From assembly GCF_036227605.1 (NCBI RefSeq), contig NZ_CP109487.1, positions 7,985,001-8,049,000 of the forward strand: a stretch of DNA of 64,000 nt, in the 5' to 3' direction. Made by a program: the position numbers and the translations under genes. Shown here in pieces: positions 1-64,000 of this stretch. Position 1 is the first letter of the stretch; the number at the start of each line of letters is the position of its first letter. Under the pieces are notes generated by a model, which saw only the letters and a list, made by a program, of their open reading frames with translations, had not been told where the DNA came from and did no database searches. This stretch comes from Streptomyces sp. NBC_01439. GTDB lineage: Bacteria; Actinomycetota; Actinomycetes; Streptomycetales; Streptomycetaceae.

Positions 1-2
1 CC

Positions 3-1649
3 GTGGAGCTGCTCACCCGGGCCCACCGGCTCGTCGAACCGGGCACCGCGCCCGAACTGCACGCCACGGTGCTGGAGTGCCTGCTGGACGCCGTCGCCCG
101 CTCGGCCCGCTTCGACCGCCTGCCCGCGCCCGCCGCCGTCGTGGACACCCTCGGCGGCGACGGCGGCGAGCACGGCATACCCGCCCAGCGGCGCGCCGGA
201 CTCCACGCCCGGCTGAGCGACATCGCCACCCTGACGGGCCGGCCCGCAGAAGCCCTGTGGCACCTCGACATCGCCCGCGCACTGCTCGGGAGCCACCCAG
301 CCGACGAGCACGCCGCCCTCGTGGACCTCTGCGCCGTGCACGTGGAGCTGAGCAGGCTCGCCCCCGACCGGCTGCGCACCGCCACCCGGTACGCCCTCAG
401 GGCACTGCACGCCGCCCAGCGCGTCGACCTGCCCGACGTGACCTGCAGGGCCCTGCTGCTGCTCGGGCAGCTGGCCCGGGAACAGGACGAGCCGACGGCC
501 GCGGCCCACTTCCGGCGGGCGCGCGCCATCGCCCTCGCCCGCCGGCTGCCCGTCCCGCGCGTGGCCGCTGACGTCCACCTGGCCATCGTTGCCGCGGGCC
601 ATGACGGCCGGCCCACCGGGATCGAAGGGGCCCGGCGGGAGGCACTGGGCATGGGCCTGCTGCCCCTGGTCCACGACACCGGTTTCGTCCTCGCGCTGGA
701 CCGGATCCAGCACGGCCGGTTCGAGGAGGCCCGGGACCGGATCCGGGAAGCCGCCGCCGATGCCTCGCGCCTCGGACTGGGCCGCCCGCTGGCCATGCTG
801 CGGCTCGCCGAAGCCGTACGGTACGCCCACCAGGGTCGCCGCGCCGAGATGCGCGGAGCACTGGAGCGACTGGCCCCGCTGTTGGACGCGGCACCCGGCG
901 TGCGCGCGATGTCGTACGGGCTGGCCCGCGCGTTCTGCTCGCTGCTGGAGGAACGGCACGAGGCCGCCGGGCAGGAGTTCGCGCAGGCACTCGCCTACGA
1001 CGCGGAGAACCCCGCGATGGGAGGGTTCGGCAAGCACGGCATCATCCTGCTGCTCGGGGTACTGGAGGGCCGCATGGGCCGGCGCCACCACGCCGAGGTC
1101 ACCCTGGCGAGCGCCGGTGCCACCCGCTGGAACCACCAGTTCACCGGCCTCGCACACGCCGTGCTGCTCGGCCGCGAGGGCCGCCCCGACGAGGCGACGG
1201 CCGCCGCGGTCAAGGCACTCGAAGCGGCCGAACCCTTCCCCGTGGCGCGCAGGCTGTGCTTGCGCCTCGTCGCGCAGTCGGCGTACGACGACGGCTGGGG
1301 CACGCCGGTCGAGTGGCTGCGCGAAGCGGAGGAGTACTTCCACGAGGCCGGCCTCCAGGCGGTCGCCGGAGCCAGCCGGGCGCTGCTGCGCGGGATGGGC
1401 GCGTCGGTCCGGCAACGGCGCACGGGCACCGAGCGGGTGCCGCCGGACCTGCGCCGCTGCGGGATCACCGTCCGCGAGTTCGAGGTGGCCCGGCTGGTCG
1501 CCGAGCGCATCAGCAACAAGGACATCGCCGGCCGTCTGCACATCTCGCTGCGCACCGTCGAGAAGCACGTCGCGAGCCTCCTGCAGAAGACCGGCCACCC
1601 GAACCGAACGGCCTTCGCCACCGCCACCCGCGACCTGGTGGCCTCGTAG
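3..1649 (+). CDS. LuxR-family transcriptional regulator, 5' end outside the window
   Basis: The frame is open from the left edge to the TAG at 1647-1649, so only the last 548 or so residues are present and the true start probably lies upstream. The last 65 residues form a LuxR/GerE helix-turn-helix ('TVREFEVARLVAERISNKDI', 'LHISLRTVEKHVASLLQK'). The preceding 480 residues are Ala/Arg/Leu-rich helices of the kind seen in the TPR-like middle region of large LuxR (LAL) regulators. The N-terminal P-loop ATPase expected in that family would lie outside the window. The gene converges on the lanthipeptide exporter with 14 bases between stops, so any regulatory link to that locus is inference from proximity. 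A DNA-binding activator is likely; its target is unknown. Confidence 0.85.
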   Translation: MELLTRAHRLVEPGTAPELHATVLECLLDAVARSARFDRLPAPAAVVDTLGGDGGEHGIPAQRRAGLHARLSDIATLTGRPAEALWHLDIARALLGSHPADEHAALVDLCAVHVELSRLAPDRLRTATRYALRALHAAQRVDLPDVTCRALLLLGQLAREQDEPTAAAHFRRARAIALARRLPVPRVAADVHLAIVAAGHDGRPTGIEGARREALGMGLLPLVHDTGFVLALDRIQHGRFEEARDRIREAAADASRLGLGRPLAMLRLAEAVRYAHQGRRAEMRGALERLAPLLDAAPGVRAMSYGLARAFCSLLEERHEAAGQEFAQALAYDAENPAMGGFGKHGIILLLGVLEGRMGRRHHAEVTLASAGATRWNHQFTGLAHAVLLGREGRPDEATAAAVKALEAAEPFPVARRLCLRLVAQSAYDDGWGTPVEWLREAEEYFHEAGLQAVAGASRALLRGMGASVRQRRTGTERVPPDLRRCGITVREFEVARLVAERISNKDIAGRLHISLRTVEKHVASLLQKTGHPNRTAFATATRDLVAS

Positions 1650-1663
1650 GCCGTGGGCCCGGT

Positions 1664-3244
1664 TCACGAGAGGCGGGCCAGCGGGTGTCCGGCCGCCAGG
1701 GTCACCACGCGGTCGAAGCGGCCGTCGAGGTCCTCGTCCCCGTGGTGCACGACGAGCAGCGCCCGCCCGGCGGTCCGCTCGCGCAGCAGCCGGAACACCA
1801 GTTCCCTGCCGCGGTCGTCGAGGTTCGCGAACGGCTCGTCGGCGAGGTAGACGTCCGCGTCCTCGCACAGCAGCGCGGCGACCCCGACGCGTTGGCGTTG
1901 ACCCGAGGACAGTTCCGAGGGCAGCTGGTCGGCCGACGCGTCCAGGTCGAGCGCGGCGCGCAGCCGCTCGTCCGGGACGAGGTCGCGCACCGGCAGCGGG
2001 GGCAGGTTCACCGGAGCGGTCAGACTCGCCACCCGGGCCGGCAGGGTGACCGACCCGGCATCGGGGGCGAGCGTCCCGGCGATGATGTGCAGCAGGGTGG
2101 TCTTCCCGCAGCCGTTGGGGCCGCGCAGCAGCACGTGCTCGCCGGCGTGCAGCTCGAAGGTGTCGAACGAGACCCCGGCCACCTCGCTCTTCCCGGCTCC
2201 GGCCCCGGCCCCGGCCCGGTCCTCGTCGGCGCCGCCGCCGTACACGACGCGGGCTCCGCGGACCCGGACCAGCGCCCCCTCGTCGTGGTAGGGGGTTTCC
2301 CGGGCCTCCCGCAGGGACTCGATCCGTTCGAGGACGGCGGTGCTCCGGCGGACCTGCGGAATCATGTTGATGAGGTCGAACATCCCGGTCACCGCCCGCC
2401 ACAGCGAGTTGACGAAGGCGAGGAAGCTGCCGAAGGACATCCGGCCGGAGAAGACGAAGAAGGCCCCGACGACCATCGAAGCGGTGTCCGACAGGTTCAT
2501 CACCAGGTCGCTGAGGGTCCGCTGGCGCTGCGCCAGCCGGAAGTTGACGAAGGTGATGCCGAGGAAGCCGCGCAGCGCGTCCTGGTTCGCGCGGCGCGTC
2601 CCCGGCAGCAGCGACGGCAGACCGCGCAGGGCGGGAAAGGCCTCCAGGGTCCGCGTCAGCGTGTTGACGTACCGGGCCTCCGCCTCGCGTTCGGGACCGG
2701 TGTTCTCCTCGATCCGCCGGCCCAGCCGGTTGCTCACGAACACCAGCGGCGGCACGATCACCAGCAGGACGAGGCTGGCCTGCCAGGACAAGTACAGCAG
2801 CACCCCCAGGAAGACGACCGAGGCGACCGCCTGGCGCGCGATGCGCAGGGACACGTCGACGGCGGGCAGCACCCCCTGGGACACGTCGTTGTGGATGCGG
2901 CTCACGTACGAGGCGTTGCCCGCCCGCGACACCTTCCGCCCGTCCAGGCCGAGGGCGCGCCCCAGCAGCTGCGTCTCCAGCACCAGCGTGAACGCGTTCT
3001 CGAACCGCTTGCGCCGGCAGGCGACCCAGTACCCGGTGAGGTTGAGGGTCAGCCCGAGCACGAGGTAGGCGAGGCCGAGGACCAGGAACCGCCGCAGGTC
3101 GGCGGTCAGGATCGCCTCGTCGAACAGGGCCTTCAGCAGCAGCGGGTGCAGCAGCGCCTCCAGCCCGCTCGTGGTGGCCTCGGCGACGAGGACCACCACG
3201 AAGGGGGACCGGTGCCCCCGCAGCGTGACCCACAGTTGCCTCAC
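1664..3244 (-). CDS. ABC exporter of class III lanthipeptide locus 1 (LanT-like)
   Basis: A 526-residue half-transporter with an N-terminal membrane domain (hydrophobic segments across roughly residues 10-300) and a C-terminal nucleotide-binding domain. Walker A is 'GPNGCGKTTLL', the signature is 'LSSGQRQRVG' and Walker B is 'VYLADEPFANLDD', so ATPase competence is expected. It probably works as a homodimer exporting the modified lanthipeptide. No N-terminal C39 peptidase domain is seen, as is usual for class III loci, so leader removal must be done by another protease. The GTG start at 3242-3244 overlaps the stop of the synthetase gene by 4 bases (GTGA), which implies translational coupling. 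The domain order and position match RamA/RamB-type exporters, but only one such gene is present. Confidence 0.88.
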   Translation of the reverse strand: MRQLWVTLRGHRSPFVVVLVAEATTSGLEALLHPLLLKALFDEAILTADLRRFLVLGLAYLVLGLTLNLTGYWVACRRKRFENAFTLVLETQLLGRALGLDGRKVSRAGNASYVSRIHNDVSQGVLPAVDVSLRIARQAVASVVFLGVLLYLSWQASLVLLVIVPPLVFVSNRLGRRIEENTGPEREAEARYVNTLTRTLEAFPALRGLPSLLPGTRRANQDALRGFLGITFVNFRLAQRQRTLSDLVMNLSDTASMVVGAFFVFSGRMSFGSFLAFVNSLWRAVTGMFDLINMIPQVRRSTAVLERIESLREARETPYHDEGALVRVRGARVVYGGGADEDRAGAGAGAGKSEVAGVSFDTFELHAGEHVLLRGPNGCGKTTLLHIIAGTLAPDAGSVTLPARVASLTAPVNLPPLPVRDLVPDERLRAALDLDASADQLPSELSSGQRQRVGVAALLCEDADVYLADEPFANLDDRGRELVFRLLRERTAGRALLVVHHGDEDLDGRFDRVVTLAAGHPLARLS

Positions 3245-5925
3245 CGCCCGACCTCGTCCAGCAGGAAGTCGGCCGGGCCTCCCCGGTTGACCCGGTGGAG
3301 CACCCGCAGCACGCCCGCCGAGCCCGTCAGGTAGTCGGTGGAGCAGCGCAGCAGGCCGTCACCGGGCAGTGCCAGCAGGGGCGGCCGGCCCTCGGCGCGG
3401 CGCAGCCCGAAACGGTCCGCGGGCTCGAAGAGGAAGACCTTCCGGACGAAGTCGAGCTGGCGCAGCGCCGTGTCGCGGTACGACCGGTCGCCGGTGAACT
3501 CGGCCGCGTCCAGCAGGGCGTCGGCGACCCCGGTCATACCGAAGGCGTAGCCGGGCATGACCGAGTACCGGACGTCCAGTCCGCGCAGGACGGTCCGGGC
3601 CGCCTCGGTGTCCCCGTAACGCAGCAGCACCTTCAGCACGCCCGCGGAACCGACCTCGACGTACGGCTCCATCGTCCGCTCGTGCTCGAACATGACCGGG
3701 CCGCCCTCGTCGTCGATGGGCTTGGCGTGGGCCATCTCCCAGGCCAGCGCCTCCCGCCCCAGCCGCAGGTAGCGCTCCTCTCCCGTGACCTGGTGCATGC
3801 GCAACAGGAACATCGCGACGCCGGCCTGCCCGAAGCCCAGGCCGGTCAGCGGCCCCTTCGCGGTGAACTCGTTGAGCCAGTGGGCCTGCCCGCCGTCGCG
3901 CTGCGCCGTCTCGTACAGCGCCTGCGCGCACTCCTGCGCCGCGGCGAGGTCGCGGGGGTCGTGGCCGCGCAGGAAGAAGCGCAGGTTCGTCATGCCGACC
4001 CCGGAGAGGCCGTAGTAGAAGGTGTGGTCGCCCTTCTCCACCGCGCGCTCGTTGGCCCGGGTCAGCAGCTCCCTGGCCCGGGCGGCGAGCCCGAGGGAGT
4101 CGGCGGCCCAGGCGATGCCGGACAGGCCGTTCATGAGACCGTCCGGGTAGCGGGCCGGATCGATGTCCGCCAGCCTGCTGCCCAGCCAGGCACGCCACTC
4201 CGGGCGGATCGGGACACCGCTGGCGTGCAGCGCCCACAGGACACCGCTCGCTCCGAAGCCCAGGCTCAGCGGGTTGGTGACGTGTGCGAAGGGGTCGACG
4301 GGGAAGAGCGTGTCGCGATCGGTGTCGGCGGTGGCTTCGACGAACGCGGCCACCCCGGCCTCCGCCTCGGCCAGGGCGAGCTGCTCCTCGACGACCGGGC
4401 GCTGCGGCAGGGCCTCGACGGCGTCGAGCAGGCCGGCCTCGTCCTCCAGGGCCTCCAGCAGGCCGGTGAGGTCCATCCGGTTCCGGGCCAGGTCGGTGAT
4501 GAGCCGGTGCACCCGCTCCGGCCAGCCCAGTCCCTCGGTGATGAAGATCCGGTACAGGTCGAGGACGTCCTCGCGCAGGTACGACATGGCGGCGATCGGG
4601 AAGACGAAGTACGCCATGGTGGAGGCGAGGGCGTACCGGTCGCCCTCCGGCCCGTACGCCTTGAAGCGGTTGCGGGAGAGGCTGAACCCCGGGGTGTAGA
4701 GCTCGACCGGCTTCGCCAGAGCGGCGTCGCCGCCCTCGGCCAGCCGGCAGGCCTCCAGGTCGACGATGGTCACCTCGTAGGTGTCCGGGTCGATGAGCAG
4801 GTTGGCGGCGGTGAAGTCGGCGAGGACCACACCTCGGTCGTGGGCGGCCCCGATCGCGCGGGCCAGCCCGCGGAAGACGGCGAGGAATGTCCGCAGGTAC
4901 TCCCGCGACCGCTCGATGTCGAACCCCGGCCGTGCCAGCGGGTTGCGCTCCAGCAGCACCGAGCGGATGTCGGAGCCCTCGACGAACTCTTCGGCGATGT
5001 AGTGGTGTTCCCAGTGCTGGAACTTGGCGATCGGCGCCGGGTACGAGCCCGCGTCGGCCAGTCGGTTCAGGAACATCCACTCGCGGTCGAGGATGTCCAC
5101 GGCGTCGTGGTCCTGGCGCGGGTTGATGTTGGTGTGCGGCCGGGCCTCCTTGAGCAGCACCGGGCGGTCGTCGTCCGCGGTGTCCTCGGCCGTGTACACG
5201 CCGCCGCTGTTGGAGAACTGGATCGCGCCGGTCACCCGGAAACGGCCCCCGAGCAGGCCGTCCCCCTCGTCCTCGTCGGCGGGCTGCCAGTCGTCGAACG
5301 GCCAGGGCACCCAGGAGGGCTGCGCACGGCCCGGGCGCCGGTCGTCGGGGACGGGCCCGTCCGGTCCGAGGACCTGAGGCAGCCGGCGGCCGAGGACGTC
5401 GACGGTGTGGGTGTCGAGGAACTGGCCGTAGCGGAAGTAGAGGGCCTTGCTGTCCTGGTAGCGCAGGTCCGACAGGACGTAGGCACCTTCGACGCCCTTC
5501 AGGAGGCGGGCGAGGTCCGCCAGGCACGTGCGGAACTCGTCTTCGTCGCGCGGGTAGACGGTGACGAGCTTGCCGCCGCTGCCCCGGGACATGGCCTTGG
5601 AGTTGAGCATCTCGAAGATGTTGAGGTCGAGGGCGATCTTGAAATCGATCTCGCGTTCCGTCAGGTGGCCGATCACCGAGGCGGCGACCTCGCGCACGTG
5701 GCGGTGGCTCGACGAGACGTGGATCTTCCAGCCCTGCGCCGGCAGGTTCTGGTTGTGCCGGAAGCTCCACCAGATGCCGCTGCGGACGAAGCGGTCCCGC
5801 ACCCGCTCGTCGAACGCGGCGAGGAAGTGGTCCGCGTTCGGCTCGTAGAAGACGTCGAGCGGGTCGAAGAACAGTGTGTCGTTCCACGCGAAGAGGAAGC
5901 GGTAGACCCAGCGTTCGTTGCGCAT
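3241..5925 (-). CDS. Class III lanthionine/labionin synthetase LanKC (lyase-kinase-cyclase)
   Basis: An 894-residue fused enzyme expected to phosphorylate Ser/Thr in the precursor at 6039-6164, eliminate the phosphate and cyclise Cys onto the dehydro residues. The N-terminal lyase part (about 1-215) contains 'GWKIHVSSSHRHVREVAAS' and 'DLRYQDSKALYFRYGQF'. The kinase part (about 230-500) contains 'FSNSGGVYTAEDT', the lysine motif 'VLLKEARPH', the catalytic-loop equivalent 'VVLADFTAANLLIDP' and the DFG equivalent 'IVDLEAC'. The cyclase part (about 540-890) keeps the LanC barrel glycine motifs ('YGLSGVG', 'GFGQAGVAMF', 'GMTGVADALLD'). It lacks the Cys-Cys-His zinc ligands of LanC, LanM and LanL ('YVEVGSAGV' stands where WCYG is expected), which places it in class III rather than IV. 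The ATG at 5923-5925 is the first start after the hairpin that separates it from the precursor gene. Confidence 0.93.
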   Translation of the reverse strand: MRNERWVYRFLFAWNDTLFFDPLDVFYEPNADHFLAAFDERVRDRFVRSGIWWSFRHNQNLPAQGWKIHVSSSHRHVREVAASVIGHLTEREIDFKIALDLNIFEMLNSKAMSRGSGGKLVTVYPRDEDEFRTCLADLARLLKGVEGAYVLSDLRYQDSKALYFRYGQFLDTHTVDVLGRRLPQVLGPDGPVPDDRRPGRAQPSWVPWPFDDWQPADEDEGDGLLGGRFRVTGAIQFSNSGGVYTAEDTADDDRPVLLKEARPHTNINPRQDHDAVDILDREWMFLNRLADAGSYPAPIAKFQHWEHHYIAEEFVEGSDIRSVLLERNPLARPGFDIERSREYLRTFLAVFRGLARAIGAAHDRGVVLADFTAANLLIDPDTYEVTIVDLEACRLAEGGDAALAKPVELYTPGFSLSRNRFKAYGPEGDRYALASTMAYFVFPIAAMSYLREDVLDLYRIFITEGLGWPERVHRLITDLARNRMDLTGLLEALEDEAGLLDAVEALPQRPVVEEQLALAEAEAGVAAFVEATADTDRDTLFPVDPFAHVTNPLSLGFGASGVLWALHASGVPIRPEWRAWLGSRLADIDPARYPDGLMNGLSGIAWAADSLGLAARARELLTRANERAVEKGDHTFYYGLSGVGMTNLRFFLRGHDPRDLAAAQECAQALYETAQRDGGQAHWLNEFTAKGPLTGLGFGQAGVAMFLLRMHQVTGEERYLRLGREALAWEMAHAKPIDDEGGPVMFEHERTMEPYVEVGSAGVLKVLLRYGDTEAARTVLRGLDVRYSVMPGYAFGMTGVADALLDAAEFTGDRSYRDTALRQLDFVRKVFLFEPADRFGLRRAEGRPPLLALPGDGLLRCSTDYLTGSAGVLRVLHRVNRGGPADFLLDEVGR

Positions 5926-5992
5926 GTCAGCCTCTGTGATCGTCCTGGGGGCCGCCGGCAGCAGCGGCAGCGGCAGCGGCCATCGGGAACGA

Positions 5993-6033
5993 CGGGTCCG
6001 TGCGGGGGCGCGCCGAGCCCCCGCACGGACCCG
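5993..6033 (-). terminator. Perfect 17-bp hairpin between precursor and synthetase (attenuator or partial terminator)
   Basis: Bases 5993-6009 are exactly complementary to 6017-6033, with a 7-base loop. The hairpin starts 6 bases past the precursor stop codon and lies before the LanKC start. No T-run follows, so partial termination or 3'-end stabilisation of the precursor transcript is more likely than complete termination. It would give more precursor than enzyme. Confidence 0.75.
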
Positions 6034-6038
6034 ACGGG

Positions 6039-6164
6039 TCAGTTCGGGTCGTGCGGCTGGTGCGGAGACTTGCAGCAGTCGCTGCTGCTGCTCGTCAGGC
6101 TGATGGTGGCGGCAGCACTGGGCGTGACGCGGGCCTCCATGTTCTGAAGCTTGAGGACGCTCAT
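6039..6164 (-). CDS. Class III lanthipeptide precursor peptide (locus 1)
   Basis: A 41-residue peptide starting at the ATG 6162-6164, preceded by an excellent ribosome binding site (GAGGAGGTGAT, 5 bases upstream). The leader begins 'MSVLKLQNMEARV', which carries the hydrophobic-x-LQ-x-ME element typical of class III precursors such as RamS/SapB and labyrinthopeptin leaders. The core region 'SLTSSSSDCC' holds six Ser/Thr and two adjacent Cys. It fits the labionin spacing Ser-x2-Ser-x4-Cys (first Cys) and Ser-x2-Ser-x2-Cys (second Cys). The hydrophilic tail 'KSPHQPHDPN' follows. The gene lies immediately upstream of its synthetase and exporter. The exact leader cleavage site and ring pattern are not determinable from sequence. 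Confidence 0.9.
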   Translation of the reverse strand: MSVLKLQNMEARVTPSAAATISLTSSSSDCCKSPHQPHDPN

Positions 6165-6390
6165 CCGGATCACCTCCTCGAAGGTCGGGTGCGCGGGACG
6201 CACGGTGATGTGGATTCCTGGCCGGCCGATCGACAGGACCGACTCAACGCCATCCGTTCCAGCCGCACATGGGCGGTGGCCCCGCATAATCTCCGCCCGC
6301 GCCCCCCACCGAAGCGAGGCCCGGCACGGGGCGGAATGGTGGTGGTTCGCACGCTCCGGTCGGCGGCACCCGATGTGGTAGGGAAGGGCG

Positions 6391-8703
6391 ATGTCAGAGG
6401 CGGTGTCTAGCCTCGGGGGCATGTCTGAGACCTCCACGGGTGCGCCCGACGACGTGAACGGCCCGCTCGACGATCCGCGGTGGACCGTGCAGTGGGCCGA
6501 AGGCCCCGTACCGGACCAGCGGCAGCTGCGACCCCTCATCGGCCACGGCGGCCCGGTGCGGGCGGTGGCCACCGCGATCGTCGACGGCAGACCGGTCGCG
6601 GTCTCGGGCGGCCGGGACGACACCGTGCGCTTCTGGGACCTCGCGACGGGCGGGCAACTCCACGATCCGGTCACCGGTCGTACCGATCCGGTGTCCTCGA
6701 TGACGGCCGAGGTGTTGTCCGTGGCCACGGCGGTTGCCGAGGGCAGGCCCGTGGCCTTCAGCCTGCACGGCGACGACGCGGTCCTGGTGTGGGACCTGGC
6801 CACCGGCCGTGCGGCCGGGGAGTTCGTCGGACTGGTGGAGAGCGCCGTCCTGGACGGGCGCCGGGTCCTCCTCACCCTCGGGGCCGACGGGACCCTGTAC
6901 GTGGGGGACCTGCTCACCGGCCGCCGGGTCACCGCCTTCCCGTCGGCGGCCGGCCTCGCGATGTTGGACGGCCGCCGCGTCGTCCTCACCGTCGACGACA
7001 TCGACGTGGACCGGACGGTGCGCGTGTGGGACCTGGGCACCGGCGATCAGCTGGCCCGGTCGCTGGAGGTGGTGCGGACCGTCGAACTCGACGGACGCGT
7101 GCTCGTCGTCACCGCCCGGGAGCCCGGCCAGGAGGCGCAGCGGCTGTGGGACCTGGCCACCGGCGAGCCGGTGGAGACCCCTTCGGCCGCCGCGGCCCTG
7201 GCCGGCGGCGCGGCCCGGCCCGGCCCGACGACCGTGACGCTCGTGCACGGACGTGCCGTCGCCGTCGGCCTCGACGGCGAGGAGCCCCGCTTCATCGGCC
7301 CCCTGGCCCTCGCCCGTCAGAACGGCGCCCTGGTACGGGCCCGGGCCCGGGAGACCGCGGTGCTGGACGGACGTGCCGTCGCCCTCACCATCGAAGCGGA
7401 CGGATCCCAGCGCATCTGGGACCTGACGGACGACCGGCCGCGCGTGAACGGCACGCGGGTGATCGGTGCCGTCGGCGCGAGTGGCACGGCGCCGGCCTTC
7501 CCGCCCGGCCCGGAGCCGGCAGGGGACCTCTGGCAGCGGATCTCCGGCCGTGGCAACGGTCCTTCCGACGGCGGCGATCAGGTCCTGTTCACCGTGGAGC
7601 AGGACGACACGGTGGTGGTACGGGACCGCGCCACCGGACAGCCCGTGGGCCCGCCGCTGACCGGCCACACCGGCAAGGTCTGGGACGTGGCCACCACCGT
7701 CGTGGACGGGCGGACCGTCGCCGTCACGGCGGGCGCCGACCACACGCTCCGGACCTGGGACCTCACCCGCACCCCTGGGGCTGGGCCGGCCCGGACCGGC
7801 CACACCGGAACGGTTTCGGCGATCACCACAGCCGTTCTCGAGGGGAGCCCGGTGGTCGTTACGGCTGCCGCGGACCGCACCCTGCGCGTCTGGGACCTGA
7901 CCACCGGTCAGCAGGTCACGGACCCCGTGACCGGTCTGGAGGGAGAGGTGACCGCCATGGTCGCATCGGTGGTGGACGGGCGGCCGGTGGTCGTGACCGC
8001 AGGCTCAGGAGACGACCTGCACCTGCTGGATCCGGTGGGCGGGAAACACCTCGGTGAGCCCGTCACCACCCACCACGGCCGGGTGCTGGCCCTGGCGGGT
8101 GCGACCCTGGCCGGCCGGTCCGTCGTGGTCACGGCCGGCAGCGACCGCACCGCGGCGGTCTGGGACCTCGCCACCCGCCGCCCGGTCGGCGAACCGCTCA
8201 CCGGGCACGCCAGCAGGGTGACCACCGTCGCGACGACGGAACTGGCGGGGCGGCCCGTCGCGGTCACCGGAAGCTGGGACAAGACCGTACGGCTGTGGGA
8301 CCTCACCACCGGCCGGCCGATCGGGGAACCGCTGACCGGCCACACCGACTGGGTGACATCGGTGGTCACCACCCTGGTCGACGGCAGGCCCGTGGCGGTC
8401 AGCAGGAGCCGGGACCAGACGGTGCGCCGGTGGGACCTGGCCGCGATGCGGGAGATCGGCGAACCCCTGACCGGCCACACGGATCCGAACGGGCCCCTGG
8501 CCGTCGCCGCCGGGGGCGCCCCGCCGGTGGTGGCCATCGGCCAGGGCCGGGCCGTGCGGTTCTGGGACCCCGCCGTCGGGCGAGAGGTCGGGAAGGAGTA
8601 CGCGCTGCCGCTCCCGGCGGGCGCGCTCGGGTCCGCGCCGGGAGGGCGGCTCGTGGTCGCCTTCGGCCCGGAGCTCATGGTGCTGTGCCCGGCGGCGGGT
8701 TGA
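6391..8703 (+). CDS. WD40-repeat protein, 14 repeats
   Basis: A 770-residue protein made almost entirely of WD40 repeats, with no visible kinase, NTPase, signal peptide or membrane segment. About 14 repeat units can be counted from the recurring 'WDLATG'-like strand, for example 'RLWDLTTGRPIGEPLTGH'. The count fits two seven-bladed beta-propellers. Repeats near the N-terminus are more diverged (one ends 'YVGDLLTG') and those from about residue 390 on are cleaner. Many units carry a 'GRPVAVT' strand, typical of the actinobacterial version. The protein is probably a cytoplasmic interaction scaffold; partners are unknown. The ATG at 6391 has a purine-rich upstream site; the ATG at 6421 in the same frame is an alternative start. 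It is divergent from lanthipeptide precursor 1. Confidence 0.85.
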   Translation: MSEAVSSLGGMSETSTGAPDDVNGPLDDPRWTVQWAEGPVPDQRQLRPLIGHGGPVRAVATAIVDGRPVAVSGGRDDTVRFWDLATGGQLHDPVTGRTDPVSSMTAEVLSVATAVAEGRPVAFSLHGDDAVLVWDLATGRAAGEFVGLVESAVLDGRRVLLTLGADGTLYVGDLLTGRRVTAFPSAAGLAMLDGRRVVLTVDDIDVDRTVRVWDLGTGDQLARSLEVVRTVELDGRVLVVTAREPGQEAQRLWDLATGEPVETPSAAAALAGGAARPGPTTVTLVHGRAVAVGLDGEEPRFIGPLALARQNGALVRARARETAVLDGRAVALTIEADGSQRIWDLTDDRPRVNGTRVIGAVGASGTAPAFPPGPEPAGDLWQRISGRGNGPSDGGDQVLFTVEQDDTVVVRDRATGQPVGPPLTGHTGKVWDVATTVVDGRTVAVTAGADHTLRTWDLTRTPGAGPARTGHTGTVSAITTAVLEGSPVVVTAAADRTLRVWDLTTGQQVTDPVTGLEGEVTAMVASVVDGRPVVVTAGSGDDLHLLDPVGGKHLGEPVTTHHGRVLALAGATLAGRSVVVTAGSDRTAAVWDLATRRPVGEPLTGHASRVTTVATTELAGRPVAVTGSWDKTVRLWDLTTGRPIGEPLTGHTDWVTSVVTTLVDGRPVAVSRSRDQTVRRWDLAAMREIGEPLTGHTDPNGPLAVAAGGAPPVVAIGQGRAVRFWDPAVGREVGKEYALPLPAGALGSAPGGRLVVAFGPELMVLCPAAG

Positions 8704-8846
8704 CTGAAATGGACCGTACCCCTCCGGTAGGTCGGGAGAATCTCAGGAGCAAGAGGCGGTGATCGTCCGTGCGGGCGGGGGTGAGTGAACGGACCCCTGT
8801 CGTAGGGCGGTTCACCGATCCCCCCAGTACCGTGAGAGGCACCACG

Positions 8847-16951: not shown

Positions 16952-17160
16952 TCATCTCGCCCTCGCTCGTTCCGCTGCCGCCGCCCCACGGGGACGTGCA
17001 CGGCCAGGCGCTCCTCTGACCAGAATGATCCAGCCGGACAAGGAGCACCAACGCAGTACCGTCACGCGGGGCACTCAGCCACCCGGGTGCGCGAGGACGA
17101 GGGCGAGCGTCCGACCGGTTCCGGCGTTCGAGGTCGCGGCGGCGTCCACGGCGCCGGTCA

Positions 17161-20100
17161 TCAGACCGGTTCCTCGTCCGGGTCGAGGAGCCGCAGCTCG
17201 TGCGCCAGCGCGGCCACGGCCCGGCGGATCTGGCCGGGCGTGTGGTCGTACGTGATGAAGAACCGCAGCCGGGCCAGCTCCTCCGGTACGGCCGGATGGA
17301 GGATGGGATTGACGCTGATGCCCTGCTGGAACAGGGCCTCCGCGAGCCGCAGGGTCTTCAGCGAGTCCCCGACGATGCACGGTACGACCGGCGTGTCATG
17401 GCTGTCCCCTGTGTTGATGCCCGCCTCGCGCGCGAGGCGGACGAAGAGCGCCGCGTTCTCCGAGAGCCGTGCCACCCGCTGCGGCTCGGCACGCAGCATG
17501 CGCAGGGCGGTCAGCGACGCCGCCGTGTCGGCCGGGGTCATCCCGGCGCTGTAGACGAAGCCCGGCACGGTGTAGCGCAGGTACTCCACGACCGGGCGGC
17601 TCGCCGCGACGTAGCCACCGCAGCTCGCCAGCGCCTTCGACAGCGTGCCCGACCACAGGTCGACCGCCGAGCGGTCGATGCCGTAGTACTCGCCGATGCC
17701 GCGGCCGGAACGGCCGATCGTCCCGATGCTGTGCGCCTCGTCGATCATCAGCAGCGCGCCGTGTCGGCGCTTGACGTCGACGAGGGCGGGCAGGTCGGCG
17801 ATGTCCCCGTCCATGCTGTAGACGCCTTCGACGACGACGAGCACCCGCCGGTACTGGTCACGGACCTGCGTCAGCAAGGTGTCGAGGGCGGTGGCGTCGT
17901 TGTGGGGGAAGGGTCGCCGGGTCGCGCCGGAGAGCCGGCACCCCTGGAGGATGCTGTCGTGCGCGAGGGAGTCGTGGACGATGAGGTCCCCGGGGCCGAC
18001 GAGGTGGCCGATGACGGTGACGTTGGTGGCATGGCCGTTGGCCAGGGTGACCGCGGCCTCGCACCCGAGCAGGTCGGCGATCTCGCTTTCGAGTTCCAGG
18101 TGGAGCGGTCGGCTGCCGGAGAGCAGCCGGCTGGCGGAGACCGAGGTGCCGCAGCGCTCTATCGCCTCGTGGGCCGCCTCGTTCACCTGCGGGTGGGTGG
18201 CCATGCCCAGGTAGTTGTAGCTGGAGAAGGAGAGGAGTTCCCGGCCGTCGATGACGGTGGTGTCCGTCAGCGCGCCCTCGTGGACGAGGAAGTACGGATT
18301 GGCCAGCCCCAGCCCGGAGAGCGAGGCGATGCGTTCGGCGTGGGCGGTGACCTCGGGGAAGCACTCGATCCGAGTGTGCTGCTCGGGCAACGGGGCGGCG
18401 GCCGGGGCCGGCGCCTCTTCGGCTCCGGATCGCTGCTCGGGAACGGGAGCGGGAGCGGTTACGGGTACGGGGGCGGGGGCGGGGGCCGGTACGGAGTTGC
18501 CGCAGCCGCGCGCGATCATCGCGGCGATCCCTCCGACGGTCGGCCGGTCGGTGGCCGTCTTGTCGCGGGTCCACTGAGGCCACTGCCGCTTGAGGGAGGA
18601 GAACAGGTCCGTCAGCATCAGCGAGTCGAAACCGAGGTCGTCGATCAGCAACTGGTCGTCGCGCAGATGGGCGACCGGGAACGCGCTGACCCGGGCCACG
18701 TGCGCGAGCACGGACTCCGTGACCGTGGTGAGGTCCCCGGTCGGCGGCGGTGGCGGCCGCTCCTCGGTGTCGGGCGCGGCGGGCGGGGCGGGCGGGGCGG
18801 GCACGGCGGGGGGTACCGGGGCGGTTTCGGCGGTCGCCGGGGCGACGGCCGGCGCGGTCCGGTTCGGCTCGGGGAGGGTTTCGGCGAGGCGGGCCAGCAG
18901 CGCCGCCTCCGTGGTCGGGTTCGGCTCGGGGAGGGTTTCGGCGAGGCGGGCGAGCAGCGCCGTCTGCTGCTGGACCAGCCGGATCAGTTCCTCCATCGGG
19001 TGGAGCGGCGAGTCGTTCATCGTGGTCTCCTCGGGGGGTACGGGCCGGGACCGGGCCGGGGGCCGGTGGGAGGGGGCGGGGGTGCCCGTCGTTGCCGGGC
19101 GACGGCGGGGCATCCAGTAGGACTGGGTGGCGAGCTTCGCCACCGGCAGGTCGAGCAGTCGGCGCTCCCCCTGGGGAACCAGGGCGCGCGGGTCGACCGG
19201 GGCGCCCAGGACCGCGAGCCGGGCGAGGGCCCGTACGAAGCTCCGGCCGCCGTCCGGAGCCACCCCGGCGACGGGGACGACGTGGACGTCGCCGTGGTCG
19301 GTGAGGTTGCGGCGGACCGATGTCAGGAGCGAATTGCCGCCGGTCACCTGGAGGAAGACACGGGCCCCCTGGTCGTAGGCGGTGCGCACGGCATCGGCGA
19401 ACTGGACCGGTGCGGACGCGTGCCGTGCCCACAGCTCGCGCAGCCGCTCGGGTTCGGTGCAGACCTCCGCGTTCACGGAGGAGACGAACGGGAGGACGGG
19501 GCTGCTGACGGGGCGCTCGGCGAGGTCCGCGCGCATCTCCTCGTCCGCGGCGGCGAGCCGCGGCGAGTGGAAGGCGTTCGACACGTCGAGCGCCACCGTG
19601 ACGACCCCCGCCTCGGCGCAGGCCCGCCGCATGGCGTCGAGCCCGTGCGGCGTGCCGCTGACCACGACCTGCCGCGGCTGGTTGAAACAGGCGAGCCACA
19701 CGTCGTCGATGCCGTTCACCAGCCGGCGGCAGGTGTCCTTGTCGGTCTGTACGGCGAGCATCCCGCCGCGCAGGCCGTTCTCGGCCTCCCGGAGGGTCGC
19801 GCCCCGGTGCACCAGCAGTCGTACGGTGTCCCCGTCGGTGAGGGCGCCCGCCGCAGCGGCCGCGGCGAACTCCCCGACGCTGTGGCCGAGGACCAGGTCG
19901 GGAGCGATGCCGAAGCCGGCGAGGAGCCGGGTGGCGGCGATCTGGACGGTCCCGAGCAGCGGCTGGCACACCTCGGTGGAGGCGAGCCTGCGCCCGGCCC
20001 CTTCGGCGTCGCCCTCGGCGGTCGCCGCCTCCCCGTACAACAGGTCGCCGATGTCGGGGCCGGTGGCCTCGCGGGCCGCGGCACCGAGGTCGTCGACGGT

Positions 20101-21921
20101 CGCCCGGAAGCCGGGGAACCGCTCGTGGAGGTCCCGCATCATGCCGGGCCGCTGGCTGCCCTGACCGGGGAAGAGGAAGGCGAGGCGGCGCCGCTCGGCC
20201 GGCAGCGGGGCGTCGGCGGCGAAGGCGTCGTCCCCGAGGTCGCCCCGTTCGCCCTCGACGAGCTGCTCGCGGGCGCGGCGCAGCCGCCGTACGAAGGCCT
20301 CGGTGTCGGCGGCCACGATCGCGAGCCGGGCCGTCAGCGGCCGGCGGGAGCCGAGGGTGTGTGCCACGGCTGCCAGCGGGGCGGGGTCCGCCGCGTCGAG
20401 TGCGTCGAGAACGTCGCCGATGTGCTGGTCCAGGAGCTCGGGACTGCCGGCCGAGAGCAAGACGAGCTGGGGGCCGGTGTCCGGGGCGGCCCCGGTCCGC
20501 CCGGTGCGTTCCGGGAGACGGCCGGTAGCGGGGGAGGGGGCAGGGGCGGGCCGCTCCTCCAGAACCACGTGGACGTTCGTCCCGCCGAAGCCGAACGAGC
20601 TGACGGCGGCCCGGCGCGGAGCACTGGAGTCCGGAAAGGGCCGCTGCGCGTCGGCGAGACGCAGACCCGCGGCGTCGATGCCCAGGCCCGGGTGCGGGGC
20701 GGTCCGCGGCTGCGGAACGATCGTCCGGTGGTGGACGACCAGGGCCGTCTTGATCAGTCCGGCGATGCCCGCGGCGGACAGCGAGTGTCCGATGAGGGCC
20801 TTGCCCGCACCGACGTAGCACAGCGAGGGGTCGTCGTCGGGGTACTCGGTGCGCAGCCGGCGCAGCGCCTCGACCTCGGCGCGGTCGCCAGTGGCGGTAC
20901 CGGTCCCGTGGGCCTCCAGGAAGCCGACCGTGGACGGGGCGACCCCCGCGTCGTCGTAGGCCCGGCGCATGGCGCGCAGCTGGCCTTCGGGAGCGGGCGC
21001 CAGCGGCCCGGGGGAGGCGCCGTCGTTGGCCGAGCCGATGCCCTTGATCACCGCGTACACCCGGTCGCCGGCGGCGAGCGCGTCGGCGAGCGGCCGGACG
21101 ACGATCGCGCCGGCGCCCTCACCGAGGACGAAACCGTCGGCCCCCTCGTCGAAGGGGCGGCACACCCCGGTGGCGGACAGCGCCCGGAGCGTGGAGAAGC
21201 CGATCAGGCTGTCGGGGGTGAGGTTCAGGTACACGCCGCCGACGACGGCGATCCGGCAGCTGCCCTGGCGCAGTTGGGCCACGGCCTGGTCCAGGGCGAC
21301 GAGCGAGCCGGAGCAGGCGGCGTCGACGGCGAAGCTGGGCCCGCCGAGGTCGAAGTGCCGGCTGACGGTGCCGGGGGCCATGTTGAGCAGGCTCCCCGGC
21401 AGGCTGAAGGCTTGTACGGTGCCGAGCGATCCCGCGTGGTCCCTGACGGCGTCGAGGAAGCCGCCGGGGTCCGCCGCGGCCTGCCGCGCGTCCTCGGCCA
21501 GGGCGATGGCCCGGATGGGGGCCGACATCAGGTCCTTGTAGTCGGACACCGACATTCCGCAGAAGACCCCGGTGTTCGCCCGGTCGAAGTCGCCCCGGCC
21601 CAGCCCCGCGTCGTCCAGGGCCTCGCGGGTGACGTCCAGGAGCAGCCGGTGCTGCGGATCCATGGCCCGGGCGCGAGCGGGCGGTACGCCGTAGTGCAGG
21701 GCGTCGAAGCGGTCCACGTCGTCCAGGAAGGCGACCTGGTCGGTGTACGCGGCATGGGGTGCGGAGGGATTGCCGGGTTCGTGGAAGGCCTCGTGGTTCC
21801 AGCGCTCCTTGGGCACGGCGGAGAACTGTCGTTCCCCGCTGAGCAGGAGCTTCCAGTAGGCGCTGATGTCGGGAGCACCGGGGAAGCGGCAGCCGAGTCC
21901 GGTGATGGCGATGTCGGTCAT
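17161..21921 (-). CDS. Polyketide synthase-alpha-oxoamine synthase fusion (KS-AT-ACP-AOS)
   Basis: A 1586-residue megaenzyme. The ketosynthase (1-455) has Cys203 in 'DAACSGSLVAL' and the two His in 'EAHGTGT' (338) and 'IGHS' (379). The acyltransferase (575-900) has 'GHSVGEF' (Ser681) and 'AFHSP' (His785), the latter suggesting malonyl-CoA. The ACP has Ser1100 in 'DDLGFDSLMLTD'. The PLP-dependent alpha-oxoamine synthase (1185-1580) has 'IDEAHSIG' and the Schiff-base lysine 1429 in 'SGTLSKALAS'. No KR, DH, ER or TE is present. The expected reaction is one malonyl extension of an acyl starter. The ketoacyl-ACP would then undergo decarboxylative condensation with an amino acid, releasing an alpha-aminoketone. 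The KS-AT-ACP-AOS order resembles the end of RedL of prodiginine synthesis. The exporter gene lies 87 bases upstream on the same strand. The starter and amino acid are unknown. Confidence 0.92.
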   Translation of the reverse strand: MTDIAITGLGCRFPGAPDISAYWKLLLSGERQFSAVPKERWNHEAFHEPGNPSAPHAAYTDQVAFLDDVDRFDALHYGVPPARARAMDPQHRLLLDVTREALDDAGLGRGDFDRANTGVFCGMSVSDYKDLMSAPIRAIALAEDARQAAADPGGFLDAVRDHAGSLGTVQAFSLPGSLLNMAPGTVSRHFDLGGPSFAVDAACSGSLVALDQAVAQLRQGSCRIAVVGGVYLNLTPDSLIGFSTLRALSATGVCRPFDEGADGFVLGEGAGAIVVRPLADALAAGDRVYAVIKGIGSANDGASPGPLAPAPEGQLRAMRRAYDDAGVAPSTVGFLEAHGTGTATGDRAEVEALRRLRTEYPDDDPSLCYVGAGKALIGHSLSAAGIAGLIKTALVVHHRTIVPQPRTAPHPGLGIDAAGLRLADAQRPFPDSSAPRRAAVSSFGFGGTNVHVVLEERPAPAPSPATGRLPERTGRTGAAPDTGPQLVLLSAGSPELLDQHIGDVLDALDAADPAPLAAVAHTLGSRRPLTARLAIVAADTEAFVRRLRRAREQLVEGERGDLGDDAFAADAPLPAERRRLAFLFPGQGSQRPGMMRDLHERFPGFRATVDDLGAAAREATGPDIGDLLYGEAATAEGDAEGAGRRLASTEVCQPLLGTVQIAATRLLAGFGIAPDLVLGHSVGEFAAAAAAGALTDGDTVRLLVHRGATLREAENGLRGGMLAVQTDKDTCRRLVNGIDDVWLACFNQPRQVVVSGTPHGLDAMRRACAEAGVVTVALDVSNAFHSPRLAAADEEMRADLAERPVSSPVLPFVSSVNAEVCTEPERLRELWARHASAPVQFADAVRTAYDQGARVFLQVTGGNSLLTSVRRNLTDHGDVHVVPVAGVAPDGGRSFVRALARLAVLGAPVDPRALVPQGERRLLDLPVAKLATQSYWMPRRRPATTGTPAPSHRPPARSRPVPPEETTMNDSPLHPMEELIRLVQQQTALLARLAETLPEPNPTTEAALLARLAETLPEPNRTAPAVAPATAETAPVPPAVPAPPAPPAAPDTEERPPPPPTGDLTTVTESVLAHVARVSAFPVAHLRDDQLLIDDLGFDSLMLTDLFSSLKRQWPQWTRDKTATDRPTVGGIAAMIARGCGNSVPAPAPAPVPVTAPAPVPEQRSGAEEAPAPAAAPLPEQHTRIECFPEVTAHAERIASLSGLGLANPYFLVHEGALTDTTVIDGRELLSFSSYNYLGMATHPQVNEAAHEAIERCGTSVSASRLLSGSRPLHLELESEIADLLGCEAAVTLANGHATNVTVIGHLVGPGDLIVHDSLAHDSILQGCRLSGATRRPFPHNDATALDTLLTQVRDQYRRVLVVVEGVYSMDGDIADLPALVDVKRRHGALLMIDEAHSIGTIGRSGRGIGEYYGIDRSAVDLWSGTLSKALASCGGYVAASRPVVEYLRYTVPGFVYSAGMTPADTAASLTALRMLRAEPQRVARLSENAALFVRLAREAGINTGDSHDTPVVPCIVGDSLKTLRLAEALFQQGISVNPILHPAVPEELARLRFFITYDHTPGQIRRAVAALAHELRLLDPDEEPV
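18861..18963 (-). repeat. Tandem duplication in the PKS linker
   Basis: Two nearly identical segments of about 45 bases lie 57 bases apart (about 18861-18906 and 18918-18963). They encode the repeated linker peptide 'LLARLAETLPEPN' twice, between the AT and ACP domains. The repeat keeps the frame and looks like a recent in-frame duplication in a flexible, Leu-rich docking-like helix. Confidence 0.75.
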
Positions 21922-22008
21922 GGGAGTTCTTCCTTGCCGTGAGACGGGGGCGGGACGGGGTCGAGACGGGGGATGTGGGGGGAGATGGGGACGGGTGGGC
22001 GACGACGG

Positions 22009-24258
22009 TCAGTGGCGCGCCCGGGCCGGGGTCCGCGGGGCGGGCCGGGCCGCGGGACACCTGCGGACGGGCGTCGGGGGCGGACGGGAGGCAGGGAGCG
22101 GTTCCTTGGGCCGGATGGGACGCGGCGCCCACCAGTTCAGGCCGCCCGCCAGGCGCATCAGCGCCGGTACGAGGACCCCCCGTACGAGCGTGGCGTCGAG
22201 GAGGACGCCGAGGCCCGCGCCGATCCCGAAGAACTGCAGGAGGGACACCTGCGAGGTGCCGAAGCTCAGGAGGGTGAAGGCGAGCAGCGCGCCGGCGGTG
22301 GTGACGATCCCGCCCGTGCGGGCCATGCCCGTGACGATCGAGCGGGCGTTGTCCTGCCCGGCCTCGTGCGCCTCCTTGATGCGTGCGAGGACGAACACCT
22401 CGTAGTCCACCGAGAGCCCGAAGACGATGCAGAACAGCAGGACCGGCATGGTCGTGCTGAGGGGCCCCGGTGTGAAGTCGAGCAGCTGGTGGAGATGACC
22501 CGACTGGAAGACCCACACCATGGCGCCGAGGACGGCCGCGAGACCCAGCGCGTTCAGCGCGATGGCCTTCAGCGGCAGCAGCAGGCTGCGCGTGAAGCCC
22601 AGGAGCAGCGCGAAGGTGGTGAGCGAGATCAGTGCGAGCGCCAGCGGGATCCGGTCGCCCACGGTGGCCTTGGCGTCGACCAGGACCGCGCTCGGTCCGC
22701 CGACGAGGGCCTCGGTGCCCGCGGGGGCGGGGACCGCACGGACGTCGTGGACGAGCTGCTGGGCAGCGTGCGACTGGGGGTCAACCAGCGGCACCACGGA
22801 GAGCTGGACCGGGCCGTCCACGGCGGGCCGGGCGGTGGCCGAGGCCTGGCCCGGGATCGCTGCCCGCTCCCCGTACCGGAAGCCGCCGTCGGGTCCCGCG
22901 ACCTGGGCGACCTGCGGGAACGCGGACAGGCGGCGGGCGTACTCCACCCGCTCCGACGGGGAGGCACCTCCCGTGGTGACGACCGTCAGCGCGCCCGAGC
23001 CCTTCATGTCGAACCGGTCGCGCACGAGGTCACCGGTCTGCCGGCTGGACGCGCCGGGCGGCAGCGCCCGGTCGTCGGGGGTGGCGAAATCGGCGTGCGC
23101 GAAGGGGGCGGCGAGCAGCACCAGCAGGCCGATCACCGGCAGCGCCGCGATCAGCGGGCGGCGTACGACGATCCGCGCCAGCCCCTCCCAGAATCCGGAC
23201 CGGGAGCCGGAGCGGACCGTACGGCGCCACGGCACGGCCCAGGCGTTCACCCGCTTCCCGAGCAGTGCGAGCAGGGCGGGCAGTACGGTCACGGCGCTCA
23301 CCGCCGCGATCGCCACCACGGCGATGCCCGCGTAGGCGAAGGAGCGCAGGAAGTACGGCGGGAACACCAACAGCGTGGCGAGCGCGGCGGAGACCGTGGC
23401 GGCGCTGAAGGCGATCGTGTGGCCCGCCGTGCGCACGGTCCGTACGGCGGCGGTGCTCGGCAGGAAGCCGGCGGCGAGCTCCTCCCGGAACCGTGAGACG
23501 ACCAGCAGCCCGTAGTCGATGCCCAGCCCCAGGCCGAGCGCCGTGGTGAGGTTCAGCGCGAAGACGGACACGTCGGTGACGCGGCCGAGGAGGCTCAGGA
23601 CCAGCAGCGTCCCGGCGATGGAGAGGACCCCGATCAGCAGCGGCAGGGCCGCGGCGACCACACTGCCGAACACCAGGACCAGCAGGATCAGGGTGCCCGG
23701 CAGGACGACGGACTCGGCCCGCTTCAGGTCGGACTCCGAGATGTCCTGGAGCTCGGCGTCGACGAGGGCGCTCCCCCCGACGTGCACCGTCAGGGTCTCG
23801 TCGGCACCGGCCGGGGCGGTCAGTTCCGCGCGCAGCCGCTCGGCCCGCGCCGCGAGCTCTTCCCCCTCGCCGTCCACGTGCGCGACCAGCATCGCCGCGC
23901 GGCCGTCGCGGCTGCGCAGCTCCGCCGCGCCGCCGGTCCAGTACGAGGTCACGGCGCTCACGTGCGGCTGCGCGGCGAGCCGTCCGGTCAGTTCCGCGCC
24001 CGCGCCGCGGGCGGCCGGTCCGTCCACGGAACCGCTGCCGCTCCGGGCTACGAGGACCAGGTTCGGGGAGGCGCCCAGGCGGTCGGCGGCCAGGTGCGCG
24101 GCGCGGCTGGACTCGGACCGCGGATCGTCGTACCCCTGAGTCTGCAGCCGGCCGGTCGCATCCGTGCCGAACAGGACGGACAGGACGAGGAAGACGAGCG
24201 CGCCGATGAGGACGAGCCGGGGGTGACGGGTCACGAAGGCCCCTGCACGGCGGAACAT
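22009..24258 (-). CDS. MMPL/RND-family exporter
   Basis: A 749-residue membrane protein with start ATG 24256-24258, chosen for the GGAGG site 6 bases upstream; the same frame continues upstream without one. It has the MMPL layout: one N-terminal transmembrane helix ('LVLIGALVFLVLSVLFG'), a large extracytoplasmic loop (about 40-160), a group of helices, a second large loop (about 370-530) and a second helix group with 'VFGLSVDYEVFVLARIKEAH'. The first helix group contains the matching 'LGLGIDYGLLVVSRFREEL'. These two Asp-Tyr motifs are the proton-relay signature of the family. The MMPL family (ActII-3, MmpL) exports polyketides and lipids, so this protein most likely exports the product of the adjacent PKS. 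Confidence 0.92.
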   Translation of the reverse strand: MFRRAGAFVTRHPRLVLIGALVFLVLSVLFGTDATGRLQTQGYDDPRSESSRAAHLAADRLGASPNLVLVARSGSGSVDGPAARGAGAELTGRLAAQPHVSAVTSYWTGGAAELRSRDGRAAMLVAHVDGEGEELAARAERLRAELTAPAGADETLTVHVGGSALVDAELQDISESDLKRAESVVLPGTLILLVLVFGSVVAAALPLLIGVLSIAGTLLVLSLLGRVTDVSVFALNLTTALGLGLGIDYGLLVVSRFREELAAGFLPSTAAVRTVRTAGHTIAFSAATVSAALATLLVFPPYFLRSFAYAGIAVVAIAAVSAVTVLPALLALLGKRVNAWAVPWRRTVRSGSRSGFWEGLARIVVRRPLIAALPVIGLLVLLAAPFAHADFATPDDRALPPGASSRQTGDLVRDRFDMKGSGALTVVTTGGASPSERVEYARRLSAFPQVAQVAGPDGGFRYGERAAIPGQASATARPAVDGPVQLSVVPLVDPQSHAAQQLVHDVRAVPAPAGTEALVGGPSAVLVDAKATVGDRIPLALALISLTTFALLLGFTRSLLLPLKAIALNALGLAAVLGAMVWVFQSGHLHQLLDFTPGPLSTTMPVLLFCIVFGLSVDYEVFVLARIKEAHEAGQDNARSIVTGMARTGGIVTTAGALLAFTLLSFGTSQVSLLQFFGIGAGLGVLLDATLVRGVLVPALMRLAGGLNWWAPRPIRPKEPLPASRPPPTPVRRCPAARPAPRTPARARH

Positions 24259-24543
24259 GGATGCCTCCGGTACGGACGGCGATTCGCTCCTGCTCTCGCG
24301 CAGGAAGGTCGATGTCCACCGTGCCCGGACGCGGGTCGAGGCCGTAGTCCCGGCCATTCGTACCTTGACAGGACGGGAGGGGAGGTACCCCGGGGCGTCG
24401 ACACGAAGGGTGACATCGCGTGCCCGCGAGTCACTCGATGTGGTGGGTCCGTGGTGGGAGTGGCGGCGCCGGGGTGCGTCCGGTGCGTCCGCCGCCGACT
24501 ATGGGCGGCGTACCACCCCCACTGCCGTTGTCAGGAGCTCACC

Positions 24544-24819
24544 ATGCTGGAGCGCAAACTGCGCAAGGACCACACCGAGGTCACCTTCATCCTGCCCGTC
24601 GACACCCCGCCGGGACCGGTCAGCGTGGTGGGCGACTTCAACGACTGGCAGCCCGGTGTCCACACCCTGGCCCGCCGCAAGGACGGCAAGCGCGCCGTGA
24701 CCGTCGAGCTGCCCAGCAAGAGCACGCACTCCTTCCGGTACCTGGCGGCCGGGGACTACTGGTTCAACGACGAGAGCGCCGGGGACCAGGACGGCCCCAA
24801 CAGCCGCTTGCACACCTGA
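24544..24819 (+). CDS. Small isoamylase early-set/CBM48-like glycogen-binding protein
   Basis: A 91-residue protein starting at ATG 24544 behind CAGGAG. It consists of a single early-set/CBM48-like beta-sandwich: 'VSVVGDFNDWQPGVHTLARR' contains the GDFNDW motif of glycogen-branching enzymes and AMPK beta subunits, and 'FRYLAAGDYWFNDESAGDQD' is the second half. No catalytic domain is attached. Stand-alone proteins of this kind are frequent in Streptomyces, and a carbohydrate- or nucleotide-binding role is presumed from the fold. It is divergent from the MMPL gene (285 bases between starts) and is closed by its own terminator, so it is not part of the siderophore operon. Confidence 0.85.
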   Translation: MLERKLRKDHTEVTFILPVDTPPGPVSVVGDFNDWQPGVHTLARRKDGKRAVTVELPSKSTHSFRYLAAGDYWFNDESAGDQDGPNSRLHT

Positions 24820-24847
24820 CGGCCCGGACTCCTCGCAGACGGACCGG

Positions 24848-24878
24848 AACGCGCCCCGGCCATGGGCCGGGGCGCGTT
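24848..24878 (+). terminator. Intrinsic terminator after the CBM48-like gene
   Basis: A perfect 14-bp inverted repeat (24848-24861 with 24865-24878) with a 3-base loop is followed by a short T-run. It isolates the small gene from the siderophore operon. Confidence 0.85.
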
Positions 24879-24901
24879 TGTGCGACGTCGATCAGTTGAA
24901 G

Positions 24902-24920
24902 TAAGGTTAGGCTAATCTAA
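24902..24920. promoter_or_regulatory. Iron box (DmdR/IdeR operator) upstream of cchC
   Basis: The 19 bases TAAGGTTAGGCTAATCTAA match the streptomycete iron-box consensus TTAGGTTAGGCTCACCTAA closely. The site lies about 175 bases upstream of the first permease gene. Binding of the Fe2+-loaded DmdR1 repressor here would shut the operon in iron-replete cells. Confidence 0.85.
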
Positions 24921-25010
24921 TCGATCAACAGTACATATTCCGGGGCGAGTTGGTGGCCCCTCACTCCCGCGTGCCCGTTTTGTCTATCGACAGTGCGCCA
25001 TGGAATCAGC

Positions 25011-25027
25011 TTAGCTTTGCCTAAGTT
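25011..25027. promoter_or_regulatory. Possible second, imperfect iron box upstream of cchC
   Basis: TTAGCTTTGCCTAAGTT keeps the TTAG...GCCTAA ends of an iron box but has a degenerate centre and altered spacing. It sits closer to the cchC start (68 bases) than the strong site and could overlap the promoter. Confidence 0.4.
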
Positions 25028-25094
25028 CCGGTCGCGGCTGCGTCGGCGTGCCGACCCGTCCGGGCGGTGGATCGAAGGGATGACGTAGAGCGAC

Positions 25095-26153
25095 ATGGGC
25101 ACGATCGCAGTGGAACGCCCCGTGCCCGGGGGCGTGACGGAGGCCCGTCGGCGGCGGGTCGTGGGCTCACTCGCCCTGGTGCTGGTCCTCCTGGCCGCCG
25201 TGGTGGTCTCGTTGGCCGTCGGTGCGCGGGCGCTGACCCCCGCCGAGGTGTGGCGCGGGTTATCGGCGGCGCCGGACCCCGACCAGCGACTCACCGAGAT
25301 ACGCCTCATCGTGCGGACCGTACGGGTGCCGCGCACGGTGCTCGCGGTCGCGGCGGGCGTGGCCCTGGGGGTCGGCGGGGCGCTGATCCAGGGGTACACG
25401 CGCAATCCGATCGCCGACACGGGCCTGCTGGGCGTGAACTCCGGCGCCTCCTTCGCCGTGGTGCTGGTGATCGCCCTGTTCGGGTTCGCCAACCCGTTCC
25501 AGTACGTCTGGTTCGCCTTCTTGGGCGCCGCGGTCGCCGGCGTCGTCGTCTTCGGACTGGCGAGCATCGGCCGGGGGGCCGGTAACCCGCTGACCCTCGC
25601 GCTGGCCGGACAAGGGGTCACGGTGTTCCTCGCCGCGATGACCACGGCGGTCGCGCTGTCCGACAAGGCCTCGCTGAACGCCCTGCGGTTCTGGAACGCG
25701 GGCTCCGTGGCCGGTGTCGGGTTCGACGTCATCTGGCCGGTGATCGCGTTCATCGCCGTCGGGCTGCTGCTCGCGCTGATCACCCTGCCCGCCCTGAACC
25801 TGCTCAACCTCGGCGACGACGTCGCGCGGGGGCTGGGGGTGAACATCGTGCTCAGCCGGACCATCGGCATCGCCGCCATCACCCTGCTCGCGGGAGCCGC
25901 CACGGCGGCGTGCGGCCCCATCGCCTTCCTCGGCCTGATGGTGGCCCACATGGCCCGGTACCTGACCGGGCCGGACTACCGCTGGCTGGTGCCGTACGCG
26001 GGCCTGCTCGGTGCCGTCGTCCTGCTGGTCTGCGACATCGCGGGGCGTCTGCTGGTGCGGCCGGGGGAGTTGGACGCGGGGGTCGTCGTGGCCCTCCTCG
26101 GGGCCCCGTTCTTCGCGGCCCTGGTGTGGCGCGGAAAGTTCAAGAGCGCATGA
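25095..26153 (+). CDS. cchC: Ferric-siderophore ABC importer permease (FecCD family), CchC-like
   Basis: A 352-residue inner-membrane permease of the FecCD/BtuC family with about ten hydrophobic segments. Family motifs include 'RVPRTVLAVAAGVALGVGGA', 'GYTRNPIADTGLLGVNSGA' and, near the C-terminus, 'CGPIAFLGLMVAHMARYLTG', the loop that contacts the ATPase. It forms a heterodimeric channel with the next gene product for ferric coelichelin uptake. The ATG at 25095 is the first start after the iron-box region. The stop overlaps the next ATG (ATGA), indicating translational coupling. The gene order cchC-D-E-F-G-H-I matches the coelichelin locus as I remember it from S. coelicolor. Confidence 0.92.
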   Translation: MGTIAVERPVPGGVTEARRRRVVGSLALVLVLLAAVVVSLAVGARALTPAEVWRGLSAAPDPDQRLTEIRLIVRTVRVPRTVLAVAAGVALGVGGALIQGYTRNPIADTGLLGVNSGASFAVVLVIALFGFANPFQYVWFAFLGAAVAGVVVFGLASIGRGAGNPLTLALAGQGVTVFLAAMTTAVALSDKASLNALRFWNAGSVAGVGFDVIWPVIAFIAVGLLLALITLPALNLLNLGDDVARGLGVNIVLSRTIGIAAITLLAGAATAACGPIAFLGLMVAHMARYLTGPDYRWLVPYAGLLGAVVLLVCDIAGRLLVRPGELDAGVVVALLGAPFFAALVWRGKFKSA

Positions 26154-27226
26154 CCGGAACCGAGGTGACCGAGGTGAAGGCATTGGCACCGGTGACGCCG
26201 GGCGTGCGGCTCGGCCCCGTCTCGTTCGTGTGGCGGCCGTGGGTCGTGTGCGTCACGCTGCTGCTGGCGGCGGCGACCTTCCTGATGTTCTGCGTGTCCA
26301 TCGGCGTGGGGGACTTCCCCATCGGCCTGTCACGGGTGATGGCCGCGGTCGTGGGCGGCGGCGAGCAGGTCGACAAGTTCGTGATCATGGACCTGCGGAT
26401 GCCGCGCGCCCTGGCCGGGCTCGTCGTGGGCATCGCGCTCGGGGTGTCCGGGGCGATCACCCAGTCGATCGCGCGCAACCCGCTGGCCAGCCCGGACATC
26501 CTGGGGATCACGTGGGGCGCCGGCGCGGTCGCGGTGTTCCTGGTGACCGTGTCGGGCGGGACCGCGGCGGCGGTCGTCAACTCCGTGGGCCTGTCCGGGG
26601 CGGCGCTCGCGGGCGGCCTCGGCACGGGGCTCCTCGTGTACTTCCTGGCGTGGCGACGCGGGATCGACGGCTTCCGGCTCATCCTCATCGGCATCTCGGT
26701 GAGCGCCGTCATGGAGGCGATCACCACCTGGCTGCTGGTCACGGCCGACATCAGGGACGTGGCCCGGGCCCAGGCCTGGCTGGTCGGCTCCCTGGACAAC
26801 CGGTCGTGGGACGACGTGGGCGTCGCGCTGTGGTGCACCCTGGCCCTGATGGTCGTCGTGACGGTGGTCGCGTTCCAGTTCAAACCGCTGCACCTCGGTG
26901 ACGACGTGGCCGCGGGCCTCGGCGTCCGGTACGCGAGGGTGCGCGCGGTGCTGCTGCTGTGCGCGGTGCTGCTGGCCGGCGTGGCGGTGAGCGCCGCCGG
27001 CCCGGTCTCGTTCGTCGCACTGGTGGCGCCGCAGGTGGCGATGCGGCTGGCGAAGTGCCCGACACCGCCGATGGCGGCCTCCGGGATGGTCGGGGCCCTG
27101 CTGCTGATCGGCGCGGACCTGGTCGCCCGTACGGCACTGCCGATCACCCTCCCGGTCGGGGTGGTGACCGCCGTGATCGGCGGCCCCTTCCTCATTTACC
27201 TGCTGGTGCGGGCCAACCTCCGCTAG
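26150..27226 (+). CDS. cchD: Ferric-siderophore ABC importer permease (FecCD family), CchD-like
   Basis: A 358-residue second permease of the FecCD pair, starting at ATG 26150 inside the stop codon of the previous gene. It has an N-terminal cytoplasmic stretch of about 27 residues and then around ten membrane segments. Motifs are 'MDLRMPRALAGLVVGIALGV', 'ARNPLASPDILGITWGAGAV' and 'AGPVSFVALVAPQVAMRLA', the last being the ATPase-coupling loop. It pairs with the preceding permease. Expression follows the iron-regulated operon promoter. Confidence 0.92.
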   Translation: MTGTEVTEVKALAPVTPGVRLGPVSFVWRPWVVCVTLLLAAATFLMFCVSIGVGDFPIGLSRVMAAVVGGGEQVDKFVIMDLRMPRALAGLVVGIALGVSGAITQSIARNPLASPDILGITWGAGAVAVFLVTVSGGTAAAVVNSVGLSGAALAGGLGTGLLVYFLAWRRGIDGFRLILIGISVSAVMEAITTWLLVTADIRDVARAQAWLVGSLDNRSWDDVGVALWCTLALMVVVTVVAFQFKPLHLGDDVAAGLGVRYARVRAVLLLCAVLLAGVAVSAAGPVSFVALVAPQVAMRLAKCPTPPMAASGMVGALLLIGADLVARTALPITLPVGVVTAVIGGPFLIYLLVRANLR

Positions 27227-27303
27227 CCGGTGTCCCCGTAGACGTCCAGACATCAGACCTTCAGACACCAGACCCTTCAGACATGCCTATTTCAGGGGGA
27301 GTT

Positions 27304-28143
27304 GTGGCCGTATCGCAGATCGCCGGGATCGAGTCCGACGGGGACGAGGCCGTACGGCTGGCGGCCAGAGGGGTCACCGTCGGGTACGGCGGCCGGGTGG
27401 TCATCGACGACCTCCACGTGTCGATCCCCCCGCAGGTGATCACCACGATCATCGGCTCCAACGGGTGCGGGAAGTCGACCCTGTTGCGGACCCTGTCCCG
27501 GCTGCTCAAACCGACCAGCGGATCGGTCGTGCTGGACGGTGAGGACATCGGCCGGCTCAGGACCAGGGACGTGGCCAAGAAGCTCGGCCTGCTGCCGCAG
27601 GCTCCGGTGGCGCCGGAGGGGCTCACCGTGGCCGACCTCGTCGCCAGGGGGCGCCATCCGCACCAGAGTTGGCTGCGGCAGTGGTCCTCCGACGACGCCG
27701 ACGTCGTGGCGCGGGCCCTGGCCATGACCGGGGTGTCCGACCTGGCCGACCGTCCGGTCGACGCGCTGTCCGGCGGGCAGCGGCAGCGGGTCTGGATCTC
27801 GATGACGCTGGCACAGGGCACCGACCTGCTGCTCCTGGACGAGCCGACCACCTATCTGGACCTGGCGCACGCGATCGACGTGCTCGACCTCGTGGACGAC
27901 CTGCACGAGTCGGGGTGCACCGTGGTCCTGGTGCTGCACGACCTCAATCTGGCCACGCGCTACAGCGACAACCTCATCGTGATGAAGGCCGGTTCGATCC
28001 TTGCGCAGGGGCATCCCCGTGACGTGATCACCGCGGAGCTGTTGTACGAGGCGTTCGGGTTGCGCGCCAAGGTGATCGACGACCCGGTGGGGGACCGGCC
28101 GCTGATCGTGCCCATCGGGCGCGCCCACGTGAACACCCCATAG
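27304..28143 (+). CDS. cchE: Ferric-siderophore ABC importer ATPase, CchE-like
   Basis: A 279-residue ATPase of the FepC/FhuC type that powers the two FecCD permeases. Walker A is 'IIGSNGCGKSTLLR', the signature is '[18 protein letters not shown]', Walker B is 'LLLLDEPTTYLDLAHAI' and the H-loop is 'VLVLHDLNLATRYSD'; all are intact. The GTG at 27304 is preferred because GGGGGAG lies just upstream. An in-frame ATG at 27283 lacks a site and would add seven residues. There are 77 bases between this start and the previous stop, still within the operon. Confidence 0.92.
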   Translation: MAVSQIAGIESDGDEAVRLAARGVTVGYGGRVVIDDLHVSIPPQVITTIIGSNGCGKSTLLRTLSRLLKPTSGSVVLDGEDIGRLRTRDVAKKLGLLPQAPVAPEGLTVADLVARGRHPHQSWLRQWSSDDADVVARALAMTGVSDLADRPVDALSGGQRQRVWISMTLAQGTDLLLLDEPTTYLDLAHAIDVLDLVDDLHESGCTVVLVLHDLNLATRYSDNLIVMKAGSILAQGHPRDVITAELLYEAFGLRAKVIDDPVGDRPLIVPIGRAHVNTP

Positions 28144-28166
28144 ATCAAACAAAGTTACGTTGCAAG

Positions 28167-28185
28167 TAAGGCTAGGCTAGCCTCA
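28167..28185. promoter_or_regulatory. Iron box between cchE and cchF
   Basis: TAAGGCTAGGCTAGCCTCA matches the iron-box consensus and is almost palindromic around AGGCTAGCCT. It lies 72 bases upstream of the lipoprotein receptor gene. This suggests an internal iron-regulated promoter that boosts cchF and the genes after it. Confidence 0.78.
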
Positions 28186-28256
28186 CTTGAGCGCGGTAGG
28201 GTTTGGCTGCCCTCGGGCGGAACTGCAGTGGACGGCACGAAAGCAAGGGATTTCGG

Positions 28257-29312
28257 ATGCTTTTCCATCGAACGACACGTATGAAGCCCTGGCAGCGGCT
28301 GGCGGCAGGAGTGTCCGCCGCGACCCTCGGTGTCGGCCTCCTGGCCGGATGCGGTTCCGATTCGGCGGACCAGGCCGACAAGAAGAGCGACGGCGCCCCG
28401 GCCGCCGGGGGCACCTTCCCGGTCACCGTCGAGCACGCCTTCGGATCGACCAAGGTCGACAAGGCCCCCAAGCGGGTCGTCTCGGTCGGATACACCGACG
28501 ACCAGGCCATCCTGGCGCTCGGCATCAAGCCGGTCGGCATGGTCGACCAGTACCCGAACCCGCCGGGCACCTCCCCCGACATCAACACCCAGTGGCCGTG
28601 GGTGAAGGACAAGTGGGGGGACACCCGCCCCGAGGTCATCATGAACAACGGTGACGCCGGCCCGAACTACGAGAAGATCGCGGCCCTGCGCCCGGACCTG
28701 ATCATCGTCGTGTACTCCGAGATCGACCAGGCCGGCTACGAGAAGCTCTCCAAGATCGCCCCGACGGTGGGCCGCACCAAGGCCGAGAAGGAGCCGTTCA
28801 GCGCTCCCTGGCAGGACAACGCCGTCCACATCGCCAAGGCGCTCGGCCAGGAGGCCAAGGGCACCGAGCTGGTGAAGGGCATCCAGGACAAGCTCGACAC
28901 GGCCAAGAAGGCGCACCCCGAGTTCGCGAACCAGACCGCCGTCCCCCTGTCCTGGTACAAGGACTCGGTGGCCCCGTTCACCACCACCGACGTCCGCGGC
29001 CGGCTGGTGACGGGCATCGGCTACAAGGGCCAGACCGAGATCGACAAGATCGCGGACGGCAAGTTCTACACCACGCTCTCCCCGGAGCGCATGGACCTCG
29101 TCGACGTCGACCGCCTCTTCGTCATCGCCGACAAGGCGGACCAGGAAGCACTGAAGAAGTTCCAGCTGTTCACCAACCTGAACGCGGTCAAGAACGGCAA
29201 GGTCTCCTACCTCCTCGACAGCGAGGGCCCGGCCGTCGGCGCGGCCATGTCCCAGGGCACCCTGCTCTCCCTGCCCTACGCGATCGACGAACTCGTCAAG
29301 TCGGTCGGTTAA
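28257..29312 (+). CDS. cchF: Ferric-siderophore-binding lipoprotein, CchF-like
   Basis: A 351-residue lipoprotein of the FepB/FhuD class, with start ATG 28257. The N-terminus 'MKPWQRLAAGVSAATLGVGL' runs into the lipobox 'LLAGCGSD', so the Cys is lipidated and the protein is anchored outside the membrane. The two-lobed binding fold is marked by 'APKRVVSVGYTDDQAILALG' near the start and 'EKIAALRPDLIIVVYSEIDQ' in the first lobe. 'FQLFTNLNAVKNGKVSYLLD' lies near the end. It captures ferric siderophore for the CchCDE importer. An iron box sits in its own upstream region. Confidence 0.93.
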   Translation: MLFHRTTRMKPWQRLAAGVSAATLGVGLLAGCGSDSADQADKKSDGAPAAGGTFPVTVEHAFGSTKVDKAPKRVVSVGYTDDQAILALGIKPVGMVDQYPNPPGTSPDINTQWPWVKDKWGDTRPEVIMNNGDAGPNYEKIAALRPDLIIVVYSEIDQAGYEKLSKIAPTVGRTKAEKEPFSAPWQDNAVHIAKALGQEAKGTELVKGIQDKLDTAKKAHPEFANQTAVPLSWYKDSVAPFTTTDVRGRLVTGIGYKGQTEIDKIADGKFYTTLSPERMDLVDVDRLFVIADKADQEALKKFQLFTNLNAVKNGKVSYLLDSEGPAVGAAMSQGTLLSLPYAIDELVKSVG

Positions 29313-29314
29313 GT

Positions 29315-31108
29315 GTGAGCATCACCGCCGCGCGCGTCGCCCCGTCGACCCTGCGCACCACGACCGGACGCGAGGCCACCCGCTGGGTCGCGGCGCACTG
29401 CCGCGAGGTGCCGTGGCTGACCATCGCCACCGTGTTCACCACGGTGGCGGGGGCGGCCCTCCAGGTGCTCCCGCTGCTCCTGCTCGGTCGGGTCGTCGAC
29501 GGGGTGGTCGCGGGCGGACCGCGCTCGATCCTGGTCACGACCGGGGTGTTGATGGTGGCCGCCGCGCTGCTCGGCGCGGCGGCCACCGCCCTGTCGACCT
29601 ACCTCATCGGGCGCCTCGGTGCGGACCTGCTCGCACGGCTGCGCGAAGGCGCCGTCCGGGCGGTGCTGGGGATGCCGAGCGCCCGGATCGAGCAGGTCGG
29701 CCGGGGAGACGTGCTCTCCCGGGTCGGCGACGACGTGGCCGTGCTGTCCAAGGGCATCAGGACGGCCGTTCCCACCGTGTTCTCGGCGGGGGTGCTGGTC
29801 GTCATCGCCACGCTCGGCATGTTCGGCCTGGACTGGCGGCTCGGACTGGCCGGTGCCTGCGCGCTGCCCGCGTACGGGCTGGCCCTGCGCTGGTACCTGC
29901 CCCGCTCCGCCCCGCTCTACCAGAAGCAGCGGGCGGCCCAGGCCGACCGTGCGCAGGCCCTGATCAGCGGGTTGAACGGGATAGACACGGTCCGGGCGTA
30001 CCGCCTCGAAGGGGCCGTCCGCGAGAAGGTCACCCACGAGTCGTGGCGGGTGCGCGAACTCGGAATCGAGGTGTTCCGGCTCTTCGGCCGCTTCGTCGGC
30101 CGGGAGAACCGCGCCGAGTTCATCGGACTGGTCCTCATCATCGTCGTGGGGTACGCCCTGCTGGAGGCCGACGCCGCCAGCCTCGGCGAGGTCTCCGCGG
30201 CCCCACTGCTGTTCCACCGCCTCTTCACCCCGCTCGGCTCCATCATGTTCACCTTCGACGAGGCGCAGAAGTCGGGCGCGAGCCTGACCCGCCTGGTCGG
30301 AGTGCTGGAGGAGGACTCCGAGGACCGGCTGGTGGGCGCCCTGGCCGCGGCCCGTGCGGCGGACCCGCCCGACCCGGTGCCCGTGACGGTGCGCGGGCTG
30401 ACGTTCCGCTATCCCGACTCCGAGGAGCCGGTCGTCCGGGACGTCGACCTCACGATCCCGGCCGGCACCTCGCTCGCGCTGGTCGGGGCGACGGGCGCGG
30501 GCAAGTCCACCCTGGCCGCGCTGATCGCGGGCATCGGCACCCCGCAGGCCGGATCGGTGCACATGGGGTCCACCGACCTCGCCGGTCTCGACGAGGCCGG
30601 GGCGCGGGCCCTGGTCAGCATCCTGACGCAGGAGACGCACGTCTTCTCCGGTCCGCTCGCCGAGGACCTGCGCCTGGCCGCACCGGAGGCGACCGACGCC
30701 CAGCTGATGGACGCCCTGCGCACGATCGGTGCCGACGCATGGGTCGACGCGCTGCCCGACGGGCTGAACACGCCCGTCGGCGAGGGCGGCGAACGCCTCG
30801 ACGGCACCAAGGTCGCCCACATCGCCCTGGCCCGGCTGGTGCTGGGCCGCACCCCCGTCGTGGTGCTCGACGAATCCACGGCGGAGGCGGGCAGCGAGGG
30901 GGCGGCCGAGCTGGAACGGGCCGTGCTCGCCGCGTGCGCGGGCCGGACCACGCTGTTCGTGGCGCACCGGCTGACCCAGGCGATGGCGGCGGACCGGATC
31001 GCCGTACTGGACGCGGGACGCGTCGTGGAGCAGGGGACGCACGAGGAGTTGGTGGCCCTGGGCGGCCGCTACGCACGACTGTGGCGGGCCTGGCGCGAAG
31101 GCAGTTAG
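29315..31108 (+). CDS. cchG: ABC exporter half with intact Walker motifs but degenerate signature, CchG-like
   Basis: A 597-residue fused membrane-ATPase half-transporter with GTG start 29315, 2 bases after the previous stop. Six membrane segments span about 25-320. In the ATPase domain Walker A ('GATGAGKSTL'), Q-loop ('LTQETHVFSG'), Walker B ('VVVLDEST') and H-loop ('VAHRL') are intact. The LSGGQ signature is replaced by 'LDGTKVAHIALAR', and the D-loop is altered ('AEAGSEG'). The gene after the NRPS encodes the reciprocal half (intact signature, lost Walker A). The two should form a heterodimer with one working ATP site. Export of apo-coelichelin is the expected role. Confidence 0.9.
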   Translation: MSITAARVAPSTLRTTTGREATRWVAAHCREVPWLTIATVFTTVAGAALQVLPLLLLGRVVDGVVAGGPRSILVTTGVLMVAAALLGAAATALSTYLIGRLGADLLARLREGAVRAVLGMPSARIEQVGRGDVLSRVGDDVAVLSKGIRTAVPTVFSAGVLVVIATLGMFGLDWRLGLAGACALPAYGLALRWYLPRSAPLYQKQRAAQADRAQALISGLNGIDTVRAYRLEGAVREKVTHESWRVRELGIEVFRLFGRFVGRENRAEFIGLVLIIVVGYALLEADAASLGEVSAAPLLFHRLFTPLGSIMFTFDEAQKSGASLTRLVGVLEEDSEDRLVGALAAARAADPPDPVPVTVRGLTFRYPDSEEPVVRDVDLTIPAGTSLALVGATGAGKSTLAALIAGIGTPQAGSVHMGSTDLAGLDEAGARALVSILTQETHVFSGPLAEDLRLAAPEATDAQLMDALRTIGADAWVDALPDGLNTPVGEGGERLDGTKVAHIALARLVLGRTPVVVLDESTAEAGSEGAAELERAVLAACAGRTTLFVAHRLTQAMAADRIAVLDAGRVVEQGTHEELVALGGRYARLWRAWREGS

Positions 31109-31165
31109 GCAGCCCATTTTTCGGTTGGGCCGACATATCGATCTGGAAAGGGCGTTGAGCCTCCG

Positions 31166-34100
31166 ATGACGGAATCGACCGCTCGTCTCGTGCTGCTTCC
31201 CCCCACCCGCCTGGCAGACGTGCGCCGGCGGTCCGGCGACTACGGCGACACGACCATTGCCCGGGCCTGCGCCATCGCACTGGCCTACTGGGCCACGGGA
31301 CGGAGTCCCGACGGCTTGGAACTCACCCCCGGCACCCTCTTCGCCGACGTCCTCGGCTGGGCGGACAACGGCGGTGCCGCAACCGCCGGCTGGGAGGTCG
31401 GGGCGCACGGCCCGGACGGCGAGGACGGCCGCAGCATCACCCTCCCGGAAGGCGTCGTACCGGCTGACGCACAGCTCGCCCTGGACGACCTGGCCGACTT
31501 CCCGGGCCGGTCCCTCGCCACCATCGGCCCGTCCGGCATCGCGCAGAGACTCGCCACCCTGGCCGAGTGGAACGACACCGGGGCCGACCGGATCCGCCCG
31601 ACCATCGTCGAGATGTTCCGCGAGCAGGCCCGCCTGCGGCCGGACGCGGTCGCGATCGTCGACGAACACCGCTCGCTGACCTACCGTCAGGCAGCCGAGC
31701 TCTCCGCCCAGCTGGCCCACCACCTGATCGCACGCGGAATCACCACCGAACAGGTCGTCGCCATCTCCCTGGACCGCTCCGCCGCCATGGTGATCGGCCT
31801 GCTCGGCGTGCTCCAGGCCGGAGCCGCGTTCGTCCCCCTCGACCCGCAGTGGCCCGCCGCCCGCCGCTCCGTCGTCATCGCCGACGCCCGCGTCGTACTG
31901 CAGCTCAACGACTCGGGCGAACACGCCCCGGACGAACCGGAAGCCGTGCCCGTCGACCTCGGCGACTGGCGGTTCGGCTCCTACCCCGGCGAGGGGACCG
32001 CCCTCACCGTCCCGGGCGACGCGCTGGCCTACGTGATCTTCACCTCCGGCTCGACCGGCCGGCCCAAGGGCGCGATGATCCGCCACGAGGCCATCAGCGA
32101 GCGCTTGCTGTGGCAGGTCGAAGAGATCCTGGGCTTCGGCCACGACGACGCGTCCCTGTTCAAGGCGCCGCTGTCCTTCGACATCTCCATCAACGAGATC
32201 TTCCTGCCGCTGGTGTGCGGCGGCCGGCTGGTGGTCCTGCGCCCCGGCGGCGAACGCGACCCGCACCACCTGCTGAGCGTGATAGCCGAGCAGCGCGTCA
32301 CCTTCACCTACCTCGTGTCGTCCATGCTGGACGTACTGCTGGAGATCGCGGGCGACTCCGGACGCCTCGACAGCCTGCGGCACGTGTGGTGCGGCGGCGA
32401 GGTGCTCACCCCGGAGCTGTACGAGCGCTTCCGCACCCGGCTCGACATACCCATGTACCACGGCTACGGCCCGGCCGAGACGACCATCGGCGTCTCGCAC
32501 GTGATCTACCGGGGCGCCGCGGAACGCCTGTCGACATCGATCGGCAAGGCCAACCCCAACACCCAGCTGTACGTGCTGGACGACGAACTGCGCCCGGTCC
32601 CGGTCGGGGTCGGCGGCGAGCTGTACGTCGGCGGGTTCCTGCTCGGGCGCGGATACGTGGGCGCGCCCGGCCTGACCGCCTCCCGGTTCGTCGCGAACCC
32701 CTTCGCCACGGACGGGTCCCGGCTGTACCGCACCGGTGACCTCGCGCGCTTCGCCCCCGACGGATCCCTGGACTTCCTCGGCCGCGCCGACAACCAGATC
32801 AAGATCCGCGGCATGCGGCTGGAGATCGAGGACGTCGAGGTCGGCCTCGCCGAGCACCCCGCGGTACGCCACACCTGCGTCGTCGCGAAGAAGAACACGG
32901 CCGGCGGCACCTACCTCGTGGGCTACGTGATACCCGCCACCGGCAGCGAGGACCTGCGCGCCGACGAGGTCAAGCAGTGGGCCACCGGGCACATGGTGGA
33001 GTACATGGTGCCCACCCACATCGTCGTGATGAAGGAGTTCCCGCTCACCGCGAACGGCAAGCTCGACCGGGGCGCGCTGCCGGAGCCCCGGACCGGCGCG
33101 GGCGCGCTCGCCCCGCCCGTCACCGAGAACGAGCGCCTGGTGTGCGCAGCAGTTGCGGCGGTGCTGCGGCGCGACGCGGTCGGCGTCGACCAGGACTTCT
33201 TCCAGCTCGGCGGAGACAGCATCCTGGCGATCTCCCTGCTGAGCGCCCTGCGCGAAGCGGGCCTCCACGTCACGGCCCGCCAGATCTTCACCAACAGCGT
33301 CGTGGGCGCGCTGGCGGCGGTCGCGGACCGCGAAGCCGCCGCCGTGGACCACGGCGACGTCGCCACTGGTACGGTCGTGGGATCGCCGATCGTGCAGTGG
33401 CTCGGCGCGACCACGGACGCCATCGACGGCTTCGTGCAGTCGGTGGTGCTCAACACCCCGGCGAACCTCACGGCCGACGCGCTCGACGCCGTCCTGGCCG
33501 CCGTGGTCGCACGGCACGACATGCTGCGCGCCAAGCTGGTGCGGGGCGAGCGCTGGAGCTTCGAGATCCCGGAGCCGGACCACGCCGTAGCGCGCTGGCA
33601 GGAGAGCGACTTGCCCCTCGACGAGTGCGTCGCACTCGCCACCGACGGGCTGGACCCGGCGAACGGAGTGATGCTGCGCGCCGTCTGGCGCCGCGGGGCG
33701 CGCCAGCTGGTCCTGGTCGCCCACCACGTGGTCATCGACGGCGTGTCCTGGCGGATCCTGATGGAGGACCTCTCCACGGCCTGGCGCTGGTACGTCTCGG
33801 GCGCGCCGATCGACCTGCCCCCGGTGGGCACGTCGTTCCGGCGCTGGACGCAGCTGCTGGAGCGCGCGGGATTCGACGCCGACCGCGACCACTACCGGCG
33901 CGCCCTGCCGGGGGCGGACGCGCCGCTGGGCCGGCGCGCGCCGTCCGCGGCCGACACCGTCGCCCGCGAACGCACGACGACCCTCTCGGTCGGCCCCGAC
34001 GTCACGGCCGCGCTCCTGGGCGAGGTCCCCGCGAGGTTCCACGCAGGGGTCAACGACGTGCTGCTGACCGCGCTCGCCGTCACCCTCGCCCGGTGGCGCC

Positions 34101-37100
34101 GCGACCTCGGCCAGGACCAGACGTTCGCGCACATCGAACTGGAGGGCCACGGCCGCGAAGGACGCCACGTCGCGGACTCCGCCGGCTTCGAGCCGGAACT
34201 GTCACGGACCGTCGGCTGGTTCACCACCCTGTTCCCGGTGACCGTCGACCCCGGCGCGGCCGACGACCTGACGGCCCCCGCCTACCTGGTCGCCGCGCTC
34301 AAGGCGGTCAAGGAGGACCTCGCCCGGGTGCCGAGCAACGGCGTCTCCTACGGCGCCCTGCGCTACCTGGACGGCACCGCGTTCGACGCGCCCGCACCCC
34401 AGGTGCTCTTCAACTACCTGGGTCGCTTCGACGCGGGCTCCGCCGGCGACTGGGAACTCGCCCACACCACGGCACAGTTGGGCGAGAAGCGCGATCCCCG
34501 GATGCGGCTGCCGCGCGCCCTGGAGTTCAATGCGATCGCCGAACCCACCGCGGCCGGAGGCGCGTACGAACTGGTCACCACCCTCTCCTGGCCCGACGGG
34601 CTGCTCGGCGACCAGGACATCGAAACCATCGGCGGGTACTTCCGCGAAGCCCTGGCCGGACTGGCCGCACTGGCCGTCATCGACCTGGCCGCACTGGGTC
34701 TCGGCGGCCACTCGCCCAGTGACTTCGCCCTGCCCGCACTCACCCAGGCCGACGTCGACGAGCTGGACGGCCCGGAGCTGCGGGACGTTCTGGCGCTGAC
34801 CCCGCTCCAGGAGGGCCTCTACTTCCACTCGGTCTTCGACGACGACTCCGCGGGCAGCTACGTCGAGCAACAGCTCCTGACCCTGGACGGAGAGGTGGAC
34901 GCCGATCGGCTCGCCGCGGCCGCCACCCGACTGCTCACGCTCTTCCCCAATCTGGCCGCACGGTTCACGGCCCTCGCCGACGGCCGCGTGGTCTCCGTGC
35001 TGGAGGGCGGGGTCCAGGCCCCGTTCACCACCCTGGACCGCCCCGGCATCACCGACGAGGAGATCCGCGAGCACGCCGAGCGGGACCGCCGCGCCGGGTT
35101 CGACCTGGCGAGCGGCCCGCTGATGCGGTACACGCTGATCCGTACGGGACCCGCCCGCAGCGTGCTGGTGCAGACCGTTCACCACATCATCGCCGACGGC
35201 TGGTCGGTGCCACCGATGCTCCGCGCACTGCTGACCGAATACCGTGCGCCGGGCACCGTGCACCCGCTCGGCGGCTTCACCGACTACGTGCGCTGGCTCG
35301 CCGGACGCGACGAGGACGAGAGCGACCGGGTGTGGCGCGAGCAGCTCGCCGGGCTCCCCGGCCCCTCGCTGGTCGCCGAGGGACACACGCCGTCCGACCG
35401 GTTCGCCGACACCGCCACCTCGCCGGAAGGGGACGTCGACGAGGCCGCCCGATCCGCCGGTGTGCCGCTGAGCGCGGCCGTGCACAGCGCCTGGGCCGCG
35501 ACGCTCGGCGGCCTCCTGCACACCAGGGACGTCGTCTTCGGCTCCACGGTGTCCGGGCGCGACGCCGACGTGCCCGGCATCGGGGACATGGTCGGTCTGT
35601 TCATCAACACCATCCCGGTGCGCGCCCGGTGGGCCGCCAGCACCCCGGCGCGCGACCTGCTCGCCTCGGTACGGGACCACCAGAGCGCGGTGCTGGCGCA
35701 CCAACACGTCTCACTGGCGCGCATCAGCCGCCTGAGCGGAGCCGGCCCGCTCTTCGACACCCTGGTGGTGTTCGACGTGGCCACCGACGTGGCGGACCTG
35801 CGCGGGCCCGAGGACACGCTCGTCATCAGCGACGTCGTGAACGAGGGCGCCCCGCACTACCCGTTGACCCTCGTGGTGGAGCGCGCGCTCGACGGCCGCC
35901 CCCGCTTCAACCTGATCTACGACGGCGCGCTGGTGCGGGAGTCGACCGCCCGGACGGTCCTGAACACCTTCACCCGCACCCTCACCGGCCTGCTCGGCCG
36001 GCCGGACGACCTCGTCGACGACCTGGCTCCCACCGGCACCCGGACCCCCGCACCGATCACCCCGACGACGCTGGGCGCACTGTTCGACGCCGCCGCGCAC
36101 CGCGATCCGGCCGCCACCGCCGTCACCCAGTGCGCCCTCGACGGCGGCAGCCGGTCACTGACCTACGGCGAACTGGCCGACGCAAAGGACGAGCTGGCCT
36201 CGGCCCTGCGCGCCGCCGGTGTCCGGCCGGGCGAACGGGTCGCCGTCGCCGTCCCGCGCTCCCTCGAGCAGGTCGTCGCCCTCGTCGCCGTCGTCACCGC
36301 GGGCGGTGCGTACGTACCGCTGGACCTCGCCTACCCGGACGGACGCCTGGAGTACGTCCTCGCCGACGCGGCCCCGCAGGTCGTGCTCGTGGACCGGGAG
36401 CACCGGGACCGCTTCACGCGGCTGCTGGCCCGGGCGGGCGTACCGGCCCGCGTGCTCGTACAGGGGGAGCTGCCGCCGCAGGACGCCCGGGTCACCGGGG
36501 ACGACCAGGTCACTGCGGACGCCGCCGGGCCCGGGGTCGACTGGCACGATCCCGCGTACGTCATCTACACCTCCGGGTCGACCGGCACGCCCAAGGGCGT
36601 CGTCGTCCCGCACTCCAGCGTGGTGACCCTGCTCGCGAACACGCGACCCGACATGGACTTCGGTCCGCACGACGTGTGGGTCCAGTTCCACTCGTACTCC
36701 TTCGACTTCGCGGTGTGGGAACTGTGGGGCGCGCTGGCCCACGGTGCCGAGCTCCTGGTGCCGGAGTACGCACTGACCCGCTCGCCCGTCGACTTCCACC
36801 GCCTGGTGCGCGAGCGCCGGGTGACCGTCCTCAACCAGACCCCCTCGGCCTTCTACCAGTTCATCGAGGCCGACCGGCACGCCGACGAACCCGTCACCAC
36901 CCTGCGCCGGATCGTCTTCGGGGGCGAGGCACTGGATCCCGGGCGGCTGCGCGACTGGGTCGAGCGGCACGGGACGACCTCGCCCGAGCTGGTCAACATG
37001 TACGGCATCACCGAGACCACCGTGCACGTCACGCACCGGGTCCTGACCGACGAGGACTTCCGCCCCGGCGCCGGGGCCAGCCCGATCGGAGGTCCGATCC

Positions 37101-40100
37101 CCGGACTGGTCACCTACCTGCTCGACGACCGGCTCCGACCGGTCCCGCCGGGCCGGGTGGGCGCCATCTACGTCGCCGGCGACCAGGTCTCCCTCGGCTA
37201 CCTGGGCCGCCCGTCCCTCACGGCGGGCCGGTTCGTCGCGGACCCGTTCGCGGCCGACGGCTCCCGCATGTACCACACGGGCGACCTCGCCCTCCGTACG
37301 CTCGACGGCGAGCTGGAGTTCGCCGGCCGGGCCGACGACCAGGTGCAGCTCAAGGGCTTCCGCATAGAGCTCGGTGAGGTGGAGTCCGCGATCCGGGAAC
37401 TCGACGGCGTGATCGACGCGGCCGTCACCGTGGCCGACAGCGCGGACCACCTGGTGGCGCACGTCGTGGCCCGGGTCCCCTTCGACACCGCCGCCCTCGC
37501 CGCGCTGCTGGCCCCGAAGCTGCCCGTCCACATGGTCCCCGGCCTGGTCCTGCCCGTCGACGCCCTGCCGCTGACGGTCAACGGCAAACTGGACCGCAAG
37601 GCCCTGACCGCACGCGCCGCACCGCACGACGCACCGGCCGCCACGACCGGATCCGCCACCGGATCCACGGCCGCGTCCGCGCTCACCGCCCTGATCGACA
37701 TCTTCACCGAGACCCTGCCCGGCACCGCCGTCGACGGCGACAGCGACTTCTTCCGGGCCGGTGGCGACAGCATCCTCGCCATCACCGTCGTCAACCGGGC
37801 CAGGGCCCTGGGCCTCGCGATCGCCCCCCGCGACGTGTTCCTGCTCAGGACCCCGCGCGCGCTCGCCGAGCACCTGGCGACGCACACCCCGCGCCCCGCG
37901 ACGCCCGGCGCGCCCGCCGCCGCCCCCCGCGAGGACGGCCCGCTGACACCGACCCCGATCATCCTGCGCCGGCGCGAACTCGGCGGATCCCTTGCCCGGT
38001 TCGCCCAGGCCCGAGCCCTGGTCACGGCCGAGGGGACCGGTCACGCCGACGCCGAGCGCGCCGCGAACGCCGTCGTCGCCGCCCACCCGGCCCTGCGGCT
38101 GCGGCTGCGCACCGAGCACGGGGTGTGGGCCCTGCGCACCGAACCGGCCCGCGCGGTCACCGTCGTACGCAGCGACGCGCCCGACGCGAGCGCCGCCGCG
38201 GACGAAGCCGCCGGACGGCTCGACCCCGAGACCGGGGAGGTCATCGCGTTCACCTGGCTGGACGCGACCCGGACCCTCGTGGTCACCGTGCACCACCTCG
38301 CCGTCGACGCCGTCTCCTGGCTGATCCTGCTGGACGACATCGACACCGCCCTGCACGGGAATCCGCTCGCGCCGCCGACCACCTCCTACGCCGAGTACGC
38401 GCAGGCACTGGCCGACCGAGCGGCCCACGAGAGCGACGGCCTCGGGCACTGGATCACCACCCTCCAGGCACCCCCGCTGCTGCCCGTGGCCGAGCGGCCG
38501 CGCGAGACGAAGGTCGTCCTCGCGCCCGAGGTCAGCGACCAGGTGACGCGCACCGCGCCCGCCGCACTCGGGGTCGGCCTCACCGAACTGCTGTGCGGCG
38601 CGCTGCGCACGGCGCTCACCCGCATCCAGCCCGCGCCCACCGACCTGGCGATCGAGCTGGAGCGGCACGGCCGGATCCCGGCCTCGCCGCACCACGACTA
38701 CACCCGTACGGTCGGCTGGTTCACCGCCATCGCCCCCGTGCGCCTCACGGCGCACACCGACCCCGTCGCCGCGGCCCGCGAGGTCCTCGAACGCCAGCCG
38801 GACGAGCGCGCGCACATCGCGTACGGCGGGCTCCGGTACCTCAACCCGCAGACGGCCCCCCTGCTCACCGCCCGCCCGCAGGTGCTGTTCAACTACCTGG
38901 GTCGGGGCAGCGAGTCGCAGGCCCTCCACGTCACCGGCGTCGACGAGGGCGGCCCGTACGCCGTCGAGGTCAACGCCTGGACCGACGCGGCCACCGGAAG
39001 CCTGCACGCGGTCTTCACCCTCGTCGAGGGCGTACCCGACGAGATCACCGAGCACTGGCGCGCCGCCCTGGAACACATCGCGGTCGCCGCCACGACCGCC
39101 GAGCGCACGGCCCCGGTCACCCCGCTCCAGCGCGGCCTGTTCTTCCAGGCACAGCTGGCGGGCCCGGCCGGACACTACGTCGCGCAGAGCTGGTTCACCT
39201 TCGACCGGCGTCTGGACACCGACGCGCTGGCCGAGGCGATGGCCTGGGTGATCGCCCGGCACCCGGTCGTGGGAGCCGGCTTCACCACCGACGACGACGG
39301 CAGGGCCGTCCAGGTCCTGGGCGCCGGCGGGCGGGTCGGTGTCCGTACGATCGACCTCGCGACCGACGCGGAGGTCGACGCCCTGCTCGCCCGCGACCGC
39401 GACACCGGATTCGACCCGGGCGAGCCGCCGCTGATCCGCCTGACCGTGGTGCGGCTGCCCGGCGACCGCGACGGCCTGCTGCTCAGCTACCACCTGCTGC
39501 TGTGGGACGGCTGGTCCCGCGAGATCGTGCTGCGGGACCTGTTCGACGCCTACGAGGCGGCCGTGGCGGGCGAGCTGACGCCCCCGACCCCGGCCACGCC
39601 CGGCTTCGAGGACTACGCCCGGGCGCTCGACGCCAAGGACCCGGCCGTCTCGGAACGCTTCTGGGCGCAGCACCTGACCGGCCTCCCCGGCCCGACGCTG
39701 CTCGCCGGGCCGACGCCGGCCCTGGTCGACGCGCTGCCGCGGACGCTCGTGCGCACCCTCTCCGCCGAAGCGTCACAGCTGCTGCGGGACCTCGCCCGCA
39801 CCCACGGCGTCACCCTCAACTCGGTGCTGACCGGCGCCTTCGGGCTGCTGCTCGGCGCCCGCACGGGCCGCGCCGACGCCGTGTTCGGCGTGACCGTCTC
39901 CGGCCGCGAGGGCGAGGACCTCTCCGAGGTCGTCGGCGTCCTGCTCAACACCGTGCCCATGTGGACCAGGGCCCGGCCGGACGACACCGTCCGGGAGTAC
40001 CTGACGGCCGTACAGGCGGCCCGGGTCGAGGCGATGGAGCACGAGCACCTCGGGCTCGGCGAGATCCAGCGGGCCGGCGGCCACGACACCCTGTTCGACA

Positions 40101-42193
40101 ACCTGTTCGTGCTCCAGAACTTCCTGGACATGGAAGCCTTCGCCGAGATGAACACCCGGCACGGCATCACCGCGGTACGGGCCGACGACTCCACCCACTA
40201 CCCGTTCACCTGGGTCGTCACCCCCGGCGACCGGCTCACGGTCAAGCTGGAGTACCGCGACCACGACACCGGGGCGGCCGAGGGGCTCCTCGACGACTAC
40301 CTGGACCTGCTCGGAGAGCTGGCCCGCTCCACCGGGCCGCTGGGCGCGCTGCCGGGCGCGGGGCCCGAGCCGGTGCCCGCCGTACGCACGGAGGTCGGCA
40401 CGGACACCGTCGTCGACCGGTTCGACCTGGCGGCCGAGCGCGATCCGGGGCGGGTCGCGCTCGTCGCCCACGGCCGGACCATGACCTTCGAGCGGCTCCG
40501 GGACCGCAGCCGCGAGCTGGCGGGCGTGCTCGCCGCACGCGGCATCGGACCCGAGACGACGGTGGCCCTCGCCGTCCCGCGCTCCCTCGACTCGATCGTC
40601 GCGCTCTTCGCCGTACTGCGCGTGGGCGCCGCGTACGTGCCGCTGGAGCTGGACCATCCGGACGAGCGGATCGCCGCCATCGTCGCGGACGCCCGCCCGG
40701 AGGTGACCCTCACCGTGAGCTCCGTGTCGCCCCGGTTGACCAGCGACCTGATCGAACTGGACCGGCCCCTGCCCGGGGCCGAGCCGTTCGTGACCTTCGC
40801 ACCCGAGGACCCGGACCGCCTGCGCCACCCCGCCTACACGATCTACACGTCCGGATCCACCGGCAGGCCGAAGGGAGTGGTGACCGAGTACGCCGGTCTC
40901 ACCAACATGCTGATCAACCATCAGCGCCGGATCTTCGAGCCGGTGCTGGCGGACCACGGCCACCGGGTCTTTCGCATCGCCCACACCGTGTCCTTCGCCT
41001 TCGACATGTCGTGGGAGGAGCTGCTCTGGCTCGCCGACGGCCACGAGGTGCACATCTGCGACGAGGAACTGCGCCGCGACGCCCCGCGCCTGGTCGAGTA
41101 CTGCCTGGAGCACGGGATCGACGTCATCAACGTGACCCCGACCTACGCGCAGCAGCTGGTGGCCGAGGGCCTGCTCGACCACCCCGAGCGGCGGCCGGCC
41201 CTGGTGCTGCTGGGCGGCGAGGCCGTCACCCCGACCCTGTGGCAGCGGCTCGCCGAGACCGAGGGCACGGCCGGCTACAACCTGTACGGACCCACCGAAT
41301 ACACCATCAACACCCTGGGCGTCGGCACCTTCGAATGCCAGGATCCGGTGGTGGGCGTGGCCATCGACAACACGGACGTGTACGTCCTGGACCCGTGGCT
41401 GCGGCCGCTGCCGGACGGCGTCCCCGGCGAGCTGTACGTGGCGGGCATCGGCATCGCCCGCGGCTACCTCGGGCAGCCCGCCCAGACCGCGGACCGGTTC
41501 GTCGCCTGCCCGTTCGGTGCACCCGGCGCACGCATGTACCGCACCGGGGACCTGGTGGCCCGGCGGCCCGACGGGAACCTGATGTACCTGGGCCGCACCG
41601 ACCAACAGGTCAAGATCCGCGGACACCGCGTCGAACTGGGCGAGGTAGAGGCCGCGTTCGCCGCGCACCCGGCCGTGCGGTTCACCGCCGCGGTCGCCCA
41701 GCCCGACCCGCAGGTCGACGGCGCCTACCGGCTGGCCGCCTACCTCGTACTCGGGGGCCCGGACGGCTCCGACGGCTCCGACGGCTGTGACCTGGCGGCG
41801 GTCGCCGCCGAGGTGGGAGCCGGGCTGCCGGACTTCCTGCGCCCGACGCACTACGCCCAGGTGGACCGCATCCCGCTGACCGTGAACGGCAAGGCCGACA
41901 CCAAGGCCTTGCCGGAGGCCAAGCCGCTCGGCACGCTGACCACGGCGGGGGAGCGCGGACCGCAGACCGAGACCGAGACCGTCGTGTGCGAGTTCTTCGC
42001 CGAAGCACTCGACCTGGACGACGACGAGGTGAGCGCGTTGAGCGATTTCGTGTCCCTGGGAGGGCACTCCATGCTGGCGGTGCGGCTGATCGGCCTGCTC
42101 CGCCGGGAGTACGGTCCTGTGATCACGGTCCGTGATCTGTTCACGTTGCGAACTCCGGAAATGATTGCCCGTCACCTCGATGAAAACTCCTGA
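31166..42193 (+). CDS. cchH: Three-module coelichelin-type nonribosomal peptide synthetase, CchH-like
   Basis: A 3675-residue NRPS with order A-PCP-E / C-A-PCP-E / C-A-PCP and no thioesterase. Carrier serines are at about 685 ('LGGDSILAI'), 2202 ('AGGDSILAI') and 3635 ('LGGHSMLAV'). The E domains have '[10 protein letters not shown]' (853) and '[10 protein letters not shown]' (2376). The C domains have 'HHIIADGWS' (1339) and '[10 protein letters not shown]' (2775), where the first His is Tyr. I read the ten-residue specificity codes as DINYWGGIGK for A1, DFWNVGMVHK for A2 and DMENLGLINK for A3. These fit formyl-hydroxyornithine, threonine and hydroxyornithine in coelichelin. Coelichelin is a tetrapeptide made by iterative use of module 1. 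Release is expected to be by the esterase at 43906-44991. The first ~140 residues before A1 are not a recognisable full domain. Confidence 0.96.
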
Positions 42194-43880
42194 CACGCAG
42201 CGGCCCCGACCGGGGTCCGACATCCTCAAGACCGCCCTGCGCCGCAACATCGGCGCCATGACCTGGGGCACCGTCCTCATGGGCCTCTACCAGGCCGGTG
42301 AGACCGCCTTCCCCATCGCGCTCGGTCTGATCGTCGAGCACACGATGCAGGACCGCAGCCCCGGTGCGCTCGCCCTGTCGATCGGCGCGCTGGCCGTGAT
42401 CATCACGACCGTGTCGCTGTCGTGGCGGTTCGGCATGCGCATCCTGCAGAAGGCCAACACGACCGAGGCGCACCGCTGGCGGGTGCGGGTCGCGGACTGC
42501 GGGCTGGAGCCGGTCGCCAGGGACGCCGGCCTCAAGTCCGGCGAGGTGCTGACCATCGCCACCGAGGACGCCGACCAGACGGCCGACATCATCGAGGTGG
42601 TGCCGCTGCTGATCAGCTCACTGGTCGCCGTGCTGGTCGCGGCGGTCGCCCTGGGACTGGCCGACGTGCGGCTCGGCCTGTTGGTGATCGTGGGCACCGC
42701 CCTGATCCTCACCGTCTTGAGCGTGATGTCCCGCCGGATCGGCTCCAGCACCCGCGAACAGCAGGCCCGGGTGGCCCGGGCGGGCGCGAAAGTGGCCGAT
42801 CTGATCACCGGCCTGCGCCCGCTGCACGGCTTCGGCGGCAACCACGCCGCCTTCCGGTCCTACCGGAAGGTCAGCACGGAGGCGAAGCACCAGGCGATCA
42901 CCGTGGCCGGGGTGAACGGTGCCTACACGGGCACGGCGACGGCCCTCAACGCGGCGCTCGCCGCCGGCGTGACCCTGACGGCCGGGTGGCTGGCCTTCAA
43001 CGGCGGAATCACCATCGGGGAGCTCGTCATGGCCGTCGGGCTCGCCCAGTTCATCATGGAACCGCTGAAGTTGTTCTCGGACATGCCCAAGTACGTGATG
43101 ATGGCGCGCGCTTCGGCCGAGCGCATGGCGCTGGTGCTGAGCGCGCCCCCGGTGGCCACCCACGGGCCGGAGCGCCCGGCCGCCGGAGGTGGCCTGGAGG
43201 TCGACTGCGTCCGGTACGGGGCCCTGCGCGCCCTGAAGTTCCAGGTCCCGGCGGGCGAGTTCGTGGCGATCGCCGTCTACCAGCCGCGGGCGGCGGCCGA
43301 CCTCGCCGCGATCCTGGCCGTGAAGGTCCCGCCGCACGCGTACGAAGGAGCGGTGCGGGTCAGCGGGGAGGAGCTCGCCGCCCTGTCGATCGAGGCGGTC
43401 CGCGCGCACCTGCTGGTGAACCCGTACGACGGGGAGATCTTCGCGGGCACCCTCCGCACGAATATCGACCCGTCGGGCACCAGCCGCACGGTCGCCGAGG
43501 CCGTCGAGGCGTCCATGCTGACCGACGTCGTCGCCCTCCACCGCGAAGGACTCGACCACGGGGTCCGCGACCGAGGCGCGAACCTCTCCGGCGGCCAGCG
43601 CCAACGGCTGTCCCTGGCCCGCGCCCTGGCCGCCGACGCCGACGTCCTCGTCCTGCACGATCCGACCACGGCCGTGGACGCGGTCACCGAGCAGCTCATC
43701 GCACGCAACATCGCGGAGCTGCGCCGGGGCCGCACCACGGTCGTGATCACCAGCAGCCCGGCCCTCCTGGACGCCGCCGACCGCGTGCTCGTCCTGGACG
43801 ACGGGGTCATCACGGCCGAGGACACCCACCGCAACCTCCTCGCCGGAGACGAGGAATACTGCCTGGCGGTGGCCCGCTGA
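42180..43880 (+). CDS. cchI: ABC exporter half with intact signature but degenerate Walker motifs, CchI-like
   Basis: A 566-residue half-transporter starting at ATG 42180, which overlaps the end of the NRPS gene by 14 bases; a TTG at 42165 is an alternative. Six membrane segments occupy about 20-305. In the ATPase domain Walker A is unrecognisable ('[15 protein letters not shown]'), Walker B reads '[12 protein letters not shown]' (HD instead of DE) and the H-loop His is lost ('VITSSPALL'). The signature '[16 protein letters not shown]' is perfect. This is the mirror image of CchG, so the pair forms one functional composite site. It is the last gene of the plus-strand operon and converges on the esterase gene. 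Confidence 0.9.
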
Positions 43881-43905
43881 CCCGTTGAACCCCGCCGGTC
43901 ACGGC

Positions 43906-44991
43906 CTAGCCGAGGGCCCAGGCCACGTCCCGGAGCAGGGCCTGGCGCCAGCCCGCGCGGTCGTGGCCCGACGCCGACCGGGAGGCCCGCACGGTCGCTC
44001 CGGACCGCTCGGCCAGGGCCTCGACCAGCTCGCAGTGGGGGAGCATCCGCGTCTCGTGTTCCCCCACGTCGAAGGCGATCCGCAGGCCGGACAGGTCCGG
44101 GCGCTCCCGCAGGCGTGCGGCGACGGAGCCGCCGACCGGGCCGCCGAGGGGGTCCGCCGACCGCACGGCGCCGGGCGTCCACCACAGCGAGGCCGACTGG
44201 CACGCCACCCGGGACACCAGGTCCGGGAACTCCAACGCCGCGTACACCGCGCTCAGCCCGCCCAGGCTCTGCCCGGCGACCACCAGGCGGTCCCCTTCCA
44301 CGGGTACCCCGGACTCCGCGACCAGCGGCAGCAGTTCGTCCCGGACCGCCTCCCACAGCTCCGGCCGGCACCCGAACTCGGCCTCCCGGTCCTTCGTCGG
44401 CAGGAAGACGAGGGTGACCGGGGGCATCTCGCCGGCGGCGACGGCGGAGTCGAACGCGGTCACGGCCGGGTGCAGGTACAGCCAGTCGTCCCCGTCCAAC
44501 AGCAGGACCACGGGTCCGCCGCCGCCCGCCGGGTGGACCCGTACGGTCCGCCGCCCGCCGAGCCGTTCGCTCGCCCAGCGGAGCCGGGTCCGCGGGAGGG
44601 GCAGTACGTCGTCGGCCCCGACGGCGGGCCAGTGCGGTTGGGCCGGAGCGTCCGGGGTGGCGGCGACAGACCGGTCGCTTCCCGCTCCGACCGGGTTGAA
44701 CGGGTCGGCGTACGCGGCGTCGTCGACGAGGAACTGGTAGGTGACCCGCAGCCGCGCGGGCATGCGGACCTCGGCGTACCAGCAGTCCGTGTCGCCCCAC
44801 CGGCGCAGGGGGACCTCCGGCGACCAGCTCTCGAAGCCGATCCGGGCCTCGGCGCCCCGCCACAGGAACAGGGTGGTCCAGCCGCCGCCCTCGGCGGGCA
44901 CCGCCCCCGGCCCCGCGGCCGCCGCCCAAAACTCCTCGGACCCCGGCTCACCGGGCAGCCCGTACGCGGCGAAGACGGTCTCCGGGGGCAT
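43906..44991 (-). CDS. cchJ: Siderophore-releasing esterase, CchJ-like (enterochelin esterase family)
   Basis: A 361-residue cytosolic alpha/beta hydrolase of the Fes/enterochelin-esterase family, with start ATG 44989-44991 behind AGGAGA. The N-terminal Ig-like domain (about 1-130) contains 'TTLFLWRGAEARIGFES' and 'VTYQFLVDDAAYADPFNP'. The hydrolase domain has the nucleophile elbow 'VAGQSLGGLSAVYAALEFPD', and a His near the C-terminus in 'SASGHDRAGW' completes the triad. In the coelichelin pathway CchJ is the candidate for releasing the tetrapeptide, because the NRPS lacks a thioesterase. A role in hydrolysing the ferric complex is the alternative. Its own iron box lies 20-38 bases upstream. 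Confidence 0.92.
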   Translation of the reverse strand: MPPETVFAAYGLPGEPGSEEFWAAAAGPGAVPAEGGGWTTLFLWRGAEARIGFESWSPEVPLRRWGDTDCWYAEVRMPARLRVTYQFLVDDAAYADPFNPVGAGSDRSVAATPDAPAQPHWPAVGADDVLPLPRTRLRWASERLGGRRTVRVHPAGGGGPVVLLLDGDDWLYLHPAVTAFDSAVAAGEMPPVTLVFLPTKDREAEFGCRPELWEAVRDELLPLVAESGVPVEGDRLVVAGQSLGGLSAVYAALEFPDLVSRVACQSASLWWTPGAVRSADPLGGPVGGSVAARLRERPDLSGLRIAFDVGEHETRMLPHCELVEALAERSGATVRASRSASGHDRAGWRQALLRDVAWALG

Positions 44992-45010
44992 GAAGTCTCC
45001 TAGCGGCAGG

Positions 45011-45029
45011 GGGAGTTAGGCTGACCTAA
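45011..45029. promoter_or_regulatory. Iron box upstream of cchJ
   Basis: GGGAGTTAGGCTGACCTAA, read on the plus strand, keeps the TTAGGCTNACCTAA half of the iron-box consensus, while the left end is degenerate. It lies 20 bases upstream of the esterase start and implies that cchJ is iron-regulated from its own promoter. Confidence 0.75.
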
Positions 45030-45105
45030 GTTTATAGCGTTCCGGTGGGGTCCGGGGAGGGGACCACGACCCCGACCGACGGAGGAAGGGGCATCGTGCG
45101 GGCGG

Positions 45106-45996
45106 TCAGCCTGCTGCCGGCGGCTTCCTGAGCAGGGGTATCAGTGGCGTACCGGCCGCCGGGACGCGTTCCAGGACGCCGCCCGCGAAGACGTCGTAGA
45201 GCGGCAGCGTTTCCAGGTGGACGTAGCCGATGTGGCAGTCGCAGGTGGTCAGCGGGCACGGACGCGGGCCGAGCGCGGTCCGGTAGGTGCCGTCGTAGAG
45301 GTTGCCGAGTTCGGCGCGGACGAAGTGGCAGCGGCGGACCGTGCCGTCGCCGTCCACCGAGATCACCGACTCGCCGGTGCGGCACGGCAGTCCGGCCGAG
45401 CGGTGCGGGTGCCGGCTGTACGGGAACAGCGGGTCGAGGGCGGTCCACGTGTCGGCCTCGGCGTCGGTGTAGGTGTGGCCGTCGGCCGCGTTCACCCACA
45501 GGTAGACGTGGGCGGGCAGTGCGGCGCGCAGTCTGCGGGCGTGCTCCAGGTTCTCGGGGAGGCCCACGATGCCGACGCTGTGGCGGATGCCCCGGTCGGC
45601 GAGGTCGCGCAGCTTGGCCAGGAAGCGGTCGTACGGGGTCTGCCCGGGGTGGTAGGTGCACCACAGGGCGAGCGTGGCGGGGTCGGCCTCCGCGAGCCAG
45701 TCCGTGCGGCAGCTGAGGTTGGTCTGGATGGCGACGCGGTCGACGTGCGGCTGGTGCGAGAGGTCGACGAGGGCACGGCGGTACCAGGAACGGACGAGTC
45801 CCTCGCCCCACGGGGTGAACAGGAGGGAGAGCCGGTCCTCCCTGGCACGGGAGCGCGCCCAGCCGGTGAACCGTTCGAGGGCGGCCCGGTCGGCCCGCAG
45901 CTGGGCCGTGGTGTCGCGCCGCTTGGCGAACGGGCAGTAGGGGCAGTCGTAGTCGCAGGAGGCCAGCGGGCCGCGGTAGAGCAGGGTGAGGTCCAC
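45106..45996 (-). CDS. STM4011-family radical SAM protein
   Basis: A 296-residue radical SAM enzyme from the GTG at 45994-45996. The cluster motif 'CDYDCPYC' (Cys14, 18, 21) binds the SAM [4Fe-4S] cluster. The C-terminal third has five more Cys ('GLPCRTGE', 'RRCHFVR', 'RPCPLTTCDCHIGY'), a SPASM/twitch-like arrangement that suggests an auxiliary Fe-S cluster, as in peptide- or protein-modifying radical SAM enzymes. The gene begins 5 bases after the stop of the STM4012-type gene and is the last of a five-gene operon. Family assignment rests on similarity to the Salmonella STM4011 type and on the context. The substrate is unknown. Confidence 0.88.
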   Translation of the reverse strand: MDLTLLYRGPLASCDYDCPYCPFAKRRDTTAQLRADRAALERFTGWARSRAREDRLSLLFTPWGEGLVRSWYRRALVDLSHQPHVDRVAIQTNLSCRTDWLAEADPATLALWCTYHPGQTPYDRFLAKLRDLADRGIRHSVGIVGLPENLEHARRLRAALPAHVYLWVNAADGHTYTDAEADTWTALDPLFPYSRHPHRSAGLPCRTGESVISVDGDGTVRRCHFVRAELGNLYDGTYRTALGPRPCPLTTCDCHIGYVHLETLPLYDVFAGGVLERVPAAGTPLIPLLRKPPAAG

Positions 45997-46001
45997 GGCG
46001 G

Positions 46002-47372
46002 CTACTTGGCCTCGTAGGCGGCCATCGCGGCCCGTACGGCCGGTGAGAACAGCTCGGGGCCGAGCGCGTCGGAGTGGGCGAGGCCCTCCGGGGTGAGGCG
46101 CAGGAGCGGGCCGGTGCCGTCTTGGTCGAGCCAGCCGCGGGCGGCGAACGCGGCCAGTTCGGCCGGGAAGTCCTCGTGCGGGTCGGCGCCGAACCGCTCC
46201 CGGTAGTCGGCGACCGGCATGCCCTGCGCCTGGAGCAGCGACTGGAGGAGGTGGCGGCGGCGCGCCTCGTCGCCGTTGGTGGGCCGGCCGTGTACGGCGC
46301 GGGTGAAGTCGTCGGTGGCGGTGTAGTCGTCGATGATCCCGCGGATCTCGCCCATGTCGACCGCGTAGTCGAACGAGTAGTGCAGCGCGGAGGTGTAGGA
46401 CCGGGCGCCACAGCCCAGGCCGATCATGCCGTCGGTCTGGCAGGCGTGGTCGTCCGGGCCCCGGGGCGCCGTACCGGCCAGCCGGAACATGCGCATCGAC
46501 ACCTGTTCGTAGCCGTGCGCGAGGAGGTGGTCGCGACCCTGCCGGTACAGGCCGAGGCGCTGCTCGTCCCAGGCCCGGTCGGTCACGGCGGTGCGCCGGG
46601 CGAGCCCGGTGAGCGGGCGGACGTACAGGGGGTACAGGTACAGCTCCTCGGGGCGCCAGGCCAGGGCGGCGTCCAGGGAGGTGCGCCAGGTGGCGGGGGT
46701 CTGGCCGTCGATCCCGTAGATCAGGTCGATGTTGAGGACGGGGACGCGGGCGTCGCGGATGCGGCCGAGCGCCGCCTCGACGTCTGCGCGGCGCTGGGGG
46801 CGCACGGCCGCCCGGGCCTCCTCGGGGAGGAAGCTCTGGACGCCGATGCTGACGCGGGTGGCGCCGCGCTCGGCGAGGACGGCGAGCCGGTCGGCGGTGG
46901 CGGTGGCGGGGGAGGTCTCCACGGAGAGCGGGACGGCGCGCAGGTCGGCGCCCATGCGCCGTTCGGCGATGTCGCAGAGCCGTTCCAGTTCGGGGGCCGT
47001 GAGGAAGGTGGGCGTCCCACCGCCGAAGGCGGCGTTGGCGAAGGAGACCGGGCCGTCGTCGCCGAGGGCGTCGCGGACGGCGGTGGCCTGGCGCTCCAGG
47101 GCGTCGAGGTAGCGGCCGGTGAGCCCGTCGGGGGCGCCGATGCGGGTGAAGAGGTTGCAGAAGCCGCAGCGGACCTCGCAGAAGGGTATGTGGAGGTAGA
47201 GGGAGAGGGCGTCCTTGCGTTCGCCGTGCCACAGGTCGCGCAGGGCGGGCCGCTCGGGCAGCGGCCGGTAGGCGGTCTTGTGGGGGTAGGCGTACACGTA
47301 GGCGTGGTACGGGCGGCCCGACGGCGGCGCGGTGGGCGCGAGCGGGGCGGGCGCGGGTGCGGGGGCGGTCAT
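46002..47372 (-). CDS. STM4012-family radical SAM protein (HemN-like)
   Basis: A 456-residue protein resembling the oxygen-independent coproporphyrinogen oxidase family. It has the SAM-cluster motif 'HIPFCEVRCGFCNLF' (Cys65, 69, 72) and the family motifs 'FGGGTPTFL', 'SVETSPAT' and 'VSIGVQSF'. A HemN-like C-terminal domain includes 'GYEQVSMRMFRL', 'MIGLGCGARSYTSAL' and 'LTPEGLAHSDALG'. The N-terminus starts with a Pro/Ala-rich stretch. The start ATG 47370-47372 overlaps the upstream stop (ATGA). Its linkage to the STM4011, 4013, 4014 and 4015 types argues against a haem-biosynthetic role. A radical-based modification or a HemW-like cofactor role is possible. Confidence 0.9.
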   Translation of the reverse strand: MTAPAPAPAPLAPTAPPSGRPYHAYVYAYPHKTAYRPLPERPALRDLWHGERKDALSLYLHIPFCEVRCGFCNLFTRIGAPDGLTGRYLDALERQATAVRDALGDDGPVSFANAAFGGGTPTFLTAPELERLCDIAERRMGADLRAVPLSVETSPATATADRLAVLAERGATRVSIGVQSFLPEEARAAVRPQRRADVEAALGRIRDARVPVLNIDLIYGIDGQTPATWRTSLDAALAWRPEELYLYPLYVRPLTGLARRTAVTDRAWDEQRLGLYRQGRDHLLAHGYEQVSMRMFRLAGTAPRGPDDHACQTDGMIGLGCGARSYTSALHYSFDYAVDMGEIRGIIDDYTATDDFTRAVHGRPTNGDEARRRHLLQSLLQAQGMPVADYRERFGADPHEDFPAELAAFAARGWLDQDGTGPLLRLTPEGLAHSDALGPELFSPAVRAAMAAYEAK

Positions 47373-48214
47373 GCGGACGGCTCCAGGAAGAAGTGGGCGT
47401 ACGGCACGGTCCAGACGGCCTCGTGGGCGAGGCGGTGGCCGGTGTAGCCGTCGTCGCCGTAGGTGGTGCCGTGGTCGGAGCAGACGATCGCGAAGCAGCG
47501 GCGGCGGGAGCTCATGGCGGTGAGGAGCCGGCCGATGTGCCGGTCGACGTACTCGAGGGCGGCGGCGTGGGTGGCGCGCGTGTCGCCCGCTTCGGCGGTG
47601 GCGCCGGCGAGGTGGAACCAGTTGGGCTGGTGCAGCGCGGAGGCGTTGACGAAGAGGAACAGCCTCTGGTCGGCGGGGAGCGCGGCCACGACCTGTTCGG
47701 CCCGCTCGACCTGCGCCTCGAAGGAGGTCGGCGAAGCGACGCCGAAGGCCGGTTCCCAGTGGCTCTCCTGGAACATGCCGGGGAGCACGTCACCCAGTGC
47801 GCCCTGCTTGTTGAAGAAGCCGACGCCGCCGATGCACACCGTGCGGTACCCGGTCGCGGCCAGGCCCGACACCAGGTCGGGCGTGTCGAACACGTAGGTG
47901 CGGCCGGCGGTGCTCTCGCTGCCGGCGAAGCGGGCGGCGAACAGCCGGGGGTGCGGGCCGGGCCGGGCGGGGGTGGGCAGGAAGCCGGCGAACATCGCCT
48001 GGTGGGAGGCGTAGGTGAAGCTGCCGGGGGCGTGCCGCTCCTCCCAGACGCCCCCGGGCAGGTGCCGGGCCAGGTTCGGAATGCGTCCGGCGGCGGCCAG
48101 CTCGACGGCGACGTCGTGGCGCAGGGTGTCCAGGGTGAGCAGGAGCAGGTCGTCGCGGCCGACGACCTCGTTCATGTCGGGGAGCGGGAGCGCTGGGGTC
48201 TCAGGCGGGTGCAC
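47369..48214 (-). CDS. STM4013/SEN3800-family hydrolase (alkaline-phosphatase superfamily)
   Basis: A 281-residue protein with GTG start 48212-48214 behind GAGGAA, overlapping the upstream gene by 14 bases; an ATG at 48175 is a less likely start. 'LLLLTLDTLRHDVA' is the N-terminal metal-binding strand, and 'GSFTYASHQAMFAGFLP' holds the position of the nucleophile (Ser/Thr). 'AIVCSDHGTTYGDDGYTGHR' has the second metal-binding Asp-His pair. This is the layout of sulphatase/phosphopentomutase-type enzymes. No signal peptide is present, so it acts in the cytoplasm, unlike most sulphatases. A phospho- or sulpho-ester hydrolase within the STM4011-4015 pathway is the best description. The substrate is unknown. 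Confidence 0.88.
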   Translation of the reverse strand: MHPPETPALPLPDMNEVVGRDDLLLLTLDTLRHDVAVELAAAGRIPNLARHLPGGVWEERHAPGSFTYASHQAMFAGFLPTPARPGPHPRLFAARFAGSESTAGRTYVFDTPDLVSGLAATGYRTVCIGGVGFFNKQGALGDVLPGMFQESHWEPAFGVASPTSFEAQVERAEQVVAALPADQRLFLFVNASALHQPNWFHLAGATAEAGDTRATHAAALEYVDRHIGRLLTAMSSRRRCFAIVCSDHGTTYGDDGYTGHRLAHEAVWTVPYAHFFLEPSA

Positions 48215-49325
48215 GGTGGTTCCTCGCGGGGTGGTGCTGTACGTGTCTTCTGATGGCGGCGGCCACTTGCGCGCCGTAGGTGTCCCGGCCCTCGGCGCCG
48301 CTGCCGGGCAGTCCGGTCAGGCCCGGTAGGAGGTCGCCGAAGGCGTTGACCTCGGCGACGGCGAACCGGCGCCAGCCGACGGCGGGCAGCAGGTCGACAC
48401 CGACGCACAGGGTGCCCGGGAAGCAGGACGCGGCCCGCTCGCAGGTCCGCAGGGCCTCGGCCCATGCGGGGCCCGCGGCCCGGACCGCGGCGGCGAGGTC
48501 GCCGCGCCGGCCGCCGAGGTGGAGGTTGGTCATGGGGGTCCGGCTGGTGCGGACCACGGCATGGGTGGCGCGACCGGCGACGACGACCACGCGCAGGTCG
48601 GCCGACCCGTCCCCGAGGGAGGCCTTGGGCCACCACCGTTCGAGGTGGAGCCCGTCCGGGGCGAGGGCGTCGACCAGCGCGGCGACCTCCGGTTCGTGCG
48701 TGAGGCGCCGTACCCGCAGGGAGTTGTGGAGCCGGCCGCCCTCCGCGCCCTCCACGGAGGTGGTCGCCCTGATCCGGCCCCCGCCGGCCGTCTCGACCGC
48801 GACGACACCGGAGGCCGAGGATCCGTGGGCCGGCTTCAGGAACACCCGCGGCATGCCGTGCGCGGACATGAGGGCCCGTACGTCGTCCCAGCCGCGTACC
48901 GCAGCCGTGCCGCCGGAGGTCGGCGACTGCGGAACCGGGACCCCGGCGCGGGCGAGGACCTCGTGGCAGAGCCGCTTGTCGAAGAGGACGGCCAGCTCGT
49001 CGGGGTCGTCGAGGCGCCGGCCGCCGGTCAGCGTCCGGACGGCCGCCGTGAAGGCGGCGTACCAGCGGGCTCCGCCCTCCACCCGGGTGGGGTCTCCGGC
49101 ACCCCGCAGGAGCCGGTCGACCTCGGCGTTCTCCCCGGGCGACTCGATCCGTACGATCTCGTCGGCGGCGAACGCGGCGCCGCCGCCGCGCAGGACGTCC
49201 GTCCAGGGCACGACGCGCGGCGCGGGCAGCCCGGCATCGCGCACCGCCCCGGAGAACAGGGCGACGCGCCGGTTCTCCGGGTTGCCGACGACCGCCCAGC
49301 GCGGCGGTGGTGCGTGGTCCGTCAT
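48201..49325 (-). CDS. STM4014-family protein, ATP-grasp-like ligase
   Basis: A 374-residue protein with start ATG 49323-49325, 10 bases after the stop of the LRR gene. The sequence has the features of an ATP-grasp enzyme: a central segment 'LFDKRLCHEVLARAGVPVP', the ATP-binding lysine strand 'RVFLKPAHGSSASGVVAVE' with a Gly/Ser loop, and the C-terminal metal-binding strand 'RFAVAEVNAFGDLLPGL'. ATP-grasp enzymes activate a carboxylate as acyl-phosphate and couple it to an amine or thiol, so a peptide-bond-forming or capping step is the natural inference. The fold call is mine from motifs, and the family itself is named only by its Salmonella member. Confidence 0.85.
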   Translation of the reverse strand: MTDHAPPPRWAVVGNPENRRVALFSGAVRDAGLPAPRVVPWTDVLRGGGAAFAADEIVRIESPGENAEVDRLLRGAGDPTRVEGGARWYAAFTAAVRTLTGGRRLDDPDELAVLFDKRLCHEVLARAGVPVPQSPTSGGTAAVRGWDDVRALMSAHGMPRVFLKPAHGSSASGVVAVETAGGGRIRATTSVEGAEGGRLHNSLRVRRLTHEPEVAALVDALAPDGLHLERWWPKASLGDGSADLRVVVVAGRATHAVVRTSRTPMTNLHLGGRRGDLAAAVRAAGPAWAEALRTCERAASCFPGTLCVGVDLLPAVGWRRFAVAEVNAFGDLLPGLTGLPGSGAEGRDTYGAQVAAAIRRHVQHHPARNHRAPA

Positions 49326-49335
49326 GGCCCGCGCG

Positions 49336-50295
49336 CTACTCGCCGACGGCGACGAAGCGCCAGACCCGGCCGTCGTCCTCGTCCTCTTCGGCGTGGCCGC
49401 GGTTGAGGTCGAGGGCGACGCCGGCGCCGCCCAGGACCTCCAGGAGGCGCTCGCGCAGCGGCCCACCGAGGTAGTTGTGGTGCAGGTCCAGCTTCTTCAG
49501 GTGCGTCAGGGGCTGGCCGGAGAGCAGGGCGGCGCCGCCCTGCTCGGTGAGGACGCCCATGGACAGGTCGAGGGTCTCCAGACGGGCGACCACGGGCGCG
49601 GACGCGACGGCGGTGGCGATCTCGTCCTGGATGTCGCTGTTGCGCAGGCCCAGGTGACGCAGGTGCGGCAGGCGGTCGCCGTCGAGGATCGGCGCCACGT
49701 CGGTGATCTCCGCGTCACCGCCGTATTCGCTCGTGCCGAGCCACAGGTCCAGGTGGACCAGGGCGGGCAGGTCGCTGGCGGCGACGCCGCGGACCGCCTC
49801 GGCGGGCATGCCGCCGGTCTCGACGGTCAGGGAGCGCAGCTTGTGGTGCGTGACGGCGGGGAAGACCAGCCCGGAGCCACCGCGCACGCCGAACTCCTCC
49901 AGCTCCGGGAAGCCGTCGAGGAGCGGGCCGACGTCGCTCTGGTTGATCCACGAAATTTCGCACTCCTCGGAGTGCATGTCCCCGAGAAACAGGCCGCGCA
50001 GGGCGGGCAGGTCCGGGCGTGCGTCGAGGAGGGCGCCGATGATCTCCTCGGGCCCGCTGTCGTAGGCCTCCTCCCAGGCACCGACGACGATCGCACGGAC
50101 CTTCGTCGTGTCGACCGCGGCGCGGAACCGGGCGAACACCTCGGTCCAGCTCTCCTCGCTGTCGTAGCTGTCGCTGGAGACCCGCCAGGCGACGGAGTCC
50201 GCCGCGGGCAGGGGAGTCGTGTCAGCGTCCTCCCGGCTCGGGAAATCGAAGACGGGCAGCCCGCACGATTCCGTCAGGTGTCTCGGGTGACTCAT
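49336..50295 (-). CDS. STM4015-family leucine-rich-repeat protein
   Basis: A 319-residue protein with start ATG 50293-50295; the same frame extends upstream, but sequence conservation of the family is expected to begin near 'MSHPRHLTESCGLPVFDF'. The second half shows leucine-rich repeats of the ribonuclease-inhibitor type, for example 'LPHLRHLGLRNSDIQDEIAT', 'LETLDLSMGVLTEQGGAALL' and 'LTHLKKLDLHHNYLGG'. It is the first gene of the five-gene operon and has no signal peptide. LRR proteins bind partners, so it could present the substrate to the two radical SAM enzymes or be the substrate itself. Both are inference. Confidence 0.87.
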   Translation of the reverse strand: MSHPRHLTESCGLPVFDFPSREDADTTPLPAADSVAWRVSSDSYDSEESWTEVFARFRAAVDTTKVRAIVVGAWEEAYDSGPEEIIGALLDARPDLPALRGLFLGDMHSEECEISWINQSDVGPLLDGFPELEEFGVRGGSGLVFPAVTHHKLRSLTVETGGMPAEAVRGVAASDLPALVHLDLWLGTSEYGGDAEITDVAPILDGDRLPHLRHLGLRNSDIQDEIATAVASAPVVARLETLDLSMGVLTEQGGAALLSGQPLTHLKKLDLHHNYLGGPLRERLLEVLGGAGVALDLNRGHAEEDEDDGRVWRFVAVGE

Positions 50296-50379
50296 GGGGT
50301 TCCCGCCGTTCCTCGCCTGTCGCGTCCGATGTGCTGCAAGTTGTACCAAGGGGCACTGACAGCGGCCGAGGCAGGGCCC

Positions 50380-50434
50380 GGTGCGGGTGCGGGTGCGGGT
50401 GCAGGGGCAGGGGCAGGGGCAGGGGCAGGGTGGG
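50380..50434. repeat. G-rich hexamer repeats in a divergent promoter region
   Basis: Between the divergent starts at 50295 and 50515, four GGTGCG-type units pass directly into four to five GGGGCA-type units (about 55 bases). The plus strand has at least eight runs of three to four G at regular spacing, which could form G-quadruplexes. The remainder of the 219-base gap shows no other clear element. Confidence 0.8.
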
Positions 50435-50514
50435 AGCGAGGCCGTTGTCAGACCTGACCCCTACCTTCGGAGAAGAACGCGGCGCACCGGGCGGCGCGGG
50501 GGAAGGGGACACCC

Positions 50515-50841
50515 ATGTACCGGCAGGGGGACGTGCTGATCGTGCCGCTCGACGAGTCGGCGGTGCCGCCGCACGCGGTCGACGCGGACCAGGAACCACG
50601 GGACGGGCGGGGCCGGATGGTCCTCGCGCTGGGCGAGGTCACCGGGCACGCCCACGCCGTCCTCGGGCCCGGGCGGCTCGTCCGCGAGGCGGGAGCCTTC
50701 GGCCCGCTGCTGCTCCACCTCCCGGACGGCGGGCGGGTGGTGCACGAGGAGCACGCCGCGATCCCCCTGCCCAAGGGCTGGTACCGGGTCGTGCGGCAGC
50801 GGGAGTACATACCCGGATCCGTGCGGATCGTGGCGGACTGA
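50515..50841 (+). CDS. Conserved protein of unknown function (108 residues)
   Basis: A 108-residue protein, start ATG 50515 behind GGGGGAAGGGG. It begins 'MYRQGDVLIVPLDES' and contains 'LALGEVTGHAHAVLG', 'GRVVHEEHAAIPLPKGWYRV' and the ending 'RQREYIPGSVRIVAD'. The predicted fold is a small all-beta barrel, and the two conserved His positions (GHAHA, EEHA) could bind a metal. No signal peptide or membrane segment is seen. The DUF6745-like gene follows closely on the same strand, and the pair is divergent from the STM4011-4015 operon. I know no function for this family. Confidence 0.75.
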   Translation: MYRQGDVLIVPLDESAVPPHAVDADQEPRDGRGRMVLALGEVTGHAHAVLGPGRLVREAGAFGPLLLHLPDGGRVVHEEHAAIPLPKGWYRVVRQREYIPGSVRIVAD

Positions 50842-50875
50842 CAGCGTGTCGGACAGTGGGGGAACGGGGATCGTG

Positions 50876-51910
50876 ATGACGGACATCGACGTGTGGAGGG
50901 CGGCCGCGGCAGCCACCGGACCGGCCGATCGGGCGGCCGCGGAGGCCGGGGTGCGCCTCGCGTACCGGGCCGCGGGCCTGGCGGAGCCGGAGCGGATCGT
51001 CTGGGCGGACTCGCCCCGGGAGGCGGTGCGCCTGCTCGGCGGGGACGACGGGCCGTGCGGGCCGGCCGGGCGCGGGCGCGGCGTACGGGAGACGGTGCGC
51101 AGTGCGCCGTGGGCTGCCGAACGGGACCGGGTGCAGCGGCAGCTCGGCCCGCAGGGCTGGGGGCGGCACTGGAGCGCGACGGGCGGCCGCCTGTGGGAGA
51201 ACACGGAACGCCTGGCGGAACGGATCCGCACCGGTCTCGTCGAGGAGTTGACGGTCGGGGCGGCCGCCCCCGCGGCCGAGGAGCGCTCGCTGCGCCTGCT
51301 GCTCCTGGACGCGGTGCTCGGGCAGCACGACGCGGCCTGGCTGTGCGCCTTCGACACGCAGGAGGGCACGCCCCTGCACGGACTGGGCGTGCTGGCCCGA
51401 TCGGCCGGCTGGTGGTGGCCCTACGAACGGCTGGCCGTGCTGTGCGAGCGCCCGGTGGAGCTGCACCGCGACGAGGCCGGCAGGCTGGACCGCGGGGACG
51501 GTCCGGCGCTGTCGTTCCCCGACGGGTTCGCACTGCACGCGTGGCGGGGCATGCCCGTTCCCGCCGCATTCCTGGCGGGACTGGACACCCTGACGCCGGA
51601 GCGGATCCGGGAGGAGGAGAACGCCGAACTGCGCCGGGTGATGCTGGAGTTCTACGGGTACGACCGCTATCTGCGGGAGTCGGGGGCCGCCCCCGTGCAC
51701 CGGGACGAGACGGGGATCCTGTGGCGCATACCCATGCCGGACGACGAGGCCGTCGTGATGGTGGAGGTCGTCAACTCGACGCCGGAGCCCGACGGCACCA
51801 GCCGCACCTACTGGCTGCGGGTACCGCCGACGACCCGGACGGCCCGCCAGGGCGTGGCCTGGACGTTCGGCCTCGGAGCCGAGGCGTACGCACCGCTCCG
51901 GGAGACGTGA
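50876..51910 (+). CDS. DUF6745-like protein
   Basis: About 344 residues from ATG 50876; a GTG at 50846 in the same frame would add ten residues and shorten the gap to the previous gene to 4 bases. The N-terminal half is Ala/Arg-rich and helical. The C-terminal half has the segments I associate with DUF6745: 'ALSFPDGFALHAWRGMPVP', 'RRVMLEFYGYDRYLRESG' and the ending 'YWLRVPPTTRTARQGVAWTF'. No catalytic motif is apparent. Together with the preceding 108-residue protein it forms a two-gene unit of unknown function. It converges on the lanthipeptide locus 2 cyclase, with 150 bases between stops. Confidence 0.75.
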   Translation: MTDIDVWRAAAAATGPADRAAAEAGVRLAYRAAGLAEPERIVWADSPREAVRLLGGDDGPCGPAGRGRGVRETVRSAPWAAERDRVQRQLGPQGWGRHWSATGGRLWENTERLAERIRTGLVEELTVGAAAPAAEERSLRLLLLDAVLGQHDAAWLCAFDTQEGTPLHGLGVLARSAGWWWPYERLAVLCERPVELHRDEAGRLDRGDGPALSFPDGFALHAWRGMPVPAAFLAGLDTLTPERIREEENAELRRVMLEFYGYDRYLRESGAAPVHRDETGILWRIPMPDDEAVVMVEVVNSTPEPDGTSRTYWLRVPPTTRTARQGVAWTFGLGAEAYAPLRET

Positions 51911-52060
51911 CCCCAGCGGGCCACCGCCGTGCGGCAGCTGGAATCGCAGGCCCCGGCCGGCCACCCGGGGTCTACGCCCACGACATGGCCGGGGCGCTGC
52001 CCGGTTCCGTGGTGCTGGATCCGATCGTGGAGAAGTAGCGGGAGGCAGGTGGCCCCGGGC

Positions 52061-53251
52061 TCAAGGCCGCCCGAGGTCGACGAAGGGGCGTTCGCCCGGG
52101 CACAGGAGCCGGGAGAGGAACAGGCCGATGCCCGCCGAGCCGGTCGCGTAGTCGTGGGCGATCCGGTTGAGCCAGCGGCCGGGGAACGCGATGCCGTCCG
52201 CGTTCTCGACCCGGAACCACAGGATGGTTCCGGCGATGTCACGAGCCCTGTCCCGGTACTCCCGCTCGCCGGTGAAGGAGTACATGTCCAGCATGAACTC
52301 GCCGATGCCGGCCAGGCCCTCGAAGAGGCCGGGGGCGTAGGAGTACTTGACGAAGGTGTCCTCCGCCACCCGGCGGGCGAGCTCGCCGTACCGCTGGATG
52401 CCGAGCAGGTGGTGGAACCGGATCAGTACGCTGCCGACGCCGGCGCCCCCGTGGATCCAGTACGGGTACAGGACGGGGTCGTCCTGTACCCGCTGCCATT
52501 GGAGGCCGAGACCGCTCTCGCTCACGTGGGCCAGATCGAACTCCAGGGCCCTGACGGCGTACGACCGGAAGCGGGCGTCGCCGGTCATCAGGTGCAGGTG
52601 GAGGAGGAAGAGGGCGATGCCGCTCGCCCCGTGACCGTACCCGTAGTGGATGCTGTCGTCGTGGGAGGACCGCCAGTAGCAGGAGTCGCCCTCCTGACGG
52701 GCGGTCCTGAGCAGGTGTTCCCCCGCCTGCACGGCGCGGTCGAGGTGGACCTGCTTACCGGTCCTCGCGTGGAAGCGCAGGGAGGCCAGCCCCCACCCGG
52801 CGACCCCGAAGAACATGCCCGGTTCGTCGTACAGCAGCGGCGACGCCTGGAGCATCGCCATTACCGCCTCGCCCCTGTCCTCCCAGCCGAGATCGTGGAA
52901 GGCCCAGGCGATGCCGGCCAGCCCGACGTACAGCCCGGGCGGATAGGTGTCCGTGCCGAGGCGCTGCCCCAGCATCCAGGAGGTCACCTCGGCGGGCAGT
53001 GCGGCGGCGGGCTCCCGGGCGCCCGCCCGGGAACGGAGCAACAGGGCCGGCCCGCAGGCTCCGTAGGCCACGCTCAGCGGGTTCGTCGTGAACACAAGGT
53101 AGTCGGCGGGCCAGAGGCGGTCGGTGCGCCGTGCGTCGTGGGTGCGGAGCAGGGTGTGGGCGATGCCGGCGAGGGTGCGCCGGACCTCCGCGTCCGGGTG
53201 GGCCGGGGCGCCCCCTTCGGCCGCGAGGGCGTCGTTCGTCAAGGGGCGCAC
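52061..53251 (-). CDS. Stand-alone lanthionine cyclase (LanC-like, no zinc ligands), locus 2
   Basis: A 396-residue protein starting with GTG at 53249-53251, 4 bases after the stop of the lyase-kinase gene. It covers the cyclase portion of a LanKC: 'YVFTTNPLSVAYGACGPALL'-type opening and repeated barrel motifs 'GLAGIAWAFHDLG', 'YGYGHGASGIALFL', 'YWIHGGAGVGSVLIRF' and 'LFEGLAGIGEFMLD'. The zinc ligands WCxG and CHG of LanC are absent, as in class III cyclase domains. The N-terminal 60 residues align with the kinase-cyclase linker of the fused LanKC of locus 1, so the break lies in the linker. It is expected to act with the lyase-kinase on the peptide at 54914-55138. Confidence 0.88.
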   Translation of the reverse strand: MRPLTNDALAAEGGAPAHPDAEVRRTLAGIAHTLLRTHDARRTDRLWPADYLVFTTNPLSVAYGACGPALLLRSRAGAREPAAALPAEVTSWMLGQRLGTDTYPPGLYVGLAGIAWAFHDLGWEDRGEAVMAMLQASPLLYDEPGMFFGVAGWGLASLRFHARTGKQVHLDRAVQAGEHLLRTARQEGDSCYWRSSHDDSIHYGYGHGASGIALFLLHLHLMTGDARFRSYAVRALEFDLAHVSESGLGLQWQRVQDDPVLYPYWIHGGAGVGSVLIRFHHLLGIQRYGELARRVAEDTFVKYSYAPGLFEGLAGIGEFMLDMYSFTGEREYRDRARDIAGTILWFRVENADGIAFPGRWLNRIAHDYATGSAGIGLFLSRLLCPGERPFVDLGRP

Positions 53252-53255
53252 GGCG

Positions 53256-54854
53256 TCATCCGTCCTCCCAGTCGGCGAGCACGGATTTCGCCTCGTCCAC
53301 CCGGCCGGCGGCCAGGCACGACACGACGGACCTAACCCGGTCGGGGACGCCCAGGGCGACGAGCTCGTCGAGGATGAGGTCCTGCGCGAGGGGGTTGAGG
53401 GCGAAGAACGCGGTGGCGGGCACGACGCTGCTGTAGAGGAGCATGGCCGCGGCGTACCAGTCGTCGCACGGAAGGAGTCTGTCCCGGGAGGCGCGGTCCG
53501 GGTGGAGGAATCCGGGGGTGCCCCAGCGGGTGCCGTAGGCCAGGAGCGCCGCCTCGTCGTCCTCGTGGACCGCGCTCTCGAAGTCGATGAACCACATCCG
53601 GAGCGTCTCGGGGTCGATCAGGACGTTGTTCGGTGACAGGTCGCCGAGGACCACCCCGCGCGCATGCACCTCATCGACCATGTGGATCAGGCGGCCGACG
53701 ACCTCCCGGAAGCGGGGTACGAACCGTGCCACCCGCCCTTCGCGGCGGATGTACGGCGCGAGGATGACGTCGTCCCGTGCCCAGAAGTCGTGGAAGGCGA
53801 TGCCGTCCACGCGCTCCTCGACCAGAAAGGTGTGCTCCCACTCCTGGAAGAGGTCGACCGGACGCGGAACGAACTCCAGGCCCTCCAGCCGGCGCAGTAC
53901 CTCGTACTCGTGGCGCAGCATGTCGACCGAGTCGACCGTGCGGTTGCCGGACGTCCAGCAGTTGGTGAGGCGCCGGGCCTCCTTGACGACGACGGGCGTG
54001 CGGGTGACGCGGTCCGTGCCGTGGTAGACGCCGCCGGCGTTGGAGAACGTCAGGGCGCCCTCGATGCGGTAGCGGCCGTCTCGGAGGGTGGCGGCCGGTT
54101 CCCCGGCCGGGCGCGCAGCGGAATCCTCCGCCGGTTCCTCCGCCGGTTCCTCCGCGAAGGGGTCGCGGACCCAAGGGGGCAGCCGGAAGTACGGCAGCCG
54201 CTCGTCGGCCACGTAGGTGCCGTCGGGGGAGACCAGGAACGTGCTGTGCGTGCCGTCGATGTTGAGCCGCCGCGGTGGCCGGAAGCCCCCGTACCGGTAG
54301 AAGAGGACCCTGCTGTCCCGGTAGCGGCGGTCCGACAGGACGTACGGGCCGTCGACCGGCTCGTCGACCGTCCGCCGGTACAGGGTCTCGATCAGCTCGA
54401 CGAAGACGTCCTCGTCGGGCGGATAGATCGTCATGAACTTGCCCGAGAAACCGCGTTCCTGGGTCTTCGAGTTGATCACGCCCAGCAGCACAGGATCGGC
54501 AGCGGTCTTGAACTCGACGCCGTTGTCCACGCACACGGGGACGACGAGATCGAACAGCCGCAAGGCGTGTGCGGGGGCGGAGGAGACGTGGATCTTGAAG
54601 CCTTGGGCGGGCGGCGGGGCCGTCCGCCGGGAGGAGTCCGCCACGCCCCTCACGCCCCTCATGCCCGTCGTGCCCGCCACCATCCGGGCGTGCAGCCACA
54701 CGTCACTGCGTTCCAGGGCCCAGGCGTCCGGCAGCAGCCGCTGCAGGGCGTCGCGGTACTGCGGGGTGATGGCCCGGCGGGACAGCGGCTCGTAGTGCCG
54801 GTCGTCGACGAGGCCGAAGAGGTGGTGGGCGGCCACGGCCGCCCGCTGTTCCAC
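53256..54854 (-). CDS. Lanthipeptide lyase-kinase (LanKC without its cyclase), locus 2
   Basis: A 532-residue protein from the GTG at 54852-54854. The lyase region (about 20-230) contains 'GFKIHVSSAPAHALRLFD', 'RGFSGKFMTIYPPDED' and 'VLSDRRYRDSRVLFYRYGGF'. The kinase region (about 250-520) contains 'LTFSNAGGVYHGTD', the lysine motif 'VVVKEARRL', the catalytic-loop equivalent 'GVVLGDLSPNNVLIDPE' and 'MWFIDFESAV' in place of DFG. It stops at the point where a class III synthetase would continue into its cyclase. It should phosphorylate and dehydrate the precursor at 54914-55138. A short hairpin separates it from the precursor gene. Confidence 0.88.
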   Translation of the reverse strand: MEQRAAVAAHHLFGLVDDRHYEPLSRRAITPQYRDALQRLLPDAWALERSDVWLHARMVAGTTGMRGVRGVADSSRRTAPPPAQGFKIHVSSAPAHALRLFDLVVPVCVDNGVEFKTAADPVLLGVINSKTQERGFSGKFMTIYPPDEDVFVELIETLYRRTVDEPVDGPYVLSDRRYRDSRVLFYRYGGFRPPRRLNIDGTHSTFLVSPDGTYVADERLPYFRLPPWVRDPFAEEPAEEPAEDSAARPAGEPAATLRDGRYRIEGALTFSNAGGVYHGTDRVTRTPVVVKEARRLTNCWTSGNRTVDSVDMLRHEYEVLRRLEGLEFVPRPVDLFQEWEHTFLVEERVDGIAFHDFWARDDVILAPYIRREGRVARFVPRFREVVGRLIHMVDEVHARGVVLGDLSPNNVLIDPETLRMWFIDFESAVHEDDEAALLAYGTRWGTPGFLHPDRASRDRLLPCDDWYAAAMLLYSSVVPATAFFALNPLAQDLILDELVALGVPDRVRSVVSCLAAGRVDEAKSVLADWEDG

Positions 54855-54858
54855 GGGT

Positions 54859-54900
54859 GCTCATCCGCCGGGGCGGCGTGGCCGGCCCCTGTGGATGAGC
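54859..54900 (-). terminator. Hairpin between precursor and lyase-kinase of locus 2
   Basis: GCTCATCC (54859-54866) pairs with GGATGAGC (54893-54900), and GGGGC (54870-54874) with GCCCC (54885-54889). A small internal loop separates the two stems. It sits at the same place as the hairpin in locus 1, after the precursor stop and before the synthetase start, and probably lowers read-through into the enzyme genes. Confidence 0.6.
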
Positions 54901-54913
54901 GGCCCCTGCGGAA

Positions 54914-55138
54914 TCACATCTGCACCGTTCCGCCGCCGGGGCTGCAGCCCACGCTCAAAGTGCTGCAACCGATCGATTGGGTGCTGTGGAAGCCGGCGAT
55001 CGCGGCGCCGCCGCTCCGGCCGGTCCGGATCTCCTGCAGCCCCAGCACGCGGTCGACGTCGGCGACGGCCCGTTCCAGGTTCGCCCTCGCACGTGCCGCT
55101 CCGGGCGAGGCGGCCTTCTTCCTGCCTTGCTTGGCCAT
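54914..55138 (-). CDS. Class III lanthipeptide precursor peptide (locus 2)
   Basis: A 74-residue peptide, start ATG 55136-55138 behind CAGGAGGAAG. The basic, helical leader starts 'MAKQGRKKAASPGAARARAN' and includes 'DRVLGLQEI', the L-x-LQ recognition element of class III leaders. The core 'STQSIGCSTLSVGC' contains two consecutive Ser-x2-Ser-x2-Cys units, exactly the labionin motif, followed by 'SPGGGTVQM'. This makes two labionin or methyl-free lanthionine bicycles the most likely product. The leader is longer and more basic than in SapB- or labyrinthopeptin-type precursors. No exporter or protease is encoded next to it, so these must be supplied elsewhere, perhaps by locus 1 or housekeeping proteins. 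Confidence 0.88.
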   Translation of the reverse strand: MAKQGRKKAASPGAARARANLERAVADVDRVLGLQEIRTGRSGGAAIAGFHSTQSIGCSTLSVGCSPGGGTVQM

Positions 55139-55519
55139 GAGCACTTCCTCCTGTTCGCACGGAAACGTGCTGCCAGGTAAACGGCATCCCCGGCCTGCTG
55201 CCTGCGGGCGTGTCCGCCCCCACCCCTGCCGCACCCGGCTCCCGGCGAAGCCGACCTGCGCAAACGCCCGCCCCGTTGCCCTGGGGATGGCGTACTCCGA
55301 ACGGGTGAGTCCGCGTCGTCCACCGTCTCGAGCCGCTGCGGTGCGTCGACCTCGCACCGACGAGTTGCGACGCATGTCCCCATTTGTGTCATTTTCGCGC
55401 GTGAAGCAGAACACTCTCCGCAACGCATTGCGCATGGGTTCCGGGAGTCGGGGCAGGCGGCCGGATCAAGTCGGTCTGACCGACAGGGGGACTCAAAGGA
55501 ACGAAAGGCAATACGTACC
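55139..55519. promoter_or_regulatory. Divergent intergenic region between lanthipeptide locus 2 and the betaine operon
   Basis: These 381 bases separate the two divergent starts and must hold both promoters. The right part (from about 55365) is less GC-rich (TGTGTCATTTTC) and contains a partly repeated GCGACGCATG/TTGCGCATG pair at about 55366 and 55427. I recognise no operator of a known regulator, no riboswitch and no convincing small gene apart from the ribosome binding site GGAACGAAAGG before 55520. Confidence 0.4.
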
Positions 55520-57025
55520 GTGACGGCAGCACAGCAGACCATCCACGTGGGCGGAGAGTGGCGCGCAGCCCTGTCCGGGGCCACGCGCGAGATCATCGAC
55601 CCCGTCGACGCGACCCCCTTCGAGGTCGTGGCGGAGGGCGGTGTCCCGGACACCGACGACGCCGTGGCCGCGGCGCGAGCCGCGTTCGACTTCGGTGCCT
55701 GGCCGCGCACGCCCGTCGCGGAGCGGGCCGCCCTGCTGCGCCGGGTCGCCGTACTGCTGGAGCGCGACCGCGAACGGATCGGCGCCCTGGAGAGCCGGGA
55801 CGCGGGCAAGACGCTGGCGGAAGGCCGCGTCGACGTCGACTGCGTCCGCGACGCCTTCCGCTACTTCGCCGACCTCGTGGAGAACGAGAACGGCGGCGGC
55901 CGGGCCGTCGACGCCGGTTCGGACGAGATCCGCAGCGTCGTCGTGCACGAGCCGGTCGGCGTCTGCGCCCTGATCACGCCGTGGAACTACCCGCTGCTCC
56001 AGGCCAGCTGGAAGATCGCGCCCGCGCTCGCCGCCGGCAACACCTTCGTGATCAAGCCCAGTGAGATCACCCCGTTGACCACCGTCGTGCTGGTCGAACT
56101 GCTCCTGGAAGCCGGACTTCCGCTCGGCGCGGCCAACATCGTCACCGGCCCCGGTGACACGGTCGGCGCCCGGCTCGCCGAGCACCCCCTCGTCGACCTC
56201 GTCTCGTTCACGGGCGGTCTCGTCAGCGGTACCAAAGTCGCCCGGGCGGCGGCCGACAGCGTCAAGAAGGTCGCACTCGAACTGGGCGGCAAGAACCCCA
56301 ACGTCGTCTTCGCCGACGCCTGCTCGACGCCCGAAGGCTTCGACACCGCCGTCGACCAGGCGCTCAACGCCGCCTTCATCCACAGCGGCCAGGTCTGCTC
56401 CGCCGGCTCCCGCCTCATCATCGAGGAGCCGCTGCGCGACCGGTTCGTCGCCGAGCTCTCCCGCCGGGCCGAACTGATCAGGCTGGGTCGCGGCACCGAC
56501 GCGGGCGTCGAGTGCGGCCCGCTCGTCTCCGCGGCCCAGCTGGCGCGGACCGAGGCGTACGTGGCCTCCGCCCTCGCCGAGGGCGCGGCCCTGCGCGCGG
56601 GCGGCGGGAGGCCGGCCGGCCCCGGTTACTTCTTCCGGCCCACGGTCCTCGACCGGTGCCACCGCGGCATGCGCGTCGTCCGCGAAGAGGTCTTCGGCCC
56701 GGTCCTCACCGTGGAGACCTTCCGCACGGAGGAAGAGGCCGTCGCCCTCGCCAACGACACCGAGTACGGCCTCGCCGGCGCGGTGTGGACCTCCGACGAA
56801 CACCGGGCCCGGCTGGTCGCCGGCCTGCTGCGGCACGGCACCGTCTGGATCAACGACTTCCACCCCTACCTGCCGCAGGCGGAATGGGGCGGCTTCGGAA
56901 AGTCCGGCATCGGCCGCGAACTGGGCCCCGGCGGCCTCGCCGAATACCGCGAGGCCAAGCACATCTACCAGAACCTCGCCCCGCGCCCCGTGCGCTGGTT
57001 CGCGGGTACGACGGCGAAGGGCTGA
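55520..57025 (+). CDS. betB: Betaine-aldehyde dehydrogenase-like aldehyde dehydrogenase
   Basis: A 501-residue NAD(P)-dependent aldehyde dehydrogenase, GTG start 55520 behind AAAGGAACGAAAGG. The family motifs are complete: 'ITPWNYPLLQASWKIAPALA', the general-base Glu in 'VALELGGKNP', the catalytic Cys in 'IHSGQVCSAGSRL' and 'EVFGPVLTVETF' near the C-terminus. The next gene, 2 bases downstream, encodes a choline-dehydrogenase-like flavoenzyme, followed by a glycine betaine importer. Oxidation of betaine aldehyde to glycine betaine is therefore the likely reaction. The substrate is assigned by context. Osmotic or choline control is plausible but not visible in the sequence. Confidence 0.88.
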   Translation: MTAAQQTIHVGGEWRAALSGATREIIDPVDATPFEVVAEGGVPDTDDAVAAARAAFDFGAWPRTPVAERAALLRRVAVLLERDRERIGALESRDAGKTLAEGRVDVDCVRDAFRYFADLVENENGGGRAVDAGSDEIRSVVVHEPVGVCALITPWNYPLLQASWKIAPALAAGNTFVIKPSEITPLTTVVLVELLLEAGLPLGAANIVTGPGDTVGARLAEHPLVDLVSFTGGLVSGTKVARAAADSVKKVALELGGKNPNVVFADACSTPEGFDTAVDQALNAAFIHSGQVCSAGSRLIIEEPLRDRFVAELSRRAELIRLGRGTDAGVECGPLVSAAQLARTEAYVASALAEGAALRAGGGRPAGPGYFFRPTVLDRCHRGMRVVREEVFGPVLTVETFRTEEEAVALANDTEYGLAGAVWTSDEHRARLVAGLLRHGTVWINDFHPYLPQAEWGGFGKSGIGRELGPGGLAEYREAKHIYQNLAPRPVRWFAGTTAKG

Positions 57026-57027
57026 AC

Positions 57028-58554
57028 ATGAACGAGCACCACGTGTACGACTACGTCGTCGTCGGCGGCGGCACCGCCGGATCCGTCATCGCGTCCCGGC
57101 TGACCGAGGACCCCGACGTCAGCGTCGCCGTCATCGAGGGCGGCCCCAGCGACGTCGGCCGCGACGACGTCCTCACCCTGCGCCGCTGGATGTGCCTGCT
57201 CGGCGGTGAGCTCGACTACGACTACCCCACCACCCAGCAGCCCCGGGGCAACTCGCACATCCGCCACAGCCGCGCCCGGGTCCTGGGCGGCTGTTCCTCG
57301 CACAACACCCTCATCGCCTTCAAACCCCTTCCCTCCGACTGGGACGAGTGGGCCGAGGCCGGCGCCGACGGCTGGGACGCGAAGGCGATGGACCCCTACT
57401 TCACCCGGCTGCGCAACAACGTCGTCCCCGTCGGCGAGGCCGACCGGAACGCCATCGCCCGGGACTTCGTCGACGCGGCGCAGACCGCCCTCGGAGTGCC
57501 GCACGTCGAGGGCTTCAACAAGGCCCCCTTCCACGAGGGCGCCGGCTTCTTCGACCTCGCCTACCACCCGGAGACCAACAAGCGCTCCTCCGCCTCCGTC
57601 GCGTACCTGCACCCGTTCCTGGACCGGCCGAACCTCCACATAGCCCTGGAGACCTGGGCGTTCCGGCTGGAGCTGGAGGACACCCGTGCCACCGGCGTGC
57701 ACATCCGTACCAAGGAGGGCGCGGAGCACGTCGTACGCGCCCGGCGCGAGGTCCTGGTGTGCGCCGGGGCCGTGGACACCCCGCGCCTGCTGCTGCACTC
57801 CGGCATCGGGCCGCGCGCCGACCTGGAGGAGCTCGGGATCCCCGTCGTGCACGACCTGCCGGGCGTCGGGGAGAACCTGCTCGACCACCCCGAGTCGGTC
57901 ATCGTGTGGGAGACGCACGGGCCGATCCCGGAGAACTCCGCGATGGACTCCGACGCCGGACTGTTCGTCCGCCGGGACCCCGAGGCGGAGGGTCCGGACC
58001 TGATGTTCCACTTCTACCAGATCCCCTTCACCGACAACCCGGAGCGACTGGGCTACGAACGGCCCGCCCACGGCGTGTCGTTGACCCCGAACATTCCCAA
58101 GCCGCGCAGCCGCGGCCGGCTCTACCTGACGAGCGCCGACCCCCGGGTCAAGCCCGCGCTCGACTTCCGGTACTTCACCGACGAGGACGACTACGACGGC
58201 CGGACCCTCGTCGACGGGATCCGCATCGCCCGACGGATCGCGGCGAGCGAACCGCTCGCCGGCTGGCTCAAGCGCGAGGTGTGCCCGGGCCCCGAGGTGA
58301 CCTCCGACGAGGAACTCAGCGCGTACGCCCGCCAGGTCGCGCACACCGTCTACCACCCCGCCGGCACCTGCCGGATGGGGGCCGCCGACGACGAACTCGC
58401 CGTCGTCGCGCCCGATCTGAAGATCCGGGGCCTCGACGGCATCCGGATAGCCGACGCGTCCGTCTTCCCCACCATGACCGCCGTGAACCCCATGATCGGC
58501 GTGCTCATGGTCGGCGAGAAGTGCGCCGACCTGCTGGGAGGAACGACCCGATGA
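57028..58554 (+). CDS. betA: Choline-dehydrogenase-like GMC flavoenzyme
   Basis: A 508-residue FAD enzyme of the GMC family, start ATG 57028, 2 bases after the aldehyde dehydrogenase stop. The ADP-binding fold is '[19 protein letters not shown]', followed by '[19 protein letters not shown]' (GMC signature 1) and '[19 protein letters not shown]' (signature 2). The catalytic His is in '[11 protein letters not shown]', with the second active-site position in '[20 protein letters not shown]'. Choline to betaine aldehyde is the likely reaction from the context, although other GMC alcohol oxidations cannot be excluded. The stop overlaps the next start (ATGA). Confidence 0.87.
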
Positions 58555-59669
58555 ACACCTTGCCGCACACCCAGACGCCGCACACCGCGACGCCGGACAC
58601 CGAGACCCGGCCTCAGGCACCCGCGGAGTCCGTCTTCTCCGTACGCGACCTGTGGAAGGTCTTCGGTCCGCAGGCCGACCGCGTGCCCGCCGACCAGGAG
58701 CTCGCCGCCCTCGGCGCCGCCGAGCTGCGCGAGCGCACCGGCTGCACCGCCGCCGTCCGCGACGTCTCCTTCGACGTCCGCAAGGGCGAGGTCTTCGTCG
58801 TCATGGGCCTCTCGGGCTCGGGCAAGTCCACGCTCGTACGCTGCCTCACCCGGCTCATCGAACCGACCTCGGGCACGATCTCCATCGACGGCGAGGACGT
58901 GCTGTCCATGGACAGCGGCCGGCTCCGCGAGCTGCGCCGGCACCGGGCGGCCATGGTCTTCCAGCACTTCGGGCTGCTCCCGCACCGGACGGTGCTCGAC
59001 AACATCGCCTACGGGCTGGAGATCCAGGGCGTGGGACGCGGCGAACGGCGCGACCGGGCTGCCGAGTTCGTCACCAAGGTCGGCCTGGACGGCATGGAGC
59101 ACCGCAGGCCGGGCCAACTGTCCGGCGGCCAGCAGCAGCGCGTGGGCCTTGCCCGCGCGCTCGCCGTGGACCCGGAAGTCCTGCTGTTCGACGAGCCGTT
59201 CAGCGCGCTGGACCCGCTCATCCGCCGGGACATGCAGGAGGAGGTCGTACGCCTGCACCGGGAAGAGGGACGCACGATGGTCTTCATCACGCACGACCTG
59301 AGCGAGGCGCTGAAGCTCGGCGACCGCATCGCGCTGATGCGCGACGGCCGGATCGTGCAGCTCGGCACCCCCGAGGAGATCGTCGGCGCCCCCGCCGACG
59401 ACTACGTCAGGGACTTCGTCCGGGACGTGCCGCGCGAGCAGGTGCTGACCGTTCGCTCGGCGATGCGCCCCGCACTCACCGACGAGTCCGAAGCCGGCCC
59501 GGCACTCGCCCCGACCGCCACCGTCCACGAGGCCATCGAGGCCGTCGCCCGGACCGGCGAGTACGCGCGGGTCGTCGAGGGCGGCAGGTGCCTCGGCGTG
59601 GTCGACCGCGCGGGACTCCTCGGTGTCGTCGCCGGGATACCGGCCGAGACGGGAAAGGCGGTGGCCTGA
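58551..59669 (+). CDS. opuAA: Glycine betaine/proline ABC importer ATPase (OpuAA/ProV type)
   Basis: A 372-residue ATPase starting at ATG 58551. After a variable Pro/Thr-rich N-terminus comes '[20 protein letters not shown]', the insertion typical of the ProV/OpuAA subfamily. Walker A is '[14 protein letters not shown]', the signature is '[18 protein letters not shown]', Walker B is '[16 protein letters not shown]' and the H-loop is '[14 protein letters not shown]'. The last 65 residues are a single CBS-like domain ('[20 protein letters not shown]'), where osmotic sensing occurs in OpuA. It energises uptake of glycine betaine or related quaternary amines with the two following products. Confidence 0.92.
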
Positions 59670-59761
59670 TGTACGGCCACACGACCTGGCCGCCGCCGTG
59701 CGGCACCACCGGCGCCGGCACCAGCACGATGCCGGCCCACACCGGACGGTGGAACCGATGA
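59669..59761 (+). CDS. Possible 30-residue coupling ORF between the ATPase and permease genes
   Basis: An ATG that overlaps the ATPase stop (TGATG) opens a 30-codon frame whose stop overlaps the permease start (ATGA). It encodes '[17 protein letters not shown]' and a further 13 residues. No homologous peptide is known to me. The double overlap suggests it serves to carry terminating ribosomes to the permease start rather than to make a functional peptide. It could equally be the result of drift. Confidence 0.35.
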   Translation: MYGHTTWPPPCGTTGAGTSTMPAHTGRWNR

Positions 59762-61749
59762 CCACCACCGCACCCCCCGCTCCGCCGGGCCCCACGACCC
59801 CGACCACCACCACGTCCCCCACCGACGACGGGCCCGGTGTGCTGCGCACGCTCGCGCACCACCGCGGTCGGCTCATCGGCGTCTGCGCGGCGCTCGCGCT
59901 CGTCCTCGGCTGCGTGCTCCTGGGCGCCGGGAACTGGCCCGCGGCGCTCACCGTCGACCTGTCGGGGCCGCTCGAGCGCATCAGCGACTGGATCATCGAC
60001 AACCGCGACAGCCACCCGTTCTTCCTCTACTTCCTCGGGCACATCAGCAACGTCGTGGTCCTGTCGGTCCGCGCCGTGTACCTGGTGCTGTTCGCTCTCG
60101 GCTGGGCCGGCGTCACCGCCGCCGCCGGTCTGCTCGCCTGGCGGGTGGCGGGCGTGCGACTCGCGCTGACCTCCCTCGCCGCATTCTCCGTGTGCGGACT
60201 GCTCGGCATGTGGGTGCCCACCATGCAGACGCTCGCCCTGATGGTGGTCGCCGTCGCCGCGTCCGTGCTGTTCGGAGGCCTCCTCGGGCTGGCCGCTGGC
60301 CTGTCGGACCGCATGCACCGGATCCTGCGGCCCGTGCTGGACACCATGCAGGTGCTGCCGGCCTTCGCGTACCTCCTGCCCGTCGTCCTCGTCTTCGGCA
60401 TCGGCGTGCCCGCGGCCGTCCTCGCGACCGTCGTCTACGCGGCCCCGCCCATGGCCCGCCTCACCGCGCTCGGGCTGCGCGACGCGGACGCCGGGGTCGT
60501 GGAGGCCGCCACCTCCCTCGGCGCCACCGGCAGGCAGCAACTGCTGACGGCCCGGCTGCCGCTGGCCCGCAAGGAACTGCTCCTCGGCGTCAACCAGTCG
60601 ATCATGATGGCGCTGGGGATGGCCGTGATCGCGTCCGTCATCGGCGCGGGCGGTCTCGGCGACCGCGTCTACCAGGCGCTGGCCTCCGTCGACGTCGGCG
60701 CCGCCCTCGCCGCAGGTGTGCCGATCGTGCTGCTCGCCATCACCCTGGACCGGGTCACCGCCGCCGCGGGGGAGCGGATCGGCCGGGCCCCGGCCGACCG
60801 GTCCGGGCTCCGCTGGGCCGTCGCCGCGGCGGTGACCCTCGCCGTCGCCGTCGCAGCCCGCCTGCTCGACCGGCTCTCCTGGCCCGACGCGTGGACGGTG
60901 GACATCACCGGGCCCGTCAACGGAGCGGTCGACTGGATGACCGCCCACCTCTACTCCGGCGTGCCCCTCGTCGGCGGCACCGCGGACTGGGCGGGGCACT
61001 TCACCACCTGGGTCCTGGGCCCCCTGCGCGACGGACTGCAGTGGCTGCCCTGGTGGACGGTCCTGCTGACCGTCGGCGTACTCGCCCTGCTCATCGGAAC
61101 CTGGCGCACCGCCGCGACCGCCGTCCTGGCGATGGCCGCGATCGGTGTCCTCGGCGTCTGGGACCCGGCGCTCGACACCCTCTCCCAGGTCCTGGCCGCC
61201 GTCGCCGTGACCCTGCTGATCGGCTTCGCCCTCGGCGTCGCCGCGGCCCGCAGCAGCCGCCTGGGGCGCGCGCTGCGTCCGGTGCTCGACGTCTTCCAGA
61301 CGATGCCGCAGTTCGTCTACTTGATCCCCGTCGTCGCCCTCTTCGGCGTGGGTCGCGCCCCGGCCGCCGCGGCCGCCGTCGTCTACGCGCTGCCCGCGGT
61401 GGTGCGCATCACGGCCCAGGGCGTGCGCGCGGTGGACCCGGGCGCACTGGAGTCCGCGCGCTCGATGGGCGCGACCGGACGGCAGCAACTGTTCCAGGTC
61501 CAGCTGCCGCTGGCCCGGCCCGCGCTGCTCCTGGCTGTCAACCAGGGCGTGGTGCTGGTCCTCGCCGTCGTCGTCATCGGCGGCCTCGTGGGCGGCGGCG
61601 CGCTCGGCTACGACGCGGTCTTCGGCCTCGCCCAGGGCGACCTGGCGACCGGCCTGGTCGCCGGAGCGGCGATCGTCTGCCTCGGCCTGATGCTCGACCG
61701 CGTCACCCAGCCGACCGGGCGCCGCGACCCCGCACGAAAGGGGGCCTGA
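59758..61749 (+). CDS. opuAB: Glycine betaine importer permease, two permease domains fused (OpuAB type)
   Basis: A 663-residue protein with start ATG 59758; the frame continues further upstream inside the ATPase gene, but the downstream ATG keeps the normal N-terminus. It contains two complete ProW-like permease domains in tandem. Their ATPase-coupling EAA loops are 'EAATSLGATGRQQLLTARLP' (about residue 250) and 'ESARSMGATGRQQLFQVQLP' (about residue 570). Single-domain permeases of this family work as homodimers; here both halves are one polypeptide and have diverged. The short N-terminal cytoplasmic stretch is Pro/Thr-rich. It receives substrate from the lipoprotein encoded next. Confidence 0.92.
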   Translation: MTTTAPPAPPGPTTPTTTTSPTDDGPGVLRTLAHHRGRLIGVCAALALVLGCVLLGAGNWPAALTVDLSGPLERISDWIIDNRDSHPFFLYFLGHISNVVVLSVRAVYLVLFALGWAGVTAAAGLLAWRVAGVRLALTSLAAFSVCGLLGMWVPTMQTLALMVVAVAASVLFGGLLGLAAGLSDRMHRILRPVLDTMQVLPAFAYLLPVVLVFGIGVPAAVLATVVYAAPPMARLTALGLRDADAGVVEAATSLGATGRQQLLTARLPLARKELLLGVNQSIMMALGMAVIASVIGAGGLGDRVYQALASVDVGAALAAGVPIVLLAITLDRVTAAAGERIGRAPADRSGLRWAVAAAVTLAVAVAARLLDRLSWPDAWTVDITGPVNGAVDWMTAHLYSGVPLVGGTADWAGHFTTWVLGPLRDGLQWLPWWTVLLTVGVLALLIGTWRTAATAVLAMAAIGVLGVWDPALDTLSQVLAAVAVTLLIGFALGVAAARSSRLGRALRPVLDVFQTMPQFVYLIPVVALFGVGRAPAAAAAVVYALPAVVRITAQGVRAVDPGALESARSMGATGRQQLFQVQLPLARPALLLAVNQGVVLVLAVVVIGGLVGGGALGYDAVFGLAQGDLATGLVAGAAIVCLGLMLDRVTQPTGRRDPARKGA

Positions 61750-61750
61750 C

Positions 61751-62719
61751 ATGGCTCGCACCACACGCTCCGCCGCACTCGCCGCGGCCGCCGCCCTCAC
61801 CCTGACGGCCCTCACGGCCTGCGGCGCCGCCGACATGACCCGCCAGGCCTCCCCGTACGCCGACGCGAAGGGCTCCCGCACGGTCACGCTGTCCGTGCAG
61901 TCGTGGGTGGGCGCGCAGGCGAACGTAGCCGTCGCCCAGTACCTGCTGGAGCACGAGCTCGGCTACCGGGTGGACACCGTCCAGATCGACGAGGTACCCG
62001 CCTGGGACGCGCTCAGCCAGGGCCGGGTGGACGCCATCCTGGAGGACTGGGGCCACCCCGAGCAGGAGAAGCGGTACATCGACGACAAGGGAACCATCGA
62101 GCGGGGCGGCGACCTCGGAGTGACCGGCCACATCGGCTGGTTCGTACCGACGTACTTCGCCGAGGAACACCCGGACGTCACCGACTGGAAGAACCTCAAC
62201 AAGTACGCCGACCAGCTCCGCACCGCGGAGAGCGGCGGCAAGGGACAGCTGCTGGACGGCTCCCCGTCCTACGTGACGAACGACAAGGCCCTCGTGAAGA
62301 ACCTGGACCTCGACTACCAGGTCGTGTTCGCGGGCTCGGAGGCGGCGCAGATCACCCAGATCAGGCAGTTCGCCAAGGAGAAGAAGCCGTTCCTCAGCTA
62401 CTGGTACAAGCCCCAGTGGCTGTTCGAGAAGGTCCCGATGACCGAGGTGGAGCTGCCCGAGTACAAGGAGGGCTGCGACGTCGACCCGCAGAAGGTGGCC
62501 TGCGCCTACCCGCACACGCCGCTGCAGAAGTTCCTCAACGCCCGGTTCGCATCCGAGGGGGGCGACGCCGCGGCCTTCCTGAAGAAGTTCCGGTGGACGA
62601 CCGACATGCAGAACGACGTCGCCCTGATGATCGCCGAGGAGAAGCTGTCGCCGCAGGAAGCAGCGGCCCGCTGGGCGGAGCAGAACGAGGCCACCCGGCG
62701 GTCCTGGCTCCCGTCCTGA
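61751..62719 (+). CDS. opuAC: Glycine betaine-binding lipoprotein (OpuAC/ProX type)
   Basis: A 322-residue extracytoplasmic binding protein, start ATG 61751, 1 base after the permease stop. Signal peptide and lipobox are 'LAAAAALTLTALTACGAAD', so it is membrane-anchored. The OpuAC fold is marked by 'VTLSVQSWVGAQANVAVAQY', 'GRVDAILEDWGHPEQEKRYI', 'GHIGWFVPTYFAEEHPDVTD' and 'PFLSYWYKPQWLFEKVPM'. The Trp and Tyr in these segments are candidates for the aromatic cage that holds the trimethylammonium group. It completes the import system, and a terminator follows. Confidence 0.92.
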   Translation: MARTTRSAALAAAAALTLTALTACGAADMTRQASPYADAKGSRTVTLSVQSWVGAQANVAVAQYLLEHELGYRVDTVQIDEVPAWDALSQGRVDAILEDWGHPEQEKRYIDDKGTIERGGDLGVTGHIGWFVPTYFAEEHPDVTDWKNLNKYADQLRTAESGGKGQLLDGSPSYVTNDKALVKNLDLDYQVVFAGSEAAQITQIRQFAKEKKPFLSYWYKPQWLFEKVPMTEVELPEYKEGCDVDPQKVACAYPHTPLQKFLNARFASEGGDAAAFLKKFRWTTDMQNDVALMIAEEKLSPQEAAARWAEQNEATRRSWLPS

Positions 62720-62728
62720 CCGACCCGG

Positions 62729-62763
62729 GCGGCCCGCAAGGGCCCCACGGCCTTCCGGGCCGC
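62729..62763 (+). terminator. Intrinsic terminator at the end of the betaine operon
   Basis: A 13-bp stem with one mismatch (62729-62741 with 62751-62763) and a 9-base loop lies 10 bases after the stop codon of the binding protein gene. Confidence 0.65.
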
Positions 62764-62845
62764 AGGTGCCGGGAACCGGTGGCGCTGCGGGTCGCCGGGG
62801 CCACGCTCGGGGACGATACTGAAGGTCACGGTGCGTGGAGGCGAC

Positions 62846-64000
62846 ATGCGTGAACCGGAGCATCGCGGCCCGGGGCCGGCCTCGGCCTCCGTCAGCGGCA
62901 CGGCAGCGGTCGTCCTGGACGACGCAGGCGTGGTCATCGCCCGTTCGGAGGGGGCCGCGGCGCTGCTGGAATGCCCGCCGGGCCGGACCTGTGCGCCCTT
63001 GCTGGGGATGGTGCCGCGCGTCGGAACGGATGCGGGGCCGATCGGGCACCTGATGACCGTTCCGGGCGGCGGTCACACGGGGCACGAGGCTCCGCTGGTC
63101 TGTACGGTCGTCCGGCTCGCGGCCCACGCTCCGGGCGGCGCGGGCGCTGCCACGCAATGGCTCGTCCTGGTCACCCCGGCGGAAACGGCGGAGGAAGCGG
63201 CCGAGCGCGATGCGCGAAGACGCCGGACCGGGCTCTCCCAAGCCGCCGCCGCGGGCATCGGCACCTCCCTGGACGTGATCGAGCTGGCCGAGACCCTGGT
63301 GAATCTGCTCGTACCGGACTTCGCCGACCTGGCGACCGTGGACATAGCCGAGAACGTGCTGGTGGGCGACGAGCCCCCGCACTTCCACACCAGCGGCGAC
63401 GTCCGCCTGCGCCGGACCTCTGCCGCACAGAGCCCGGAGATATCCGCCGAGGACCTGCTGGCGGTGGGAGAGGCGCTTCCTCCGGTGACGGACAGCACGT
63501 TGATGCGCCCCCTCATGAAGGGGCTGCCCGTGCTGGTGCCGGACGTCGCCGTCCTGCAGGCCGAGCTCGGCATGGATCCGAAGGCCCTGCCGTTGTTCGT
63601 CCCCAGCGGAGCGCACTCGTCCCTGGCCATGCCGCTCTACGCACGAGGCCTGATCCTCGGCTGCGTCACGGTCTGGCGCAGCCAGTTGCCCTCCGCGTTC
63701 GGGGAGGAGGACGCCGCACTGCTGAAGGACGTCGTGTCCAGGGCCGCGCTCGGCGTCGATAACGCGCGCCGCTACACCAAGGAACACCGGTCGGTGGTGA
63801 CCTTGCAGCGGAGCCTGCTGCCGCGCTCCGCCCTGGACTCCGCCGCCGCCGAAACGGTGGGCGTCTACCAACCGGCGGGCGGCGGCTCGGGAGTCGGCGG
63901 AGACTGGTTCGACGTGATCCCCCTCCCGTCGCTGCGCGTCGCGTTCGTCGTCGGGGACGTCGTCGGCCACGGCCTCGACGCCACCGCGGCCATGGCGCGC
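62846..64000 (+). CDS. GAF-SpoIIE (PP2C) phosphatase, 3' end outside the window
   Basis: An open frame from ATG 62846 (behind GGAGG) runs without a stop to the right edge, giving the first 385 residues. A PAS-like N-terminus (about 15-110) is followed by a GAF domain (about 150-315; 'HSSLAMPLYARGLILGCVTV'). The connector helix 'HRSVVTLQRSLLPRSALDSA' then leads into a SpoIIE phosphatase domain beginning 'GVGGDWFDVIPLPSLRVAFV' and 'VVGDVVGHGLDATAAM', both with intact metal-binding Asp/Gly motifs. The rest of the phosphatase and any C-terminal ATPase domain lie beyond the window. Its order is close to that of the protein at 14507-16951, so it belongs to the same partner-switching class. Confidence 0.88.
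   Translation, partial: MREPEHRGPGPASASVSGTAAVVLDDAGVVIARSEGAAALLECPPGRTCAPLLGMVPRVGTDAGPIGHLMTVPGGGHTGHEAPLVCTVVRLAAHAPGGAGAATQWLVLVTPAETAEEAAERDARRRRTGLSQAAAAGIGTSLDVIELAETLVNLLVPDFADLATVDIAENVLVGDEPPHFHTSGDVRLRRTSAAQSPEISAEDLLAVGEALPPVTDSTLMRPLMKGLPVLVPDVAVLQAELGMDPKALPLFVPSGAHSSLAMPLYARGLILGCVTVWRSQLPSAFGEEDAALLKDVVSRAALGVDNARRYTKEHRSVVTLQRSLLPRSALDSAAAETVGVYQPAGGGSGVGGDWFDVIPLPSLRVAFVVGDVVGHGLDATAAMAR

Follow-up and report, generated by a model that had tools for sequence, protein, structure and literature searches.

In some bacteria lysine is assembled on a carrier protein, with an ATP-grasp ligase and further enzymes encoded in the same operon, in what is known as an amino-group carrier protein pathway (LysW with LysX/ArgX; Vzb22). 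LysW is defined as a small Zn-binding protein carrying the C-terminal motif EDWGE (PMC10433800). RimK is described as adding glutamates at the C-terminus of RpsF (PMC10092738), and the pathways leading to pearlins (3-thia-amino-acids) are described as building on the C-terminus of an encoded carrier and as involving a radical SAM enzyme (PMC9303977).

The locus described here lies in a 64,000-nucleotide stretch of Streptomyces sp. NBC_01439 (the whole of the DNA analysed, hereafter the window) and consists of the genes for STM4015, STM4014, STM4013, STM4012 and STM4011. In the reading favoured here, to which a probability of roughly 0.57 may be given, STM4015 would be a covalent carrier or substrate, STM4014 would ligate an amine to its terminal Glu, the two radical SAM enzymes would modify the product of this step and STM4013 would trim or release it. 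The lysine pathway would then be an analogue of the proposed system, the likeness lying in a C-terminal Glu after an acidic stretch, in a partner of the LysX/RimK ATP-grasp fold and in the presence of further enzymes in the same operon. The carrier, however, would be an LRR protein of about 300 residues (319 aa, ending in WRFVAVGE) rather than a 54-residue zinc-binding EDWGE protein, besides the ligase there are two radical SAM proteins and one enzyme of the alkaline-phosphatase fold, and STM4014 scores far below the LysX cut-off. Assignment of STM4015 to the LysW family was rejected because it lacks the EDWGE C-terminus of that small Zn protein; by analogy, it is best read as a protein that may work like an amino-group carrier while standing outside the LysW family. 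RimK and RpsF resemble the system in the ATP-grasp fold of STM4014, in its TN/SNLH-type block and in the proposed action at a protein C-terminus, but differ in the target, in the absence of accompanying radical SAM and hydrolase genes, and in that STM4014 falls below the RimK cut-off. With the pearlin pathways, as described, the system would have in common a genetically encoded carrier that is built upon at its C-terminus and the involvement of a radical SAM enzyme. Those pathways use a tRNA-dependent ligase and a carrier peptide, whereas here the ligase is of the ATP-grasp type and the proposed carrier is an LRR protein.

The operon and its distribution

The sequence-only reading had proposed a complete five-gene operon in which neighbouring genes overlap or lie apart by no more than 10 bases. 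The operon itself is confirmed: five open reading frames on the minus strand, each passing its curated NCBIfam cut-off, encode the LRR protein STM4015 (319 aa, 49336-50295; NF038076, 386.6 bits against a cut-off of 275), the LysX/ArgX/RimK-like ATP-grasp ligase STM4014 (374 aa, 48201-49325; NF038074, 449.7 against 175), the alkaline-phosphatase-superfamily hydrolase STM4013/SEN3800 (281 aa from a GTG start, 47369-48214; NF038075, 420.9 against 250), the HemN-like radical SAM protein STM4012 (456 aa, 46002-47372; NF006067, 640.7 against 380) and the radical SAM protein STM4011 (296 aa, also from a GTG, 45106-45996; NF038073, 412 against 200). The spacing is 10 bases between STM4015 and STM4014 and 5 between STM4012 and STM4011, with a 4-base overlap of STM4013 and STM4012. 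At the STM4014/STM4013 junction, the GTG start at 48214 gives a 14-base overlap and the ATG at 48175, from which STM4013 would have 268 aa and at which the family match starts, a gap of 25 bases; therefore, the proposed spacing holds with the GTG start only. The operon belongs to the NCBIfam STM4011-STM4015 families, whose model names state no function and include neither the tail rule nor the accessory gene pair described below. The gene set is spread widely among bacteria: its five families have names but no assigned function and occur in many phyla.

Relatives were located via STM4011, and the best 80 of at least 432 confirmed ones, ordered by their similarity to a Paenibacillus query, were kept, so that 47 of them (L020-L066) are Paenibacillaceae. 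Among the 88 relative loci that include these 80, all five families were matched in 84, some matches being partial (e.g. STM4014 of L068, counted at 149 bits) and those of the window and plasmid loci, with which the family profiles were seeded, arising by construction. The incomplete loci are L015, with STM4013 cut short and STM4012 a remnant, L071 and L098, which run into contig ends, and L067, from a fragmentary assembly in which STM4014 (P0153) and STM4015 (P0025) of the same strain lie on a 4,917-base contig. STM4012-profile hits below 300 bits had been left out before counting, which took out a HemN gene of L016, the remnants of L015 and L071 and half of a split STM4012 in L073. STM4011 is over its cut-off in 70 and STM4015 in 71 of 150 genomes from the window's genus; 68 genomes have both and five only one, and the families are thus not independent of each other. 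A protein of the STM4015 family is also listed for S. venezuelae (P0012). For seven genomes with STM4015 only, membership was compared by eye among the matches listed.

STM4014 and the C-terminal tail of STM4015

The predicted structure of STM4014 (AF2 model, pLDDT 91.9) finds its best structural matches in ArgX:LysW, LysX and RimK, that is, among ligases acting on a protein C-terminus, and the ATP-grasp assignment made from the motif passed this comparison at the level of the model. Membership of the LysX and RimK families was rejected (TIGR02144, 24.6 bits against a cut-off of 275.6; TIGR00768, 29.2 against 143.4).

The proposed attachment site is the eight-residue tail WRFVAVGE of STM4015 (49339-49362, minus strand), which ends in Glu319 (codon 49339-49341, minus strand). 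Glu is the final residue in all 92 STM4015 copies of the loci that include the best 80 of at least 432 relatives; position -7 is Arg in 89 of these and position -6 Tyr or Phe in 88, while position -2 may be Thr, Gly, Ser or Ala. The resulting pattern is [WY]R[YF]xxxxE, with WRYPSLTE as a further example. There are several STM4015 copies per enzyme set, and in copies outside the operon, chosen by eye for the comparison, the terminal Glu has been lost in three separate lineages. An earlier suggestion that the LRR protein could be a carrier or substrate gains support from these three features of the sequences. STM4015 belongs to the same family as the solved structure PDB 2RA8 (profile A3, E 2.1e-92), in which residues are present beyond the Glu, so that a modification may be impossible to show there.

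The scheme proposed here is inferred in all its chemical steps and their order, in the attached group and in the product. In the first step, deduced from fold, motif and tail, STM4014 would activate a carboxylate of the C-terminal Glu and join to it an amine, probably an amino acid.

The radical SAM proteins

In STM4011 the motif C14-x3-C18-x2-C21 is invariant in all 29 aligned proteins, and so are the five additional cysteines C205, C223, C247, C252 and C254, in agreement with the extra C-terminal Cys noticed before. The protein matches the C-terminal region of SkfB in sequence (E 0.00097), and its model is nearest to BlsE, SkfB and SuiB, with which it shares the CxxxCxxC motif, the overall predicted fold and the five further cysteines. 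Sequence and model together uphold the auxiliary-cluster-like region, and STM4011 likely carries an auxiliary Fe-S cluster of the twitch/SPASM type. STM4012 has C65-x3-C69-x2-C72 invariant in eight of eight diverse sequences and contains a HemN_C domain; it was rejected as the oxygen-independent coproporphyrinogen oxidase HemN (122.3 bits against a cut-off of 324.95) and as the heme chaperone HemW (120.2 against 205.4). In the proposed scheme, STM4011 and the HemN-like STM4012 would next alter the attached group or the adjoining residues of the tail.

The same enzymes could instead act on the tail alone, as in a RiPP-like system in which [WY]R[YF]xxxxE would be the core peptide and the LRR portion its oversized leader; STM4014 would form an ester or amide of the graspetide type and STM4011 a cross-link, with nothing added from outside. 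The similarity of STM4011 to SkfB and SuiB, the presence of the graspetide ligase PsnB near the top of the Foldseek matches for STM4014 and the nearly constant aromatic residue and Arg of the tail are consistent with it. The sole invariant tail residue, however, is the last one, a Glu of the donor type: in the last eight residues of the 92 locus copies there is no constant acceptor Thr, Ser or Lys and Cys is not common, and in the six annotated loci that were inspected by eye no gene for a protease or transporter is found repeatedly. This explanation is considered unlikely.

STM4013

D29, T67, D247, H248, H260 and H264 of STM4013 are invariant in 22 of 22 sequences; the conserved Asp and His residues are presumably metal sites and the Ser/Thr position the nucleophile. 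The protein scores 32 bits with the Pfam Sulfatase model (cut-off 25), and its profile matches phosphodiesterases as well as sulfatases. Ester hydrolysis, formerly ascribed to it, would be one possible activity, but a phosphodiesterase or phosphotransferase would suit the residues no less. STM4013 may remove a phospho-group or release the product, which is the least certain step of the scheme.

It is here that a system making no small molecule has to be weighed. The RimK structures among the closest matches of STM4014, the glutamylation of RpsF by RimK and the LRR fold, which is that of a binding scaffold, would all suit it, but the two radical SAM proteins and the enzyme of the phosphatase fold, each of them tightly linked in the locus, would be left without a role, and we regard it as more doubtful than the RiPP-like system.

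The LRR body of STM4015

Within the carrier scheme, the LRR body of STM4015 would be a docking platform. That STM4015 is instead a non-covalent scaffold or sensor holding the enzymes, with the C-terminal Glu as a docking signal and a free small molecule as the substrate, would suit the usual binding of partners by LRR folds, the conserved body residues W74, E113, S115 and W116 and the constant last residues also seen in other proteins of the locus, but is the least probable alternative, as it explains neither the extra STM4015 copies per enzyme set nor the match of STM4014 to ligases of protein C-termini.

The sequence-only interpretation of the operon as a pathway came through the checks run on it (independence of the families, ATP-grasp fold and auxiliary-cluster region), none of which refuted it, and is supported as far as sequences and models can indicate. 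More tentatively, and with the odds somewhat against it, the carrier reading may be extended to a new class of amino-group-carrier biosynthesis, in which an LRR protein and not a LysW-type zinc protein would bear the building block as an amide of its C-terminal Glu, and two radical SAM enzymes would remodel it into a metabolite or cofactor-like product, in organisms from Bacteroides and Salmonella to cyanobacteria, Deinococcus and actinomycetes. If so, an LRR-type protein carrier combined with radical chemistry would join the few known routes to small molecules on a protein C-terminus. The rule for the tail, the match of STM4014 to ligases and the off-operon losses narrow a pathway without assigned function to one comparison, namely that of the mass of STM4015 with and without STM4014.

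Genomic context and the divergent accessory pair

An origin from phages or mobile elements was rejected, as none of 25 pattern matches in viral contigs was confirmed as a relative. An anti-phage defence system was likewise rejected, PADLOC models giving no match for six of seven proteins and a weak one (19 bits) for STM4012. A link to the adjoining NRPS and lanthipeptide genes was set aside, as the six loci examined with their annotation show no such genes next to the operon. In a phage collection two records matched, an unannotated 5,922-base Salmonella phage record and one naming a Salmonella Infantis strain.

Beside the operon, and absent from the earlier description of it, a divergent gene pair on the plus strand encodes a small His-rich protein (108 aa, 50515-50841) with the motifs GExTGHxH and HxEH, and a DUF6745 protein (354 aa, 50846-51910; PF20530, 390.4 bits). 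The former matches no NCBIfam model, nor any Pfam model above the cut-off, and its H45, H47, H77 and H80 are invariant in 28 of 28 sequences; in the latter the N-terminal half is not constant, and a search for LRRs in the Deinococcus protein gave sub-threshold hits only. The two genes occur in 27 of the 88 relative loci (including the best 80 of at least 432 relatives), never apart, and in this part of the relatives they belong to the same conserved locus. The pair is an optional accessory, with which the set comprises seven genes instead of five in some of the genomes. Across the 150 genomes of the window's genus, 56 of the 57 strong DUF6745 hits are in STM4011-positive genomes.

The operon and its distribution

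The sequence-only reading recognized a complete five-gene operon (STM4015 to STM4011), a claim that is borne out and enlarged here, as each of the five proteins exceeds its NCBIfam cut-off in profile searches and a divergent accessory pair is added to the locus. The genes lie on the minus strand of a 9.58 Mb, single-contig genome in the order STM4015, STM4014, STM4013, STM4012 and STM4011 (50295 to 45106), with Pfam matches to LRR repeats, a HemN C-terminal domain and a sulfatase-type hydrolase; the nearest named homologues of STM4015 and STM4014 are Streptomyces proteins of 93% and 95% identity, respectively, from which the window's genus is taken to be Streptomyces.

The locus is scattered and rare in the phylum. 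STM4011 is over cut-off in 5 of 198 genomes of a phylum sample, every one of the window's genus, and among 392 genomes of this genus STM4015 is over cut-off in 192 and STM4011 in 189. In a plasmid collection searched with tblastn, STM4011 and STM4014 occur in the identical 13 records (hosts: Streptomyces, Embleya, Nonomuraea, Methylobacterium, Deinococcus, Paenibacillus, Bacteroides and Salmonella), 8 of which were taken for comparison; the genome scan confirmed at least 432 relatives, and the 80 retained include Acaryochloris (a cyanobacterium), Undibacterium, Blastocatellia, an Armatimonadetes bacterium and the planctomycete Fimbriiglobus. All five genes are matched at 84 of 88 relative loci, a count that tests only the other four genes, since the loci were found via STM4011; the four exceptions are one broken Bacteroides copy and three loci that are fragmentary or at contig ends. 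One locus (L093) is rearranged: the accessory pair shares a strand with STM4013-4012-4011, and STM4014-4015 lie on the opposite one. On a Bacteroides finegoldii plasmid (L015, 8572-10530), STM4013 is shortened, STM4012 is a mere remnant and the STM4011 ORF, of 521 aa, carries a long C-terminal extension.

The C-terminal glutamate of STM4015

Most likely, the C-terminus of STM4015 is where the system acts, in the style of an amino-group carrier protein such as LysW, yet STM4015 is outside the LysW family. To a covalent mechanism at the C-terminal Glu we assign a probability of roughly 0.57; the full reading, a new carrier-based pathway, is tentative and falls short of even odds.

At the locus, Glu is the final residue of STM4015 in the window copy and in all 91 relatives. 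In the STM4015 alignment, where identity to the window protein is as low as 28%, this residue (E319) is among 19 invariant columns, and in the usual tail, [W/Y]-R-[Y/F]-[P/V]-[A/S]-[V/L/I]-[T/G/S/A]-E, it is the sole invariant position; the last residues of STM4014, STM4013, STM4012 and STM4011 vary between loci. Among the 120 best of 2847 STM4015 homologues, taken irrespective of gene context and including the window's own, 119 have a terminal Glu, the exception being P0074 with Ala. The accessory-pair proteins also have a near-constant last residue (Asp in 28/28; Thr in 27/28) and, therefore, the terminal Glu of STM4015 is less unique as a sign.

An uncharacterised Bacteroides fragilis protein of solved structure (PDB 2RA8) matches positions 6-312 of the 312 of the STM4015 profile (E 2.1e-92). 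Its ...DYSYPMITE stops at residue 354 of 362, and the 8 residues past the Glu are probably a purification tag; no mention of 2RA8 or Q64V53 was found in the literature searched. In that literature, with subscription work thinly covered, the gene names STM4011-4015 appear in two papers, as a single-gene table row in each, and no mention was found of the STM4011-4015 family names or SEN3800, of DUF6745, or of radical SAM, ATP-grasp, leucine-rich repeat and operon jointly.

Copy number and copies outside the operon

By-eye counts in a set of 150 genomes gave two or more STM4015 matches in 35 of the 74 genomes having any, 34 of these with at least two over cut-off (the second copy of the other, G309, is split), and a single over-cut-off STM4011 listed per STM4011-positive genome. 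Several STM4015 per enzyme set is a pattern that carriers or precursor proteins can show. Where the locus carries a second STM4015 in tandem (L017, L019, L081, L088 and L091), this copy likewise ends in Glu.

Comparison of two match lists by eye found 7 of 392 genomes over cut-off for STM4015 and under for STM4011. In one of them, G527, the assembly is fragmented, STM4014 is adjacent and the STM4015 tails are normal; in the other six (G222, G263, G287, G491, G504 and G546) profile searches found no STM4014 over cut-off. The terminal Glu is missing in five of these six, whose tails end GPLTY, SIAV, EGLP, GPVSY and GRDF; in the sixth, G504, STM4015 ends in Glu and adjoins an STM4014 with in-frame stops. 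Compared with locus copies (Glu in 92/92 versus 1/6), Fisher's test gives p 8.8e-8, kinship being ignored. When the tails of sixteen off-operon copies chosen from the 150-genome set were read, Glu was found in 0/3 from operon-less genomes (G222, G263, G287), and was kept in 10/13 and missing in 3/13 from operon-positive ones. For off-operon copies of operon-positive genomes against operon-less ones, Fisher's test gives p 0.04, kinship again ignored.

In a tree of 69 STM4015 copies, built with the tail left out and including 5 of 47 Paenibacillaceae loci, Glu is lost in three lineages, every one outside the operon, and the Glu-less G263 copy is nested in a clade otherwise keeping it. One off-operon clade (L130, L133, L134 and L148, from G222, G228, G273 and G491) has a common new tail, VGP[LV][ST]Y, and L132 (G287, tail end VEGLP) groups in it; the paralogues so tailed are perhaps a repurposed LRR protein.

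The accessory pair

Directly upstream of the operon, and divergent from it, lie two genes, one for a small protein of 108 residues (50515-50841) and the other for a DUF6745 protein (50846-51910). This pair adjoins the operon in Methylobacterium, Deinococcus, Nonomuraea and Streptomyces fungicidicus, and is found at 27 of 88 relative loci, neither member ever alone. Strong DUF6745 matches (E below 1e-100) occur in 57 of 150 genomes of the window's genus, 56 of them with STM4011 over cut-off; in the exception, G332, a truncated STM4011 lies nine bases from DUF6745, profile searches found no STM4015 match, and the operon core seems to have been deleted with the accessory left behind. The STM4011 remnant there (G332:C81:71559-72605) covers profile positions 137-278, and the neighbouring DUF6745 domain match is full. 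The pair is regarded as accessory because 14 of 70 STM4011-positive genomes of the 150-genome set have no strong DUF6745 match. Weaker DUF6745 relatives, at E about 1e-25 to 1e-30, turn up in five genomes with no STM4011 over cut-off, in one whose operon has decayed (G262) and in one that has the operon (G286).

In the small protein, His 45, 47, 77 and 80 are invariant in 28/28, which suggests metal binding. The GExTGHxH and HxEH motifs and the last Asp are likewise invariant (window and 27 loci), and the protein looks like an undescribed metal-binding family.

Neighbouring genes

A class III lanthipeptide synthetase (LanKC) is present at 52061-54854, minus strand, as two separate ORFs, the RamC_N-kinase part at 53256-54854 (minus; profile 3-444 of 833) and the LanC-like part at 52061-53251 (minus; profile 482-832), which may reflect a natural split or a frameshift. 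The stretch 31166-44991 holds a very large ORF of 3675 aa, NRPS-like as judged from reading it, together with an ABC transporter (PF00664/PF00005) and an enterochelin-esterase-like protein (PF00756; PRK10439 at 175.7 bits, below the cut-off of 222), and these suggest a siderophore-type cluster adjoining the operon.
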